Source: a virus. Taken from it: a stretch of 47,355 nucleotides of DNA. The position numbers were made by a program, and so were the translations under genes. Positions 1-47,355 of the stretch are shown here, in pieces (positions within the stretch are counted from its first letter, which is position 1; the number at the start of each line of letters is the position of its first letter). Below the pieces are notes generated by a model that was not told where the DNA came from, ran no database searches, and saw only the letters and a list, made by a program, of their open reading frames with translations. The stretch covers positions 1-47,355 of IMG/VR virus record IMGVR_UViG_3300035665_000067. One strand, given 5' to 3'.

Positions 1-53
1 GTACTGAGGATGACACTGTACGTAAGATTCGTCGTACCTTCCGAGGTAAGTAG
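1..53 (+). CDS. C-terminal end of a holin-like small membrane protein (partial, 5' end outside window)
   Basis: Reading from base 3, the first 16 codons give TEDDTVRKIRRTFRGK and then a TAG at 51-53. This matches in place and style the C-terminus of the complete 65-residue gene at 43922-44119, which ends in TEDDKIQRIKDTFK and also sits directly before an endolysin. The fragment is therefore the tail of copy A of that gene. Its membrane segment lies outside the window, so function rests only on the homologous copy. Confidence 0.7.
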   Translation, partial: TEDDTVRKIRRTFRGK

Positions 54-55
54 TA

Positions 56-1024
56 ATGGTATTGCTGCAAGTTAAGCAGTACTACCCCCAGACAGATAGT
101 GCAACAGGTCACGGAGATCGGATGTGCTTTAGCTCAACATGTGCTATGGCAATCAAGTATCTCCGTCCTGATGCGCTTAAGGGTAGTAACGCAGATGATG
201 ATTACCTCCGTACTGTATTGAAGTACGGCGATACAACTGAATATACATCACACATCAAGGCTTGTCAGCAGTACGGTATCTTAGCTACCTTCTACCAAAA
301 GGGCACTAAACAAGCTTTGATCAATGAACTAAAGGCTGGTTATCCAGTTGCTACTGGCATCCTCCATAAAGGTCCTGCTACTGCTCCTAGGGGTGGTGGG
401 CATTGGATGTTATTGATTGGTGATGAGGGTGAACGTGGTGTCTTCCATGACCCATACGGTGAGATGGATAACGTTAACGGAGGCTATGTCACTATTGGTA
501 GTGGTGGTAGTAGTGTCCGTTATTCTTGGAAGAACTGGCTTAAGCGTTGGGAAGTGGAGGGTAGTGGTACTGGATGGTTCATGACCTTCCGTCCTACCTC
601 TACACCGCAACCTGTAGCTACTGTTGCTAACACTTGGGAGGGAGTGATCACTGCTGCCTCTAAGGCTGGTGCTAAGTTCCCACAAGTAGTAGCAGCACAG
701 TGGGCATTAGAGAGTGGATGGGGTAAGCATACCTCTGGTACACATAACTACTTTGGACTTAAAGGATCTGGTACTGACCATGAGACTAAAGAGTTTATTG
801 ATGGTAAATGGATCACGATTACTGCTGGGTTCATTAACTTCCCGGATCTTCAGTCGTGTGTCTCCTATTTGACACAACGTTGGTACAAGGACTACAAGAC
901 ATATAAAGGTGTGAATAGAGCAACCTCTGTAGAGGAGTGTTGCAAACTTTTAGTCAAGGAGGGGTACGCCACTGATCCCAACTATAGCACTAAACTGATT
1001 AACATCATCAACCAAAAGAAATGA
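56..1024 (+). CDS. Endolysin copy A: C39-like cysteine peptidase plus GH73 glucosaminidase, 322 aa
   Basis: Bifunctional peptidoglycan hydrolase for host lysis. Residues 1-180 resemble a C39/papain-like peptidase: Cys24 in MCFSSTCAM, His116 in GGGHWMLLIGD and Asp132 in FHDPYGE form a plausible triad. A short linker near 180-192 leads to a GH73/FlgJ-type N-acetylglucosaminidase domain (about 193-322) with the catalytic-type Glu in WALESGWGKHTSG (Glu219). There is no signal peptide, so a holin is needed for access to the wall. It follows the holin-like gene by a few bases and overlaps the next gene by 4 bases, as in a lysis operon. T7 instead uses an amidase, so this is an exchanged lysis module. 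A second, diverged copy of the same length lies at 44125-45093. The same glucosaminidase fold also appears in the virion protein at 33939-36932. Confidence 0.88.
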   Translation: MVLLQVKQYYPQTDSATGHGDRMCFSSTCAMAIKYLRPDALKGSNADDDYLRTVLKYGDTTEYTSHIKACQQYGILATFYQKGTKQALINELKAGYPVATGILHKGPATAPRGGGHWMLLIGDEGERGVFHDPYGEMDNVNGGYVTIGSGGSSVRYSWKNWLKRWEVEGSGTGWFMTFRPTSTPQPVATVANTWEGVITAASKAGAKFPQVVAAQWALESGWGKHTSGTHNYFGLKGSGTDHETKEFIDGKWITITAGFINFPDLQSCVSYLTQRWYKDYKTYKGVNRATSVEECCKLLVKEGYATDPNYSTKLINIINQKK

Positions 1025-1266
1025 TTGAAGCGGTTATCACAGGTGTTGCTTCTCTGGTGATTGGGATAGGTGGCGGTATTGCAGCTATTAATAGTAAATC
1101 GAACACACGTATGGATCAATTAGACAAACGTATTGATTCCATTGAGTTGAGGTTTGCTGAGAAGTACGTCCCTCGCCAAGAGCTAGCTAACGCCTTACAA
1201 AAGATGGAGGATCACATGATCAGAATCGAGAACAAGCTGGACCAGATTGTATTGAGAAATGGCTAA
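1021..1266 (+). CDS. Small TM plus coiled-coil protein copy A, spanin/holin-accessory candidate, 81 aa
   Basis: One N-terminal hydrophobic segment (about residues 3-24, Gly/Ile/Ala rich) is followed by a charged coiled-coil-like helix (about 28-78) ending RIENKLDQIVLRNG. This topology fits a single-pass inner-membrane protein such as an Rz-like i-spanin or an XhlA-type accessory. Its position directly after the endolysin and before small terminase matches the T7 neighbourhood of the Rz-like gene 18.5. The start overlaps the endolysin stop by 4 bases and the 3' end overlaps the next gene by 8 bases. The diverged copy is at 45490-45735; its C-terminal half is nearly identical in DNA. The spanin role is inference. 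Confidence 0.7.
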   Translation: MIEAVITGVASLVIGIGGGIAAINSKSNTRMDQLDKRIDSIELRFAEKYVPRQELANALQKMEDHMIRIENKLDQIVLRNG

Positions 1267-1648
1267 GAAAACCTGCATTAAATGCGGGATAGAAAAAGAG
1301 TTGGACAAATTTGAGAGTAAACGTAACACTTGTAAGGAATGCAGAAACCAGCAAGCTCGTGATTCTCAAAGAGCAAGAACTTGGAAGTACCGAACTCAGT
1401 ACGGTATTACTTTAAAGGATTACGATTTACTCTACGAACAGCAGAATGGCCTTTGCTCTATTTGTGGTACAGATACCCCTGGAGGTCCCGGAGAACGTTT
1501 TAGAGTAGATCATAACCATGAAACGAATGAAGTTCGTGGGTTACTTTGCAATAACTGCAACCGTGGACTTGGTTACTTAAAAGATAGCCCAACAATACTA
1601 TCTAAAGCCTTGACTTATTTACTTACTAACGGACACTATGGCACCTAA
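1259..1648 (+). CDS. Recombination endonuclease VII-type HNH nuclease, 129 aa
   Basis: The N-terminus has a zinc-binding pair of CxxC knuckles (CIKCGIEKE, then CKECRNQ). The C-terminal half carries CSICGT, then VDHNHETNEVRGLLCNNCN with GLGYLKDSP, the signature of the endonuclease VII (His-Me/HNH) family of phage recombination and homing nucleases. It sits between the 81-residue gene and small terminase, replacing the direct 8-base overlap those two genes have in copy B (45728). The insertion keeps overlaps on both sides: 8 bases with the upstream gene and 11 with TerS. This suggests a precisely inserted free-standing mobile endonuclease rather than a core resolvase, since an endonuclease I-type resolvase is present at 14106-14459. 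Confidence 0.85.
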   Translation: MAKKTCIKCGIEKELDKFESKRNTCKECRNQQARDSQRARTWKYRTQYGITLKDYDLLYEQQNGLCSICGTDTPGGPGERFRVDHNHETNEVRGLLCNNCNRGLGYLKDSPTILSKALTYLLTNGHYGT

Positions 1649-1892
1649 ACAGAAAGCTACGGAAGATGCTTTTAACGAATTACATAACCTAGTTACCGAA
1701 GAGTTTCTTCGCCGCATTAAATCTGGTGAGGCTAGTACTGCAGATTTAAAAGCCTGCACAGATTGGCTATCTAAAAATGACATTTCGGGTTGCGCGTATC
1801 AGGGTAACCCACTTGATAAACTTGCCACCATTATGCCCAAGGTAGATCCTGAACTTATCCAAAAGAGGTTGTATGGCAAGTCGCACATCTAA
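1638..1892 (+). CDS. terS: Terminase small subunit copy A (T7 gp18-like), 84 aa
   Basis: Small acidic/helical protein of the size of T7 gp18, beginning MAPKQKATEDAFNELHNLVT and ending PKVDPELIQKRLYG. It is expected to regulate DNA recognition and concatemer cutting together with the large terminase at 4819-6552. Copy B at 45728-45979 aligns over its full length. The gene overlaps the preceding HNH gene by 11 bases and the following gene by 20. Unlike copy B it has been separated from the 81-residue gene by the inserted nuclease. Identification rests on size, position and resemblance to cyanopodovirus small terminases. Confidence 0.75.
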   Translation: MAPKQKATEDAFNELHNLVTEEFLRRIKSGEASTADLKACTDWLSKNDISGCAYQGNPLDKLATIMPKVDPELIQKRLYGKSHI

Positions 1893-2127
1893 ATACTATA
1901 AGGCTAATCCTGAGGCAAAGGCTAAGCGCCTCAAGCAGCAAGCTTCCTATAATAAAACTAAAGAGGGTCTTAAGATCCGTACTAATGCTAATAAACTGAA
2001 CCGTAAGCTTGGTACTTATGGTAATGGTGATGGTATGGATGCTTCCCATACAGGTCCCAATAAAGGCAAATTAGAATCCCCTAAAGCAAACCGTACACGC
2101 CCACGTAAGGGTAAGAAGTATGGCTGA
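1873..2127 (+). CDS. Basic conserved protein copy A, function unknown, 84 aa
   Basis: Very basic protein rich in Lys, Asn and Gly, with a helical N-terminal half (about 1-45) and a disordered-looking C-terminus ending RPRKGKKYG. I do not recognise a catalytic motif. It lies between small terminase and an HNH gene, overlapping TerS by 20 bases, so a nucleic-acid-binding or packaging-related role is possible but not shown. The C-terminal half is nearly identical at DNA level to copy B (45960-46214), while the N-terminal half is diverged. This is the left shoulder of the identity peak around the HNH gene. Confidence 0.75.
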   Translation: MASRTSKYYKANPEAKAKRLKQQASYNKTKEGLKIRTNANKLNRKLGTYGNGDGMDASHTGPNKGKLESPKANRTRPRKGKKYG

Positions 2128-2147
2128 TCTACTCAAAATCCAGTAAT

Positions 2148-2474
2148 GTGACACCGCTATTTCCTAGTCCTGATCACTACCTCCACAACCTAATAACGAT
2201 GACAAGCTCTGAAGCAAAAAGGCTACACCGTCGTGCAATTAAGGAATACTTTAATTGTCAATGCGTATACTGCGGAGAAACTTATGAACTACATGAACTT
2301 ACACTTGATCACGTTCGCCCTAAGTGTCTTGGTGGCGAAGACCTTACTTCAAATTTGGTACCCAGCTGTAGGAAATGCAATCAGGCTAAAGGAAGTAGCA
2401 ATTGGCTACAATGGATGAGAGAGACATTTGGTATTACCAATAGGGAAACATTAATTCTATCACACATTCGTTAA
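2148..2474 (+). CDS. Free-standing HNH endonuclease copy A, 108 aa (or 91 aa from ATG 2199)
   Basis: Compact HNH nuclease with a CVYCGE zinc knuckle, the core LTLDHVRPKCLGGED, then NLVPSCRKCNQAKG and NWLQWM. These are the conserved His-Asn-His and second CxxC elements of homing-type HNH enzymes. The frame opens at GTG 2148; the in-frame ATG at 2199 (MTSSEAKRL) is equally plausible and neither has a clear ribosome site. The 5' extension is conserved almost base for base in copy B. A free-standing HNH gene near terminase genes is typical of selfish homing endonucleases, and some phage HNH proteins also aid packaging. Confidence 0.85.
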   Translation: MTPLFPSPDHYLHNLITMTSSEAKRLHRRAIKEYFNCQCVYCGETYELHELTLDHVRPKCLGGEDLTSNLVPSCRKCNQAKGSSNWLQWMRETFGITNRETLILSHIR

Positions 2475-2476
2475 TT

Positions 2477-2869
2477 ATGGACAAAAAGAAAACACTCAAG
2501 CAGATGCGTGACGAGATCAAGCAAATGGTCGAAGCATCCCAAAAACGCCAGGGTCGTGATACTAAGTCAGAGATGGGCTCTAAAGCTATGAAAGCTAAAG
2601 ATACATCTAAGAACTTTCAAGATGGTGGTTATAAAGCAAAGACAAAGGTAGATGGGTCTAAATACCAAGGCGCTCCTATCTCCAAAGCTAACCTTCAAGA
2701 ATACAAAGAAGCTCAATCACCTAAGGAAAAGGCTAAGCCCCGTCAACGTCGTGGTGCAGGTCGTGAGGACATGATGAGTAATCAGCGTCAACGTGAGATT
2801 ATGGAACGTGAGGAGCGTAAGCGTAAGAGTAACATGGACAAAGGCGGGTCCAATGTAGTTGGGAGTTAA
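2477..2869 (+). CDS. Highly charged, probably disordered protein copy A, 130 aa
   Basis: The N-terminal 20 residues form a likely helix (MDKKKTLKQMRDEIKQMVEA). The rest is Lys/Ser/Gln/Arg-rich low-complexity sequence with no recognisable domain, ending MDKGGSNVVGS. It starts 2 bases after the HNH stop and is followed 4 bases later by the next gene. The copy at 46564-46947 keeps the N-terminal helix and the SNVVGS end but is strongly diverged in the middle. The family is unknown to me; a packaged or scaffold-like disordered protein would fit, but that is a guess. Confidence 0.65.
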   Translation: MDKKKTLKQMRDEIKQMVEASQKRQGRDTKSEMGSKAMKAKDTSKNFQDGGYKAKTKVDGSKYQGAPISKANLQEYKEAQSPKEKAKPRQRRGAGREDMMSNQRQREIMEREERKRKSNMDKGGSNVVGS

Positions 2870-2872
2870 GTT

Positions 2873-4447
2873 GTGGCCCTAAGTGAAGAAGAGTTAGAAG
2901 CTCAACGAGAGTATTACCAGAGATCTGGTGGTCCTGTTATCGGTAAACGCTCTACGCTATCTACACAACCTAACAAATTATTTAAGGAATCACAGCAAAC
3001 AAACCGAATTCCTACAAACTTTAAGAGTTGGGCTGATGCTGAAAGTGCTTTCTTAGAAGAAATAGACAAAGGGTTAAAACCTAATAAAGCTAGAGAAAAA
3101 TTAGGTCTAACGTATCAAAATGTCATCGGTAATTACTATTTTGATGTTGGTACAGATCGAAAAACTGGTGAAAGGCGAGGCTTTAATTCTAGGGCAGTAA
3201 ATGAAGATATTCACCCAATCGCTGAACGTGAACTTAGAAAAACGCAAGGCGATGCTGCTGTGGATAATTTCCGCGGACAACTAAAAGATGGTTGGGGTGA
3301 TTATAAAAAGAAAGCTGCCTACGATCCTATGGCTATCAGTGCTCAAGACGAAGCTAGGCAAGTTAGAAATTACTTAACTTCATTCTTAGGTAGAGGTGAT
3401 CCTAGAGACCAAGGAATGCAAGTACAGCGTGGCCACGGTTTTTCAGCATCACAATTTGGTGGTAGCACTAATTTGATGGATCTTTGGCCAGAACTTGGTC
3501 ATTATAATGTACATGGTCATGCGGGTCTTGCTGGTAATCCGAGGATGCATCCTGACATCATGTATGAAATGAACGCTGCTGATACTGCTGAAGCGGCTTA
3601 TTATAATGAAGATCTTGATAGGAGAGGTTTAACCATTAACCCAAGGGCCACGCAATGGCCTGGGGCAATGATGGCTGTTGATGAAAGTGGTGCTCAAACC
3701 TTTGGGCGCAGGTCTGGCCAATCTTACTCTATGGGTCCTGCTATTGAAAGGACTCCAGGTGTCAGTGAAGCAGCTTTACCAGCACAACAACGTAGGCGCG
3801 ATGAGTTAATGGCACAGATGGGTGCTACTGGTCCAAGGCAGGCTATTAATGAAGCTAATAGTAAATCTATGATCATGGAGTCCACTCAATCAGTAGGTAC
3901 TCCTCTTAGAATCATTCAAGCTGGTACACCAGTAACTCCACAGCCAAAAGATGTAAAAGCTACAGTTGTATCTCCAGGTGGATTTGAAAGAACTATAAAA
4001 ATACCTCAATCTACTAGAGAGCAACTTACATCTAAATTAACTAATGCTGGTGTAGATCCTAATAGAGTTGAAGAAATTGTTAATAGGACACGTCCATTTA
4101 CTAAAGGACCTACGATTGTCCCTGCACCAACTAAACCCACAATTACTCTAACACCAAGTCAATCCTTAGGTCAAAAGGCTGCAGCTATTGCCAATAGGGA
4201 ACCAGTGTTACCCCCTAAACCAGCAGTGGTTGCACCTAAACCAGTAGTCAAACCTAAATCAGTGGCTGCTAAACCTAAACCAAAAGCAGTAACTAAACCC
4301 ACACCAGTTGTAACTACTAGAACAACTAAGGTTAAACCGACTAGTGCTAGTATGCAGATTAGGGCTATGCAGAACACGGTACCTGATGCAATTAGAATTC
4401 AACCAGGTATGAGTCTACCTAGTGCATCTTTGATTCAAGGTATTTAG
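2873..4447 (+). CDS. Large protein of unknown function, possible His-rich nuclease-like core, copy A, 524 aa
   Basis: Starts at GTG 2873, with a good GGGAG ribosome site 7 bases upstream inside the preceding gene's end; copy B has ATG at the equivalent place. Three parts are visible. A charged helical N-terminus (about 35-150) is shared with copy B. A middle part (about 175-280) is rich in His, Gly and Asn (RGHGFSASQFGG, then ELGHYNVHGHAG). A Pro/Lys-rich C-terminal tail (about 370-490) has repeated PKP and KPT units. The middle part faintly recalls His-Asn metal nuclease centres, but I cannot assign a family. It lies between HNH and terminase genes, so a virion or packaging function is possible. 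Confidence 0.6.
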   Translation: MALSEEELEAQREYYQRSGGPVIGKRSTLSTQPNKLFKESQQTNRIPTNFKSWADAESAFLEEIDKGLKPNKAREKLGLTYQNVIGNYYFDVGTDRKTGERRGFNSRAVNEDIHPIAERELRKTQGDAAVDNFRGQLKDGWGDYKKKAAYDPMAISAQDEARQVRNYLTSFLGRGDPRDQGMQVQRGHGFSASQFGGSTNLMDLWPELGHYNVHGHAGLAGNPRMHPDIMYEMNAADTAEAAYYNEDLDRRGLTINPRATQWPGAMMAVDESGAQTFGRRSGQSYSMGPAIERTPGVSEAALPAQQRRRDELMAQMGATGPRQAINEANSKSMIMESTQSVGTPLRIIQAGTPVTPQPKDVKATVVSPGGFERTIKIPQSTREQLTSKLTNAGVDPNRVEEIVNRTRPFTKGPTIVPAPTKPTITLTPSQSLGQKAAAIANREPVLPPKPAVVAPKPVVKPKSVAAKPKPKAVTKPTPVVTTRTTKVKPTSASMQIRAMQNTVPDAIRIQPGMSLPSASLIQGI

Positions 4448-4450
4448 CGT

Positions 4451-4750
4451 ATGGCAGAAAAGAAAAAGCAAACTATTCAAGATAAAGTCTTGAAGCTAAT
4501 ACGTGACCTTAAGATCGGATACATCAACGGTCAGAACCCTATGGGTCGTGCTCAGGTAACTCATGGCTACTTCCCCGCTAAGAATGCGTCTCTCAATATC
4601 GGGTCATTGATGAATATGCCGTATGATCCTGAGATGAGGATTCGACCTAAAGATCCTCAGCAACAGTTACGGGCTATGACTTCTGGTGTTGGTAGGATTG
4701 AACGTATCCATAATGCCTACATCAAACCGCGAGTAAAGCTTGCTGATTAA
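4451..4750 (+). CDS. Small conserved-type protein before the large terminase, unknown function, 99 aa
   Basis: Begins MAEKKKQTIQDKVLKLIRDL and ends KPRVKLAD. It is basic, has no membrane segment, and shows no motif I recognise. It starts 4 bases after the preceding stop and is the last gene before a terminator-like hairpin and the large terminase, so it is probably co-transcribed with the lysis and packaging genes. No second copy is visible because the window ends before that point in copy B. Confidence 0.6.
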   Translation: MAEKKKQTIQDKVLKLIRDLKIGYINGQNPMGRAQVTHGYFPAKNASLNIGSLMNMPYDPEMRIRPKDPQQQLRAMTSGVGRIERIHNAYIKPRVKLAD

Positions 4751-4762
4751 ACAACCACCATT

Positions 4763-4806
4763 GGTACCTAGGAGCCTCTACAAGGGGCCTCTAGGTGCCT
4801 TTACGT
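4763..4806 (+). terminator. Probable rho-independent terminator before the large terminase
   Basis: An inverted repeat pairs GGTACCTAGGAGCC (4763-4776) with GGCCTCTAGGTGCC (4786-4799), allowing two imperfect positions. A short T-rich tail follows. It sits between the 99-residue gene and the terminase start at 4819, so it may attenuate transcription into terminase. The tail is short (TTTACG), so termination may be partial. Confidence 0.6.
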
Positions 4807-4818
4807 ATATTTTACCAT

Positions 4819-6552
4819 ATGGACACTTTAACCGCCCTTAGAGACGATTTTAAGCTCTTTCTTCAGGCACTGTGGGGACAACTAGATCTACCATCACCAA
4901 CACGTGCTCAGTACGCTATTGCTGACTATCTACAGCATGGACCTAAGCGACTACAGATCCAAGCCTTCCGAGGAGTCGGTAAATCGTGGATCACGGGAGC
5001 TTTTGTGTTGTGGACACTTTTTAACAACGCTGAGAAGAAGATCATGATCATCTCTGCCTCTAAGGAGCGTGCTGATAACATGTCTATCTTCCTGCAGAAG
5101 CTGATCATCGAGACACCATGGCTATCACATTTGAGACCAAAGAGTGATGAAGCTAGGTGGAGTCGTATCTCCTTTGACGTTAACTGTAGCCCTCACCAAG
5201 CACCATCCGTTAAGTCGGTGGGTATTACAGGTCAGCTAACTGGTTCACGTGCTGACCTTATGATTCTTGATGACGTGGAGGTACCAGGTAACTCTATGAC
5301 TGAAATGATGAGGGAAAAACTACTGCAGCTATGTACTGAGGCTGAGTCCATCCTAACTCCCAAAAAGGATAGTCGTATCATGTACCTTGGTACTCCTCAG
5401 ACTACCTTCACCATTTACCGTAAGCTAGCTGAGCGTAACTATCGTCCTTTTGTGTGGCCATCACGCTACCCACGTAAAGATAAACTATCACAGTATGAGA
5501 ACCTCCTAGCACCTCAGATCCTAGAGGATATCGAGATGGGGGTAGAGGAATGGACTCCTACAGATCCTGATCGTTTCACTAGTGAAGACCTAGTAGAACG
5601 TGAAGCAGCTATGGGTCGTAGTAACTTCATGCTACAGTTTCAATTAGACACAGCTTTGAGTGATGCAGAAAAGTTCCCACTTAAATTCAGTGATCTTGTC
5701 GTTACCTCTGTTAACCCCACACAGGCACCTGATGCTGTGGTGTGGTGTAGTGATCCACGTAATTGTCTCAAGGACCTCCCTACCGTAGGACTACCAGGTG
5801 ATTACTTCTATTCACCGATGCAGTTACAAGGGGAGTGGGGACCATACACAGAAACAATCTGCTCAGTAGACCCCTCAGGACGAGGCACAGACGAAACAGC
5901 AGCTACATACATCTCACAAAAGAATGGCTTTCTCTACGTTCACGAAGTACGAGCGTATCGCGACGGTTATAGCGATAACACACTTCTTGACATCCTTCGT
6001 GGGTGTAAGCGTTATAACGTTACCAAACTTCTTATCGAAACAAACTTCGGAGATGGTATCGTCGCAGAACTCTTTAAGAAACACCTGCAACAAACAAAAC
6101 AAGCAATAGACGTTGAGGAAGTACGGGCTAATGTTCGTAAGGAGGATCGTATTATCGATGCCCTCGAACCCGTTATGAACCAACACCGACTCATCGTTGA
6201 TAGAAGTGTGGTAGAATGGGACTATGCCTCTAACAAAGATGCAGCACCCGAAGAGAGGCTATTGTATATGCTGTTCTACCAAATGTCTAGGATGTGTCGT
6301 GAGAAAGGTGCAGTTAAACACGACGACAGATTAGACTCACTAGCTCAAGGTGTCAAGTACTTCACAGATGCTATGGGTATCTCAGCCCATGAAGCCGTTA
6401 AACTACGTAAACAGGAGGACTGGAACGACATCTTAGAGACATTCATAGATGACCCAGTAGCCGCTACTAACCACTTAGTTTTGGGTTTTAATATCGACCA
6501 AAGAAGGCAGGCTAGAGGTAAGACAAAAAGTTCAGTCCCCACCTGGGTTTAG
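4819..6552 (+). CDS. terL: Terminase large subunit (T7 gp19-like ATPase/nuclease), 577 aa
   Basis: Packaging motor ATPase and nuclease that cuts concatemers and pumps DNA into proheads. A Walker A motif FRGVGKSW (Lys55), the following SASKERADNMS segment and a Walker B ILDDVE (Asp151-Asp152) are close to T7 gp19. The C-terminal RNase H-like nuclease shows SVDPSGRGTDE (Asp351), NFGDGIV and HDDRLDSLAQG. Length is close to the 586 residues of T7 gp19. I place the start at ATG 4819 (MDTLTALRDDF); an upstream GTG at 4795 lies in the terminator hairpin and is unlikely. The gene is followed by structured non-coding DNA. Confidence 0.95.
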   Translation: MDTLTALRDDFKLFLQALWGQLDLPSPTRAQYAIADYLQHGPKRLQIQAFRGVGKSWITGAFVLWTLFNNAEKKIMIISASKERADNMSIFLQKLIIETPWLSHLRPKSDEARWSRISFDVNCSPHQAPSVKSVGITGQLTGSRADLMILDDVEVPGNSMTEMMREKLLQLCTEAESILTPKKDSRIMYLGTPQTTFTIYRKLAERNYRPFVWPSRYPRKDKLSQYENLLAPQILEDIEMGVEEWTPTDPDRFTSEDLVEREAAMGRSNFMLQFQLDTALSDAEKFPLKFSDLVVTSVNPTQAPDAVVWCSDPRNCLKDLPTVGLPGDYFYSPMQLQGEWGPYTETICSVDPSGRGTDETAATYISQKNGFLYVHEVRAYRDGYSDNTLLDILRGCKRYNVTKLLIETNFGDGIVAELFKKHLQQTKQAIDVEEVRANVRKEDRIIDALEPVMNQHRLIVDRSVVEWDYASNKDAAPEERLLYMLFYQMSRMCREKGAVKHDDRLDSLAQGVKYFTDAMGISAHEAVKLRKQEDWNDILETFIDDPVAATNHLVLGFNIDQRRQARGKTKSSVPTWV

Positions 6553-6556
6553 ACCA

Positions 6557-6592
6557 GATCCCACCCGTTAAGCGGGAGCTGAAGGGTGGATC
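6557..6592 (+). other. Stable stem-loop just after the large terminase gene
   Basis: GATCCCACCC (6557-6566) pairs with GGGTGGATC (6584-6592) with one bulged C. An alternative inner hairpin CCCGTTAAGCGGG is also possible. There is no T-run after it. It could be an RNA processing or 3' end-protection structure, or part of a double hairpin with the terminator at 6607. Confidence 0.5.
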
Positions 6593-6606
6593 AGACCCCG
6601 TGAATG

Positions 6607-6648
6607 GAGGAAGACATGTCTTTATCAAGACACATCTTCCTCTTTATT
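6607..6648 (+). terminator. Rho-independent terminator after the large terminase
   Basis: GAGGAAGACATGTCTT (from 6607) pairs with AAGACACATCTTCCTC (to 6642), 14 of 16 positions, with a small loop and a following TTTATT. It lies about 55 bases after terL and separates late packaging genes from thyX. The rest of the gap to 6784 holds a small TGTCC/GGACA hairpin at 6651-6668 and nothing else I can support. Confidence 0.7.
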
Positions 6649-6783
6649 AATGTCCCTGGGAATGGACATTCTGTAAGTACTAACTCCAAAGACACAAACC
6701 TCCACTAACTAATACTGAATCTTGGAGTACTGATTCTCCCCATCCTTCTGAATCCTGTCACTACCTATTCTACTGTATACACT

Positions 6784-6966
6784 ATGAGTAGAACATATCG
6801 TAAAGAACCTACTTACATGTTTAGACCTGTACGTACTTATAATGAGTTACGTCAGCAATTCTTTGATGATGAGGGTTATACAGTATCAACTAGACAGCGT
6901 TATATACCTACACTATACGACGACATCCACATCTCTGCCTACCAACAACTCGACCACCACCGCTAA
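6784..6966 (+). CDS. Small protein upstream of thyX, unknown function, 60 aa
   Basis: ATG start; Tyr-, Arg- and Asp-rich soluble protein beginning MSRTYRKEPTYMF. The stop codon abuts thyX with a one-base overlap, indicating translational coupling. I do not recognise a family. A coding reading is supported by the tight junction and absence of alternatives, but evidence is modest. Confidence 0.5.
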   Translation: MSRTYRKEPTYMFRPVRTYNELRQQFFDDEGYTVSTRQRYIPTLYDDIHISAYQQLDHHR

Positions 6967-7610
6967 TGATCCATTCCACCAAACTGGTTCACATCACCCC
7001 TAACGCTGAAGAACTTATTAGTTATATGGCTAGGGTATCTAATCCCGCTAATCAAAACAACACTGAGACCAGTGCTAAACTAATTAAGTATCTTATTGAC
7101 CATCACCACTGGTCACCATTTGAGATGGTTAATATGTGTGTAGAGATTGAGACTACTAGGAGTATAGCTGCACAAATCTTGAGGCATAGGTCGTTTAGCT
7201 TTCAAGAGTTTAGTCAACGATATGCACAAGTAGAACTAAGGCCTGAGATCCCTGAGCTTCGTAGACAAGATACAAAAAACCGACAGAATAGTATCAATGA
7301 CCTAGAGGAAGATAAGAAGAAGTTCTTTGATTCTAAGATTGGTCACCTCTATAGTGAATGCTATCGTGTCTATCAAGATCTACTGGATGCTGGGGTAGCT
7401 AAGGAGTGTGCTAGAGAGGTGCTACCAATGGCTGCACCTACTAAACTGTACATGAACGGTACTATTCGATCCTGGTTGCACTACTGTGACCTACGTACAG
7501 CTCATGGTACACAGAAAGAACACGCACAGATAGCAGCACAAGTGCAAGACATTCTCTATCAACACCTCCCTAATGTATGTGAGGCAATGTGGAACAAAGA
7601 CTTAAACTAA
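6966..7610 (+). CDS. thyX: FAD-dependent thymidylate synthase ThyX, 214 aa
   Basis: Converts dUMP to dTMP using methylene-tetrahydrofolate and reduced flavin, supplying thymidine for phage DNA. The ThyX signature RHRxxSxxxxSxRY is present as RHRSFSFQEFSQRY at residues 73-86. The N-terminal AEELISYMARVSNP and the C-terminal segment around RSWLHYCDLRTAH also fit the family, and the length is normal. It lies after the packaging genes and next to the probable genome-end region, outside the replication block holding nrdA/nrdB. thyX is a common auxiliary metabolic gene in marine cyanophages. Confidence 0.95.
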   Translation: MIHSTKLVHITPNAEELISYMARVSNPANQNNTETSAKLIKYLIDHHHWSPFEMVNMCVEIETTRSIAAQILRHRSFSFQEFSQRYAQVELRPEIPELRRQDTKNRQNSINDLEEDKKKFFDSKIGHLYSECYRVYQDLLDAGVAKECAREVLPMAAPTKLYMNGTIRSWLHYCDLRTAHGTQKEHAQIAAQVQDILYQHLPNVCEAMWNKDLN

Positions 7611-7906
7611 ACGAATTCAAAGCACTTTATAAAAGTTGGAAGACAAGTGTACCATGGTTGGATCACCTCCTACTTGGTTTACTTGTTTGGTTAGAGGAAA
7701 AGCTCATTAATGCACGTGTTAAGATTGAGATAGATGAAGCGATTAAGGAATGGGAAACGCTTCAACCACCTATGCCAGATATGGTGACTCCTGTCTACAC
7801 AGAAACACCTTCAGCGACGTCTATTGCTCGCTCAGAGCAAGCTACAAGGCTCCCTGAGATGCGTCTAACTGCTCCTTGGTATAAGGACACTGCGGGTACT
7901 GATTAA
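7589..7906 (+). CDS. Small protein with one hydrophobic helix, unknown function, 105 aa
   Basis: Starts inside the 3' end of thyX (22-base overlap), so translation is probably coupled. Residues about 20-36 (VPWLDHLLLGLLVWLEE) form a hydrophobic or amphipathic helix; a charged helix follows and then a Pro/Thr-rich tail. A membrane-associated role is possible. It is the last gene before the 820-base non-coding region. I do not recognise a family. Confidence 0.55.
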   Translation: MEQRLKLNEFKALYKSWKTSVPWLDHLLLGLLVWLEEKLINARVKIEIDEAIKEWETLQPPMPDMVTPVYTETPSATSIARSEQATRLPEMRLTAPWYKDTAGTD

Positions 7907-7944
7907 GGCTCCTATAAGGGGCATTGTGAGGGGGTCTTAAATTT

Positions 7945-7972
7945 TTGACATAAATTTAACAAGCCTTATATC
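7945..7972 (+). promoter_or_regulatory. Sigma70-like promoter, early
   Basis: TTGACA at 7945-7950, a 16-base spacer and TATATC at 7967-7972, reading toward the early genes. The -35 is a perfect consensus. Host RNA polymerase would be expected to use it, as with T7 A1-A3. Confidence 0.6.
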
Positions 7973-8008
7973 GCCAGTGGGCCTCGTATTTCCCCCCAGT
8001 GCCCCCCT

Positions 8009-8036
8009 CTTGCGATCAAGGACTCCTACCGTATAT
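8009..8036 (+). promoter_or_regulatory. Second sigma70-like promoter, early
   Basis: TTGCGA at 8009-8014, a 16-base spacer and TATATC at 8031-8036. It has the same -10 word and spacing as the promoter 64 bases upstream, suggesting tandem early promoters. The -35 is weaker, matching consensus at four positions. Confidence 0.45.
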
Positions 8037-8197
8037 CAATAGACAGCACTGTATGTAGTGTACTGCTAGCCAGTGTGTAACTAATTGGTAGCGGTGGAGT
8101 ACTGGGTGCAAGGGGTTAGTAACTGGTGGGTATGGCGGTATAACGCTATATGTAGTGGTGTTAGGATATGGTGACACTAGGGTATATATCAAGTTAT

Positions 8198-8227
8198 CTG
8201 TCTGCGAAGCCTATAACAGTCAGACAG
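8198..8227 (+). repeat. Perfect 7-base inverted repeat in the non-coding region
   Basis: CTGTCTG (8198-8204) and CAGACAG (8221-8227) enclose 16 bases. No T-run follows, so it is not an obvious terminator. It could be a processing or packaging-related structure. Confidence 0.45.
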
Positions 8228-8346
8228 CGCAGCTATAACGCTCTCAGCCACCCCTACAAGCCGCTATAAGGCCCCTCTAACAGTTAATAGGTATACTGAG
8301 CCCATCAACCAGTAGAGAGGCATTGTAGGGCCATATACATGCATCG

Positions 8347-8357
8347 TTCACAATCAC
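8347..8357 (+). promoter_or_regulatory. 11-base repeated motif TTCACAATCAC, copy 1
   Basis: Perfect copy of the 11-mer, followed by G, in non-coding DNA about 370 bases before the first early gene. It is the only copy clearly outside genes and may be a phage-polymerase promoter or other protein-binding site. Confidence 0.55.
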
Positions 8358-8571
8358 GCTATTTATCACGTAGGACCATTACCACATACGCCATGATACC
8401 GAATCCCTAATTGACCCTCTCAACACGCCTAATTGGTAGCCAGGGGGCCTATTTAGGGCTAGACAGGGCGGCCTGGATGGGCTATGGTAGGTTCATCGGT
8501 GGGGGAGGCGAGACCGTCGCTCTTCACCAGTGGCTGCTAAGCCGCACCCAGCACCTAGACAATTGCATATG

Positions 8572-8654
8572 TAGGTCGTCACAAGACGGAACTAGCGGAG
8601 CGAGCGATCCCGCGAGTAGTTATAGGTTGCAACCCGACCTGACTACACGACCTA
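8572..8654 (+). repeat. Inverted repeat with nested palindrome upstream of the first early gene
   Basis: TAGGTCGT (8572-8579) and ACGACCTA (8647-8654) are perfect complements. Between them lies the perfect palindrome GGTTGCAACC (8625-8634) and a GC-rich stretch. The outer span (83 bases) resembles tRNA length, but arms do not fold as a canonical tRNA. Confidence 0.45.
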
Positions 8655-8726
8655 GTTATCATGTACTATGCCGAGCCACAGGCTTTGTTTGTTCATGGCA
8701 ACTGTCCACCATTAACGGAGTTAATT

Positions 8727-8879
8727 ATGTCCCTTACTCTTGACCGTAAAGTAGCTACTGGTCTCTTCAGTAAAGCTGCTACTGGTAATGATCTCTTGAC
8801 TGTACTTGAGATGATTACTGACACCTTCACCAAACCTGCTGTCAACACTGTTCCTACACTTGAGGAGATTGAGTTCTAA
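8727..8879 (+). CDS. First early protein, cyanopodovirus-type, 50 aa
   Basis: I start at ATG 8727 (MSLTLDRKVATGLFSKAATG) because a GGAG ribosome site lies 7 bases upstream; an ATG at 8661 would add 22 poorly supported residues. It is a small protein with a helical middle and acidic end (LEEIEF). Similar short proteins beginning with a VATGLFS-like stretch occur at the left end of T7-like cyanophages, with no function known to me. Its stop overlaps the next start (TAATG), the first link in a coupled chain of small genes. Confidence 0.75.
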   Translation: MSLTLDRKVATGLFSKAATGNDLLTVLEMITDTFTKPAVNTVPTLEEIEF

Positions 8880-8953
8880 TGCTAGCCTTAGTTATCCTAA
8901 TTATTGGTACTGTTTACGTTATTAAGGAGATCAATGACAACGTATTCCTTTGA
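8879..8953 (+). CDS. Putative 24-residue membrane micropeptide
   Basis: An ATG overlaps the preceding stop as TAATG and opens a 24-codon frame, MLALVILIIGTVYVIKEIND and four more residues. This is a single hydrophobic helix with a charged end. The following gene starts inside it at 8934, with its ribosome site AAGGAG in this ORF. The architecture fits a real small membrane peptide, but it could merely be the spacer carrying that ribosome site. Confidence 0.4.
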   Translation: MLALVILIIGTVYVIKEINDNVFL

Positions 8954-9152
8954 TCAATTGCGTGATGCTGTGCAGGAATGCACCAGCTATGATCTTGTTC
9001 AACGCTTTAGTGATGATGAGGATGAGTACGCTTTGATTGATCCATTCGGTGATCAAGATGGTGAGCCCTTCTATGATCTTAGTGATGTAGAAGACTTCAT
9101 CCGCAATAACGATCAAGTTGATCAGTACCTCTACGAACTCACCAACAAATGA
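8934..9152 (+). CDS. Acidic early protein, unknown function, 72 aa
   Basis: The start ATG 8934 (MTTYSFDQLRDAVQE) follows a clear AAGGAG site at 8924-8929; upstream in-frame starts would add unrelated residues. It is very acidic in the middle (FSDDEDEYALIDPFGD). Small acidic early phage proteins often mimic DNA or bind host enzymes, but no family is recognised here. It overlaps the next gene by 4 bases. Confidence 0.75.
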   Translation: MTTYSFDQLRDAVQECTSYDLVQRFSDDEDEYALIDPFGDQDGEPFYDLSDVEDFIRNNDQVDQYLYELTNK

Positions 9153-9298
9153 CTTATACCATCTCACGTATGGATGATGAGGGCAACTGGGTTGCTCTTG
9201 AGTCATTCGAGACATATAGTGAGGCTGAGATGAACCACGATTGGTATAGTGACAAGTATCCCTATGCCTTAGTTGATATCGTCAGCACACTAGAGTAA
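9149..9298 (+). CDS. Small early protein, unknown function, 49 aa
   Basis: ATG 9149 overlaps the preceding stop (ATGA) and the frame runs to TAA at 9296. The product begins MTYTISRMDDEGNWVALESF, is acidic and aromatic, and looks like a compact soluble fold. No motif is recognised. Tight coupling on the 5' side supports it as real. Confidence 0.65.
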   Translation: MTYTISRMDDEGNWVALESFETYSEAEMNHDWYSDKYPYALVDIVSTLE

Positions 9299-9313
9299 CA
9301 CTTGTCCCTTTCA

Positions 9314-9324
9314 TTCACAATCAC
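9314..9324 (+). promoter_or_regulatory. 11-base repeated motif, copy 2
   Basis: Perfect TTCACAATCAC followed by A, with 13 bases between the motif and the ATG at 9338 of the ArdA-like gene. Confidence 0.55.
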
Positions 9325-9337
9325 ACGCCAATTACCT

Positions 9338-9913
9338 ATGACCACTGCTGTTGTTCCATTTATGCTCAAGGGTGATGCACTTGTTTCATTCGTCGATGAG
9401 AGAATGGAATTAGTTAACCGGGGTGAGCAGACTCGCACTGAGATGATCAAGGACGCAGGCTATGTCTATGACAACGGTAAGGCTATGTATGTAGACTTCT
9501 ACACTGAGCTACTCAATGCACGAGGTATTGTACCTACCACTGATACAGACAAAGCAGATCAAGAGTATGATGACCTGACCAATGAGGAGAAGGATCTCTA
9601 TGATAAGATCACTGACATGCTAGGCAGTAAGTGGACTCATGAGGAGACGATTGAGTTCATGGATGAGTTGTATGAGAATGGCATCAACACTGCTAGTGAG
9701 TTTGAGGATGCCTATGAGTACACACATGATAGCTACTCCAGCTATGCTGAGAAAGAGTTCAGTGAGTACTTTTGTATCGAAGTGATGGGAGCTGAGATCC
9801 CAGAGTGTGTCCTCAGTGCTGTAGATTGGCAAGCTGTGTGGGATCACAACCTACGCTATGACTTCTGCAGCATTGAGACTGTTAACGGTACCTTCTTCTT
9901 TCGTAACTTCTGA
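9338..9913 (+). CDS. ArdA-like antirestriction protein, 191 aa
   Basis: Acidic protein whose C-terminal half fits the ArdA pattern: an EFEDAYEYTHDSYSSYAEK segment, IPECVLSAVDWQAVWDHNL, then a short end NGTFFFRNF matching the usual IPE-x-DYEAFGRDL and final Phe-Arg of ArdA. ArdA proteins mimic B-form DNA and block type I restriction enzymes, so it would protect entering phage DNA. I chose ATG 9338 (MTTAVVPFMLKG); a TTG at 9302 in frame is possible but has no ribosome site, and the repeated 11-mer lies in that stretch. The N-terminal domain (about 1-80) is not assigned. Confidence 0.65.
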   Translation: MTTAVVPFMLKGDALVSFVDERMELVNRGEQTRTEMIKDAGYVYDNGKAMYVDFYTELLNARGIVPTTDTDKADQEYDDLTNEEKDLYDKITDMLGSKWTHEETIEFMDELYENGINTASEFEDAYEYTHDSYSSYAEKEFSEYFCIEVMGAEIPECVLSAVDWQAVWDHNLRYDFCSIETVNGTFFFRNF

Positions 9914-10068
9914 TGACTGAAACCAACATCATCCTTGCTGTGATTGGTATGGTTGGGTTGTTTGCTACGGCTACGATTTACCAACGTGCTAATCGCATCA
10001 CTAGCCTCTACTACACTAACAAGATCAACCGCGATCTTATCAATCTCAACAACCGAGAGTTTAACTGA
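9913..10068 (+). CDS. Small single-pass membrane protein, 51 aa
   Basis: ATG overlaps the preceding stop (TGATG). Residues about 5-24 are a hydrophobic helix (NIILAVIGMVGLFATATIY), followed by a basic, Asn-rich tail that would lie in the cytoplasm. No family is recognised. The stop overlaps the next start by one base, continuing the coupled chain. Confidence 0.65.
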   Translation: MTETNIILAVIGMVGLFATATIYQRANRITSLYYTNKINRDLINLNNREFN

Positions 10069-10259
10069 TGTTGCTTCACAATCACGACACCGCTGTTAAG
10101 GTTGATGTCTACCCTGATGAGTTCAAACCTATCATGAAGGCAGTCAAGTATGCTTTAGTGTGTGATGATTCACGCAAGGTTCTTAATGGTGATGAGTGGG
10201 CTGCTCTTAATGGGTGGCTCGATTACTTCTCTGATGTTGCACTTAACGAAGCTGTATGA
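10068..10259 (+). CDS. Small early protein, unknown function, 63 aa
   Basis: Starts at an ATG overlapping the upstream stop and ends overlapping the next ATG by 4 bases. Product MLLHNHDTAVKVDVYPDEFK and onward is a soluble, mildly acidic protein with a WAALNGWLDYFSDV segment. No family recognised. Codons 3-6 contain the repeated 11-base motif, so this stretch may be under DNA-level as well as protein-level constraint. Confidence 0.7.
   Translation: MLLHNHDTAVKVDVYPDEFKPIMKAVKYALVCDDSRKVLNGDEWAALNGWLDYFSDVALNEAV
10075..10085 (+). promoter_or_regulatory. 11-base repeated motif, copy 3
   Basis: Perfect TTCACAATCAC followed by G, inside codons 3-6 of the 63-residue early gene and in a different codon phase from the copy at 11165. 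Confidence 0.55.
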
Positions 10260-10408
10260 AGGTAAACATTCAACGATTGCTTGAAACGTGTATCGATGAT
10301 GGTATTCGAGATGCTATCAACTCATGTAGGGAGGAGGATCACTTAGCCTCTAAGCTGAGCGAGTACATTTGGGTACAACTTGACTACTACTTTGACTTTG
10401 AGGAATAA
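10256..10408 (+). CDS. Small acidic early protein, unknown function, 50 aa
   Basis: ATG within the ATGA junction of the preceding gene; ends at TAA 10406-10408, which overlaps the next ATG. Product begins MKVNIQRLLETCIDDGIRDA and ends DYYFDFEE, a helical acidic protein. No family recognised; support comes from coupling and dense packing. Confidence 0.65.
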   Translation: MKVNIQRLLETCIDDGIRDAINSCREEDHLASKLSEYIWVQLDYYFDFEE

Positions 10409-10578
10409 TGGCAAAAGCACTAACTGATGAGCAACGCAAGATGCGCCTTGAGCTAGTCGATTTGGCTGGCCAGGGTGTACGTACTCAAGCCACTGCTGGG
10501 TACTATGATGCTGAACAAGTTGAGTACATGACTCAACAACTTGAGCGTGTTGCTAAGTTCCTTTGCGTTAAGAACTAA
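10408..10578 (+). CDS. Small helical early protein, unknown function, 56 aa
   Basis: TAATG junction at both ends. Product begins MAKALTDEQRKMRLELVDLA and is predicted mainly helical and soluble. No family recognised. Continuous coupling with neighbours supports expression as part of the early operon. Confidence 0.65.
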   Translation: MAKALTDEQRKMRLELVDLAGQGVRTQATAGYYDAEQVEYMTQQLERVAKFLCVKN

Positions 10579-10742
10579 TGTACACTACATACAAAGGTCT
10601 CCGTGAATACGAAGTCACACTCACAAGCGGTGTTTGGTATCTCCTCTCACAGAGTACTGAACAAGCGGCTTGGACTGCACTAGAGCTATCTAAAGAACGT
10701 AACGACAAGCTATTAAATGTCAAAGAAACGGAAGAATGGTAA
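10578..10742 (+). CDS. Small early protein, unknown function, 54 aa
   Basis: TAATG junction with the previous gene. Product MYTTYKGLREYEVTLTSGVW and onward has a beta-rich start and a C-terminal helix of the WTALELSKERND type. The C-terminal codons contain a GGAAG that can serve as ribosome site for the next gene at 10744. Function unknown. Confidence 0.65.
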   Translation: MYTTYKGLREYEVTLTSGVWYLLSQSTEQAAWTALELSKERNDKLLNVKETEEW

Positions 10743-10743
10743 C

Positions 10744-11055
10744 ATGGCTAAGCGAAAGGATTTCCCAAACAACTGGCAAGAATACAAAGATGCTGATGAT
10801 GACATGTTCCATGCTCATACCTATGAGGAGATCATGTCTTGGAAGGTTGCAGGTTGGGAACTCCCTAGCTCTGTATGCTGTATCATCCGCACCTCTGACC
10901 TAAACACTGGTAAGGTTAAGGAGTATGTCTACCAAAAGCGTAGTGCTGCTCAGGCTAAGGTTAACGCACTGATTGATACACCTGACATTGAGTTCACGGT
11001 TGTTGATCACGAGTCCATCCATTTCCTCACCCCTACTGATTTTGATTATGACTAA
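10744..11055 (+). CDS. Conserved-type early protein, unknown function, 103 aa
   Basis: I choose ATG 10744 (MAKRKDFPNNWQEYKDADDD), which follows a GGAAG site by about 9 bases; an ATG at 10717 would overlap the previous gene by 26 bases. The protein has an alpha/beta-like composition with an SVCCIIRTSDLNTGKVKE strand pair and an acidic end. No catalytic motif is recognised. It overlaps the next gene by 8 bases. Confidence 0.75.
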   Translation: MAKRKDFPNNWQEYKDADDDMFHAHTYEEIMSWKVAGWELPSSVCCIIRTSDLNTGKVKEYVYQKRSAAQAKVNALIDTPDIEFTVVDHESIHFLTPTDFDYD

Positions 11056-11185
11056 CGCTACCTTTTCTCGTCGCCTTCAACAACTCATTCAGCAAGTAGA
11101 GAATCATCCGCATCGTGATGAGATCATCAAGCTTGCACAAGAACAACTCATTGACGATAACAATTTCACAATCACGGAGAATTGA
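11048..11185 (+). CDS. Small helical protein directly upstream of RNA polymerase, 45 aa
   Basis: ATG 11048 lies in the 3' end of the previous gene; the product begins MTNATFSRRLQQLIQQVENH and ends NNFTITEN. It is helical and charged. Its last codons contain the 11-base motif and its stop lies 3 bases before the RNA polymerase TTG start. A small protein at this position is familiar from T7-like cyanophages, with unknown role. Confidence 0.7.
   Translation: MTNATFSRRLQQLIQQVENHPHRDEIIKLAQEQLIDDNNFTITEN
11165..11175 (+). promoter_or_regulatory. 11-base repeated motif, copy 4
   Basis: Perfect TTCACAATCAC followed by G, with 13 bases between the motif and the TTG start (11189) of the RNA polymerase gene, the same gap as copy 2. 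Confidence 0.55.
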
Positions 11186-11188
11186 TTA

Positions 11189-13528
11189 TTGGCTACACCT
11201 GCACAGATCGATGAGCAAGTAGCTCTAGAGCGAGAGCAAATCAAGCAAGGACTCCAGCGACTTAGAGATAACACCCGTAAGCTGCAGGAACAAAGCTATG
11301 CTAGTGCTACGGTCTATGGTGTGGCGTCTATTGACGCACTACTCCCTACTCTTGTTAGATACATAGAGGACAGCAGTGAGTACCGCCTCAAGCGTGGATC
11401 AGGTCATCAGTTTGACATTATCAAGAACTATGTCTCTCAACTAGAACCACTAGCATCTGCTTCCATTGCACTGAAGATTACCTTTGACAAGGTGTTCTCT
11501 ACCACTAAGGGTAGCGATCAACTGCAGTCAGTATGCGATGCTATCGGCCATGCTATCGAGTCTGAGTGTCAAATGCGGCACTATGAGAAGACAGCACCTG
11601 GGTTACTTGCTGTACTCAAAAAGAACTACTTCCACAAGTCCATCGGTACACAACAGAAACTAACTGTCATCCAAACATTGATGAACAGATGTGAGGTACC
11701 TGAGTGGGAGATTTGGGGTAGAGCTAACCGTATTAAGCTAGGTGCATGGTTGCTTGATTGCATAATGCAAACTAGTGGTTGGTTCGTAAAAGATTTGCGT
11801 CGCTTAGGTAAAGTAACTGTAACATTTGTTGCACCTACACCTGAGTTCCTCAAGATCCGTGATAAAGTCATGAGTGATGCTGAACTATTTGCACCACTTG
11901 CATGGCCAATGCTTATCGAACCAAACGATTGGACTAACGATCGTCCTGGTGGTTACCTACTCAATGAGGTAATGCGAGGCTACTCCTTGGTTCGTAGGGG
12001 AGACTCCACCCGTCTACAGGAGGAGATCCCTCTTGCCTTTCTGAACAAGATTCAGAAGGTAGCTTACCAGATCAATCCCTTTATTTATGGGGTTGCTGAG
12101 GAGCTGACTAGAATGGAACGCTCTGTTGGTAAGTTCCTACCAGTTGTTCATCACCCTCTGCCTGCTAAACCTGCTGACATTGAAACCAATTACGATAGCC
12201 GTAAGGATTATCGGAGAAGAGCAGCAGAGGTGTTGAACTTACAAGCACAAGAACCCAAGAAGTCGTGTAGAACTCGCATGACTATGGAAGCAGCTAAGAG
12301 GTTCAAGGATAGAGATAGATTCTTTTGTCCATGGTCATTTGACTATAGAGGAAGAGCTTATCCTATCCCTGCTTTTTTAACTCCACAAGACACTGACTTT
12401 GGTAAATCATTACTGAGGTTTGCTGATGGGTCTTATATGACACCAGAAGCTGAGTCGTGGTTAGCATTTCAAGTAGCAACTTGTTATGGTTTAGATAAAG
12501 CAACCATGTCTGAGCGACTAGCTTGGGTGGATGAGAACATCACACTCATCAGTCGTATTGCTACTGACCCAATCGGTAATCTACCTGAATGGGAAGCAGC
12601 AGAAGAACCATGGCAATTCTTAGCAGCATGTGAAGAGTATTATCATTGTGTGATCACAGCTGATAGACAATTCACAGCACTGTTTGTTGCTGTAGATGCA
12701 ACCTGTAGTGGTCTTCAGATCTTGGCTGGACTTGCACGAGATAAGTCAACTGCAAGACTGGTAAACGTCCTACCTGGTGACAAGCCTCAGGATGCCTACA
12801 AGGTAGTTGCTGAAGCTGCTATGTCATCAGTACCTGAACGCTTACGTCCATTCCTGGATAGGAAGAAGACCAAGCGATGTGTTATGACTATCCCTTACAA
12901 TGCTAAGCCTTACTCCAACAGGGGTTACATCAAAGAGGCTTTCTTGGAGGACGGGATAGAGCTAGATAAAGAAGAGCTTACTCAAGTCGTTAAAGCTATC
13001 CGTTCAGCTATGGATGTGGTCGTACCAGGTCCAATGGCTGTCATGAAATGGATTGAGACTGAGGTAGCAGCTGCTGTCAAGCGTGGTGTACGATACCTTG
13101 AATGGAGGACTCCATCTGGGTTCCTTGTGCATCAGAAGCTCAACAAGAAGAAGTTCCAGTCTATGGAGCTGCAGCTGTTGGGTCGTTGTAAGATGAAGGT
13201 GGCAGTGGGGGAGACTGATGAGGTCGATCTCAACCACCACAAGAATGCAACTGCACCTAACTTAATCCACTCACTTGATGCTTCACTGCTACATTTGAGT
13301 GCTCTACGCTTTGATGCCCCTATTGCTCTTATTCACGATTCTGTGCTTTGTCGTGCAACGGATATGTCTACCCTATCCACCATTGTACGAGAAACCTACA
13401 TGCACTTGTTCGCAGAGCATGACTACCTACGAGACTTCGCCAAGCAAATTGGTGCAGAGTCTGAACCACCGATCATTGGTGATCTAGAACCAGAGACCGT
13501 GATCGAATCCACCTACTTCTTTTGTTAA
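11189..13528 (+). CDS. rnap: T7-type single-subunit DNA-directed RNA polymerase, 779 aa
   Basis: Transcribes phage middle and late genes from phage-specific promoters. Catalytic elements are clear: motif A VAVDATCSGLQI with Asp503, motif B KTKRCVMTIPYNAKPYSN with Lys562 and Tyr570 (same 8-residue spacing as Lys631 and Tyr639 of T7), and motif C LIHDSVL with His716-Asp717. It is about 100 residues shorter than the 883-residue T7 enzyme, as is usual for cyanopodoviruses, mainly in the N-terminal promoter/termination region. The start is TTG 11189, supported by a GGAG site 9 bases upstream. The 11-mer lies just before that site, so the polymerase might be autoregulated. Confidence 0.97.
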   Translation: MATPAQIDEQVALEREQIKQGLQRLRDNTRKLQEQSYASATVYGVASIDALLPTLVRYIEDSSEYRLKRGSGHQFDIIKNYVSQLEPLASASIALKITFDKVFSTTKGSDQLQSVCDAIGHAIESECQMRHYEKTAPGLLAVLKKNYFHKSIGTQQKLTVIQTLMNRCEVPEWEIWGRANRIKLGAWLLDCIMQTSGWFVKDLRRLGKVTVTFVAPTPEFLKIRDKVMSDAELFAPLAWPMLIEPNDWTNDRPGGYLLNEVMRGYSLVRRGDSTRLQEEIPLAFLNKIQKVAYQINPFIYGVAEELTRMERSVGKFLPVVHHPLPAKPADIETNYDSRKDYRRRAAEVLNLQAQEPKKSCRTRMTMEAAKRFKDRDRFFCPWSFDYRGRAYPIPAFLTPQDTDFGKSLLRFADGSYMTPEAESWLAFQVATCYGLDKATMSERLAWVDENITLISRIATDPIGNLPEWEAAEEPWQFLAACEEYYHCVITADRQFTALFVAVDATCSGLQILAGLARDKSTARLVNVLPGDKPQDAYKVVAEAAMSSVPERLRPFLDRKKTKRCVMTIPYNAKPYSNRGYIKEAFLEDGIELDKEELTQVVKAIRSAMDVVVPGPMAVMKWIETEVAAAVKRGVRYLEWRTPSGFLVHQKLNKKKFQSMELQLLGRCKMKVAVGETDEVDLNHHKNATAPNLIHSLDASLLHLSALRFDAPIALIHDSVLCRATDMSTLSTIVRETYMHLFAEHDYLRDFAKQIGAESEPPIIGDLEPETVIESTYFFC

Positions 13529-14106
13529 TGTCACAACCCATCCACGTTACTCAACAGCCTGTTGTCCTTGAAGGTTATCAAGCTGTACTGAAACCATCTA
13601 AGTTTGGTTATTCACTGTCTGCACTCCTGGACTCTAAGCTCATCGAAGCATTGGAGGAGGATCGCAAAGAAACACTCAAGTGGGCAGAGTCCAAACTGAA
13701 GAACCCCAAGCGTAGTGTCCTCAAGCCTGAACCATGGGAAGAGGTAGCCGAAGGTTCCTATAAGACTAAGTTCTCCTGGAATGAAGAGAACCGCCCTCCT
13801 GTTGTGGACAGTGAGGGTACCCCGATTACTAATCGTGATCTGCCTGTCTACAGTGGCAGCAAGGTTAAGCTTGCCTTCCGCCAAAAGCCCTACATCCTCA
13901 AGGATGGTGTCACCTATGGCACTAGCTTGAAGCTTGTTGGTGTCCAGGTAGTCGAGCTTGGTGGTGCTGCTGGTGTTGATCGTGGTGACCTTGGTGAAAC
14001 TGAGGTAGCTGCATTGTTCGGTCAAACTACTGGCTTTAAGGCTGGATCGGTGCCTGAAACCACTAATGATGTGGTTGAGGATGTCGTCGAGGATGATGAC
14101 TTCTGA
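13528..14106 (+). CDS. ssb: Single-stranded DNA-binding protein, T7 gp2.5-like, 192 aa
   Basis: Coats ssDNA and coordinates polymerase and primase/helicase at the fork. The position after RNA polymerase and before endonuclease I equals T7 gene 2.5. The core contains FSWNEENRPPVVDSEG and VYSGSKVKLAFRQKPYILKD, matching the OB-fold region of the family. The protein ends in a very acidic tail closing with Phe (VVEDDDF), the hallmark protein-interaction tail. The ATG at 13528 overlaps the polymerase stop (TAATG) and is preferred over a TTG 6 bases upstream. Confidence 0.9.
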   Translation: MSQPIHVTQQPVVLEGYQAVLKPSKFGYSLSALLDSKLIEALEEDRKETLKWAESKLKNPKRSVLKPEPWEEVAEGSYKTKFSWNEENRPPVVDSEGTPITNRDLPVYSGSKVKLAFRQKPYILKDGVTYGTSLKLVGVQVVELGGAAGVDRGDLGETEVAALFGQTTGFKAGSVPETTNDVVEDVVEDDDF

Positions 14107-14459
14107 TGGCCTTTCGCTCAGGACTTGAGGAGAAGGTCGCTGATCTTCTCACTAACCTGGGTGTCAAATACGAATACGAATCAACCAAGGTACCTTACGT
14201 ACTGCAATGCAACTACACGCCAGACTTCCTCCTACCTAATGGTATCTACCTAGAGACCAAGGGTCAACTGACTGAGGAGGATAGGCGTAAGATGAAAGCA
14301 GTCAAGGCAGCACATCCTGACCTTGATATTCGTTTCGTATTTCAATCACCCCACAACAAGATCTATAAAGGATCGAAGACCACCTACGCTAAGTGGTGTG
14401 AGAAGCATGGCTTCCAATACTGTTCGTTCCACTCGATTCCCATTTCATGGCTGACATAA
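14106..14459 (+). CDS. Endonuclease I / Holliday junction resolvase, T7 gp3-like, 117 aa
   Basis: Resolves branched DNA and helps degrade host DNA. The catalytic pattern of T7 endonuclease I is present: a Glu in FRSGLEEKVAD, then YTPDF (Asp40) and YLETKG (Glu50, Lys52), with the same 10- and 2-residue spacing as Asp55, Glu65 and Lys67 of T7. Length is slightly shorter than the 149 residues of T7 gp3. It overlaps SSB by one base and the next gene by 13 bases. Confidence 0.93.
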   Translation: MAFRSGLEEKVADLLTNLGVKYEYESTKVPYVLQCNYTPDFLLPNGIYLETKGQLTEEDRRKMKAVKAAHPDLDIRFVFQSPHNKIYKGSKTTYAKWCEKHGFQYCSFHSIPISWLT

Positions 14460-14593
14460 ATAAGATTAGGCAGGTTGTTGCTGCGCTCATTGATGCCTTT
14501 GATAGCACCAGCTCACCTAATGATATCATCGAAGCATTCGAGGAAGAACTCGATGCTTACGAAGAACTGATCCAATCTTACCACCAAAAGTAA
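14447..14593 (+). CDS. Small acidic helical protein, unknown function, 48 aa
   Basis: ATG 14447 lies in the last codons of endonuclease I; the stop overlaps the next ATG (TAATG). Product MADINKIRQVVAALIDAFDS continues with an acidic EAFEEELDAYEEL helix. No family recognised. The coupled junctions on both sides support a real gene. Confidence 0.6.
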   Translation: MADINKIRQVVAALIDAFDSTSSPNDIIEAFEEELDAYEELIQSYHQK

Positions 14594-14802
14594 TGCGACC
14601 CACACAATACGGTTCTGTTGAGTTCTTCGCTGATGGCTTCAGTGACTACCTCGCTGATGTTGACAGCACAAACCCAGCAACCACAGAGAACATTATTCAA
14701 GGTTTCTATCAAGCACTAGACTCATGGTTCGAGTATCACGATGAGCAAGCACGAGCTTATGCAGACATCCGAAAGCGAGTTCGTCAGGCACTTACCGTGT
14801 GA
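14593..14802 (+). CDS. Small protein upstream of primase/helicase, unknown function, 69 aa
   Basis: Starts with ATG in a TAATG junction; product begins MRPTQYGSVEFFADGFSDYL and is acidic and aromatic. The 3' end overlaps the primase/helicase start by about 60 bases (44 if that gene starts at 14759). No family recognised. Confidence 0.6.
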   Translation: MRPTQYGSVEFFADGFSDYLADVDSTNPATTENIIQGFYQALDSWFEYHDEQARAYADIRKRVRQALTV

Positions 14803-16333
14803 TAGTTGCGGATCATCTGATGCAGCTAGCCTGTATTCAGATGGTCACATTTTTTGTTTCTCATGTAACGCCTACACCAAAGGTGATGGCGATGTTCACA
14901 ATCACACAATGTCCACTAATGTCCAAGTCCGAGGTTCAGCCGAGCGGCTGCAAAAGCGGAACATCTCAGAAAAGGTATGCCAACAATACCGAATCTATAG
15001 AGATGGAGACGTATTACGCTTCTATTATTTCGATGATGCTGGAGGCATTAAAGGATGCAAAGTAAAGACTAAGAGTAAACTATTCACATATGAAGGCGAT
15101 GTCCCCGGTACCCTCTTTGGACAACACTTGTTTCCCGCCACTGGAAAACGAGTCGTTATCACTGAAGGCGAACTCGATGCAGCTTCATGTAGTGAGGCTA
15201 TGCCGGGGTGGCCGATGGTATCTCTACCTAGCGGTGCCGCAGCGGCCAGGAAGTCGATTCAACGGGCTCTCCCCTGGCTCCAGGGTTATGAGGAGATTGT
15301 CCTGTTCTTCGACAATGACGAGGCAGGCCGTAAGGCGTCGGAGGAAGCAGCAGGGGTCCTACCACCTGGCAAGACAAAGATCGCAAGACTTGAGGAATAC
15401 AAGGATGCGTCAGACGCACTTCAAGTTAATGACACTGAAGCGATTCGTCGAGCTATATGGGACGCAAAACCTTACCGTCCAGATGGTATCATTGACGGGA
15501 AGTCTCTGCTCGATGTAGTAACAACACCAAACCCACCATCAGATCATGACTATCCATTTTCCGGATTGCAGCAAAAGTTGCATGGGATTCGATTTGGCGA
15601 ACTTATCACCATTACTGCAGGCAGTGGAATCGGTAAATCAAGCTTCTGCCGTGAACTTGCGACTCACTTATTGTCCGCAGGAGAACGGGTTGGGTATCTG
15701 GCACTTGAGGAAAGCAACCGTCGTACAGCTTTGGGACTGATGTCTGCTGCGGTAGGTAAGTCACTTCACCTTGGTAACCATGACCGAACTACTCTCACCG
15801 AAGCTTATAATCACAGTCTTGCTAACTGGAACCTGTTTCTTTTTGATGGCTTTGGTTCTTTCGACCCAGACGTTATCTACAACCGAATTGAGTATCTTGC
15901 TTGCGGGTTAGATACTAAAGTCATCTTCCTTGATCACTTGTCTATCCTCATGTCTGGACTAGAGGGTGATGAGAGGCGTATGATTGATGTTACTATGACC
16001 AAGCTACGTTCTCTTGTAGAGCGTACTGGTATCGCTATGTTCCTTGTATCCCACCTACGACGCACATCCAATGACACAAACCACGAAGAAGGTGCCCGAG
16101 TCACACTTGGACAGCTTCGAGGTTCGGCAGCTATTGCTCAATTGTCAGATGGAGTTATTGCGCTTGAACGGAACCAGCAAGCGGATCGAGGAGGCTCTTC
16201 AACGACTGTGCGAGTCCTCAAAAACCGTTATAGTGGGGAAGTAGGTGTAGCTTGTCAGCTGACCTATGACCTAGATACTTGTAAATTTACTGAGACTGAA
16301 GCAAATGACTTCGACCCAACCACGGACTTTTGA
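14741..16333 (+). CDS. Primase/helicase, T7 gp4-like, 530 aa
   Basis: Makes RNA primers and unwinds the fork as a hexamer. The zinc-binding domain has Cys20, Cys23, Cys39 and Cys42 in CDSCGSSDAASLYSDGH and FCFSC, very close to T7. A TOPRIM-type primase region includes VITEGELDAAS and FFDNDEAG. The RecA-like helicase carries Walker A AGSGIGKSS (Lys299), VIFLDHLSIL as Walker B and a later LRGSAAIAQLSDG segment. ATG 14741 is used; ATG 14759 is also possible. An in-frame ATG at residue 57, just after the zinc domain, parallels the internal start that makes the short helicase-only form in T7. Confidence 0.95.
   Translation: MSKHELMQTSESEFVRHLPCDSCGSSDAASLYSDGHIFCFSCNAYTKGDGDVHNHTMSTNVQVRGSAERLQKRNISEKVCQQYRIYRDGDVLRFYYFDDAGGIKGCKVKTKSKLFTYEGDVPGTLFGQHLFPATGKRVVITEGELDAASCSEAMPGWPMVSLPSGAAAARKSIQRALPWLQGYEEIVLFFDNDEAGRKASEEAAGVLPPGKTKIARLEEYKDASDALQVNDTEAIRRAIWDAKPYRPDGIIDGKSLLDVVTTPNPPSDHDYPFSGLQQKLHGIRFGELITITAGSGIGKSSFCRELATHLLSAGERVGYLALEESNRRTALGLMSAAVGKSLHLGNHDRTTLTEAYNHSLANWNLFLFDGFGSFDPDVIYNRIEYLACGLDTKVIFLDHLSILMSGLEGDERRMIDVTMTKLRSLVERTGIAMFLVSHLRRTSNDTNHEEGARVTLGQLRGSAAIAQLSDGVIALERNQQADRGGSSTTVRVLKNRYSGEVGVACQLTYDLDTCKFTETEANDFDPTTDF
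14895..14905 (+). promoter_or_regulatory. 11-base repeated motif, copy 5
   Basis: Perfect TTCACAATCAC followed by A, 3 bases before an in-frame internal ATG (14909, residue 57) of the primase/helicase gene. Confidence 0.55.
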
Positions 16334-16484
16334 GTTCAAGACCATTGCAACTGATGGCTACCCTAAGTACCTCAGGTATGAGGAAGACCCTTACTACGAC
16401 CTTGTAGCACCCAACCCACCTACACCTGAGGCAATCAAGCGAGCACAGTTCGTCGATAAGACTTACAAGTGGACTGGTAAGTGA
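16305..16484 (+). CDS. Small protein between helicase and polymerase, 59 aa
   Basis: ATG 16305 overlaps the end of primase/helicase by 29 bases and the stop overlaps the GTG start of the exonuclease ORF by 4. Product MTSTQPRTFEFKTIATDGYP and onward is Pro/Tyr-rich with a basic end. No family recognised. The overlap pattern fits the operon. Confidence 0.6.
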   Translation: MTSTQPRTFEFKTIATDGYPKYLRYEEDPYYDLVAPNPPTPEAIKRAQFVDKTYKWTGK

Positions 16485-16999
16485 ACCTAATCTTTGACTT
16501 AGAGACTGACGGCCTATACGATGATGCTACCAAGATCCACTGTATTGGTATCTATGATCTCGATTCTAAACAGACTCTCGTTTTCAACGACGAAGGTAGC
16601 GAACAACCTATCACGAAAGGTGTCCAGTTACTTGAGGATGCCTGTTGCCTTATTGGTCACAATATCATTGGCTACGATATTCCTGTGCTCCGTAAGCTAT
16701 ATCCTTGGTTTACCCCCAACGCTAGGGTTGTGGATACTTTGGTTCTCAGTCGCATTTATCACGCTGACATGCTGAAGACTGATCAGAAGCGTAAGTGGAA
16801 GAACATGCCACCACAGCTTCAAGGACGCCACTCATTGGAATCATACGGTTATAGGCTTGGCGAGTACAAGGGAGAGTTTGGTAAAGATACTGATTGGAAG
16901 AGCTGGTCACAAGAGATGCAAGATTATTGTTTACAAGACGTACAAGTAACACAGAAGTTATGGCAACACTTCCATCCATACCTGACTTCATCCAACTAG
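16481..16999 (+). CDS. DNA polymerase 3'-5' exonuclease domain as a separate ORF, 172 aa
   Basis: Proofreading domain of a T7-type family A polymerase. Exo I is FDLETDGL (Asp6, Glu8), Exo II lies near LIGHNIIGYDIPVL, and Exo III is YCLQDVQVTQKL. In T7 these are fused to the polymerase domain in a single 704-residue chain; here the frame closes with TAG just after Exo III. The polymerase domain continues in the -1 frame from ATG 16963, overlapping by 37 bases. The start is GTG 16481, coupled to the upstream stop. Confidence 0.9.
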   Translation: MNLIFDLETDGLYDDATKIHCIGIYDLDSKQTLVFNDEGSEQPITKGVQLLEDACCLIGHNIIGYDIPVLRKLYPWFTPNARVVDTLVLSRIYHADMLKTDQKRKWKNMPPQLQGRHSLESYGYRLGEYKGEFGKDTDWKSWSQEMQDYCLQDVQVTQKLWQHFHPYLTSSN

Positions 17000-18240
17000 A
17001 GCATGATGTTGCAACAATCCTCACCGAGCAGGAGATACATGGGTGGTGCTTTGATGAAAGAGCTGCATGGGAACTTGAATCGACTCTCCGACGAGAGCTT
17101 GAAGAGCTTACTCAGCTACTACGCAACAGGTACCCTCTCATTAAAGACCGAGAGTTCACTCCTAAAAGAGTTAACCGCACAACGGGATACGTCGCAGGTG
17201 CTCCTCTCACTAAACTAAAAGAGTTCAACCCTGGTAGCCGTGATCACATCGCATGGGTGATGAAGAACCATCACGGTTGGGTGCCCGATAAAGAGACAGC
17301 AAGTGGCAAGACTGCCATTGATGAGACTGTACTCAAAGATATCGGCACAGAGGAGGCACTACAGTTCTTCCGTTGCCTTGAGTTAACTAAGCAGCTTGGT
17401 ATGTTGTCTGAGGGCAAGAATGCCTGGCTTAAGCTGACAAAAGGTAACCGTATCCACCACCACTGTTCAGTATCAACTAACACGCATCGTTGTGCACATC
17501 GTAATCCAAACCTTGCACAGGTACCAAGTGACCTAAACTTCAGAAAGTTGTTTACTGCTAGTCCTGGTATGGTCATGGTTGGTGCTGACCTTGCTGGTAT
17601 TGAGTTGCGTATGCTTGCACACTACCTAGCTCGCTATGATGGGGGCCGGTATGGAGATGTACTTCTCAACGGTGACATACACCAAGAGAACGCTGATAAG
17701 ATAGGCATCTCACGCCGACTAGTAAAGACTGTAACGTATGCCTTTCTATATGGGGCAGGCGATCAAAAGATAGGACTTAGTTATGACCAAAGCCTTTCCC
17801 CGAACAAGGCTAAAGAAAAAGGGGCTGAGATACGAAGTGCTTACGTTGCTGCCATTGACGGCTTGGATAGTCTTCTTACCGCTGTTCGTCAAGCAGGTGA
17901 GCGAGGCTTTATCAAGTCAATAGATGGTCGCAAGATTTCGGTAGATAGTCCACACAAGGCACTCAACTACCTGCTTCAGTCAGGAGCTGGTGTTGTGGCT
18001 AAGCGGTGGATGGTCATCGCTAACCAGAACTTCCCTACTATTGACAATGACTACCTCAGTCACACTCATCAACTAGCATTTATCCACGACGAATTACAGT
18101 GGGAATGCCTGCCAACTTATGCAGAGGATCTCAAGAATCACCTTGAGTTGTGTGCTGCATTAGCTGGTGAATACTACAACCTCCGAATACCTATCGCTGC
18201 CGAAGGTAAGATCGGATCCACCTGGGCAGATGTTCACTAA
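16963..18240 (+). CDS. Family A DNA polymerase, polymerase domain, 425 aa
   Basis: Replicative polymerase core. Motif A is VGADLAGIELRML (Asp209), motif B is RLVKTVTYAFLYGAGDQ and motif C is AFIHDELQWE (Asp376-Glu377), all intact. The start ATG 16963 (MATLPSIPDFIQLEHD) falls exactly at the exonuclease/polymerase domain junction. The preceding frame is open for about 23 more codons upstream but without polymerase-like sequence. The two domains could be made as two coupled proteins, as a frameshift fusion, or be split by one sequencing error. The thioredoxin-binding region typical of T7 polymerase is not obvious. Confidence 0.92.
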   Translation, partial: ATLPSIPDFIQLEHDVATILTEQEIHGWCFDERAAWELESTLRRELEELTQLLRNRYPLIKDREFTPKRVNRTTGYVAGAPLTKLKEFNPGSRDHIAWVMKNHHGWVPDKETASGKTAIDETVLKDIGTEEALQFFRCLELTKQLGMLSEGKNAWLKLTKGNRIHHHCSVSTNTHRCAHRNPNLAQVPSDLNFRKLFTASPGMVMVGADLAGIELRMLAHYLARYDGGRYGDVLLNGDIHQENADKIGISRRLVKTVTYAFLYGAGDQKIGLSYDQSLSPNKAKEKGAEIRSAYVAAIDGLDSLLTAVRQAGERGFIKSIDGRKISVDSPHKALNYLLQSGAGVVAKRWMVIANQNFPTIDNDYLSHTHQLAFIHDELQWECLPTYAEDLKNHLELCAALAGEYYNLRIPIAAEGKIGSTWADVH

Positions 18241-18242
18241 TT

Positions 18243-18380
18243 ATGGCCACCAAATCAAAGACTGCACTGGGACGTGTTGAGTTCAAGTCCCGTGCTAAAT
18301 ATAAGCGTACCCGTCAAGGTAATGGTACTCGATCTCTCCCTTCCCATGGGCGTAAGCTTCGGAGGGGTCAAGGTAAGTGA
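18243..18380 (+). CDS. Small basic conserved-type protein, 45 aa
   Basis: ATG 18243 follows the polymerase stop by 2 bases; product MATKSKTALGRVEFKSRAKY and ends RKLRRGQGK. Strongly basic and probably nucleic-acid binding. Similar short proteins occur next to polymerase in T7-like cyanophages, function unknown. The stop overlaps the GTG start of the exonuclease. Confidence 0.7.
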   Translation: MATKSKTALGRVEFKSRAKYKRTRQGNGTRSLPSHGRKLRRGQGK

Positions 18381-19144
18381 GTCTACTAATCGACGCTGAC
18401 TTTATCGTTTACAAATGTTGTGCAGGAGCTGAAACAGAGATTGACTTTGGAGAAGACATCATCGTTGTTACCTCCAACTTCAAAGAAGCATACGAGTATG
18501 TCGAGCGAGAGTTATACAACATCGCCACTGACCTTGGATGTTTCGATGACTCTATTCTGTTCTTTTCTGATTCTGTCAACTTTCGTAAATCTATTGATCC
18601 AGCGTATAAAGGACATCGAAATCGAAAGAAGCCGTGCGGCTACAAAAGGGTCATCAACAAACTCAAGGAAGAGTATCCCGTTGTTGTGATGCCTACACTG
18701 GAGGCTGATGATGCCCTAGGTATCTACGCCACTAAGGAGCCAGGACACATCATTTGCAGCCCCGACAAGGACATGCGACAGATCCCTGGGGACCTCTATG
18801 ACCTTACTGAGGGAGTGGTTACTGTAGAGCCTGAGGAGGGTCGCAGATGGCACCTCATCCAAACACTAGCTGGTGACCAGACTGATGGTTACGCCGGTGT
18901 ACCTGGTATTGGTATCAAGCGTGCTGTTGCACTATTTGAGAAGGAAGGCTACACCTGGGATACAGTAGTTAAAGCATTTGCTGAGAAGGATCTTGGAGAA
19001 GATGTAGCTCTCATGAATGCACGCCTCGCTAAGATTCTACAATGTGATGACTATGATTTCACCAATCAAGAACCAAGACTTTGGTCTCCCAGCTCCAGTG
19101 TTGGAGTTGACAATGGAGCAGCAGTTCAAGCTCAAACAGATTGA
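18377..19144 (+). CDS. 5'-3' exonuclease, T7 gp6-like (FEN fold), 255 aa
   Basis: Removes RNA primers and degrades host DNA. The FEN/PIN metal-binding pattern is visible: LLIDADFIVYK at the N-terminus, TLEADDALGI and CSPDKDMRQIPG in the middle, and LAGDQTDGYAGVPGIG with the helix-hairpin-helix that follows. Length is near the 300 residues of T7 gp6. GTG start at 18377 overlaps the upstream stop by 4 bases; the 3' end overlaps the next gene by 32 bases. Confidence 0.93.
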   Translation: MSLLIDADFIVYKCCAGAETEIDFGEDIIVVTSNFKEAYEYVERELYNIATDLGCFDDSILFFSDSVNFRKSIDPAYKGHRNRKKPCGYKRVINKLKEEYPVVVMPTLEADDALGIYATKEPGHIICSPDKDMRQIPGDLYDLTEGVVTVEPEEGRRWHLIQTLAGDQTDGYAGVPGIGIKRAVALFEKEGYTWDTVVKAFAEKDLGEDVALMNARLAKILQCDDYDFTNQEPRLWSPSSSVGVDNGAAVQAQTD

Positions 19145-19340
19145 GAATGCACTGCGTAATCCAGAGACAAAGCTAGAAGATGTTATTACTATCTTCATGG
19201 CTCTACAACGCCAAAACTTTACTCTCTGCAATACCGTATCTAACCTAGTTAAGAAATGGCCGACAGTAACCTCACAGGACCCTCCTACTACAAGCGAGGG
19301 TCAATTCAAGTTTGGGATTTCATCCGAGACCAAGGACTGA
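19113..19340 (+). CDS. Small helical protein, unknown function, 75 aa
   Basis: Start ATG 19113 (MEQQFKLKQIENALRNPETK) is chosen because a GGAG lies about 6 bases upstream; a longer frame from 19017 is embedded in the exonuclease gene. The N-terminal half is helical and the C-terminus polar. It overlaps the exonuclease by 32 bases and the DUF3310 gene by 85. Function unknown. Confidence 0.6.
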   Translation: MEQQFKLKQIENALRNPETKLEDVITIFMALQRQNFTLCNTVSNLVKKWPTVTSQDPPTTSEGQFKFGISSETKD

Positions 19341-19555
19341 ACTTCCATCTTGGTAATGCAATCAAATACATCTGCCGTGCTGGTTATAAAGACAGCAAAG
19401 TAGAAGATCTTAAAAAAGCAATCCACTATCTTCAAAATGAGCTTGAAAGCCAAGTCGTTTCTCAGTATCCAATCAAAGGAGTTCCGGAAAAGTTTCCGGG
19501 TCAAGAACAATACGAGTCCAGCTTCACGGACTATGCAGCGGACTTTGATCGTTGA
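19256..19555 (+). CDS. DUF3310 protein (T7 gp1.7-like nucleotide kinase family), 99 aa
   Basis: Contains the DUF3310 core DFIRDQGLNFHLGNAIKYI, then CRAGYKD and DLKKAIHYLQNELE. This domain is found in T7 gp1.7, a dGMP/dTMP kinase, and in many small phage proteins of uncertain activity. In this nucleotide-metabolism neighbourhood (MazG-like, nrdA, nrdB) a role in dNTP supply is reasonable. It overlaps the upstream gene by 85 bases and the next by 23, in different frames. Confidence 0.8.
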   Translation: MADSNLTGPSYYKRGSIQVWDFIRDQGLNFHLGNAIKYICRAGYKDSKVEDLKKAIHYLQNELESQVVSQYPIKGVPEKFPGQEQYESSFTDYAADFDR

Positions 19556-19826
19556 GGAATTTAAAGAGTTCCTTGATGCTGATAACCAACTCATCAAAGG
19601 ATTCGTAGTTAATGCTACCGATACCCTTAAAGAGTTAGCTGACCTTGTATATGTCTGCTATCAATATGCAGAGAACCTTGGTTGGGATCTTGATGAAGCT
19701 CTCAACCGTGTCCACCGAAGCAATATGAGTAAGCTTGGGGAGGACGGAGAACCTGTTTACCGAGAGGATGGTAAAGTCCTCAAGGGTCCTAACTATCAAC
19801 CACCAAACCTTAGTGATCTTGTCTGA
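19533..19826 (+). CDS. MazG-like nucleotide pyrophosphohydrolase, 97 aa
   Basis: The helical core has EEFKEF followed by LKELADLVYVCYQYAENLG, giving the ExxE...ExxD metal-binding arrangement of MazG/HisE-type NTP pyrophosphatases. The C-terminal EDGEPVYREDGKVLKGPNY is typical of the phage version. It probably hydrolyses nucleoside triphosphates or ppGpp-like alarmones. ATG 19533 (MQRTLIVEEF) is preferred; the open frame upstream lies inside the DUF3310 gene. The stop is one base before nrdA. Confidence 0.82.
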   Translation: MQRTLIVEEFKEFLDADNQLIKGFVVNATDTLKELADLVYVCYQYAENLGWDLDEALNRVHRSNMSKLGEDGEPVYREDGKVLKGPNYQPPNLSDLV

Positions 19827-19827
19827 T

Positions 19828-21207
19828 ATGTCCACCGACCTTATTGCCCGTACTGGGCGCGTTCAATCTTGGATCGATGATCCTACCTCACGACTTCCTG
19901 TGTCGTGTACAGTATTCGTCGTTGAGGACACCATGGAGGGTCCTAATGGAATCGAAGCATCCTGGAAATTTGTTTCGCACGCTCTGCGCTATGGAGCGGG
20001 AGTTGCAGTCCATCTATCTAAACTCCGGCCACGAGGAGAGGAAAATGATAAGGGCTTGGTTGCATCAGGCCCCGTATCTTTTGCCAAGATCTACTCAACA
20101 CTAAACGAGATCCTTCGTCGTGGTGGTATTTATAAGAATGGTGCCGTGGTTCTCCACCTGGACCTTAGTCACCCTGACGTGCTTGAGTTTATTACTGCTT
20201 CTCGGGCTGAGCTTCCTTGGGTTAAGCGTTGTGTTAACATTAACCGACGTTGGTGGGAACTTGCTACCCCTGAAGTTAAAGAAGCACTACTTGATGGAAT
20301 CCGAAAGGGAGACATCTGGCTTAACAAAACCAAAGTAGACAAGAATGGAAATCGAATCAGGGGTAACGTATGCTTGGAGGTTTACCTGCCCTCACGCGGA
20401 ACCTGTCTATTGCAACATGTTAACCTCGGCGGATGTGAACTCAATGACATTCAGGGTGCATTTGTCAACGGAATGTCCGAGTTGTGCTCACTCCACGGCA
20501 AAACAAACGTTGGAGAAAGCGGAGAGTACCTCCCTGCAGAGACTGATCGCCAAGTCGGTCTCGGACTCCTTGGGTTGGCAAACATGCTTAAGCAGCATGG
20601 AGTAACTTACAAGCAGTTCGGTGAAGCTCTCAAGGATATCAATGATGGACAGATGGCACAGACCCCTGCCCATATCCTTGCAGCTGAGATCAACGCTGGT
20701 GTTACTGCAGCAGCACATACCGCCCGTATCAACAAGATGGATCGAGCGTTTGCTATTGCACCTACAGCGTCCTGTAGTTACCGCTATAAGGACTTGGGTG
20801 GGTACACCACTTGCCCTGAGATCGCTCCTCCTATTGCCCGTCAAGTTGACCGTGATAGCGGCACCTTTGGCGTCCAGAGCTTCGACTATGGTGATGTAGA
20901 GATCGCCTCTGAAGTTGGCTGGGAGAACTACAAGCGAGTTGCGGATGAAGTTGTCCGTATGCTCGATAAGACGGGACTTCTTCATGGGTACTCATTCAAT
21001 AGTTGGTCTGATATGATCACTTATGATGAGGCATTCATTGAGGAGTGGCTGGATAGCCCCCAAACATCTCTTTACTACTCACTCCAAGTGATGGGAGACG
21101 TTCAGGATAAATCCAGTGCATATGCTGCCTTGGATGAAGCTGAAGTCGATGATTACCTGGAGTCTATTCTAAATGACAAAGCTCCTGATTGTAATTGCGG
21201 CGAATGA
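19828..21207 (+). CDS. nrdA: Ribonucleotide reductase large subunit, class I type, short form, 459 aa
   Basis: Reduces ribonucleotides to deoxyribonucleotides. The active-site strand GNVCLEV (Asn180, Cys182, Glu184) matches the NxCxE of NrdA. A second Cys follows in RGTCLLQHVNLGG, and an LYY motif (SLYYSLQVMGD) matches the radical-transfer tyrosines. The chain ends in a redox-type CNCGE. It is far shorter than the 760-residue E. coli enzyme because the N-terminal regulatory cone and part of the first barrel are missing. Such short forms in cyanopodoviruses have been called class II, but the tyrosine pair and adjacent ferritin-like gene point to class I. ATG 19828 is used. Confidence 0.9.
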   Translation: MSTDLIARTGRVQSWIDDPTSRLPVSCTVFVVEDTMEGPNGIEASWKFVSHALRYGAGVAVHLSKLRPRGEENDKGLVASGPVSFAKIYSTLNEILRRGGIYKNGAVVLHLDLSHPDVLEFITASRAELPWVKRCVNINRRWWELATPEVKEALLDGIRKGDIWLNKTKVDKNGNRIRGNVCLEVYLPSRGTCLLQHVNLGGCELNDIQGAFVNGMSELCSLHGKTNVGESGEYLPAETDRQVGLGLLGLANMLKQHGVTYKQFGEALKDINDGQMAQTPAHILAAEINAGVTAAAHTARINKMDRAFAIAPTASCSYRYKDLGGYTTCPEIAPPIARQVDRDSGTFGVQSFDYGDVEIASEVGWENYKRVADEVVRMLDKTGLLHGYSFNSWSDMITYDEAFIEEWLDSPQTSLYYSLQVMGDVQDKSSAYAALDEAEVDDYLESILNDKAPDCNCGE

Positions 21208-21914
21208 ACCCTTATCAAAAACTACAACAACGTAAGCGTACCTGGACTCCTGTTCAAACCACTGCTGGAACCGTTCGTGATGGCTCAGAAGAAACTATCT
21301 ACCGTGCGCTCGCCATGCGGCACATGGAACTCCCCGTTGGTAGCTTCATTCAAGATGCCCTTAGTGAAATTCCAGCTCTATCGGCAGACCTGCTCCGATC
21401 TAATGTCAAAGACGAAGAAAACCACGACCTGGCTCTCGGTTACATCGCCAATGCTTTGGGTGTTGACGAGACTGCTGAAGCCGAAGCAAAGCGACTTAGG
21501 GATGCTTGGGAAGCGCATCCTGATCACACAGTCCTTAAAGCACTTGTTGCCGAGCGTGCAATTTTCTTCGTTCTACTCCCCTTCTTCCGCTTTAATGGTG
21601 ACGGTGGTCTCCGCACAGTCTCCGCTGACATCAGCCGAGATGAGCAAGTCCATGTAGCTGCCAATAGCCTTGTGTGTAAGGAGATGGGGTTGGAGATCAG
21701 CCCCTCTCTTGACAAGCTTCGTAAGGCAACTATCAATTGGGTCATGGCACCTCTCAAGGCGTCTACCAATAAATATTTGGACAAAAAATTTTGGCTGGAT
21801 GCAAGTGATCGTTTGATGTATGAGGGTAAGGCTCCTGAGCTTTCTGATACTAAGCGAGCACGTATGCCTGCCTTCTTTGAACACGCTAATCCGAATCTAC
21901 CGCAATATGCGTGA
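21204..21914 (+). CDS. nrdB: Ribonucleotide reductase small subunit-like, radical Tyr replaced, 236 aa
   Basis: Ferritin-like metal protein expected to generate the radical for NrdA. Metal ligands are visible as EENHD (Glu71, His74), an upstream Glu near 42, AERAIFF (Glu117) and DEQVH (Glu147, His150). In E. coli NrdB the radical Tyr122 lies four residues after the first His; the equivalent position here is Leu78 and the nearest Tyr is Tyr80. The enzyme is therefore probably tyrosine-radical-free, like manganese-containing class Ic-type proteins. It is shorter than the usual 320-375 residues. The start overlaps the nrdA stop (ATGA), so stoichiometric coupling is likely. Confidence 0.85.
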   Translation: MNPYQKLQQRKRTWTPVQTTAGTVRDGSEETIYRALAMRHMELPVGSFIQDALSEIPALSADLLRSNVKDEENHDLALGYIANALGVDETAEAEAKRLRDAWEAHPDHTVLKALVAERAIFFVLLPFFRFNGDGGLRTVSADISRDEQVHVAANSLVCKEMGLEISPSLDKLRKATINWVMAPLKASTNKYLDKKFWLDASDRLMYEGKAPELSDTKRARMPAFFEHANPNLPQYA

Positions 21915-22107
21915 CGGACCTATCTCGCTAAATATGCTTGAGACCCATGGTCTCCAGCTTACTTCTCTTGTAGCACAACTAGAAGAGAACTTCCCACCAC
22001 TTAATCCCCACCCGGATGACTCACACTCATTAATTATGTACCGCTCTGGCCAACGTTCTGTGGTCGAGTGGATTCAACACCAACTCAACGAAGAGAACAA
22101 TGGCTAA
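21907..22107 (+). CDS. Small acidic protein after nrdB, unknown function, 66 aa
   Basis: ATG 21907 (MRDGPISLNMLETHGLQLTS) overlaps the nrdB stop by 8 bases; upstream in-frame starts lie in nrdB. The C-terminus is amphipathic (RSVVEWIQHQLNEENNG). It overlaps the next gene by 8 bases. It bridges the replication and morphogenesis blocks. No family recognised. Confidence 0.65.
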   Translation: MRDGPISLNMLETHGLQLTSLVAQLEENFPPLNPHPDDSHSLIMYRSGQRSVVEWIQHQLNEENNG

Positions 22108-22909
22108 ACAAAAAACCATGCCAAAGCAAAAGCCAGTTCAGACTAATGCTGGCCCGAATCCGATGGGATCTCCAGCTAAGCAGAAGTCAACTACACTTAT
22201 GCAAGGTTTGAAGATTGCAGGTACTGATGGTATTACAAAGAAAGAACTACAGACACTCTCCGATACTACTGGTAGGTCTGGTGCAAAAGTTATTCAAAGG
22301 CTTGATGCACTAAACCAAAAACTTAAAGGCAAGGACCAAGTTGGTATTAGCCTTAACTCTGGTGCTGCTAACATGTTGATCAAGCAAGCCCAGAAGGAAC
22401 CAACTGGTATGTTTGGGATGAGTGACCGATTTGGTACTGGTCAAATTGGTAAGGCACTGCAGGGTATGCTTGGAACTCCTGGGTATACTGCACCTCGTAA
22501 TCCACAAAGTGGTTCACCTTATGGTGGCTCTCGTGAAGGCACCCCAGGCACTGGCCTTATGATGGGTGGCACAGCTATTCGTGCTGGCGGTCGTCCAACA
22601 GTGCGTGGCTTTGGTAAGCAATATGCTGGTGATACTCAACCCGCTGGAACTGAAGCTCCTGCAGCTAATGCTGGTACTACCATGCCGACAACTGCTCCTG
22701 TGACTCCTGAGGTAACTCCTACGATTCCTGAAGCTTCGGAAACAGATGCAATGGGCGGTCTTAGTATGCCTGGTATTAGCTCTGAACTCGCTAACTGGGC
22801 TACTGGATTTAAGACCAAGCGTAGCAGCCGCAAAGGTGCTGGCCCTCGTGCACAAGGCCTTGGATCACAACGAGTAAACCCAACTGGAGCCTTTAGAGGC
22901 GGTATGTAA
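22100..22909 (+). CDS. Gly/Pro/Thr-rich protein upstream of portal, unknown function, 269 aa
   Basis: Mostly low-complexity: a Lys/Gln-rich start, a short helical segment at about 40-85 (TDGITKKELQTLSDTTGRSG), then Gly/Ser- and Pro/Thr-rich stretches (TTMPTTAPVTPEVTPTIPEA) and a basic end. No enzymatic motif. It overlaps the portal start by one base. A virion-associated or assembly role is likely from position, as similar proteins precede portal in T7-like cyanophages. Confidence 0.65.
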   Translation: MAKQKTMPKQKPVQTNAGPNPMGSPAKQKSTTLMQGLKIAGTDGITKKELQTLSDTTGRSGAKVIQRLDALNQKLKGKDQVGISLNSGAANMLIKQAQKEPTGMFGMSDRFGTGQIGKALQGMLGTPGYTAPRNPQSGSPYGGSREGTPGTGLMMGGTAIRAGGRPTVRGFGKQYAGDTQPAGTEAPAANAGTTMPTTAPVTPEVTPTIPEASETDAMGGLSMPGISSELANWATGFKTKRSSRKGAGPRAQGLGSQRVNPTGAFRGGM

Positions 22910-24534
22910 TGACAGCTAAATCACGATACGATTATCTAAGTAAATATCGTTCCACATTTCTAGACACAGCTGTACAGTGCTCTCAGTTGACACTACCTAC
23001 GCTTATCCAACAGGATGACGATGTAGGACGGTCAACTAATCTTAGGTTGATTACACCATGGCAAAGTGTTGGCGCTAAGGGTGTAGTGACACTAGCATCT
23101 AAGTTGATGTTAGCCCTCCTACCTCCCCAAACCAGCTTCTTTAAGCTACAGATCGATGATTCAAAGATCGGTGTAGATCTCCCAGCAGAGGCACGATCAG
23201 ACCTTGATATCTCATTCGCTAAGATGGAGAGGTCTGTCATGGAAATCATAGCAGCATCTAGTGATCGTGTTACCGTACACCAAGCTCTTAAGCATTTGGT
23301 GGTTGGCGGTAATGCGTTGATCTATATGGGTCCTAAGGGGCTTAAGCTATATCCATTGAACAGGTATGTTGTAGATCGAGATGGCAACGGTGACATCCTA
23401 GAGATCGTTACACGAGAACGAATTAGTCGTAAACTTCTAGCACCTATCATTAACACAAGTCTTCCTGTTAACTCACCTGGTGAGGATGGAGCTGATAATG
23501 AGGAGGACGTAGATGTTTACACACATGTAAGACGCGATAACAATCGCATGGTATGGCATCAGGAAGTCTTTGATAAGATCATTCCTGGTTCTCAAGGTAA
23601 GGCGCCACTTGATGCTAACCCGTGGCTTGTCCTTAGGTTTAATGTAGTAGATGGTGAGCCGTTTGGACGTGGCAGGGTAGAGGAATTCCTTGGTGACCTA
23701 CGCTCCCTTGAGGCACTCATGCAAGCACTCGTAGAGGGCTCTGCAGTCGCTGCCAAGGTGGTCTTTACTGTCTCCCCCTCTAGTACTACCAAGCCCCAAA
23801 CACTCTCCGCTGCGGGCAACGGAGCCATCATTCAGGGACGACCTGATGACATCTCTGTTGTACAAGTTGGCAAGACAGCAGACTTCAAGACTGCTATGGA
23901 GATGGCTAGCGTACTGGAGCGCCGCCTCAGTGAAGCATTCCTTATCCTCAATGTACGTAACAGTGAGCGTACCACTGCTGAAGAAGTACGTATGACTCAG
24001 ATGGAACTGGAGCAACAACTAGGTGGCCTATTCAGCCTCCTTACTGTTGAGTTCCTTGTACCTTACCTGAATCGTAAGCTCTCTGTACTGCAGAAGACAC
24101 AAGAGATTCCTCGTATCCCTAAGGATCTTGTACGTCCTACTATTGTTGCTGGTATCAATGCACTTGGTCGAGGACAGGATCGAGAGTCACTGACTCAGTT
24201 CTTTACTGTCATTGCTCAAACACTTGGACCTGAAGCATTGGGTACATACCTCAATGTAGATGAGGCTGTGAAGCGTCTTGCTGCTGCTCAAGGTATTGAT
24301 GTACTGAACCTGGTTAAGTCCATGAGTCAGGTACAGCAAGAGCAACAGGTAGCACAACAGCAAGCTATACAGATGGAAGCTTTGAAGCAAGCACCTAACA
24401 TGGCCAAAGCTCCACTGATGGATCCTACAAAGAATCCAGAACTATTGAACGGATCAAATGAACAAACAAACACCAACGAGATCCCAGAGATCCAACAAGA
24501 AAGCAACATCCCCGGAGGAAGTCCCTTCGGTTGA
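22909..24534 (+). CDS. Portal (head-tail connector) protein, T7 gp8-like, 541 aa
   Basis: Forms the dodecameric ring at the head vertex through which DNA passes. Recognisable T7 gp8-family features include the N-terminal YDYLSKYRSTFLDTAVQCS, the LTLPTLIQQDD and VTLASKLMLALLPPQTSFF segments, and the conserved SERTTAEEVRMTQMELEQQL region. Length matches the 536 residues of T7 gp8. The C-terminus is Gln/Asn-rich and overlaps the next small gene by 77 bases. Confidence 0.95.
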   Translation: MTAKSRYDYLSKYRSTFLDTAVQCSQLTLPTLIQQDDDVGRSTNLRLITPWQSVGAKGVVTLASKLMLALLPPQTSFFKLQIDDSKIGVDLPAEARSDLDISFAKMERSVMEIIAASSDRVTVHQALKHLVVGGNALIYMGPKGLKLYPLNRYVVDRDGNGDILEIVTRERISRKLLAPIINTSLPVNSPGEDGADNEEDVDVYTHVRRDNNRMVWHQEVFDKIIPGSQGKAPLDANPWLVLRFNVVDGEPFGRGRVEEFLGDLRSLEALMQALVEGSAVAAKVVFTVSPSSTTKPQTLSAAGNGAIIQGRPDDISVVQVGKTADFKTAMEMASVLERRLSEAFLILNVRNSERTTAEEVRMTQMELEQQLGGLFSLLTVEFLVPYLNRKLSVLQKTQEIPRIPKDLVRPTIVAGINALGRGQDRESLTQFFTVIAQTLGPEALGTYLNVDEAVKRLAAAQGIDVLNLVKSMSQVQQEQQVAQQQAIQMEALKQAPNMAKAPLMDPTKNPELLNGSNEQTNTNEIPEIQQESNIPGGSPFG

Positions 24535-24688
24535 CACAGTTGATGATCAAACCAATGAACCTGCGCCTTACATGAAGCGCACACGAATTGGTGAACCCAC
24601 CATCGGTCGTTCCCCCGATTACGTCAAGACTGTAGGTCTTGGTAATCTAACCGTTATCACAGCAAATGGCAAACGAAATTACACTTAA
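24458..24688 (+). CDS. Small protein between portal and scaffold, unknown function, 76 aa
   Basis: Starts with ATG inside the portal C-terminus and ends 23 bases into the scaffold gene. Product begins MNKQTPTRSQRSNKKATSPE and has a compact second half (MKRTRIGEPTIGRSPDYVK). No family recognised. Small ORFs in this gap are usual in related cyanophages, but the double overlap leaves some doubt. Confidence 0.55.
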   Translation: MNKQTPTRSQRSNKKATSPEEVPSVDTVDDQTNEPAPYMKRTRIGEPTIGRSPDYVKTVGLGNLTVITANGKRNYT

Positions 24689-25430
24689 TCCGTATGAACA
24701 AGCAGAGGGTGAGTTCTCTGCTGAAGAGCTTGATTCTCTGGCAGTTGGTGAAAGGCTAGCTGAGCAAGAGCAACAGTTGTTGGCTGGTAAGTACAAGTCA
24801 GCAGAGGAGTTGGAACGTGGTTACCTAGAACTACAGAAACGCCTTAGTGGTAAAGAAGAAGCTGAACCTCAAGAGGCTGAGCCTGAGGTAGAGGAGGAGC
24901 AACCTGAGGAGAACAATGAGGTAGATCTCTATGATACTATCATGGAGTCCTACCGTACTGGTGAATGGGACCCTGAACTTGTTAGTAAAGTTGAGGGTAT
25001 GAACCCTGTTGATGTTGCTAACATGTTCCTTGAGAAAGGTGGAGCACAACAGCCACAGGTACCACAAGCTACCTCAGACGATATTGCACAAATCCAAGAG
25101 TCAGTTGGTGGTGACACTGAATACCAGAACATGATTCAATGGGCTGGTCAGAACCTCTCTGAACAAGAGGTAGCAATGTATGATGCTGTTATGGATCGTG
25201 GGGACCCTCTTGCTATGTTCTTTGCTGCTCAAGCATTGAATGCACGTTACCAAGATGCTGTTGGTTACGATGGTGAAATGTTGACTGGCAATGCACCACG
25301 CAATACTGGTGATGCTTTCCGTTCACAAGCTGAACTGGTAGCTGCAATGAGTGACCCTCGCTACGATAAGGACCCAGCTTATCGTGCTGATGTAGCAGAT
25401 AAACTGGAACGCTCTAACATTGAATTTTGA
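24666..25430 (+). CDS. Scaffolding / capsid assembly protein, T7 gp9-like, 254 aa
   Basis: Directs procapsid assembly and leaves before maturation. The product is very acidic and helical, with Gln/Glu-rich segments (EEELERGYLELQ-like near 35-50, a long Glu/Pro stretch at 60-85) and a C-terminal helix pair ending DKLERSNIEF that should contact the capsid protein. Size and position after portal match T7 gp9 (307 residues), though it is somewhat shorter. Capsid protein is displaced 2.7 kb downstream by photosynthesis and small basic genes. Confidence 0.9.
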   Translation: MANEITLNPYEQAEGEFSAEELDSLAVGERLAEQEQQLLAGKYKSAEELERGYLELQKRLSGKEEAEPQEAEPEVEEEQPEENNEVDLYDTIMESYRTGEWDPELVSKVEGMNPVDVANMFLEKGGAQQPQVPQATSDDIAQIQESVGGDTEYQNMIQWAGQNLSEQEVAMYDAVMDRGDPLAMFFAAQALNARYQDAVGYDGEMLTGNAPRNTGDAFRSQAELVAAMSDPRYDKDPAYRADVADKLERSNIEF

Positions 25431-25603
25431 TGAACGACACTAACATCTTCGCTAAAGAACCTACCATGTACACTGACGAATCCTACACTGTGCCTCACAA
25501 TGAGCGTGCTGAACTCCTCAACGGTCGCCTTGCTATGCTTGGCTTCGTGGCTGCTATTGGCGCTTATATCGTAACTGGTCAAATCATTCCTGGAGTACTC
25601 TAA
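25430..25603 (+). CDS. hli: High-light-inducible protein (Hli), 57 aa
   Basis: Single-helix chlorophyll-binding protein that protects photosystem II from excess light. The signature [18 protein letters not shown] matches the chlorophyll-binding ExxNGRxAMxGF helix, followed by a hydrophobic end ([12 protein letters not shown]). Phage Hli proteins are thought to stabilise photosynthesis during infection together with phage D1. The start overlaps the scaffold stop by one base (TGATG) and the stop overlaps the next start. It lies 1.1 kb upstream of psbA. Confidence 0.93.
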
Positions 25604-25740
25604 TGCCCCTTAAGAAAGGCACTTCTGATAAGACTGTCTCTGCTAACATCCGTAAGATGAAGGCAGAAGGTTACCCTCAGAAACAAGCTGTGGCTGCTGC
25701 TCTCAGCAGTGCTGGCAAGTCCAAGAAAAAGAAAAAGTAA
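25603..25740 (+). CDS. Tiny basic protein 1 of cassette, 45 aa
   Basis: TAATG junction with hli. Product begins [20 protein letters not shown], has an [14 protein letters not shown] helix and ends in KSKKKKK. This short family with a [12 protein letters not shown]-like start is widespread in phages and appears in virion gene neighbourhoods; its function is unknown. Its basic tail suggests nucleic-acid or capsid-interior binding. Confidence 0.75.
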
Positions 25741-25796
25741 TGGCCAAGGCTAAAGGTAAACCCTGTGGATGTGGTCATGGCGGAAAGAAAAAGTAA
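25740..25796 (+). CDS. Putative 18-residue Cys/Gly/Lys micropeptide
   Basis: A TAATG junction with the previous gene opens [18 protein letters not shown] and a stop. The next gene (25777) starts inside it in another frame. A CGCGH core with basic flanks could bind metal, but at 18 residues it may only be a translational bridge. I report it because the start-stop architecture of this block is otherwise strictly genic. Confidence 0.45.
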   Translation: MAKAKGKPCGCGHGGKKK

Positions 25797-26025
25797 CGTC
25801 AGCCTAAAGATTGGTGTACATAAGTCACGTACTGGCGGCCTTACGGCTGCTGGGCGTGCCAAATATAACAAGGCTACTGGCTCTAACCTGAAGGCTCCAC
25901 AGCCTGAAGGAGGGCCACGTAAGCGTTCCTTCTGTGCCCGTATGGGTGGTGTGAAGGGACCGATGAAAGACGAGAAGGGACGGCCTACTCGCAAAGCACT
26001 AGCCCTCCGTAAATGGAAATGTTAA
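25777..26025 (+). CDS. Basic protein of the DUF6321 type, 82 aa
   Basis: Begins MAERKSNVSLKIGVHKSRTG, with GGLTAAGRAKYNKATGSNLK and a C-terminal SFCARMGGVKGPMKDEKG, then RKALALRKWKC. This conserved sequence recurs in many marine and other phages and is usually labelled DUF6321; function unknown. It is strongly basic. ATG 25777 is chosen over GTG 25765. It ends one base before the next ATG. Confidence 0.75.
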   Translation: MAERKSNVSLKIGVHKSRTGGLTAAGRAKYNKATGSNLKAPQPEGGPRKRSFCARMGGVKGPMKDEKGRPTRKALALRKWKC

Positions 26026-26175
26026 ATGGCTAAGCCTGGTTTGTACGCTAACATTCATGCTAAGCGTATGCGCATCAAAGCTGGTTCTGATGAGAAGATG
26101 AGGAAGCCTGGTTCTGCTGGTGCTCCTACTGCTGCTCAATTCAAGAAGGCAGCTAAAACAGCTAAAAAGAAGTAA
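26026..26175 (+). CDS. Tiny basic protein 4 of cassette, 49 aa
   Basis: Directly abuts the previous gene. Product begins MAKPGLYANIHAKRMRIKAG and ends with a Lys-rich AAKTAKKK. The GLYANIHAKR...GSDEKMRKPGS pattern is common in small phage proteins of unknown function. Basic and probably DNA- or capsid-associated. Confidence 0.75.
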   Translation: MAKPGLYANIHAKRMRIKAGSDEKMRKPGSAGAPTAAQFKKAAKTAKKK

Positions 26176-26180
26176 CTATC

Positions 26181-26300
26181 ATGCCTAAAGTCGGAAACAA
26201 AGAGTATCCCTATACTCCTGCTGGTAAAGCAGCAGCTAAGAAGGCAGCCGCTAAAGCTGGTAAGCCTGTTAAAATGAAGCCCTCTAAGAAGGGTTACTGA
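26181..26300 (+). CDS. Tiny basic protein 5 of cassette, 39 aa
   Basis: Starts 5 bases after the previous stop. Product begins MPKVGNKEYPYTPAGKAAAK and continues with Lys/Ala repeats, ending SKKGY. It belongs to another widespread family of very short basic phage proteins with a KVGNKxYPYTPAG start; function unknown. Last gene of the cassette before a hairpin. Confidence 0.75.
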   Translation: MPKVGNKEYPYTPAGKAAAKKAAAKAGKPVKMKPSKKGY

Positions 26301-26308
26301 TCGATAGA

Positions 26309-26338
26309 GGTTCAGCCCCTAGCGAGTAGTGCTGAGCC
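26309..26338 (+). terminator. Hairpin after the basic cassette, possible weak terminator
   Basis: GGTTCAGC (26309-26316) pairs with GCTGAGCC (26331-26338), 8 pairs including one G-T, with a 14-base loop. Only two T residues follow, so it may be a processing or attenuating stem rather than a full terminator. It precedes the RlpA-like/psbA unit. Confidence 0.5.
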
Positions 26339-26383
26339 TTCAAATGAGTAGATGGAAATATCAATGTTCCTTGCTATCTTATT

Positions 26384-26680
26384 ATGATCCCTCTTCTAAC
26401 TACTCTGTCGGTGATTACCTCATGGTATGGTCCAGGCTTTAATGGCCGCCTTACTGCGAGTGGATCTCGGTACAATCAAAACGGCCTTACTGCAGCGCAC
26501 AAGACACTCCCCTTTGGCACACGCTTACGTGTATGTCTGAAGAGGTGTGCCGTGGTGACGGTCAACGATCGCGGACCCTACATTCATGGTAGGAGTCTTG
26601 ATCTCAGTAAAGGTGCGGCTGATGTTATCGGTCTCACTGCCTCTGGAGTTGGACGAGTTAAAGTAACACGTCTTAACTAA
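26384..26680 (+). CDS. RlpA-like double-psi beta-barrel protein, 98 aa
   Basis: The sequence [47 protein letters not shown] and LDLSKGAAD matches the core of RlpA, a lytic transglycosylase/peptidoglycan-binding domain. His39 and Asp62 sit at places expected to be important in RlpA, but the usual Glu of TASGE is Ser28, so activity may be lost. The N-terminus is short and hydrophobic ([13 protein letters not shown]), hinting at a truncated secretion signal. It ends 4 bases before psbA, so the two are probably co-transcribed. It could act on the host wall or be a virion or lysis accessory. Confidence 0.8.
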
Positions 26681-26684
26681 CTTC

Positions 26685-27767
26685 ATGACTACTGCAATTG
26701 CAGCTCCACAGTCCCGGACTAACATCTGGGACTCTTACTTGAACTGGGTAACCAGTACAAACAACCGTCTTTATATCGGTCACTTTGGAGTCCTTATGAT
26801 TCCAACACTGTTGGCCGCTGCTACATGTTTTATCATTGCATTCATTGCGGCTCCCCCTGTCGATATTGATGGCATCCGAGAGCCCGTTGCTGGGAGTTTA
26901 ATGTATGGAAACAACATCATATCGGGAGCCGTCGTTCCGAGCAGCAATGCCATCGGACTACACTTCTACCCAATTTGGGAAGCTAATTCACTTGATGAAT
27001 GGCTCTACAATGGGGGTCCGTTCCAACTCACAGTGTTCCACTTCCTCATTGGCATCTATGCTTACATGGGACGAGAGTGGGAACTTAGCTATCGATTAGG
27101 GATGAGGCCCTGGATCTTTGTCGCATACTCTGCCCCGGTGGCGGCTGCTACCGCTGTATTCCTTGTCTATCCCTTTGGCCAAGGAAGCTTCTCTGATGCT
27201 ATGCCTTTGGGTATCTCGGGAACCTTCAACTACATGCTTGTCTTCCAGGCTGAACATAACATCCTTATGCACCCCTTCCATATGCTTGGAGTGGCAGGTG
27301 TATTCGGTGGGTCTTTGTTTAGCGCGATGCACGGCAGCTTGGTTACGTCTAGTCTTGTTCGTGAAACGACTGAAGAAGTATCTCAGAACTATGGATACAA
27401 GTTTGGTCAAGAAGAAGAGACGTATAACATCGTTGCCGCTCATGGCTATTTTGGACGTCTGATCTTCCAATATGCAAGTTTCAATAATAGCCGTAGTCTT
27501 CACTTCTTCCTTGCTGCTTGGCCTGTTGTTGGTATCTGGTTTGCTGCTCTGGGCGTTTCGACCATGGCTTTCAATCTTAATGGTTTCAACTTTAACCAAA
27601 GCCTTGTCAGCTCTGAAGGGAAAGTGATCAACACTTGGGCTGACATTCTTAACCGAGCTGGTCTTGGTTTTGAAGTGATGCACGAACGTAATGCTCACAA
27701 CTTCCCACTTGACCTTGCTGCTGCTGATTCCACCCCTGTAGCACTCACTGCTCCTACTATTGGTTAA
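26685..27767 (+). CDS. psbA: Photosystem II D1 protein, 360 aa
   Basis: Core reaction-centre protein that turns over rapidly in light; phage D1 sustains photosynthesis during infection. The chain is full length with the [13 protein letters not shown] helix, the [18 protein letters not shown] loop and the [16 protein letters not shown] manganese-ligand end plus a cleavable C-terminal extension. The residue equivalent to D1 position 130 is Glu (GREWELSYR), the high-light-type form. Unusual changes are IGHFG for the common VGWFG, GGPFQL for GGPYQL and SFSDAMPL for SFSDGMPL. No intron is seen. It lies between scaffold and capsid genes, as in other cyanopodoviruses. Confidence 0.98.
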
Positions 27768-27769
27768 TC

Positions 27770-27967
27770 ATGGCACGCGCTAATCCCTTTGATCCGAAGG
27801 TGTCTTCGGTTGACGTACATTATATTGGTAATCCCGCCAATAACCTTTTCTATTGGACTAGTCAGTTCCCTTGGGTTGCCCCATATCCTGGCGGTCAAAC
27901 CACAACTGAGATGAGCCCTAAGGGTTCTATCAAGTATCCTGACGGTTCTTCTCCCACAGCTCCGTAA
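27770..27967 (+). CDS. Small Pro/Gly-rich protein after psbA, unknown function, 65 aa
   Basis: Begins 2 bases after the psbA stop; product MARANPFDPKVSSVDVHYIG includes GNPANNLFYWTSQFPW and a Pro/Ser-rich end. No membrane segment or catalytic motif. It may be co-transcribed with psbA. A small virion protein or photosynthesis accessory are both possible; nothing decides. Confidence 0.6.
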   Translation: MARANPFDPKVSSVDVHYIGNPANNLFYWTSQFPWVAPYPGGQTTTEMSPKGSIKYPDGSSPTAP

Positions 27968-27976
27968 GGTATAACC

Positions 27977-28001
27977 TTTAATAAGGGAATCTCTTATTAA
28001 A
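27977..28001 (+). repeat. Perfect 9-base inverted repeat after the psbA unit
   Basis: TTTAATAAG (27977-27985) pairs with CTTATTAAA (27993-28001) around a 7-base loop. AT-rich and not T-run terminated on the + strand. Probably an RNA end or processing stem. Confidence 0.55.
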
Positions 28002-28028
28002 ACTTGGACCTTAACTTTTAATTGGACT

Positions 28029-28060
28029 GGAGGCACCTCAGAGTAGGACCTCCTTTTCTT
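28029..28060 (+). terminator. Probable terminator between psbA unit and capsid gene
   Basis: GGAGG (28029-28033) pairs with CCTCC (28049-28053), followed directly by TTTTCTTT. The stem is short, but its T-rich tail and position in a 218-base gap before the capsid gene support termination. Confidence 0.55.
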
Positions 28061-28134
28061 TGGCTGAGGCCGGTTACGACCGATACCCTTAGTCATGACA
28101 GTCGGAGAGACGACAACAAAAAGACAACAAAAAT

Positions 28135-28148
28135 TCTAAGCGCTTAGA
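28135..28148 (+). repeat. 14-base perfect palindrome in the capsid gene leader
   Basis: TCTAAGCGCTTAGA is a perfect palindrome 37 bases before the capsid start, followed by a second GAGAG/CTCTC stem. It may be an RNA-processing site or protein-binding operator controlling capsid expression. Confidence 0.5.
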
Positions 28149-28185
28149 GAGGACTACATCGTAAACAACTCTCTCTTAAACTATT

Positions 28186-29205
28186 GTGGCTAACACTCTT
28201 GTAACTCCTGTAGGTCGGATTAATAATACTAGTTCGACCCCCCTTGCTCTTGGTACTGCTTATGATACCAAGTACGCAACTTATCTGAAACTGTTCTCTG
28301 GCGAGATGTTCAAGGCTTATGAAAGCTCCACCATCGCCAAGGGCACTGTGCAAAGCCGTACCCTGAAGAATGGTAAGGCTATGCAGTTTATCTTCACTGG
28401 CCGTATGGAAGCGGCTTACCACGAGCCCGGCACTCCGATCCTGGGCAGTGGTGATCCTCCGGTGGCAGAGAAGACCATCGTCTGTGATGACCTTCTCATC
28501 TCTAGTGCATTCGTGTATGACCTGGATGAGACCCTGGCTCACTATAGCCTTCGTTCTGAGATCGCCAAGAAGATTGGTCATGCTCTGGCTGAGGCTTATG
28601 ACAAGAAGATCTTCCGTCAGATCGCTAAGGCTGCTCGTGAAGCTCACCCCATCACTGCCGCTCCTGGTCCTGAGCCCGGCGGTTCTGTGATCCAACTGGG
28701 TGTCACCAAAGAGTATGATGCTCAAGCCCTGGTTGATGCCTTCTTCGAGGCTGCTTCTATTCTCGATGAGAAGAACCTGCCTAAGCAAGGTCGTACCGCT
28801 GTTCTCAGCCCTCGCCAGTACTATGCTCTGGTGTCGCAAGTGGATAGCAACATCCTCAACCGTGACTATGGTAACACCAACGGTAACCTGCAGTCTGGTG
28901 AGGGTCTCTATGAGATCGCTGGTATCTCCATCAAGCGCTCCAATAACCTGCCCTTCCTGGCTGGTAGCGTGTCTTCCGTCAACGGTGAGAACAACGACTA
29001 CTCCGGCGACTTCAGCACCCACTGTGGTCTGATCTACTACAAGGATGCCGCTGGTGTTGTGGAAGCTATGGCTCCTTCTGTGCAGACCACCTCTGGTGAT
29101 GTGTCTGTGATGTACCAGGGTGACCTGATCGTGGGTCGTCTGGCTATGGGCTGCGGTACCCTGAACCCCGCTGCTGCTATTGAGCTGCAGTCGGCTCGCT
29201 CCTGA
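28186..29205 (+). CDS. Major capsid protein, T7 gp10-like, 339 aa
   Basis: Main shell protein with HK97-like fold. N-terminal MANTLVTPVGRINNTSST, then KYATYLKLFSGEMFKAYESS and KNGKAMQFIFTGRMEAAYHE match the T7 gp10 family; the size is close to gp10A (345 residues). The start is GTG 28186. Codon use is visibly more biased (many CTG and GCC codons) than neighbouring genes, as expected for the most abundant protein, and this creates a long antisense open frame without meaning. The next gene follows a strong AAAGGAG ribosome site. Confidence 0.95.
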   Translation: MANTLVTPVGRINNTSSTPLALGTAYDTKYATYLKLFSGEMFKAYESSTIAKGTVQSRTLKNGKAMQFIFTGRMEAAYHEPGTPILGSGDPPVAEKTIVCDDLLISSAFVYDLDETLAHYSLRSEIAKKIGHALAEAYDKKIFRQIAKAAREAHPITAAPGPEPGGSVIQLGVTKEYDAQALVDAFFEAASILDEKNLPKQGRTAVLSPRQYYALVSQVDSNILNRDYGNTNGNLQSGEGLYEIAGISIKRSNNLPFLAGSVSSVNGENNDYSGDFSTHCGLIYYKDAAGVVEAMAPSVQTTSGDVSVMYQGDLIVGRLAMGCGTLNPAAAIELQSARS

Positions 29206-29220
29206 TAAAGGAGAGATAAA

Positions 29221-29550
29221 ATGGGACTCGCTACTGTTGATGGTGTTGGCGTAACTACTAGCCAAACCTATAATCAACGCCCTCCTATTGAGCCTGGTCG
29301 TGAAGGTGGTACGGTTGTTACCGTAACTCGCCTTGGTGGTGGTACTGGTCAAGTGGCTGGTACTAAAGCTACCACCGTTAACAACATCAACGGTACTGGC
29401 TGTACCATTACTACTACTGTTACTGATGGTGTAGTAACTGGTCAGACTGTAGCTGCTGGTGGTGATGGCTATCGCGTTGGTGATGTGCTGTCGGTTGCTG
29501 GTACTACTGCTGCCACCTTCCGTGTTGACACTGTTTCTTATACCAACTAA
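29221..29550 (+). CDS. Thr/Gly-rich small virion-type protein, 109 aa
   Basis: Starts at ATG 29221 behind an AAAGGAGAG ribosome site, one of the strongest in the window, so high expression is expected. The sequence is Thr/Val/Gly-rich and beta-strand-like, with a GGDGYRVGDVLSVAG motif that recurs in phage structural proteins. No Lys-rich or catalytic part. A capsid decoration or head fibre role is inferred from position and expression signal. Confidence 0.7.
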   Translation: MGLATVDGVGVTTSQTYNQRPPIEPGREGGTVVTVTRLGGGTGQVAGTKATTVNNINGTGCTITTTVTDGVVTGQTVAAGGDGYRVGDVLSVAGTTAATFRVDTVSYTN

Positions 29551-29561
29551 GGTACTATCTA

Positions 29562-29834
29562 ATGGCTAATCTTTCTACTGCTGCTGGTGGTAACGGTGTT
29601 GCTGGTAACGTTAACTTCGCTACCCGCACCGTAACTGGCGCATACGCTTCTACTTATGCTGATAACGGCAACCTGGCTGTCTCTGACAACCACGCTGTTC
29701 GTCGCTCTGTGTCCCGTACGCATGGTGGTGCTACCGCCTCTGGCGTGTTCTCGGAGACTCAGTGCCTCCGCTATGCTTACTCTGGTGTTGAGTCCGATGT
29801 TCCGGCACTTGACGCCAGCCGTACTGCTGCTTAA
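29562..29834 (+). CDS. Small Ala/Ser/Thr-rich virion-type protein, 90 aa
   Basis: Begins MANLSTAAGGNGVAGNVNFA, 11 bases after the previous stop. Rich in Ala, Ser and Gly, with no motif I recognise. It is the last gene before the strong terminator at 29847, so it belongs to the capsid transcription unit and is probably structural. Confidence 0.65.
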   Translation: MANLSTAAGGNGVAGNVNFATRTVTGAYASTYADNGNLAVSDNHAVRRSVSRTHGGATASGVFSETQCLRYAYSGVESDVPALDASRTAA

Positions 29835-29846
29835 TTAGTATAAATG

Positions 29847-29874
29847 GGGATCCTTTCGAGGGTCCCTTTTTTTT
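29847..29874 (+). terminator. Strong rho-independent terminator after capsid unit
   Basis: GGGATCC (29847-29853) pairs with GGGTCCC (29860-29866) and can be extended to a TTCG tetraloop. Eight T residues follow (29867-29874). This is the best terminator in the window and corresponds to the T7 terminator after gene 10. Confidence 0.88.
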
Positions 29875-29897
29875 AATTCTCCTATAACATCATTGTT

Positions 29898-30557
29898 ATG
29901 CCGATAACCAATAACGCTCAGGCTGAGCTACAAGCTGTTAATGAAATTCTGGCGTCTATTGGTCAGGCGCCTGTTACCACCATCGAGGCACAGACCATCA
30001 CGTATGAAGATGGTTCTACTGTCGAAGCTGTAATCAACCCGGAAGTTGCAATTACTTACGAGACTCTACAACAAGTCTCACGGGAGGTACAGGCAGAGGG
30101 GTGGACATTTAACCGAGAGGTTGAATACCCACTCACTCCAAACACTAGCGGTTATCTAGAGATGACTGGTAGTATGCTACAAGTTGATCTAAGCGATACT
30201 GTTGCTAATAGTAACTACGACACTGTTATTAGAAACGGTAGACTCTATGATCGGATCGGCCACACTGATGTATGGGATACTACCAAGACCTATGAGGTAG
30301 ATGTGGTGTGGTATTACGACTTTGCTGATCTCCCTCAGGTCTTTAGGGACTACATCACATCACGAGCAGCTACACGTTGTGCTATTCGTCTTGTTGGTGA
30401 TGTTAACCTTACCCAGGCTCTTGCTTCATTCGAGACATGGCGTAGGGCTAACTGTCTTGAGTATGAATGCAACGAAGGTGACTACACTATGTTTGGCTTC
30501 AAACAAGGTGATGGATTCTACAATAGTTATAAACCATTCAAGGCTCTTACACGATGA
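29898..30557 (+). CDS. Tail tubular protein A, T7 gp11-like, 219 aa
   Basis: Adaptor ring between portal and nozzle. N-terminal QAELQAVNEILASIGQAPVT and a later QVSREVQAEGWTFNREVEYP match the gp11 family; slightly longer than T7 gp11 (196 residues). It follows the strong terminator, so it needs its own promoter or read-through. It overlaps the next gene by 4 bases. Confidence 0.93.
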   Translation: MPITNNAQAELQAVNEILASIGQAPVTTIEAQTITYEDGSTVEAVINPEVAITYETLQQVSREVQAEGWTFNREVEYPLTPNTSGYLEMTGSMLQVDLSDTVANSNYDTVIRNGRLYDRIGHTDVWDTTKTYEVDVVWYYDFADLPQVFRDYITSRAATRCAIRLVGDVNLTQALASFETWRRANCLEYECNEGDYTMFGFKQGDGFYNSYKPFKALTR

Positions 30558-33022
30558 CAGCAATCTCTCAACGTATACCTAACTTCATTGGTGGTGTTTC
30601 CCAACAGGCTGATGAGAAGATGCTGTTGGGTCAAGTCAAAGATGCTGTGAACTGCTACCCTGATATTACCCTTGGTATGCTTAAGCGTCCTGGTGGTAAG
30701 TTCATTGGTAAGCTTGCTAGCCTCACTGCTAGTACCTCTGACTCAACTGCATGGTTCAGTATGTTTAGAGATAACCAAGAGAAGTACATTGCTAATGTTA
30801 CCTCTGCTGGTGTCGTTAAAGTATGGAACCTGTTGACTGGCTTAGCTGGTACTGTTACATATCCTGCTGGTAAGCAAGCATCTATTGAAAGCTATCTCAC
30901 AGCTACTGATTATCGTAGTATCAAAACTCTTACTATTAACGACTTCACCTATATCGTCAACAGTGAGAAGGTAGTTACTGCTAAGGCTGCCCCATCATGG
31001 AATGCTAAGCGTCAAGCTACTATTATCATTGCTGGTGTTGAGAACGATGCTACTTATACAGTTACAATCGGTGGCTCTACTTTTACCTATACATCACCAG
31101 CACCTCCTGTAGCACCTGCAACAGCACCTACTGCAACCATTGCTATTGTTGCGGCTGGGCTATCTGCTGCCATCACAAGTGGCTTTACTACTAAGACAAT
31201 CATCGATAACACCATCTACCTTACCTTTAGTTCAGATACTGATGTGTCTGGTAATGCAGGTATTGATGGTAAGAGTATTCGTGTATTTCAGGATTCAGTA
31301 GACACATTTGCACGGCTACCTGAGCAAGCGAAGCATGGTCAAGTAGTTAAGATCAACAACACTTCAGCTGGTCAAGATGACTACTACCTGAAGTTTATTG
31401 CTGATGATGGTAACAGTGGTAAGGGTTATTGGGAAGAGACAGTTGCACCTAACGTCAGCACTGGCCTAAATGAGGCTACAATGCCTGTTGCATTGATCCG
31501 CACTAGTGTTAGCCCATTGACATTTAGAGCCACCTTCCTGGACGGCTCAGAGACCGTTAACAACCTTCCTTTGCTATGGGAGCCGCGGTTGGTTGGGGAT
31601 ACTGAATCCAACAGCCACCCATCCTTTGTTGATAACACCATCCAGGATATCTTCCTATTTAACAATAGGCTTGGGTTCCTGACTGAAGATAATGTCTCCA
31701 TGTCTCAAGCCGGAGATTACTATAACTTCTACCACAAATCTGCTACTACTATCACTGCTGCTGATCCTATTGATCTTAGCTGTGCTAGTATTAAACCAGC
31801 TACTGTTCGTTCAGTTGTACCAGTCACTCAAGGTCTACTCTTGTTCAGTGATAGCCAACAGTTTCTTATGGAAGCTGAGAATGGTGCTTGGACTCCTGCT
31901 AACTGCTCTATCAGTACTATCGCTAACTATGAATGCGATCGTTACATCAAACCAATTGATCTCGGTTCTACTGTCTTGTATGTTAGTAGGAACCAGAGTT
32001 GGTCTAGAGCATTTGAGATCTTTGTTAGAGGACAACGAGAAACACCTAGCGTAACTGAGACCACTAAGATTGTCCCTGAGTGGATGCCTAACGGTATTAC
32101 AGATACCACTGGTAGCGCCCAGAATGGCCTGTGGGTGGCCTCTGGCCGTACGTCTAAGTACTTGTATATCCATAGGTACTACGAGCAGGGTGAAGAGCGT
32201 CCTATGGCTGCTTGGGTGAAGTGGTTGCTTCCCTCTAATGTCATCCATACAGCTATCCAGAACGACATCCTCTATGTACTAACTAGTGGTACAGAGGGTT
32301 ACATACTGACTCAACATAAACTTGTCCTTGCACCTAGCACAGGTGGACTCATTAACATCTTTGGTAATGCAGTTGACCCCTATCTTGATTCATGGTGTGA
32401 AGTAACTGATGTAACGATGGTATCACCAGTACCCCCTACTGCACCAACCTATAACCAAGTTAATGATACAACTAAAGTATATCTACCTACCTACTTCGAT
32501 ACTACTGAGACAATCAGATATGTGGTTGGCCTGAAGAAAGTACCACCTGTTGGTACAGAATCTGGTTATACCAATGTAGCTACACTCCTAACCGATGGCG
32601 GTGGTGTCTACTTCAATATCCCTGGTGATGCTAGCGGTAGTTACATCTATGTTGGGTATGAGTACAACATGGAGATAATACTCCCTAGGTACTACTATAA
32701 CATGGGTCAAACAGGTGTTGACTTTACTGCTGTTACTACCACATCTCGTATGGCATTCTATACAGGTCTTGGTGGTGATATCTATTTCAACCTAAAGGAC
32801 CGCACTAGGTCTGAATGGTATAATGTCAATGGTGCTAAGATTGCTGATCTTTACACTGCTGATACATCTCCATTCCGTGATGTCTTTATTTACAAAGTTC
32901 CAATCTATCAAAGGCCAGACAACTATACAATGAAAGTAACATCAAATACTCCGTTCCCTGTTAGTCTTGTGTCTATGCAGTGGGAGGGACAATATGCACC
33001 TGGCTTCTATCGGAGGACCTGA
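30554..33022 (+). CDS. Tail tubular protein B (nozzle), T7 gp12-like, 822 aa
   Basis: Forms the tail nozzle. The N-terminus AISQRIPNFIGGVSQQADEK and the later LIRTSVSPLTFRATFLDG, WEPRLVGDTESNSHPSF and NNRLGFLTEDNVSMSQAG segments match T7 gp12 very well. Length is close to 794 residues of T7. ATG start overlaps gp11-like by 4 bases; the stop is 2 bases before the next start. Confidence 0.95.
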   Translation: MTAISQRIPNFIGGVSQQADEKMLLGQVKDAVNCYPDITLGMLKRPGGKFIGKLASLTASTSDSTAWFSMFRDNQEKYIANVTSAGVVKVWNLLTGLAGTVTYPAGKQASIESYLTATDYRSIKTLTINDFTYIVNSEKVVTAKAAPSWNAKRQATIIIAGVENDATYTVTIGGSTFTYTSPAPPVAPATAPTATIAIVAAGLSAAITSGFTTKTIIDNTIYLTFSSDTDVSGNAGIDGKSIRVFQDSVDTFARLPEQAKHGQVVKINNTSAGQDDYYLKFIADDGNSGKGYWEETVAPNVSTGLNEATMPVALIRTSVSPLTFRATFLDGSETVNNLPLLWEPRLVGDTESNSHPSFVDNTIQDIFLFNNRLGFLTEDNVSMSQAGDYYNFYHKSATTITAADPIDLSCASIKPATVRSVVPVTQGLLLFSDSQQFLMEAENGAWTPANCSISTIANYECDRYIKPIDLGSTVLYVSRNQSWSRAFEIFVRGQRETPSVTETTKIVPEWMPNGITDTTGSAQNGLWVASGRTSKYLYIHRYYEQGEERPMAAWVKWLLPSNVIHTAIQNDILYVLTSGTEGYILTQHKLVLAPSTGGLINIFGNAVDPYLDSWCEVTDVTMVSPVPPTAPTYNQVNDTTKVYLPTYFDTTETIRYVVGLKKVPPVGTESGYTNVATLLTDGGGVYFNIPGDASGSYIYVGYEYNMEIILPRYYYNMGQTGVDFTAVTTTSRMAFYTGLGGDIYFNLKDRTRSEWYNVNGAKIADLYTADTSPFRDVFIYKVPIYQRPDNYTMKVTSNTPFPVSLVSMQWEGQYAPGFYRRT

Positions 33023-33024
33023 TT

Positions 33025-33918
33025 ATGATACAAGCTATCCTCGGGATTGGTAGTGCTATTATGGGCGGCCTAGCTGGGCAAGCTGAGGCTGATGCCCAGA
33101 ATGCTGCTATTGAAGCCCAGTATAAATACAGCACTCAAGCTTGGCGCTATGGTAAACGTAGCACCATGGCTGATTGGCGTCACAGTACTAAGCAGTGGCG
33201 CCTTAATGAAAAAAACGAAGAAACTCTTGGTGCATTCAAAGATGCTACCAACCTACAAGACTGGCTCTACAACTTAAAGATTCAAGACTTTGAGTATGCC
33301 TCTCAGATGAAGCAATATGCTAAGTCTGAGAAGATCTACGGTCAACAACTTACCTTCAACCAGATGGCACAAGCTGCCGCTAATGAAGCCGAGTACCGTA
33401 AGTTGGAAGACTCCATGAAGGAGATGGCGTTCCAGAACCAAGATATTGTCATTAAGGCACTGCAGTCAGAAGGTGTTGCTGCTGTTAAAGGTCAGCAAGG
33501 TAGGAGTGCAGAAAAGATGGAGCAAGCTGAGTTTGCTGCTCTTGGTCGTAACCAAGCAATCCTTGCTGAGTCATTACTCAGTGCTAAGGCTGATACATCT
33601 ACTGCTTTGCGTAAGATCGCTAATGATAAGTATGGTGCAGATCTTGCAGCAGAAGCTAGTCGTATGCTGCGTCCTGATCGTCTACCGCAACCGCCTAAGC
33701 CGCTTACTACACCACGTGCTGAGTACCTCGCTCCACGTAAACCTAAGAAGTTTGACTTCGGTCCTAAACCAATTAAAGGTGCTATGGCATCGTCTACTGG
33801 TGCATGGATGGGAGCAGCCACTCAAGGTCTAAGTAGTATTGCTGGTGCTATTGGTAGCTCGGGAAGCAAGTACGATTTTACACTTGGAGGAAGGACAAAC
33901 GCTTTAGGTGGAGTGTAA
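33025..33918 (+). CDS. Internal virion protein, T7 gp14-like, 297 aa
   Basis: Ejection protein expected to insert in the outer membrane and start DNA delivery. Start ATG 33025 (MIQAILGIGSAIMGGLAGQA) gives an N-terminal Gly/Ala-rich hydrophobic segment (about 3-17), then a long Ala/Gln/Glu helix (30-220) and a Pro-rich and Gly/Ser-rich C-terminus. Longer than T7 gp14 (196 residues). Position after gp12-like and before two large proteins is that of gene 14. Confidence 0.85.
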   Translation: MIQAILGIGSAIMGGLAGQAEADAQNAAIEAQYKYSTQAWRYGKRSTMADWRHSTKQWRLNEKNEETLGAFKDATNLQDWLYNLKIQDFEYASQMKQYAKSEKIYGQQLTFNQMAQAAANEAEYRKLEDSMKEMAFQNQDIVIKALQSEGVAAVKGQQGRSAEKMEQAEFAALGRNQAILAESLLSAKADTSTALRKIANDKYGADLAAEASRMLRPDRLPQPPKPLTTPRAEYLAPRKPKKFDFGPKPIKGAMASSTGAWMGAATQGLSSIAGAIGSSGSKYDFTLGGRTNALGGV

Positions 33919-33938
33919 TCACTAACTAACATTAAAAA

Positions 33939-36932
33939 ATGGATCAAGTAAGTTACAGAGGGTACGCCCGGAGTATAGGTTTCGATCCTATTAAAGCACC
34001 TACGGAAGGTCTTGCTCGTATGCAAGAACGCGACAACCGTATCATACGTGGTATGGAGGATAACCGTAGGGAAATTAAGCAGGTACGAGACGAGTATGGT
34101 GCTGGTCTGGAGCGTAAGCTCAGCATTGAAGCACGAGATCGTGATCAAAACTATCAGTGGGAGAAGAAGCTTGCTGAGCAGCGTCAAGAGGCTATCAGTA
34201 AGAATGCTCAAACACTAATTCAAAGTGAGCTGCAGCGTGGCAAGAACGCAGAAGCTACATTTGAAAGTCTAGCTAAATTCAGCACAACACTTACCGAAGG
34301 CCTTACTGAATATCGTAAGGCTAAGGAAGAGTCTGATATGATGTCTGGCTACATGGAAGTAGCTACAGGTGGTCTATCACCCCAACGTCAACAAGCAGTA
34401 GCTGGTGCTGAGACACTACTTAAGCAAAGTGGTGAAGCTCAGGATCAAATTGCTGAAGGCTTCCAGGCAAGAGGATTGGATCCTGTTGTTGTTACAAGTC
34501 TCCTTAGTGGTAATAAGGCACGTGACTACGGTCGCCTTAAGGCACACATGGAGATCATCAGTGCTGAGTTCCCAGCTTATGCTCAATCCAAATTGGATGA
34601 GATGGGAGCTGTTACTGCAGCCGATCGCACTGCAGCAATGCAGAGCATCTTTGGTGACTTCCTAAAAGAAAATGGTGTGTTTGGTTTGAGTGCCGACTTT
34701 ATGGCACCTGCCCTTATGAAGATGAGGGGAACCTATAACTCATACATTGAAGCCGCTAGGAAGTCAGATGTAGTTAACAAGTCCTCTATGATGCGTGATG
34801 ACGCCCTTAGTGGTATGTCACGTATCAAAACTGGTGAAAGCCTTACTGAAGCATTCAGGACCGCTGCACGTAGCTATAGGGAAGATGGTGTAACACCAGT
34901 TGGTAATGCAGATGCTAAATCTGCTATCTTCAAAGAACTTGCTGATACCACTCGTTACTCAGATGCTGATGTTGAGCGTATGCTCAAAGAAGCTCAAACA
35001 GATCAAGGTAGTTGGTTTGACCGATTCCCTCGTGATGTTGATGACCTTAGGAATGCTCGCATGAAGGATCAGGAAGCTGAATTCCAGCTTGTTGATGCTC
35101 AAGAGCGACGTGAGCTTAAGCGTCAAGAGGATCAGCTACTTGATTGGGTCAGTAATAACAACCCCAATGAAGAGACACTTACTTCTATTATCAAAGAAGC
35201 TAAGACAAAAGGTATCTCTACTGATCGTCTACAGGCATATCTTGCCTTTACTACTGAACAACAGAATGCTGACTTCTGGGGTAAGCAGTTCCGTGAGCAG
35301 TACGAACAAGGTACTCTCACTGCTGAAGATGTGGATCAACCTGGTGTACCCATTGAGGTGCGTGAGACATGGCGTACACGTGCACAGCAGCTGGATCAAC
35401 AACGGTCTGACTCTGGTATCAAACAAGAGACTATTAAGGCAGAACTGACTGATGCTCTTAAGCAGAACCTGATTGGTGATAGCACTAGCCGTAGTGCACA
35501 CTATAGTCTGCGTGGTGCTTCTGACTATGCTCTCAAGTTGTACAACCAGAAGTTCAAGCAATACGCTAAGACGATGGAACCTAGCGTTGCTGCTAATAAA
35601 GCACGCCTGGATGTGCTTACAGCTATTGAGAACAAGAAGGGTGCATTCTCTGTTATTGGGTCATCTGAAGCTGCTACAGGTAAGACGCAAGCGTTCTACG
35701 CTGCATTCACACCTGGTAAGCATCCTGGTGCTCCAGCTACTATCAACGTTATTACAACGTCTGAGGTTATCAAAAAGGTACGTGCCAACAGTAATATAAT
35801 CAACACTCAGGTACTGGCTAGCCCTGCTCTCCTCAAGGATATCGATAACCGCATTGCTAGCGGTAAGCCTATCTCTATCCCACAGATCTACACTGATTTG
35901 TCTCGGGCAATGCCTGGGATGACTCCTACTCAAATCCTTAATGCACAGCTTAAGGCAGCAGGTCTTACTCAACAAGTGCGTCCTGGCTTTAGGGATCAAT
36001 TGAACCAGATCAATGATCCGGTACTGCGTCGTATCTTAGATCAACCTCTTACTCAAGATCGCCTTAACACTACTATCATTGGTAGTGGTAATGCACCTGC
36101 TACGGTACGTACAGGCAACAGTGGTTACGCTGATGTACAAGCGTTAGGTACTGCATCTGGCTTTAAGTTCCCTCAGGTAATGGCTGCTATGTGGGCACTA
36201 GAGAGTGGGTGGGGTAAGTACACCAGTGGTAAGAATAATGTGTTTAACATTAAAGCACGCCCTGGTCAAGGTACTATGAAGAATGGTTCCTATTGGAGAG
36301 ACTATGCTTCCCCTCTGGAGTCTGCTAAGGACTTCATGAGCCTCATGACTGATCCTAGGTATGCTCCTGGACTGTCACGTGCTAAGACACCACGTCAAGC
36401 TATCGAAGCTATTGCCGCTGGTGGTTATGCTGGTGGTGAGGCTGCTTATCCTAGTAAGATCATTCGTGTGATGCAGCAGATGGGCGTAAACGTTGATCAA
36501 CCCTATACGCCTGCTGCTACTCCTGCACGTAATCAAGCATTCATGCGTCCTACACTTGCTTATATCACTGATAACATTGGACCTACTTCTACTGGTCCCC
36601 ACCTAGATGTTAAACAACAAGACAACCCAAACACACCTCAGAATGAGTTTGCTAGGGAGTTCTCAGCTAAGGCACTTGATAACTTTGTTGTTGTTGATGA
36701 CCCTCAATTTGGACGTGTTCCTTTGAGTCGTATTCCTGTTACTGATACCTTTGCTGGTCATGTAGCCCGTGGCTCTCACGGTATTGACTACGGTACAGCT
36801 AAAGGTTCTAAAGTGTTCCTGCAAAACGGAGCACGTATTGTATCTAAATCTCGCACACAACACGGAGATAAATTGGTTATTCAACTGCCGGATGGTCGGC
36901 GTTTCAGTTTCTTACATGGTAAAACCTTATGA
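33939..36932 (+). CDS. Internal virion protein, T7 gp15-like, with GH73 and degenerate M23-like domains, 997 aa
   Basis: Ejection protein with an extended helical body (about 1-700), longer than T7 gp15 (747 residues) because of added C-terminal enzymes. A glucosaminidase domain near 735-850 has MWALESGWGKYTSGKNN with Glu755 and a PLESAKDFMSLMTDPRY segment. The C-terminus (about 925-997) has HGIDYGTAKGSKVF and FSFLHGK, resembling a LytM/M23 peptidase with the HxxxD and HxH metal motifs incomplete, so it may only bind. In T7 the wall-degrading domain is in gp16 instead, so wall-cutting work seems moved to this protein. Confidence 0.85.
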   Translation: MDQVSYRGYARSIGFDPIKAPTEGLARMQERDNRIIRGMEDNRREIKQVRDEYGAGLERKLSIEARDRDQNYQWEKKLAEQRQEAISKNAQTLIQSELQRGKNAEATFESLAKFSTTLTEGLTEYRKAKEESDMMSGYMEVATGGLSPQRQQAVAGAETLLKQSGEAQDQIAEGFQARGLDPVVVTSLLSGNKARDYGRLKAHMEIISAEFPAYAQSKLDEMGAVTAADRTAAMQSIFGDFLKENGVFGLSADFMAPALMKMRGTYNSYIEAARKSDVVNKSSMMRDDALSGMSRIKTGESLTEAFRTAARSYREDGVTPVGNADAKSAIFKELADTTRYSDADVERMLKEAQTDQGSWFDRFPRDVDDLRNARMKDQEAEFQLVDAQERRELKRQEDQLLDWVSNNNPNEETLTSIIKEAKTKGISTDRLQAYLAFTTEQQNADFWGKQFREQYEQGTLTAEDVDQPGVPIEVRETWRTRAQQLDQQRSDSGIKQETIKAELTDALKQNLIGDSTSRSAHYSLRGASDYALKLYNQKFKQYAKTMEPSVAANKARLDVLTAIENKKGAFSVIGSSEAATGKTQAFYAAFTPGKHPGAPATINVITTSEVIKKVRANSNIINTQVLASPALLKDIDNRIASGKPISIPQIYTDLSRAMPGMTPTQILNAQLKAAGLTQQVRPGFRDQLNQINDPVLRRILDQPLTQDRLNTTIIGSGNAPATVRTGNSGYADVQALGTASGFKFPQVMAAMWALESGWGKYTSGKNNVFNIKARPGQGTMKNGSYWRDYASPLESAKDFMSLMTDPRYAPGLSRAKTPRQAIEAIAAGGYAGGEAAYPSKIIRVMQQMGVNVDQPYTPAATPARNQAFMRPTLAYITDNIGPTSTGPHLDVKQQDNPNTPQNEFAREFSAKALDNFVVVDDPQFGRVPLSRIPVTDTFAGHVARGSHGIDYGTAKGSKVFLQNGARIVSKSRTQHGDKLVIQLPDGRRFSFLHGKTL

Positions 36933-39900
36933 CACAAACCCCCTATGTTGACGAAGAAGAACTGAAGCGTCTAGAAGATGAAGCTCTTGCTGAAGAGAGG
37001 GCTTTACAGCAGGCAGCTCCAGCTTATAGCCCTAAGACTGCTCCACAGACAATGTACAAGGAGGCTACACCAGCTGAGAATAAGGCAGCTGGTAATGTCC
37101 AACCTGTTAAGTCTCCCCAACAGCAAGCCGTCCAACAACTTACTGGTGGTGGTCAACAGCAACCACAACAACCACTTAACCGTGGTAGTGGTTTTATCTA
37201 CGGTAGTGGTGATCCTAACGCTACCCTTGGCGAAGATATCGGTACCTACGCCCAACGTACCCTTGAGGGACTTGGTTCAGTCGGTATGGGTATCATTGAC
37301 TTTGGTATGGATGCCATTGGCCGCATTCCTGGTGCTGAGTGGATTGATGACGCATGGGATGCTAAGACTAAATTTAAGAACCCTGGCTTTCAAAAGGTAA
37401 GGGAAGTATCTTCTGTTCTTGTACCTAGTATTGGAGTTGGTGCTGCATCACGTATTGGTACTGCTGGCATGGCCGGTGGTCCTGTTGCACGTGGTCTTAC
37501 GGCACTTGGTATTAACGTTGCTGGTGATGTTGCTGTTAACGCTATTAGCGATCAATCTGAAGGTGAGACAGTATCGACGATTGTGAAAGAGGCAGCACCT
37601 TGGTTGCCTGTACCTGATGCCCTTGTGGTGAAGGACAGTGATCCTCCTGAGGTACGTCGCCAAAAGACCATCTACGAATCAGCTGGTATTAGTATCGTTG
37701 GTGATATCATCGGTTACTCAACGGCTGCAGGTCGTGGAGTAATGGATTGGTTTAAGCCTAAGGATAAGGTAGCTCAGGAGTTCATGGCTTCTGAAGTACT
37801 GGTTAATGCTGATGCACCTACTGCTACCCGATTGTCTGAGCTTGACACTCGTCGTATGGAGCTACAGCAACAGTTGGATCAGGTAGCTGCTACACCAGCT
37901 CTTGACCAAGAGACACTTAGAGCACAACTGGATATCATTGGTGAACTACAGAGTCAAATTAAAGCACTTGATAGTGAGGGCGGTAAGCTTACCCAACAGT
38001 ACACCAACACCGGTGCCTCAGATCTCACTGAGAGCCCTCTAGAATCGTTTGTAGAGCGTCAACAGGTAAGCCGTGATAGTCAGATCGATGAGGTAGGTAA
38101 GGGACGCCTTATGGACGATCCTGAAGGGGCTGGTGGTGTTGATCCAATGGTCACTCCTACTATGTTTCCTGAGGGTTCTACTGCTGCTCTTAGCATTCCT
38201 CCTGGTAGTATTGCTCGAAACATGGCTGATACTACTGCTATAAAGCTCGGTACAGCGAGTGGTTCACCTGCTCCTATCTTGTCTGAACGTGCTTACCATG
38301 ACCTCAGTAAAGGTAATGCTGTATCCCGTAACATCATTGAAGACCTAGCTGAAGGTACTCGTGCTACTGGTGACTTTGATGCTATTGTCGATGGCTTTAG
38401 GTACACCAAAGCTCAGATGAGTGATGCAGCTTGGAAGATTTACAATGACATTATCGGTACTGATAAGGTATCTGATCTCAAGAAACTCTTCCTTGATAAC
38501 CGTGATGTGAAGAACTTGCTTGATGGTCGTTCCATTAAGTATGTCAATGATGTACAAGCAGAAGCTATCGGTTTTGCTATGCGTGAGTTGACTGATAAGT
38601 ACATCGGTCAAGTTGTTACTGAGACATCAGCTCGTGTCATGGATACCGTAGGACGTGAAGTAGCCGACATTGCTGAAGGTTATAAAGCATTCCCTGAGAC
38701 TGCTGACCTTAGCCGTACTACTGAGATGCTTGGTGATCGCCTAGCTTTCCTCATGGAAGAGTACGCTCTCAATAAGTACATCGCAGGTTGGTCACTTAAA
38801 AACCAAGATCGTTGGCAGAAGTTCCTCAAAGAAGCACCTGATAAAGAGGCTGCTATTAAGCAGATCACTGAACAGTTTGACCTTAAGGTGCAAGAGAAGA
38901 ATGCTCAGGCACAAGGTTATCGGGATATGATTCGTAGGATTGCTACTGAACGTCCTGATGCTGCACAACCTCTTATTGATGCCTTTGCATTGTCTAGGGG
39001 TGATGTAGATACTCTTGATAAGCTGATGAAGTGGAGTGCCAATCAACTTAGCCCCATGGGTCTCCTTAAGAGTGGTGATGAAGGTCTAAATGCCTTTGCA
39101 CAAGGTGTATGGTCAGTTCGTTACAACAACATGTTGTCTGGTATCTCTGCTCTCAAAGCTATTACTGGTAACACTGTTGCTCTTACCCTCCGTACTAGTA
39201 ACGCATATCTTGGAACTGGCATCGGTGCATTGATGGGTCGTAACACTGTTGATGATCTTCGTAAGGCTACCCATGTCTATGGTTCATTCTGGCAGACTAA
39301 TAAGCGTGCACTGAACGATTCCTGGGATACCTTTAAGCGTACCTGGAACAACGGTAAGTGGGGCAATGATGGCCAGATGGATTTCCGTGAACTTGCACGT
39401 GAAGACCTTGTGACTGACTACAATCCTAACCTTTGGGATACCCTGGCCGATATGGAACAGGTATGGGAAAAGGATGGCAACTGGGGTCGTCTTGCTCAAT
39501 ACCGCTTTGCTAGGTTTATGTATGACCTTGGTAACTGGCGGTGGTTTAAGTACGGTACCAATGCTATGATCAGTGCTGACTCCTTTGTGCAGACTACTGT
39601 AGCCTCTCAGATGGCTCGTGCTCGTGCATGGGATGAAATCTCTAGTATCGGTTACAAAGGTGATGAACTAGCTCAACAGCTGGCTAGGGCTGAGAAGATG
39701 GCTTATGATGAGTCCTTCGATGCTCTTGGTAACCTTACCGACGCTGCTGTTAAGAATGCTGCTGGAGAGATTGCACTTAACCTTGACGATGAGACTGCTA
39801 TGTGGTTGACTCGTGGTATTAACAAACTGCCGATCCTCAAGCCATTCTTCATGTTCCCCAAGACTGGTGTTAATGGTGTCAAGGCTGCTATGTCTTACAC

Positions 39901-41143
39901 GCCTATCGCCACTCTACCTGGTATGAACAGGTACTCCAAAGTGCTGTGGGCTGGTGATGACATCGATAAGATCAAAGAAGCCCTAATGGAGCACGGTATT
40001 GCGTATGATGGTGTACCTAATGGTATGGCTATCTTTAAGGGCCTTGAGGCTGAATATCGTGGTCGTGTAGCCTTTGGTGCGCTGTTGTCCTCCTCTATGC
40101 TTGGCTATGCCCTTGGTGGTAACATCCGTGGTAATGGTCCTGTTAATGCTGGTGAGCGTAAGAAGCTCCGTGATAACTTTAACTGGCAACCTAAGACCAT
40201 CAATGTTGCTGGTAAGTGGGTGAGCTATGCAGGTTATGAACCACTCGATACTATCTTGACTCTTGTGGGTGACCTAGCTTACTACTCCCGTGACATTGGT
40301 TCTACTCTTACTGAGTCCTTTGTGGATAAGTTGGCATGGACACTCTCTGCTACCTTTGTCAATAAGTCCTGGGTGGCTGGTCTTGAGCCTGTGGTAGCTG
40401 TTGCTAACGGTGACGAAACTGCTATTACACGTTTCCTTGCTAATGAAGTACGAGCTGCTATCCCTATGTCCGGTGCGCTTGGTGTTGTCAATAATGCCAT
40501 CACAAGTTCCCAGAAGGACATCTATAACGACCTTGTAGGTTATGTGACCAATAGGGTTCCTGGCTTCTCTAGTCAACTGCCTGAACAGATTGATATCTAC
40601 ACAGGCAAGCCTCTCAACGACATCGATAACCCAGTACTACGTGCTCTTAATGCTGTTAACCCAGTCAAGATCAGTGAAGGTACTGAGCCTTGGCGTCAGT
40701 GGTTGATTGATAGCGGTTGGGATGGTGTTCAGATGATTCGTAAGGACTCCTCCGGTAACCACGAATACACCCCACAGGAACGTGAAGTGCTCTATCGTTA
40801 TATCGGTGAGCAACAGCTGTGGAAGCAATTCGACAAACTTAGTAAGAACAAGAAGTACAACGATCAACTAGATCGTATCCGTGCTATGCGTGTTCAGGGT
40901 CGTCCATCTGAGGAGATCCAAGCAGCTCAAAGTGAAGTCTATTCAGTAATGAATGATATCATGTCTCAAGCTCAAAAGGCAGCTGAGCTTCGTATGCAGC
41001 AAGAGAATGAACCGATGTGGCGCTCTATTCAAGAATCCCTGACCAATAAGAATCTTATGAAACAGGGTCGTATTGATGACGCTGCTAGGGCTGCTGATCG
41101 TCGTAAAGCAGAAATTGAGCGGCTAACCCAAATGTACCGATAA
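36929..41143 (+). CDS. Internal virion protein, T7 gp16-like, 1404 aa
   Basis: Largest gene of the window. It overlaps the previous gene by 4 bases. The N-terminal 80 residues are Gln/Pro-rich (NKAAGNVQPVKSPQQQAVQQ). A Gly/Ala-rich segment lies at 105-210, and long helical regions with an internal FMFPKTGVNGVKAAMSYTPI segment follow, and a charged C-terminal helix ends RLTQMYR. Order, size (T7 gp16 is 1318) and the helix-rich body support gp16. No N-terminal transglycosylase is seen. Confidence 0.85.
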   Translation: MTQTPYVDEEELKRLEDEALAEERALQQAAPAYSPKTAPQTMYKEATPAENKAAGNVQPVKSPQQQAVQQLTGGGQQQPQQPLNRGSGFIYGSGDPNATLGEDIGTYAQRTLEGLGSVGMGIIDFGMDAIGRIPGAEWIDDAWDAKTKFKNPGFQKVREVSSVLVPSIGVGAASRIGTAGMAGGPVARGLTALGINVAGDVAVNAISDQSEGETVSTIVKEAAPWLPVPDALVVKDSDPPEVRRQKTIYESAGISIVGDIIGYSTAAGRGVMDWFKPKDKVAQEFMASEVLVNADAPTATRLSELDTRRMELQQQLDQVAATPALDQETLRAQLDIIGELQSQIKALDSEGGKLTQQYTNTGASDLTESPLESFVERQQVSRDSQIDEVGKGRLMDDPEGAGGVDPMVTPTMFPEGSTAALSIPPGSIARNMADTTAIKLGTASGSPAPILSERAYHDLSKGNAVSRNIIEDLAEGTRATGDFDAIVDGFRYTKAQMSDAAWKIYNDIIGTDKVSDLKKLFLDNRDVKNLLDGRSIKYVNDVQAEAIGFAMRELTDKYIGQVVTETSARVMDTVGREVADIAEGYKAFPETADLSRTTEMLGDRLAFLMEEYALNKYIAGWSLKNQDRWQKFLKEAPDKEAAIKQITEQFDLKVQEKNAQAQGYRDMIRRIATERPDAAQPLIDAFALSRGDVDTLDKLMKWSANQLSPMGLLKSGDEGLNAFAQGVWSVRYNNMLSGISALKAITGNTVALTLRTSNAYLGTGIGALMGRNTVDDLRKATHVYGSFWQTNKRALNDSWDTFKRTWNNGKWGNDGQMDFRELAREDLVTDYNPNLWDTLADMEQVWEKDGNWGRLAQYRFARFMYDLGNWRWFKYGTNAMISADSFVQTTVASQMARARAWDEISSIGYKGDELAQQLARAEKMAYDESFDALGNLTDAAVKNAAGEIALNLDDETAMWLTRGINKLPILKPFFMFPKTGVNGVKAAMSYTPIATLPGMNRYSKVLWAGDDIDKIKEALMEHGIAYDGVPNGMAIFKGLEAEYRGRVAFGALLSSSMLGYALGGNIRGNGPVNAGERKKLRDNFNWQPKTINVAGKWVSYAGYEPLDTILTLVGDLAYYSRDIGSTLTESFVDKLAWTLSATFVNKSWVAGLEPVVAVANGDETAITRFLANEVRAAIPMSGALGVVNNAITSSQKDIYNDLVGYVTNRVPGFSSQLPEQIDIYTGKPLNDIDNPVLRALNAVNPVKISEGTEPWRQWLIDSGWDGVQMIRKDSSGNHEYTPQEREVLYRYIGEQQLWKQFDKLSKNKKYNDQLDRIRAMRVQGRPSEEIQAAQSEVYSVMNDIMSQAQKAAELRMQQENEPMWRSIQESLTNKNLMKQGRIDDAARAADRRKAEIERLTQMYR

Positions 41144-41149
41144 CCTTAA

Positions 41150-42163
41150 ATGGCAACTACACAAAATACATTCAATGGCAATGGGTCCAATTTGGGACCC
41201 TTTTCTTTTTCTTTTAAGTGGCTTGAATCTACTGATATTAAAGTTAGTGTTGGTGGTGTACTGAAGACTGCTGGTACTCACTACAACCTGCAAGGTCTTA
41301 ACTATACGACTAAGATTGGTGGTCAGGTCCTGTTCACTGCTGGTAATGCACCACCAATTGGCACAGGTAATATCCGTGTTTACCGTGACACTGATGACGA
41401 TGCGCTATCTGCTACGTTCTCATCTGGTTCTGCTATTCGAGCTAAAGACCTAAATGATAACTTCACCCAGAGTTTGTACGTTACACAGGAAGTTAACAAC
41501 AACGCTGTTACTATTGATGGTTCCAACACAATGGTTGGTGATCTCAATATGGGTGGTTATAAGATCATCAATCTTCAGACACCTGCAGCTGATACTAACG
41601 CTGCAACTAAAGGTTATGTAGATAGTAAGGTTGGTGCATCTGGTCCTCCAGGTTACACCAACTGGTCTTATACTGCTGTTGGTGGTGAAACAGTTGTTGG
41701 TACAACAGGTTCCTTGCTTGAGTATCAAGTAGGTAAAGAACAGGTGTACCTTAATGGTGCACTACAAAGACGTAATACTGGATCTACGGTTCTTCACGAT
41801 TACCTAGCTAATGATGGTAGGACAGTCACATTCTATGTCCCACTAACTGCTGGTGATATTGTAATGGTTCGCTGCGTCAACTACCTTGCAGCGGATCCAA
41901 ACGCATCTTATAGTTTCACTCGTTGGACCAAGACAATTGGTGTTGCCGGTGCATCTAGTCTTGGTGGTACTCTACCTGCACAACTTGGTGATGGGTTTGC
42001 TATTTTGTCTTATACCGTAGGACGTGAGCAGTTGTTTGTTAATGGTGCGCTACTTCAACGTGGTCTAGATTATACAGCAACAAACGGTACAACTATTACT
42101 ATCCTTGGACCACTCCTACTTCAAGGTGATATGGTTGAAGTCCACTCAAATAACTCTATCTAA
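41150..42163 (+). CDS. Tail fibre protein with T7 gp17-like N-terminus, 337 aa
   Basis: The N-terminal domain (MATTQNTFNGNGS, FKWLESTDIKVSVGG, YRDTDDDALSATFSSGSAIR and DLNDNFTQSLYVTQE) is the T7-fibre attachment domain that binds the tail. The GDLNMGGYKIINLQ stretch leads to a Gly-rich hinge. Two repeated units of about 95 residues follow, each with a (K/R)EQ(V/L)xxNGAL core (near 195 and 289). There is no long shaft, so it may serve as adaptor for the spike encoded next. A terminator-like stem lies in its first 22 codons. Confidence 0.85.
   Translation: MATTQNTFNGNGSNLGPFSFSFKWLESTDIKVSVGGVLKTAGTHYNLQGLNYTTKIGGQVLFTAGNAPPIGTGNIRVYRDTDDDALSATFSSGSAIRAKDLNDNFTQSLYVTQEVNNNAVTIDGSNTMVGDLNMGGYKIINLQTPAADTNAATKGYVDSKVGASGPPGYTNWSYTAVGGETVVGTTGSLLEYQVGKEQVYLNGALQRRNTGSTVLHDYLANDGRTVTFYVPLTAGDIVMVRCVNYLAADPNASYSFTRWTKTIGVAGASSLGGTLPAQLGDGFAILSYTVGREQLFVNGALLQRGLDYTATNGTTITILGPLLLQGDMVEVHSNNSI
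41183..41215 (+). terminator. Terminator-like hairpin inside the tail fibre coding sequence
   Basis: GGGTCC (41183-41188) pairs with GGACCC (41195-41200) around AATTTG, followed by TTTTCTTTTTCTTTT. It encodes the Gly-Ser-Asn-Leu-Gly-Pro-Phe-Ser-Phe-Ser-Phe stretch of the fibre. Sequence alone cannot show that it terminates; it would attenuate the tail fibre and everything downstream. Confidence 0.6.
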
Positions 42164-42168
42164 TTATT

Positions 42169-43818
42169 ATGACTAATTCAAGAGATTTAGCCAATTTGGG
42201 TGGAGGTTTCATCCAAGCTGGTGGTGGTGTGCAGCGCACCGTTGAATCAAAGCTGCAAGATGTGGTGAGTGTGTTGGATTTTATCCCACAAAGTGAACAC
42301 GCTGCTATTAAGGCTGGTACAAGTACTTATGATGCTACGGCTGCGATTCAGGCTACCTTAAACGCACACCAACATGTAACTATTCCTTCCGGCACTTATA
42401 ATATTTCAGCATCAATTAAGCCAAAAAATGGGCAACGCTTAATTTTTAAGGGCGGAAAGCTATTCACAACTGGTCCTATTGTTACTGATGAATGTGCAAT
42501 CAAAGTTGTTGATGCAGCAAATGTAGAAATTTGGAATGCGGACATAGATTGCAATAACGAACCTGCCAATAGTGGAATTATCGTTCGAGAAAATACCAGC
42601 AACATTCAAATATATAATACTAAAGTGGTGAGAGCTGCTTGGGATGCTGTGAAGGGTGGAGGTAGGGCAATTATTATTGAAGCCAATACTGGTGATGTTG
42701 GTAGAATAATTGTTGACGGTTTGACCGTTAAAGAAGTAGACACTGTAATTGGTATTTTTGGTTCCGCAATTGACGGGATGCGGAAAAATGCTATCGTGGT
42801 AACAAACATTGTTGCAAAGACTGTTAATAAACTAATTGCTTTATTTGGGCCAGACTCTGACGCAGCGCCTAACACCGCAGATTTGCAGCAGTCAATTATT
42901 ACAAACGTGGTTGGGTATGATGTAACCTCGCCAATTCGATACGCTAACGGCTCGGACGCAATTATTGACAACGTTTACGTTTACAATAAAACACTTAGCA
43001 TTGGTCCTGCCATTCAAGGTTTTGCTAGAAACGTCCGCGTCACCAACTTTGTAATGAATGGCACGGTTACGGCGTTACTTGATGCTTCTCCTTGGTTAGA
43101 TGACGGTACCACGCCAGCTTTTACACCAGGCACAAATGGCAGTCGTAAATGTCATTACCAAATTACACATCGTGGCACTGCTTCCGCTGCAGTCCTAATT
43201 TCACAGTACACTCATAACGGAATTATTTCTGATACAACATTTGATCTAAATGTTGATACCGTAACGACTAACGTACTTGGTAACACTGCTATTAACGTCA
43301 ATACTACGGTTTACGTTAACCTCTTTAGTGCAGCATCTAGGGCACGAATCAGTGGTTATCTTAATGCTATTGGTACCAAATTAATTTCATCAGCTACACT
43401 CCAAGATTTTTTACAAAGTGCGGCATTTCCAACTGATCAATTTTTTCCTGTAATTACAGGTTCAACCAGTGCTGGAACGGCAACATATGCACCTGCGAAA
43501 GGTACTTACAGCAAAATTGGAAATGTTGTATTCTTTAATTGCTATCTTACTTGGAGTGGTCACACTGGGACAGGTGACATGAGAGTTAGCGGGTTGCCAT
43601 TTACATCGTCTTCTACTGCAAACACCCAAACAGCCGTGTCTATTGCATTTATGGATAGTTTATCTTTAACTGCTGGAAACGTTCTATCTGCATATGTAGA
43701 TGTTGGGCAGACTTATGTAGTTCTTGTGCAAACTCCAACAGGAGGTGGTGGAGCTTCTGGGGTTCCTTTAGATCCTGCTGGCTCTCTTATGGTTGCAGGT
43801 CACTATTTAGTTGATTGA
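42169..43818 (+). CDS. Tailspike / receptor-binding protein with right-handed beta-helix, 549 aa
   Basis: N-terminal VESKLQDVVSVLDFIP is the head-binding type linker seen before pectate-lyase-like domains. From about 65 to 380 the sequence has repeating short strands (HVTIPSGTYNISASIKP and later IIIEANTGDVGRIIVDG) typical of a right-handed beta-helix that binds or cleaves polysaccharide. The C-terminal part (about 430-549) is Thr/Ser/Gly-rich and strand-like, perhaps a trimerising tip. Base use is more AT-rich than neighbours, suggesting acquisition by exchange, as common for host-range genes. Catalytic residues cannot be assigned. Confidence 0.78.
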   Translation: MTNSRDLANLGGGFIQAGGGVQRTVESKLQDVVSVLDFIPQSEHAAIKAGTSTYDATAAIQATLNAHQHVTIPSGTYNISASIKPKNGQRLIFKGGKLFTTGPIVTDECAIKVVDAANVEIWNADIDCNNEPANSGIIVRENTSNIQIYNTKVVRAAWDAVKGGGRAIIIEANTGDVGRIIVDGLTVKEVDTVIGIFGSAIDGMRKNAIVVTNIVAKTVNKLIALFGPDSDAAPNTADLQQSIITNVVGYDVTSPIRYANGSDAIIDNVYVYNKTLSIGPAIQGFARNVRVTNFVMNGTVTALLDASPWLDDGTTPAFTPGTNGSRKCHYQITHRGTASAAVLISQYTHNGIISDTTFDLNVDTVTTNVLGNTAINVNTTVYVNLFSAASRARISGYLNAIGTKLISSATLQDFLQSAAFPTDQFFPVITGSTSAGTATYAPAKGTYSKIGNVVFFNCYLTWSGHTGTGDMRVSGLPFTSSSTANTQTAVSIAFMDSLSLTAGNVLSAYVDVGQTYVVLVQTPTGGGGASGVPLDPAGSLMVAGHYLVD

Positions 43819-43921
43819 TTACGGGAAAACCTAAATCACATCTAAAGGTGGAGCACGTTCCCAGCCCACCATCCATCAAACCCTAAGGACATAAACAACA
43901 AAAAACACGTAACTAAACCCC
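43819..43921 (+). other. Gap between tailspike and holin-like gene
   Basis: 103 bases with a weak GGTGG/CCACC stem and an A-rich stretch, but no gene or convincing terminator that I can support. Confidence 0.4.
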
Positions 43922-44119
43922 ATGATTACTATCCTCGGCATCAAAGTGTCCTATGAGGCACTCGCATTCTTTGCACTGTTTATTGGCTCCGAAATTATCG
44001 GCGCTTCTAAGCTCAAAGAGAACAGCATCGTTCAAGTCATCCTTCGTGGTATTGAGGCAATCAAACCTCACCGCACTGAGGATGACAAGATTCAACGTAT
44101 CAAAGATACCTTTAAGTAA
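43922..44119 (+). CDS. Holin-like small membrane protein, 65 aa
   Basis: Hydrophobic helix at about residues 12-28 (EALAFFALFIGSEIIGA) between a short start and a charged C-terminus ending HRTEDDKIQRIKDTFK. Its place directly before the endolysin suggests a holin that opens the membrane for it; this is inference from position and topology. The end of a homologous gene occurs at 1-53, also before an endolysin. No paired antiholin start is visible. Confidence 0.65.
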   Translation: MITILGIKVSYEALAFFALFIGSEIIGASKLKENSIVQVILRGIEAIKPHRTEDDKIQRIKDTFK

Positions 44120-44124
44120 TCGTC

Positions 44125-45093
44125 ATGGTACTGCTGCCTGTTAAGCAGTATTACCCCCAAACAGATAGTGCAACAGGTCACGGAGATCGGATGTGCTTTA
44201 GCTCCACGTGTGCTATGGCTGTCAAGTATCTCCGTCCTGATGCCCTCAAGGGTAGTAATGCTGATGATGATTACCTCCGTACAGTGCTGAAGTATGGAGA
44301 TACTACAACCTCTACAAGTCAAGTCAAAGCCTGTCAGCAGTACGGTGTCTTTGCTTCTTTCTACACCAATGGTACACGTCAAAACCTTATTAACGAACTT
44401 AAGAACGGCTATCCAGTTGCGACTGGTATCCTCCATAAGGGACATGTATCCAATCCGGTGGGTGGTGGACACTGGATGCTACTCATCGGTGACACAGGAG
44501 AACATGGTGTCTTCCACGATCCCTACGGTGAGATGGATAACGTCAACGGAGGGTACGTTACTATTGGTAGCGGAGGTAAAGACGTTAGTTACTCCTGGAA
44601 GAACTGGCTCCCACGTTGGGAAGTAGAAGGTCGTGGTACTGGCTGGTTCATGACCTTTCGACCCACCACTACACCGCAACCAGAAGCTCCCGTTGAGAAC
44701 ACCTGGAAGGGAGTTATCACTGCCGCCTCTAAGGCAGGTGCTAAATTCCCACAAGTAGTAGCTGCTCAGTGGGCATTAGAGAGTGGCTATGGTAAGCATA
44801 CCTCTGGTACCCATAATTACTTTGGTCTTAAGGGTTCTGGTACTGACCATGAGACAAAGGAGTTCATTGATGGTAAGTGGATCACCATTACTGCTGGTTT
44901 TCTTAACTTCCCTGATCTACAATCCTGCGTATCGTACTTAGTACAACGCTGGTACAAGGACTACAAGAACTATAAGGGAGTCAATAGAGCATCCTCTGCG
45001 GAGGAGTGCTGCAGACTGCTAGTTCAAGAGCGATACGCCACCGATTCTCAGTATGCCGAAAAACTAATCCGACTAATGAGGGACAATGTCTAG
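44125..45093 (+). CDS. Endolysin copy B: C39-like peptidase plus GH73 glucosaminidase, 322 aa
   Basis: Same length and domain order as copy A (56-1024), with Cys24, GGHWMLLIGD, FHDPYGE and the WALESGYGKHTSG glucosaminidase Glu all kept. Differences cluster at exposed places (residues about 61-86, 106-112 and the C-terminal 20), fitting drift between strains, not loss of function. By eye the DNA is roughly 85-90% identical to copy A over the first 170 bases. It overlaps the next gene by 8 bases. Confidence 0.88.
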   Translation: MVLLPVKQYYPQTDSATGHGDRMCFSSTCAMAVKYLRPDALKGSNADDDYLRTVLKYGDTTTSTSQVKACQQYGVFASFYTNGTRQNLINELKNGYPVATGILHKGHVSNPVGGGHWMLLIGDTGEHGVFHDPYGEMDNVNGGYVTIGSGGKDVSYSWKNWLPRWEVEGRGTGWFMTFRPTTTPQPEAPVENTWKGVITAASKAGAKFPQVVAAQWALESGYGKHTSGTHNYFGLKGSGTDHETKEFIDGKWITITAGFLNFPDLQSCVSYLVQRWYKDYKNYKGVNRASSAEECCRLLVQERYATDSQYAEKLIRLMRDNV

Positions 45094-45490
45094 CACTACT
45101 TACAACATAACACCTGGTAGGTTCTCACGGGAACTACCTGTTACAACTCAAGCACATTTCAAAAGCTCTACAGCTACTACCAATTCAACCCTTATTAGGG
45201 GTAGTGCTGGCTCTGTCTTTAATATCATCATCCACAATACACATAGTGGTGGTGGCGGTGGTAGTGCTATAACGCTCAGATTCTACGACAAGTCTACAGC
45301 TCCAGTTGTGGGTACTGATGTGCCTATGATTATTATCCATGTCCAATCTAACGACTCTAAAGAGATTAACTTCACTAGTGGCATTACCTTTAGAAACGGT
45401 ATTGCTTATTCTATCACAGCTGGTAATAGTTTGTTAGATACTACTCCTGTCAGCGCTGATGGCGTTCAAGTTTACATCGGGTACATCTAA
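45086..45490 (+). CDS. Strand-rich protein present only in copy B region, 134 aa
   Basis: Product MSSTTYNITPGRFSRELPVT and onward, with GSVFNIIIHNTHSGGGGGSA, ITLRFYDKSTAPVVG and GVQVYIGYI. It is strand-rich and Ser/Thr/Gly-rich, like small phage structural or decoration proteins. It overlaps the endolysin by 8 bases and the following gene by one base, so it has been inserted seamlessly between genes that are adjacent in copy A. Function unknown. Confidence 0.7.
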   Translation: MSSTTYNITPGRFSRELPVTTQAHFKSSTATTNSTLIRGSAGSVFNIIIHNTHSGGGGGSAITLRFYDKSTAPVVGTDVPMIIIHVQSNDSKEINFTSGITFRNGIAYSITAGNSLLDTTPVSADGVQVYIGYI

Positions 45491-45735
45491 TGATTGAAAC
45501 TGCTATTGCTGGAGCTATCTCTTTAGTCATTGGTGTTAGTGGTGGCGTCTTGGCTATCAATTCACGATCTACCTCACGTATGGATCAAATTGACAAGCGT
45601 ATTGACGGTGTTGAACTACGTCTTGCTGAGAAGTATGTACCCCGACAAGAGCTAGCTAACGCCTTACAAAAGATGGAGGATCACATGATCCGTATTGAGA
45701 ACAAATTAGACCAAATCGTACTGAGAAATGGCTAA
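45490..45735 (+). CDS. Small TM plus coiled-coil protein copy B, 81 aa
   Basis: Homologue of the gene at 1021-1266 with identical length. The TM part is diverged (GGVLAINS versus GGIAAINS) while the C-terminal coiled coil is nearly invariant, also in DNA. Same spanin/holin-accessory interpretation. It overlaps TerS copy B by 8 bases with no intervening nuclease gene. Confidence 0.7.
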   Translation: MIETAIAGAISLVIGVSGGVLAINSRSTSRMDQIDKRIDGVELRLAEKYVPRQELANALQKMEDHMIRIENKLDQIVLRNG

Positions 45736-45979
45736 CAAGAAAGCGACGGAGGACATGTTTAATGAACTCCATAACATTGTCACCAAAGAGCTTCTGAACC
45801 GAATCAAGAGCGGTGAAGCCTCTACTGCTGATCTAAAGGCAGCTTGTGATTGGCTATCCAAGAACGATATAAGTGGTGTTGCCTACGATGGTAACCCACT
45901 TGATAAATTGGCCACCATCATGCCTAAGGTAGACCCTGAACTTATCCAAAAGAGGTTGTATGGCAGGCCGCACGTCTAA
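45728..45979 (+). CDS. terS: Terminase small subunit copy B, 83 aa
   Basis: Homologue of copy A, one residue shorter, beginning MANKKATEDMFNELHNIVTK and ending PKVDPELIQKRLYGRPHV. Directly follows the 81-residue gene with an 8-base overlap, the likely ancestral arrangement. It overlaps the next gene by 20 bases exactly as in copy A. Confidence 0.75.
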   Translation: MANKKATEDMFNELHNIVTKELLNRIKSGEASTADLKAACDWLSKNDISGVAYDGNPLDKLATIMPKVDPELIQKRLYGRPHV

Positions 45980-46214
45980 TTACTACAAGAATAACCCTAA
46001 GGCTAAGGCTAAGCGTCTTGAGCAACAAGCTGAATACAACAGAACTAAAGAGGGTCTCAAGATCCGTACTAACGCTAATAAACTAAACCGTAAGCTTGGT
46101 ACTTATGGTAATGGTGATGGTATGGATGCTTCCCATACAGGTCCCAATAAAGGCAAACTAGAGTCCCCTAAAGCAAACCGTACACGCCCACGTAAGGGTA
46201 AGAAGTATGGCTGA
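45960..46214 (+). CDS. Basic conserved protein copy B, 84 aa
   Basis: Equivalent to 1873-2127. The N-terminal 35 residues differ (MAGRTSNYYKNNPKAKAKRL) whereas the C-terminal half is identical in protein and almost identical in DNA. Function unknown. Confidence 0.75.
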   Translation: MAGRTSNYYKNNPKAKAKRLEQQAEYNRTKEGLKIRTNANKLNRKLGTYGNGDGMDASHTGPNKGKLESPKANRTRPRKGKKYG

Positions 46215-46234
46215 TCTACTCAAAATCTAGTAAT

Positions 46235-46561
46235 GTGACACCGCTATTTCCTAGTCCTGATCACTACCTCCACAACCTAATAACGATGACAAGCTCTGAA
46301 GCAAAAAGGCTACACCGTCGTGCAATTAAAGAATACTTTAACTGTCAATGTGTTTATTGCGGAGAAACTTATGAATTACATGAACTTACACTTGATCACG
46401 TTCGCCCTAAGTGTCTTGGTGGCGAAGACCTTACATCAAATCTGGTACCCAGCTGTAGGCAATGTAATCAGGATAAAGGCAGTAGAAATTGGTTACAATG
46501 GATGAGGGACACATTCGGTCCTACCAATAGGGAAACACTAATCTTAGCACACATTCGTTAA
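46235..46561 (+). CDS. Free-standing HNH endonuclease copy B, 108 aa
   Basis: Homologue of 2148-2474 with the same GTG or internal ATG (46286) start options. CVYCGE, LTLDHVRPKCLGGED and NLVPSCRQCNQDKG are kept. Protein differences are few and mostly after the HNH core. Its 5' part lies in the near-identical tract shared with copy A. Confidence 0.85.
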   Translation: MTPLFPSPDHYLHNLITMTSSEAKRLHRRAIKEYFNCQCVYCGETYELHELTLDHVRPKCLGGEDLTSNLVPSCRQCNQDKGSRNWLQWMRDTFGPTNRETLILAHIR

Positions 46562-46563
46562 TC

Positions 46564-46947
46564 ATGGACAAAAAGAAAACACTTAAAGAGATGCGTGATG
46601 AAATCAATCGAATGATTGAAGCATCTCAAATGCGTCAAAAGGGTCAAAAGGTAACATCTGAAGATATTAAAAGTAACCCTATTGGTACACGGGCTAGGGC
46701 AGTTAAGCCTGAAAATTTCCGTACTGATATTGACACAGGTAAAAAGCCTCAACAGTCTAAGGACTACAGTAAAGCAAAAACTTCAGGTACCTACATGGAC
46801 TCCAATAATAAGCCTTATCCTCCTTCTGCTAATAAGGATAGCAAGCCTCGTCAACGTCCTGGCTCTGGTAAAGAGCGTATGCTGGCAAAGGAAGAGGAAG
46901 AGCGTAAGCGTCGTATGCGTGGTGAGTCTAACGTAGTTGGGAGCTAA
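46564..46947 (+). CDS. Highly charged, probably disordered protein copy B, 127 aa
   Basis: Counterpart of 2477-2869. Only the N-terminal helix (MDKKKTLKEMRDEINRMIEA) and the ends (KPRQR, SNVVGS) align; the middle is unrelated in detail. The sharp fall in similarity starts right after the HNH gene. A GGGAG ribosome site for the next gene lies in its end. Confidence 0.65.
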   Translation: MDKKKTLKEMRDEINRMIEASQMRQKGQKVTSEDIKSNPIGTRARAVKPENFRTDIDTGKKPQQSKDYSKAKTSGTYMDSNNKPYPPSANKDSKPRQRPGSGKERMLAKEEEERKRRMRGESNVVGS

Positions 46948-46949
46948 TT

Positions 46950-47355
46950 ATGGCTCCACGTAATAAACCCATCCCAACATTTGATACAGAACCAGATCAG
47001 CTATTTAGACTATGGCAAGAGGCTAATAGAATTCCCTCTAGGTATAACTCTTGGGAGGAGCTAAAGGCTGACTTTATGTCTAGGATTGCCGATGGTAAAT
47101 CTGCCCCACAAGCTCGTAAAGAGATGGGTGTTGATTATAAAAATATCATCGGTAACCCCATCCTTAACATTGAAAAAAATAAGGATACTGGAGCTGTAGA
47201 GTTTGCTGAAGGTGGTATGCGTCGTGCTATTCGTGAAGACTTTAACATCGCTGAAGAAAACGAAATACGACGTATACATGGGCAGGAAGAAGTCGATCGA
47301 TTTAGAGCTGAACTAAAGAACGATTGGAATAATTTGTCTGAAGGTGAACGAGTAG
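46950..47355 (+). CDS. N-terminal part of the 524-residue-type protein, copy B (runs off window)
   Basis: ATG 46950 (MAPRNKPIPTFDTEPDQLFR) opens a frame that continues past the window end (135 codons visible). It aligns weakly with residues about 35-150 of the protein at 2873-4447, sharing the ANRIPS..., YKNIIGN and VDRFRAELKNDW patterns. It is by far the most diverged pair between the two modules. Incomplete, so length and the His-rich part cannot be compared. Confidence 0.65.
   Translation, partial: MAPRNKPIPTFDTEPDQLFRLWQEANRIPSRYNSWEELKADFMSRIADGKSAPQARKEMGVDYKNIIGNPILNIEKNKDTGAVEFAEGGMRRAIREDFNIAEENEIRRIHGQEEVDRFRAELKNDWNNLSEGERV

Follow-up and report, generated by a model that had tools for sequence, protein, structure and literature searches.

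Genome context and the gene-free stretch

The window (the whole stretch of DNA analysed, 47,355 bp) is a virus contig from a T7-like cyanopodovirus of cyanobacteria. Its closest match in the phage collection was Synechococcus phage DSL-LC07 (OQ999402; 88% over 99% of positions 6500–14400), followed by S-CBP1. DSL-LC07 is metagenome-assembled and deposited as circular, and its ends and RNAs are unannotated in the stretch examined. The gene order was terL, thyX, a 105-aa ORF, a gene-free stretch, small early genes, RNA polymerase (RNAP) and single-stranded DNA-binding protein (Table 1). No PHROGs family was found for five of the 20 window proteins scanned.

The gene-free stretch (7907–8726) is bounded by the stop codon of the 105-aa ORF (7906) and the ATG of the first early gene (8727). 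The record of S-CBP1 begins six bases upstream of the ATG of its own homologue of this early gene. A sequence-only reading of the window had singled out the stretch as its only long gap; it is the longest gene-free gap of the contig. The ORF list includes a 110-aa ORF with a TTG start (8411–8743) that overlaps it. Even with this ORF counted, the 504 nt from 7907 to 8410 are the longest gap on the plus strand (ORFs of at least 50 aa), the next one having 358 nt. Each of the six frames had 12–20 stops, the longest stop-to-stop frame reaching 105 codons, which makes a coding function unlikely; the stretch is very probably non-coding. A repeat finder recognized three short direct families in it, and no inverted pair at its settings. 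A tRNA scan and a search against Rfam 15 at gathering thresholds added nothing for the window.

The two ends of the window (47–2543 and 44113–46630) carried the same gene block, from endolysin to HNH genes, with 77–87% identity and gaps between the matching pieces. Here the assembly likely went once around a circular map and ran on into another strain; a true duplication may be the alternative. Another contig, G009, similarly had the 105-aa gene near both ends, in diverged copies.

Table 1 Features of the window discussed in the text.
Feature	Position	Strand	Basis and remarks
Terminase large subunit (terL)	4795–6552	+	phrog_38, E 1.9e-117
thyX and 105-aa ORF, last genes before the predicted right end	6966–7906	+	ORFs and PHROGs
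Left-boundary signal (TTTTGACA plus 18 bases, ending in TTA at the predicted cut)	7943–7968	+	Alignment with the 26 nt preceding the right repeat copy of P-SSP7, Syn5, S-SBP1 and S-TIP37
Predicted direct terminal repeat, 227 bp	7969–8195		Boundary code; single copy in the assembly, expected at both virion ends
Right-boundary signal ATCTGT	8196–8201	+	Directly right of the predicted mature right end
Three of the four CTATAA words	8211–8269	+	Right of the predicted repeat
Probable early host-type promoter, TAGACA-17-TATGGT	8460–8488	+	Promoter scan and conservation
RNA1, three-way-junction leader RNA	8564–8659	+	47-sequence alignment A1
RNA1 stem P1	8573–8579/8647–8653	+	
RNA1 stem Pa	8595–8598/8610–8613	+	
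RNA1 stem P2	8616–8620/8642–8646	+	
RNA1 stem P3	8624–8629/8635–8640	+	
RNA2, H-type pseudoknot	8670–8699	+	S1 8670–8672/8681–8683 (short here); S2 8675–8678/8696–8699
First early gene, 50 aa	8727–8879	+	ORF, GGAG upstream; nested in a 72-aa ORF (8661–8879) of the ORF tool
RNAP	11189–13528		

Boundary words in cyanophages with terminal repeats

Terminal repeats are already known from T7-like cyanophages: those of P-SSP7, 206 bp long and direct, were established experimentally, by sequencing of the ends and Southern blotting (PMC3350473). In the deposited records we found exact terminal repeats for P-SSP7 (206 bp), Syn5 (237 bp), S-TIP37 (150 bp), S-SBP1 (180 bp) and T7 (160 bp), those of S-TIP37 and S-SBP1 being taken from the records as deposited. 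The S-TIP28 and S-CBP1 records had no exact terminal repeat, and several cyanopodovirus records have been submitted as circular molecules or lack terminal repeats. The four repeat-bearing cyanophages shared a left word, TTTTG[GA]CA followed by 18 more bases, ahead of the right repeat copy, and a right word, A[TC]CTGT, after the left copy. The latter was also present in T7 and T3.

A left-boundary model, trained only on these four cyanophages and evaluated by leaving one out, ranked the true site first genome-wide and on both strands in all four, narrowly in S-TIP37 (16.7 vs 15.6). The cyanophage-trained model did not recover the boundary of T7 itself. Among 19 cyanophage records outside the training set, the top left signal was paired with ATCTGT in 16. 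The exceptions were S-CBP3, a record of unordered pieces with no ATCTGT; S-CBP4, whose record ends too early; and S-CBP1, which has three candidate right sites, with ATCTGT present at 183 and another right word scoring higher. The left scores of S-SRP01 (14.0) and SS120-1 (12.2) were no better than second-best sites elsewhere. For the IMG/VR scan, and for the RNA1-distance and RNA2-anchoring checks described below, the model was trained on sites of named phages, DSL-LC07 and S-CBP1 among them. A left signal scoring at least 15 was found in 96 of 193 IMG/VR loci, a count that includes repeat fetches of some contigs and in which many loci lacking the signal had entered via distant thyX matches. 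Of these 96, 79 had ATCTGT at a distance of 117–302 nt. An earlier description of this boundary code was not found in the openly licensed literature searched, chiefly at abstract level. A code readable from sequence would allow true ends and gene order to be set from metagenomes, and could be tested cheaply.

The predicted terminal repeat in the window

With the predicted cut written as a slash, the window carries TTTTGACATAAATTTAACAAGCCTTA/TATCGCC at 7943–7975 and CAAGTT/ATCTGTCTG at 8190–8204, from which a 227-bp repeat was predicted (Table 1). Position 7969 ranked first of all window positions on both strands in the left-boundary model (24.7 vs 15.0 for the next one). With a pair model that included T7, the window scored 26.4, compared with a best score of 22.4 among 25 simulated 47-kb sequences. 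In DSL-LC07 the predicted repeat had the same length, 227 nt, and the two phages agreed over the 30 nt surrounding the right boundary. Most likely, judging from these shared words, the gene-free stretch is the meeting point of the two ends of a linear DNA with a repeat of ~227 bases.

The sequence-only reading had also placed probable genome ends here, and this is supported by the shared boundary words, the first rank of 7969 and a relative whose contig starts at this base (see below). As it had noted, the stretch lies between packaging and early genes, where T7-like ends occur. Its reservation about the place of thyX does not count against this: in three phages with terminal repeats in their records (Syn5, S-TIP37 and S-SBP1), thyX is likewise found between terL and the right end. 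The span that it suggested for checking, 6550–8730, was too wide for a predicted repeat at 7969–8195.

The same arrangement is known from named phages. P-SSP7, also a T7-like cyanophage, has the boundary words and the same succession of last gene, short gap, repeat, long non-coding leader and first gene. It differs in carrying talC where the window has thyX at the right end and in having no RNA1, and blastn found no DNA similarity to the stretch. The repeats of T7, T3 and gh-1 measure 160, 231 and 216 bp. In these phages, as in the window, terminase, right end, repeat, host promoters and early genes follow one another in this order, and there are related words, CA-N-AAAAATCTGA preceding the repeat and ATCTGT at its end or close to it. 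In gh-1, in contrast, ATCTGT starts three bases after the repeat.

Two smaller motifs of the earlier reading were present as described. CTATAA occurred four times in the stretch (7912, 8211, 8233 and 8264) against 0.39 expected, a count that none of 2000 first-order Markov sequences reached; the three words right of the repeat are perhaps akin to the short repeats near T7 ends. The CTGTCTG stem was found at 8198–8204, pairing with CAGACAG at 8221–8227, and was not kept in DSL-LC07.

Contig ends at the predicted boundaries

Metagenomic relatives gave a second view of the ends. The first base of contig G001 (46,028 bp; RNAP 96% identical; also listed as locus L137) coincides exactly with the one predicted for the repeat. 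On the right side of this contig a left signal is followed by a second copy, identical in 264 of 268 bases, which runs up to the contig end. Contig G002 begins at repeat base 20, and its other end lies in its second copy; the overlap there amounts to exactly 99 identical bases, which is what an assembler would produce. A third contig, L006, is identical to window positions 7901–8202 and stops 7 nt beyond the predicted right end.

Among 62 contigs ending within 6 kb upstream of the RNAP gene, left ends showed no broad pile-up, with one at repeat base 1 and one at base 20. Right ends were enriched over the whole stretch: 19 of 47 were within 700 nt of the repeat start, eight of them at 100–300 nt (loci L013 and L018 were left out as isolate genomes). 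There was a second peak at 500–600 nt, so assembly breaks at variable DNA may contribute. The contig ends are supportive of genome ends here, and not decisive, because only 2 of the 62 left ends fell in the repeat. The window contig itself is continuous through the repeat, as would be the case for either a collapsed repeat or a permuted genome.

Promoters

Two hexamer pairs with 16-nt spacing are in the sequence: TTGACA (7945–7950) with TATATC (7967–7972), and TTGCGA (8010–8015) with TATATC (8032–8037). They had been read as tandem promoters. The hexamers are there and the promoter reading found no support, the first pair belonging to the left-boundary signal and the second lying inside the predicted repeat. 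An early promoter at 7945 is unlikely, since the predicted genome end between 7968 and 7969 splits its second hexamer. After such a cut, the mature left end would lack TTGACA, which would be found only at the right end of the mature DNA, pointing outwards. A promoter scan gave two sites, a number not above chance (1.2 expected). Neither the 7945 nor the 8010 site was listed, because the scan demands a second hexamer ending in T.

The probable early promoter is instead the one at 8460–8488. It has conserved −35 and −10 hexamers within the 16–18-nt spacing by which a host-type (sigma-70) promoter was recognized. The pattern T[TA]GACA-16..18-TAT[GT][GT]T was found upstream of RNA1 in 41 of 53 distinct sequences and TTGACA-17-TATAGT in two more, so that a promoter pattern was kept in 43 of the 53 relatives and absent from ten. 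The block at 8456–8510 was identical to DSL-LC07 in 55 of 55 positions, compared with only 26 of 53 at 8511–8563. A leftward promoter-like site (8163–8192, minus strand) inside the predicted repeat was within chance numbers; its position resembles that of A0, a leftward promoter annotated in the repeat of T3.

RNA1, a three-way junction

The 83-base inverted repeat described earlier, with a nested GGTTGCAACC, is present at 8572–8654. It is unlikely to be part of the genome ends: it is the closing stem of a covarying three-way junction, which we call RNA1, located right of the repeat. The region folded better than shuffled sequences, only moderately so (z −2.16; four of 200 shuffles were as good).

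A pattern built from the RNA1 core recovered 66 stretches in viral contigs, of which 47 distinct copies were aligned (A1), and none in the cellular genome collection when searched as the exact pattern. RNAalifold, unaided, returned the same fold plus two extra pairs inside the Pa loop. In A1, 99.0% of the cells were paired and 11 of 22 pairs had double changes. A total of 136 cells were changed on both sides, against 33 in shuffles and at most 11 when the alignment was slid. None of 500 shuffles was as high for cells paired, double-change cells or covariation score. Two further measures were weak or uninformative, as they were matched by six (pairs with double changes) and 423 (further pair types) of the 500 shuffles. 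In 41 of 45 distinct sequences one pair is U-G, which on the opposite strand would read A-C; this supports the plus strand for RNA1. The core was nearly invariant and the stems short, and three members had an extra hairpin between P2 and P3.

RNA1 appears to be restricted to one clade: its model hit six of 85 sources, all of them close relatives, and the copy in DSL-LC07 was identical in 96 of 96 positions. In 88 of 94 locus entries, which include repeat fetches of some contigs, RNA1 was located 429–832 nt right of the left-boundary signal. The remaining six entries, from four contigs, had no left signal in the covered stretch, which starts within 810 nt of RNA1; in one of these contigs (L182) the signal was present in another stretch.

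Searching Rfam with window positions 7900–8750 up to E 5 returned only SCARNA21 (minus strand, 8223–8323, E 3.7), below gathering and outside both RNAs. Loci L283, L248, L247 and L218 gave three sub-gathering matches, none over RNA1. The Glutamine-II riboswitch (RF01704) is also an RNA found in cyanophages, and by eye its core, as we take it, resembles GACGGAACTAG in RNA1. We rejected this identity, as the RF01704 covariance model had no match up to E 5 in window 7900–8750, L283, L248 or L247. The family itself was detected at gathering just downstream of psbA in P-SSP7 (20522–20575) and S-TIP37 (20335–20388), and not in the window.

RNA2, a pseudoknot

Directly downstream of RNA1 there is an H-type pseudoknot, RNA2. 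It consists of a hairpin with the loop GA-N4-CA, whose N4 pairs with an N4 located behind an A/T-rich spacer and CA. RNA2 is widespread in cyanopodoviruses: with second-stem complementarity required, it was found in 41 of 104 repeat-anchored regions, chosen by left signal or known ends and by length, compared with 3 of 2080 simulated regions. The window copy, with a first stem of only 3 bp, was below the threshold of that scan and was found in a separate search. The two sides of the second stem varied together, as GCCA/TGGC, CCCA/TGGG (S-SBP1, AP013538 and L040), GCAA/TTGC, GCCT/AGGC and GTCA/TGAC (S-RIP2).

In an alignment of 53 sequences (A2), all nine pairs had double changes and 96.6% of the cells were paired; the second-stem counts are biased, because the sequences were selected for S2 complementarity, plus one of five loop words. 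When elements were anchored without the S2 requirement, 45 of 61 were complementary, one of them (L003, minus strand, 22461) outside the leader. Among the 16 non-complementary elements, two (L230 with T-T, L282 with G-U) had a left signal of at least 15 within 1500 nt upstream and are leader elements differing at one second-stem position. The other 14 had no boundary signal upstream (score at most 9.9) and were taken as chance. By eye, the first genes after RNA2 look unrelated between phages.

Scanning S-TIP37, S-SBP1 and P-SSP7 at gathering yielded only Glutamine-II, elsewhere in the genome. No Rfam 15 family was found for RNA1 or RNA2 in the copies scanned, and no description in the openly licensed literature searched, chiefly at abstract level. 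Both RNAs appear to be new, and any function for them is inferred.

RNA2 was seen twice in a row in L141 (2884–2963), L131 (9515-10a, minus strand; 1138–1350) and L230 (4299–4438). Hairpins resembling a tRNA T-arm (e.g., CAGGG-TTCGAGT-CCCTG) followed RNA2 in some marine relatives and were present in the P-SSP7 leader, with possible acceptor-like stems by eye. Their approximate positions were 610–630 in S-SBP1 (L120), 6665–6685 in L051, 625–645 and 1022–1042 in P-SSP7 (L004) and 620–670 in S-TIP37 (L119). ARAGORN called no tRNA at these four loci. A strict T-arm scan found such hairpins in 2 of 75 anchored IMG/VR regions, in P-SSP7 (two) and in S-SBP1, and not in Syn5 or S-TIP37, the latter having a variant loop.

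Interpretation and alternatives

We consider it very probable (about 0.88), from sequence comparison, that the stretch is the end junction of a linear T7-type genome: a 227-bp repeat, followed by a leader with a promoter and two structured RNAs. Headful packaging would instead give a circularly permuted genome without fixed ends, leaving the stretch no more than a control region for the early genes. In its favour, the contig shows no break here, and the sequences at its two ends overlap in diverged form (77–87% identity), as expected of a circular map. Nevertheless, we regard this as very improbable: TerL matches phrog_38, which we take to be the T7-like terminase family, and the terminal repeats of relatives are flanked by the same boundary words. 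Moreover, P-SSP7 was once thought to be permuted on the same assembly grounds and then shown to be linear (PMC3350473). The ends could also be here with a repeat longer or shorter than 7969–8195, for example if a different ATCTGT-like word marked its end. Among relatives the predicted repeats measure 117–302 nt, with 366 nt in G001, and both the L006 end and the three candidate right sites of S-CBP1 would fit such a shift. We find it unlikely, given the agreement with DSL-LC07 in repeat length and around the right boundary.

The leader allows other readings as well. The long inverted repeat might work as DNA, as a cruciform, replication origin or packaging hairpin, since it is near the ends and a DNA hairpin would show paired changes too. 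The U-G pair in 41 of 45 sequences, which fits a plus-strand RNA and would be a mismatch in DNA, the location downstream of a promoter kept in most relatives, and the conserved unpaired core, typical of RNA, make this quite unlikely. By analogy, RNA1 could be an RNase III-type processing site in place of R0.3, which precedes the first gene of T3, with a similar site in gh-1. T3 and gh-1 have annotated RNase III stem-loops in the same place, before the first early gene (T3 stem-loop 822–875, gene at 901; gh-1 putative site 845–893, gene at 1058). Neither RNA1 nor RNA2 was found in T7. RNase III sites are generally simple long duplexes with little sequence constraint, and RNA1 by comparison has short stems around a nearly invariant core; a processing site is conceivable here and doubtful.

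In the end-junction reading, replication and recombination would produce concatemers with one repeat per junction. The terminase would generate the right end by cutting before ATCTGT (right boundary) and the left end by cutting after ...GCCTTA (left boundary). The repeat would be duplicated in the process, leaving a copy at both ends of each virion, as in T7. The left end would enter the cell first, and the host polymerase would start at 8460–8488 soon after DNA entry. The early transcript would then consist of a variable segment, RNA1, RNA2 and the first gene.

Because RNA2 precedes seemingly unrelated first genes in different phages, the two RNAs would act generally on the early transcript, through processing, stability, antitermination or translation, and not as one-gene switches; a gene-specific switch role for RNA2 is unlikely. 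Processing or stability is the plainer guess, from the RNase III sites annotated at a similar place in T3 and gh-1. A more far-reaching idea, which we hold only tentatively and think more probably wrong than right, is that the left end of cyanopodoviruses is a leader module of two undescribed RNAs that act on the host machinery independently of the first gene, for example as a put-like antiterminator or decoy RNA. The pseudoknot would then be common from Prochlorococcus to freshwater Synechococcus phages and the three-way junction clade-specific, both being among the first phage products. The put-like RNA is an antiterminator, and one acting here would let the host RNA polymerase read through the early operon. 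Both RNAs would be at the end entering the cell first, the place from which a T7-like phage takes control of its host, and the hosts are abundant photosynthetic bacteria.

Promoters for the phage RNA polymerase were sought as repeated 11-mers, and only TTCACAATCAC reached at least four occurrences in the window. It was present five times (8347, 9314, 10075, 11165 and 14895), several of them shortly before early genes, and is possibly a translation or transcription signal.
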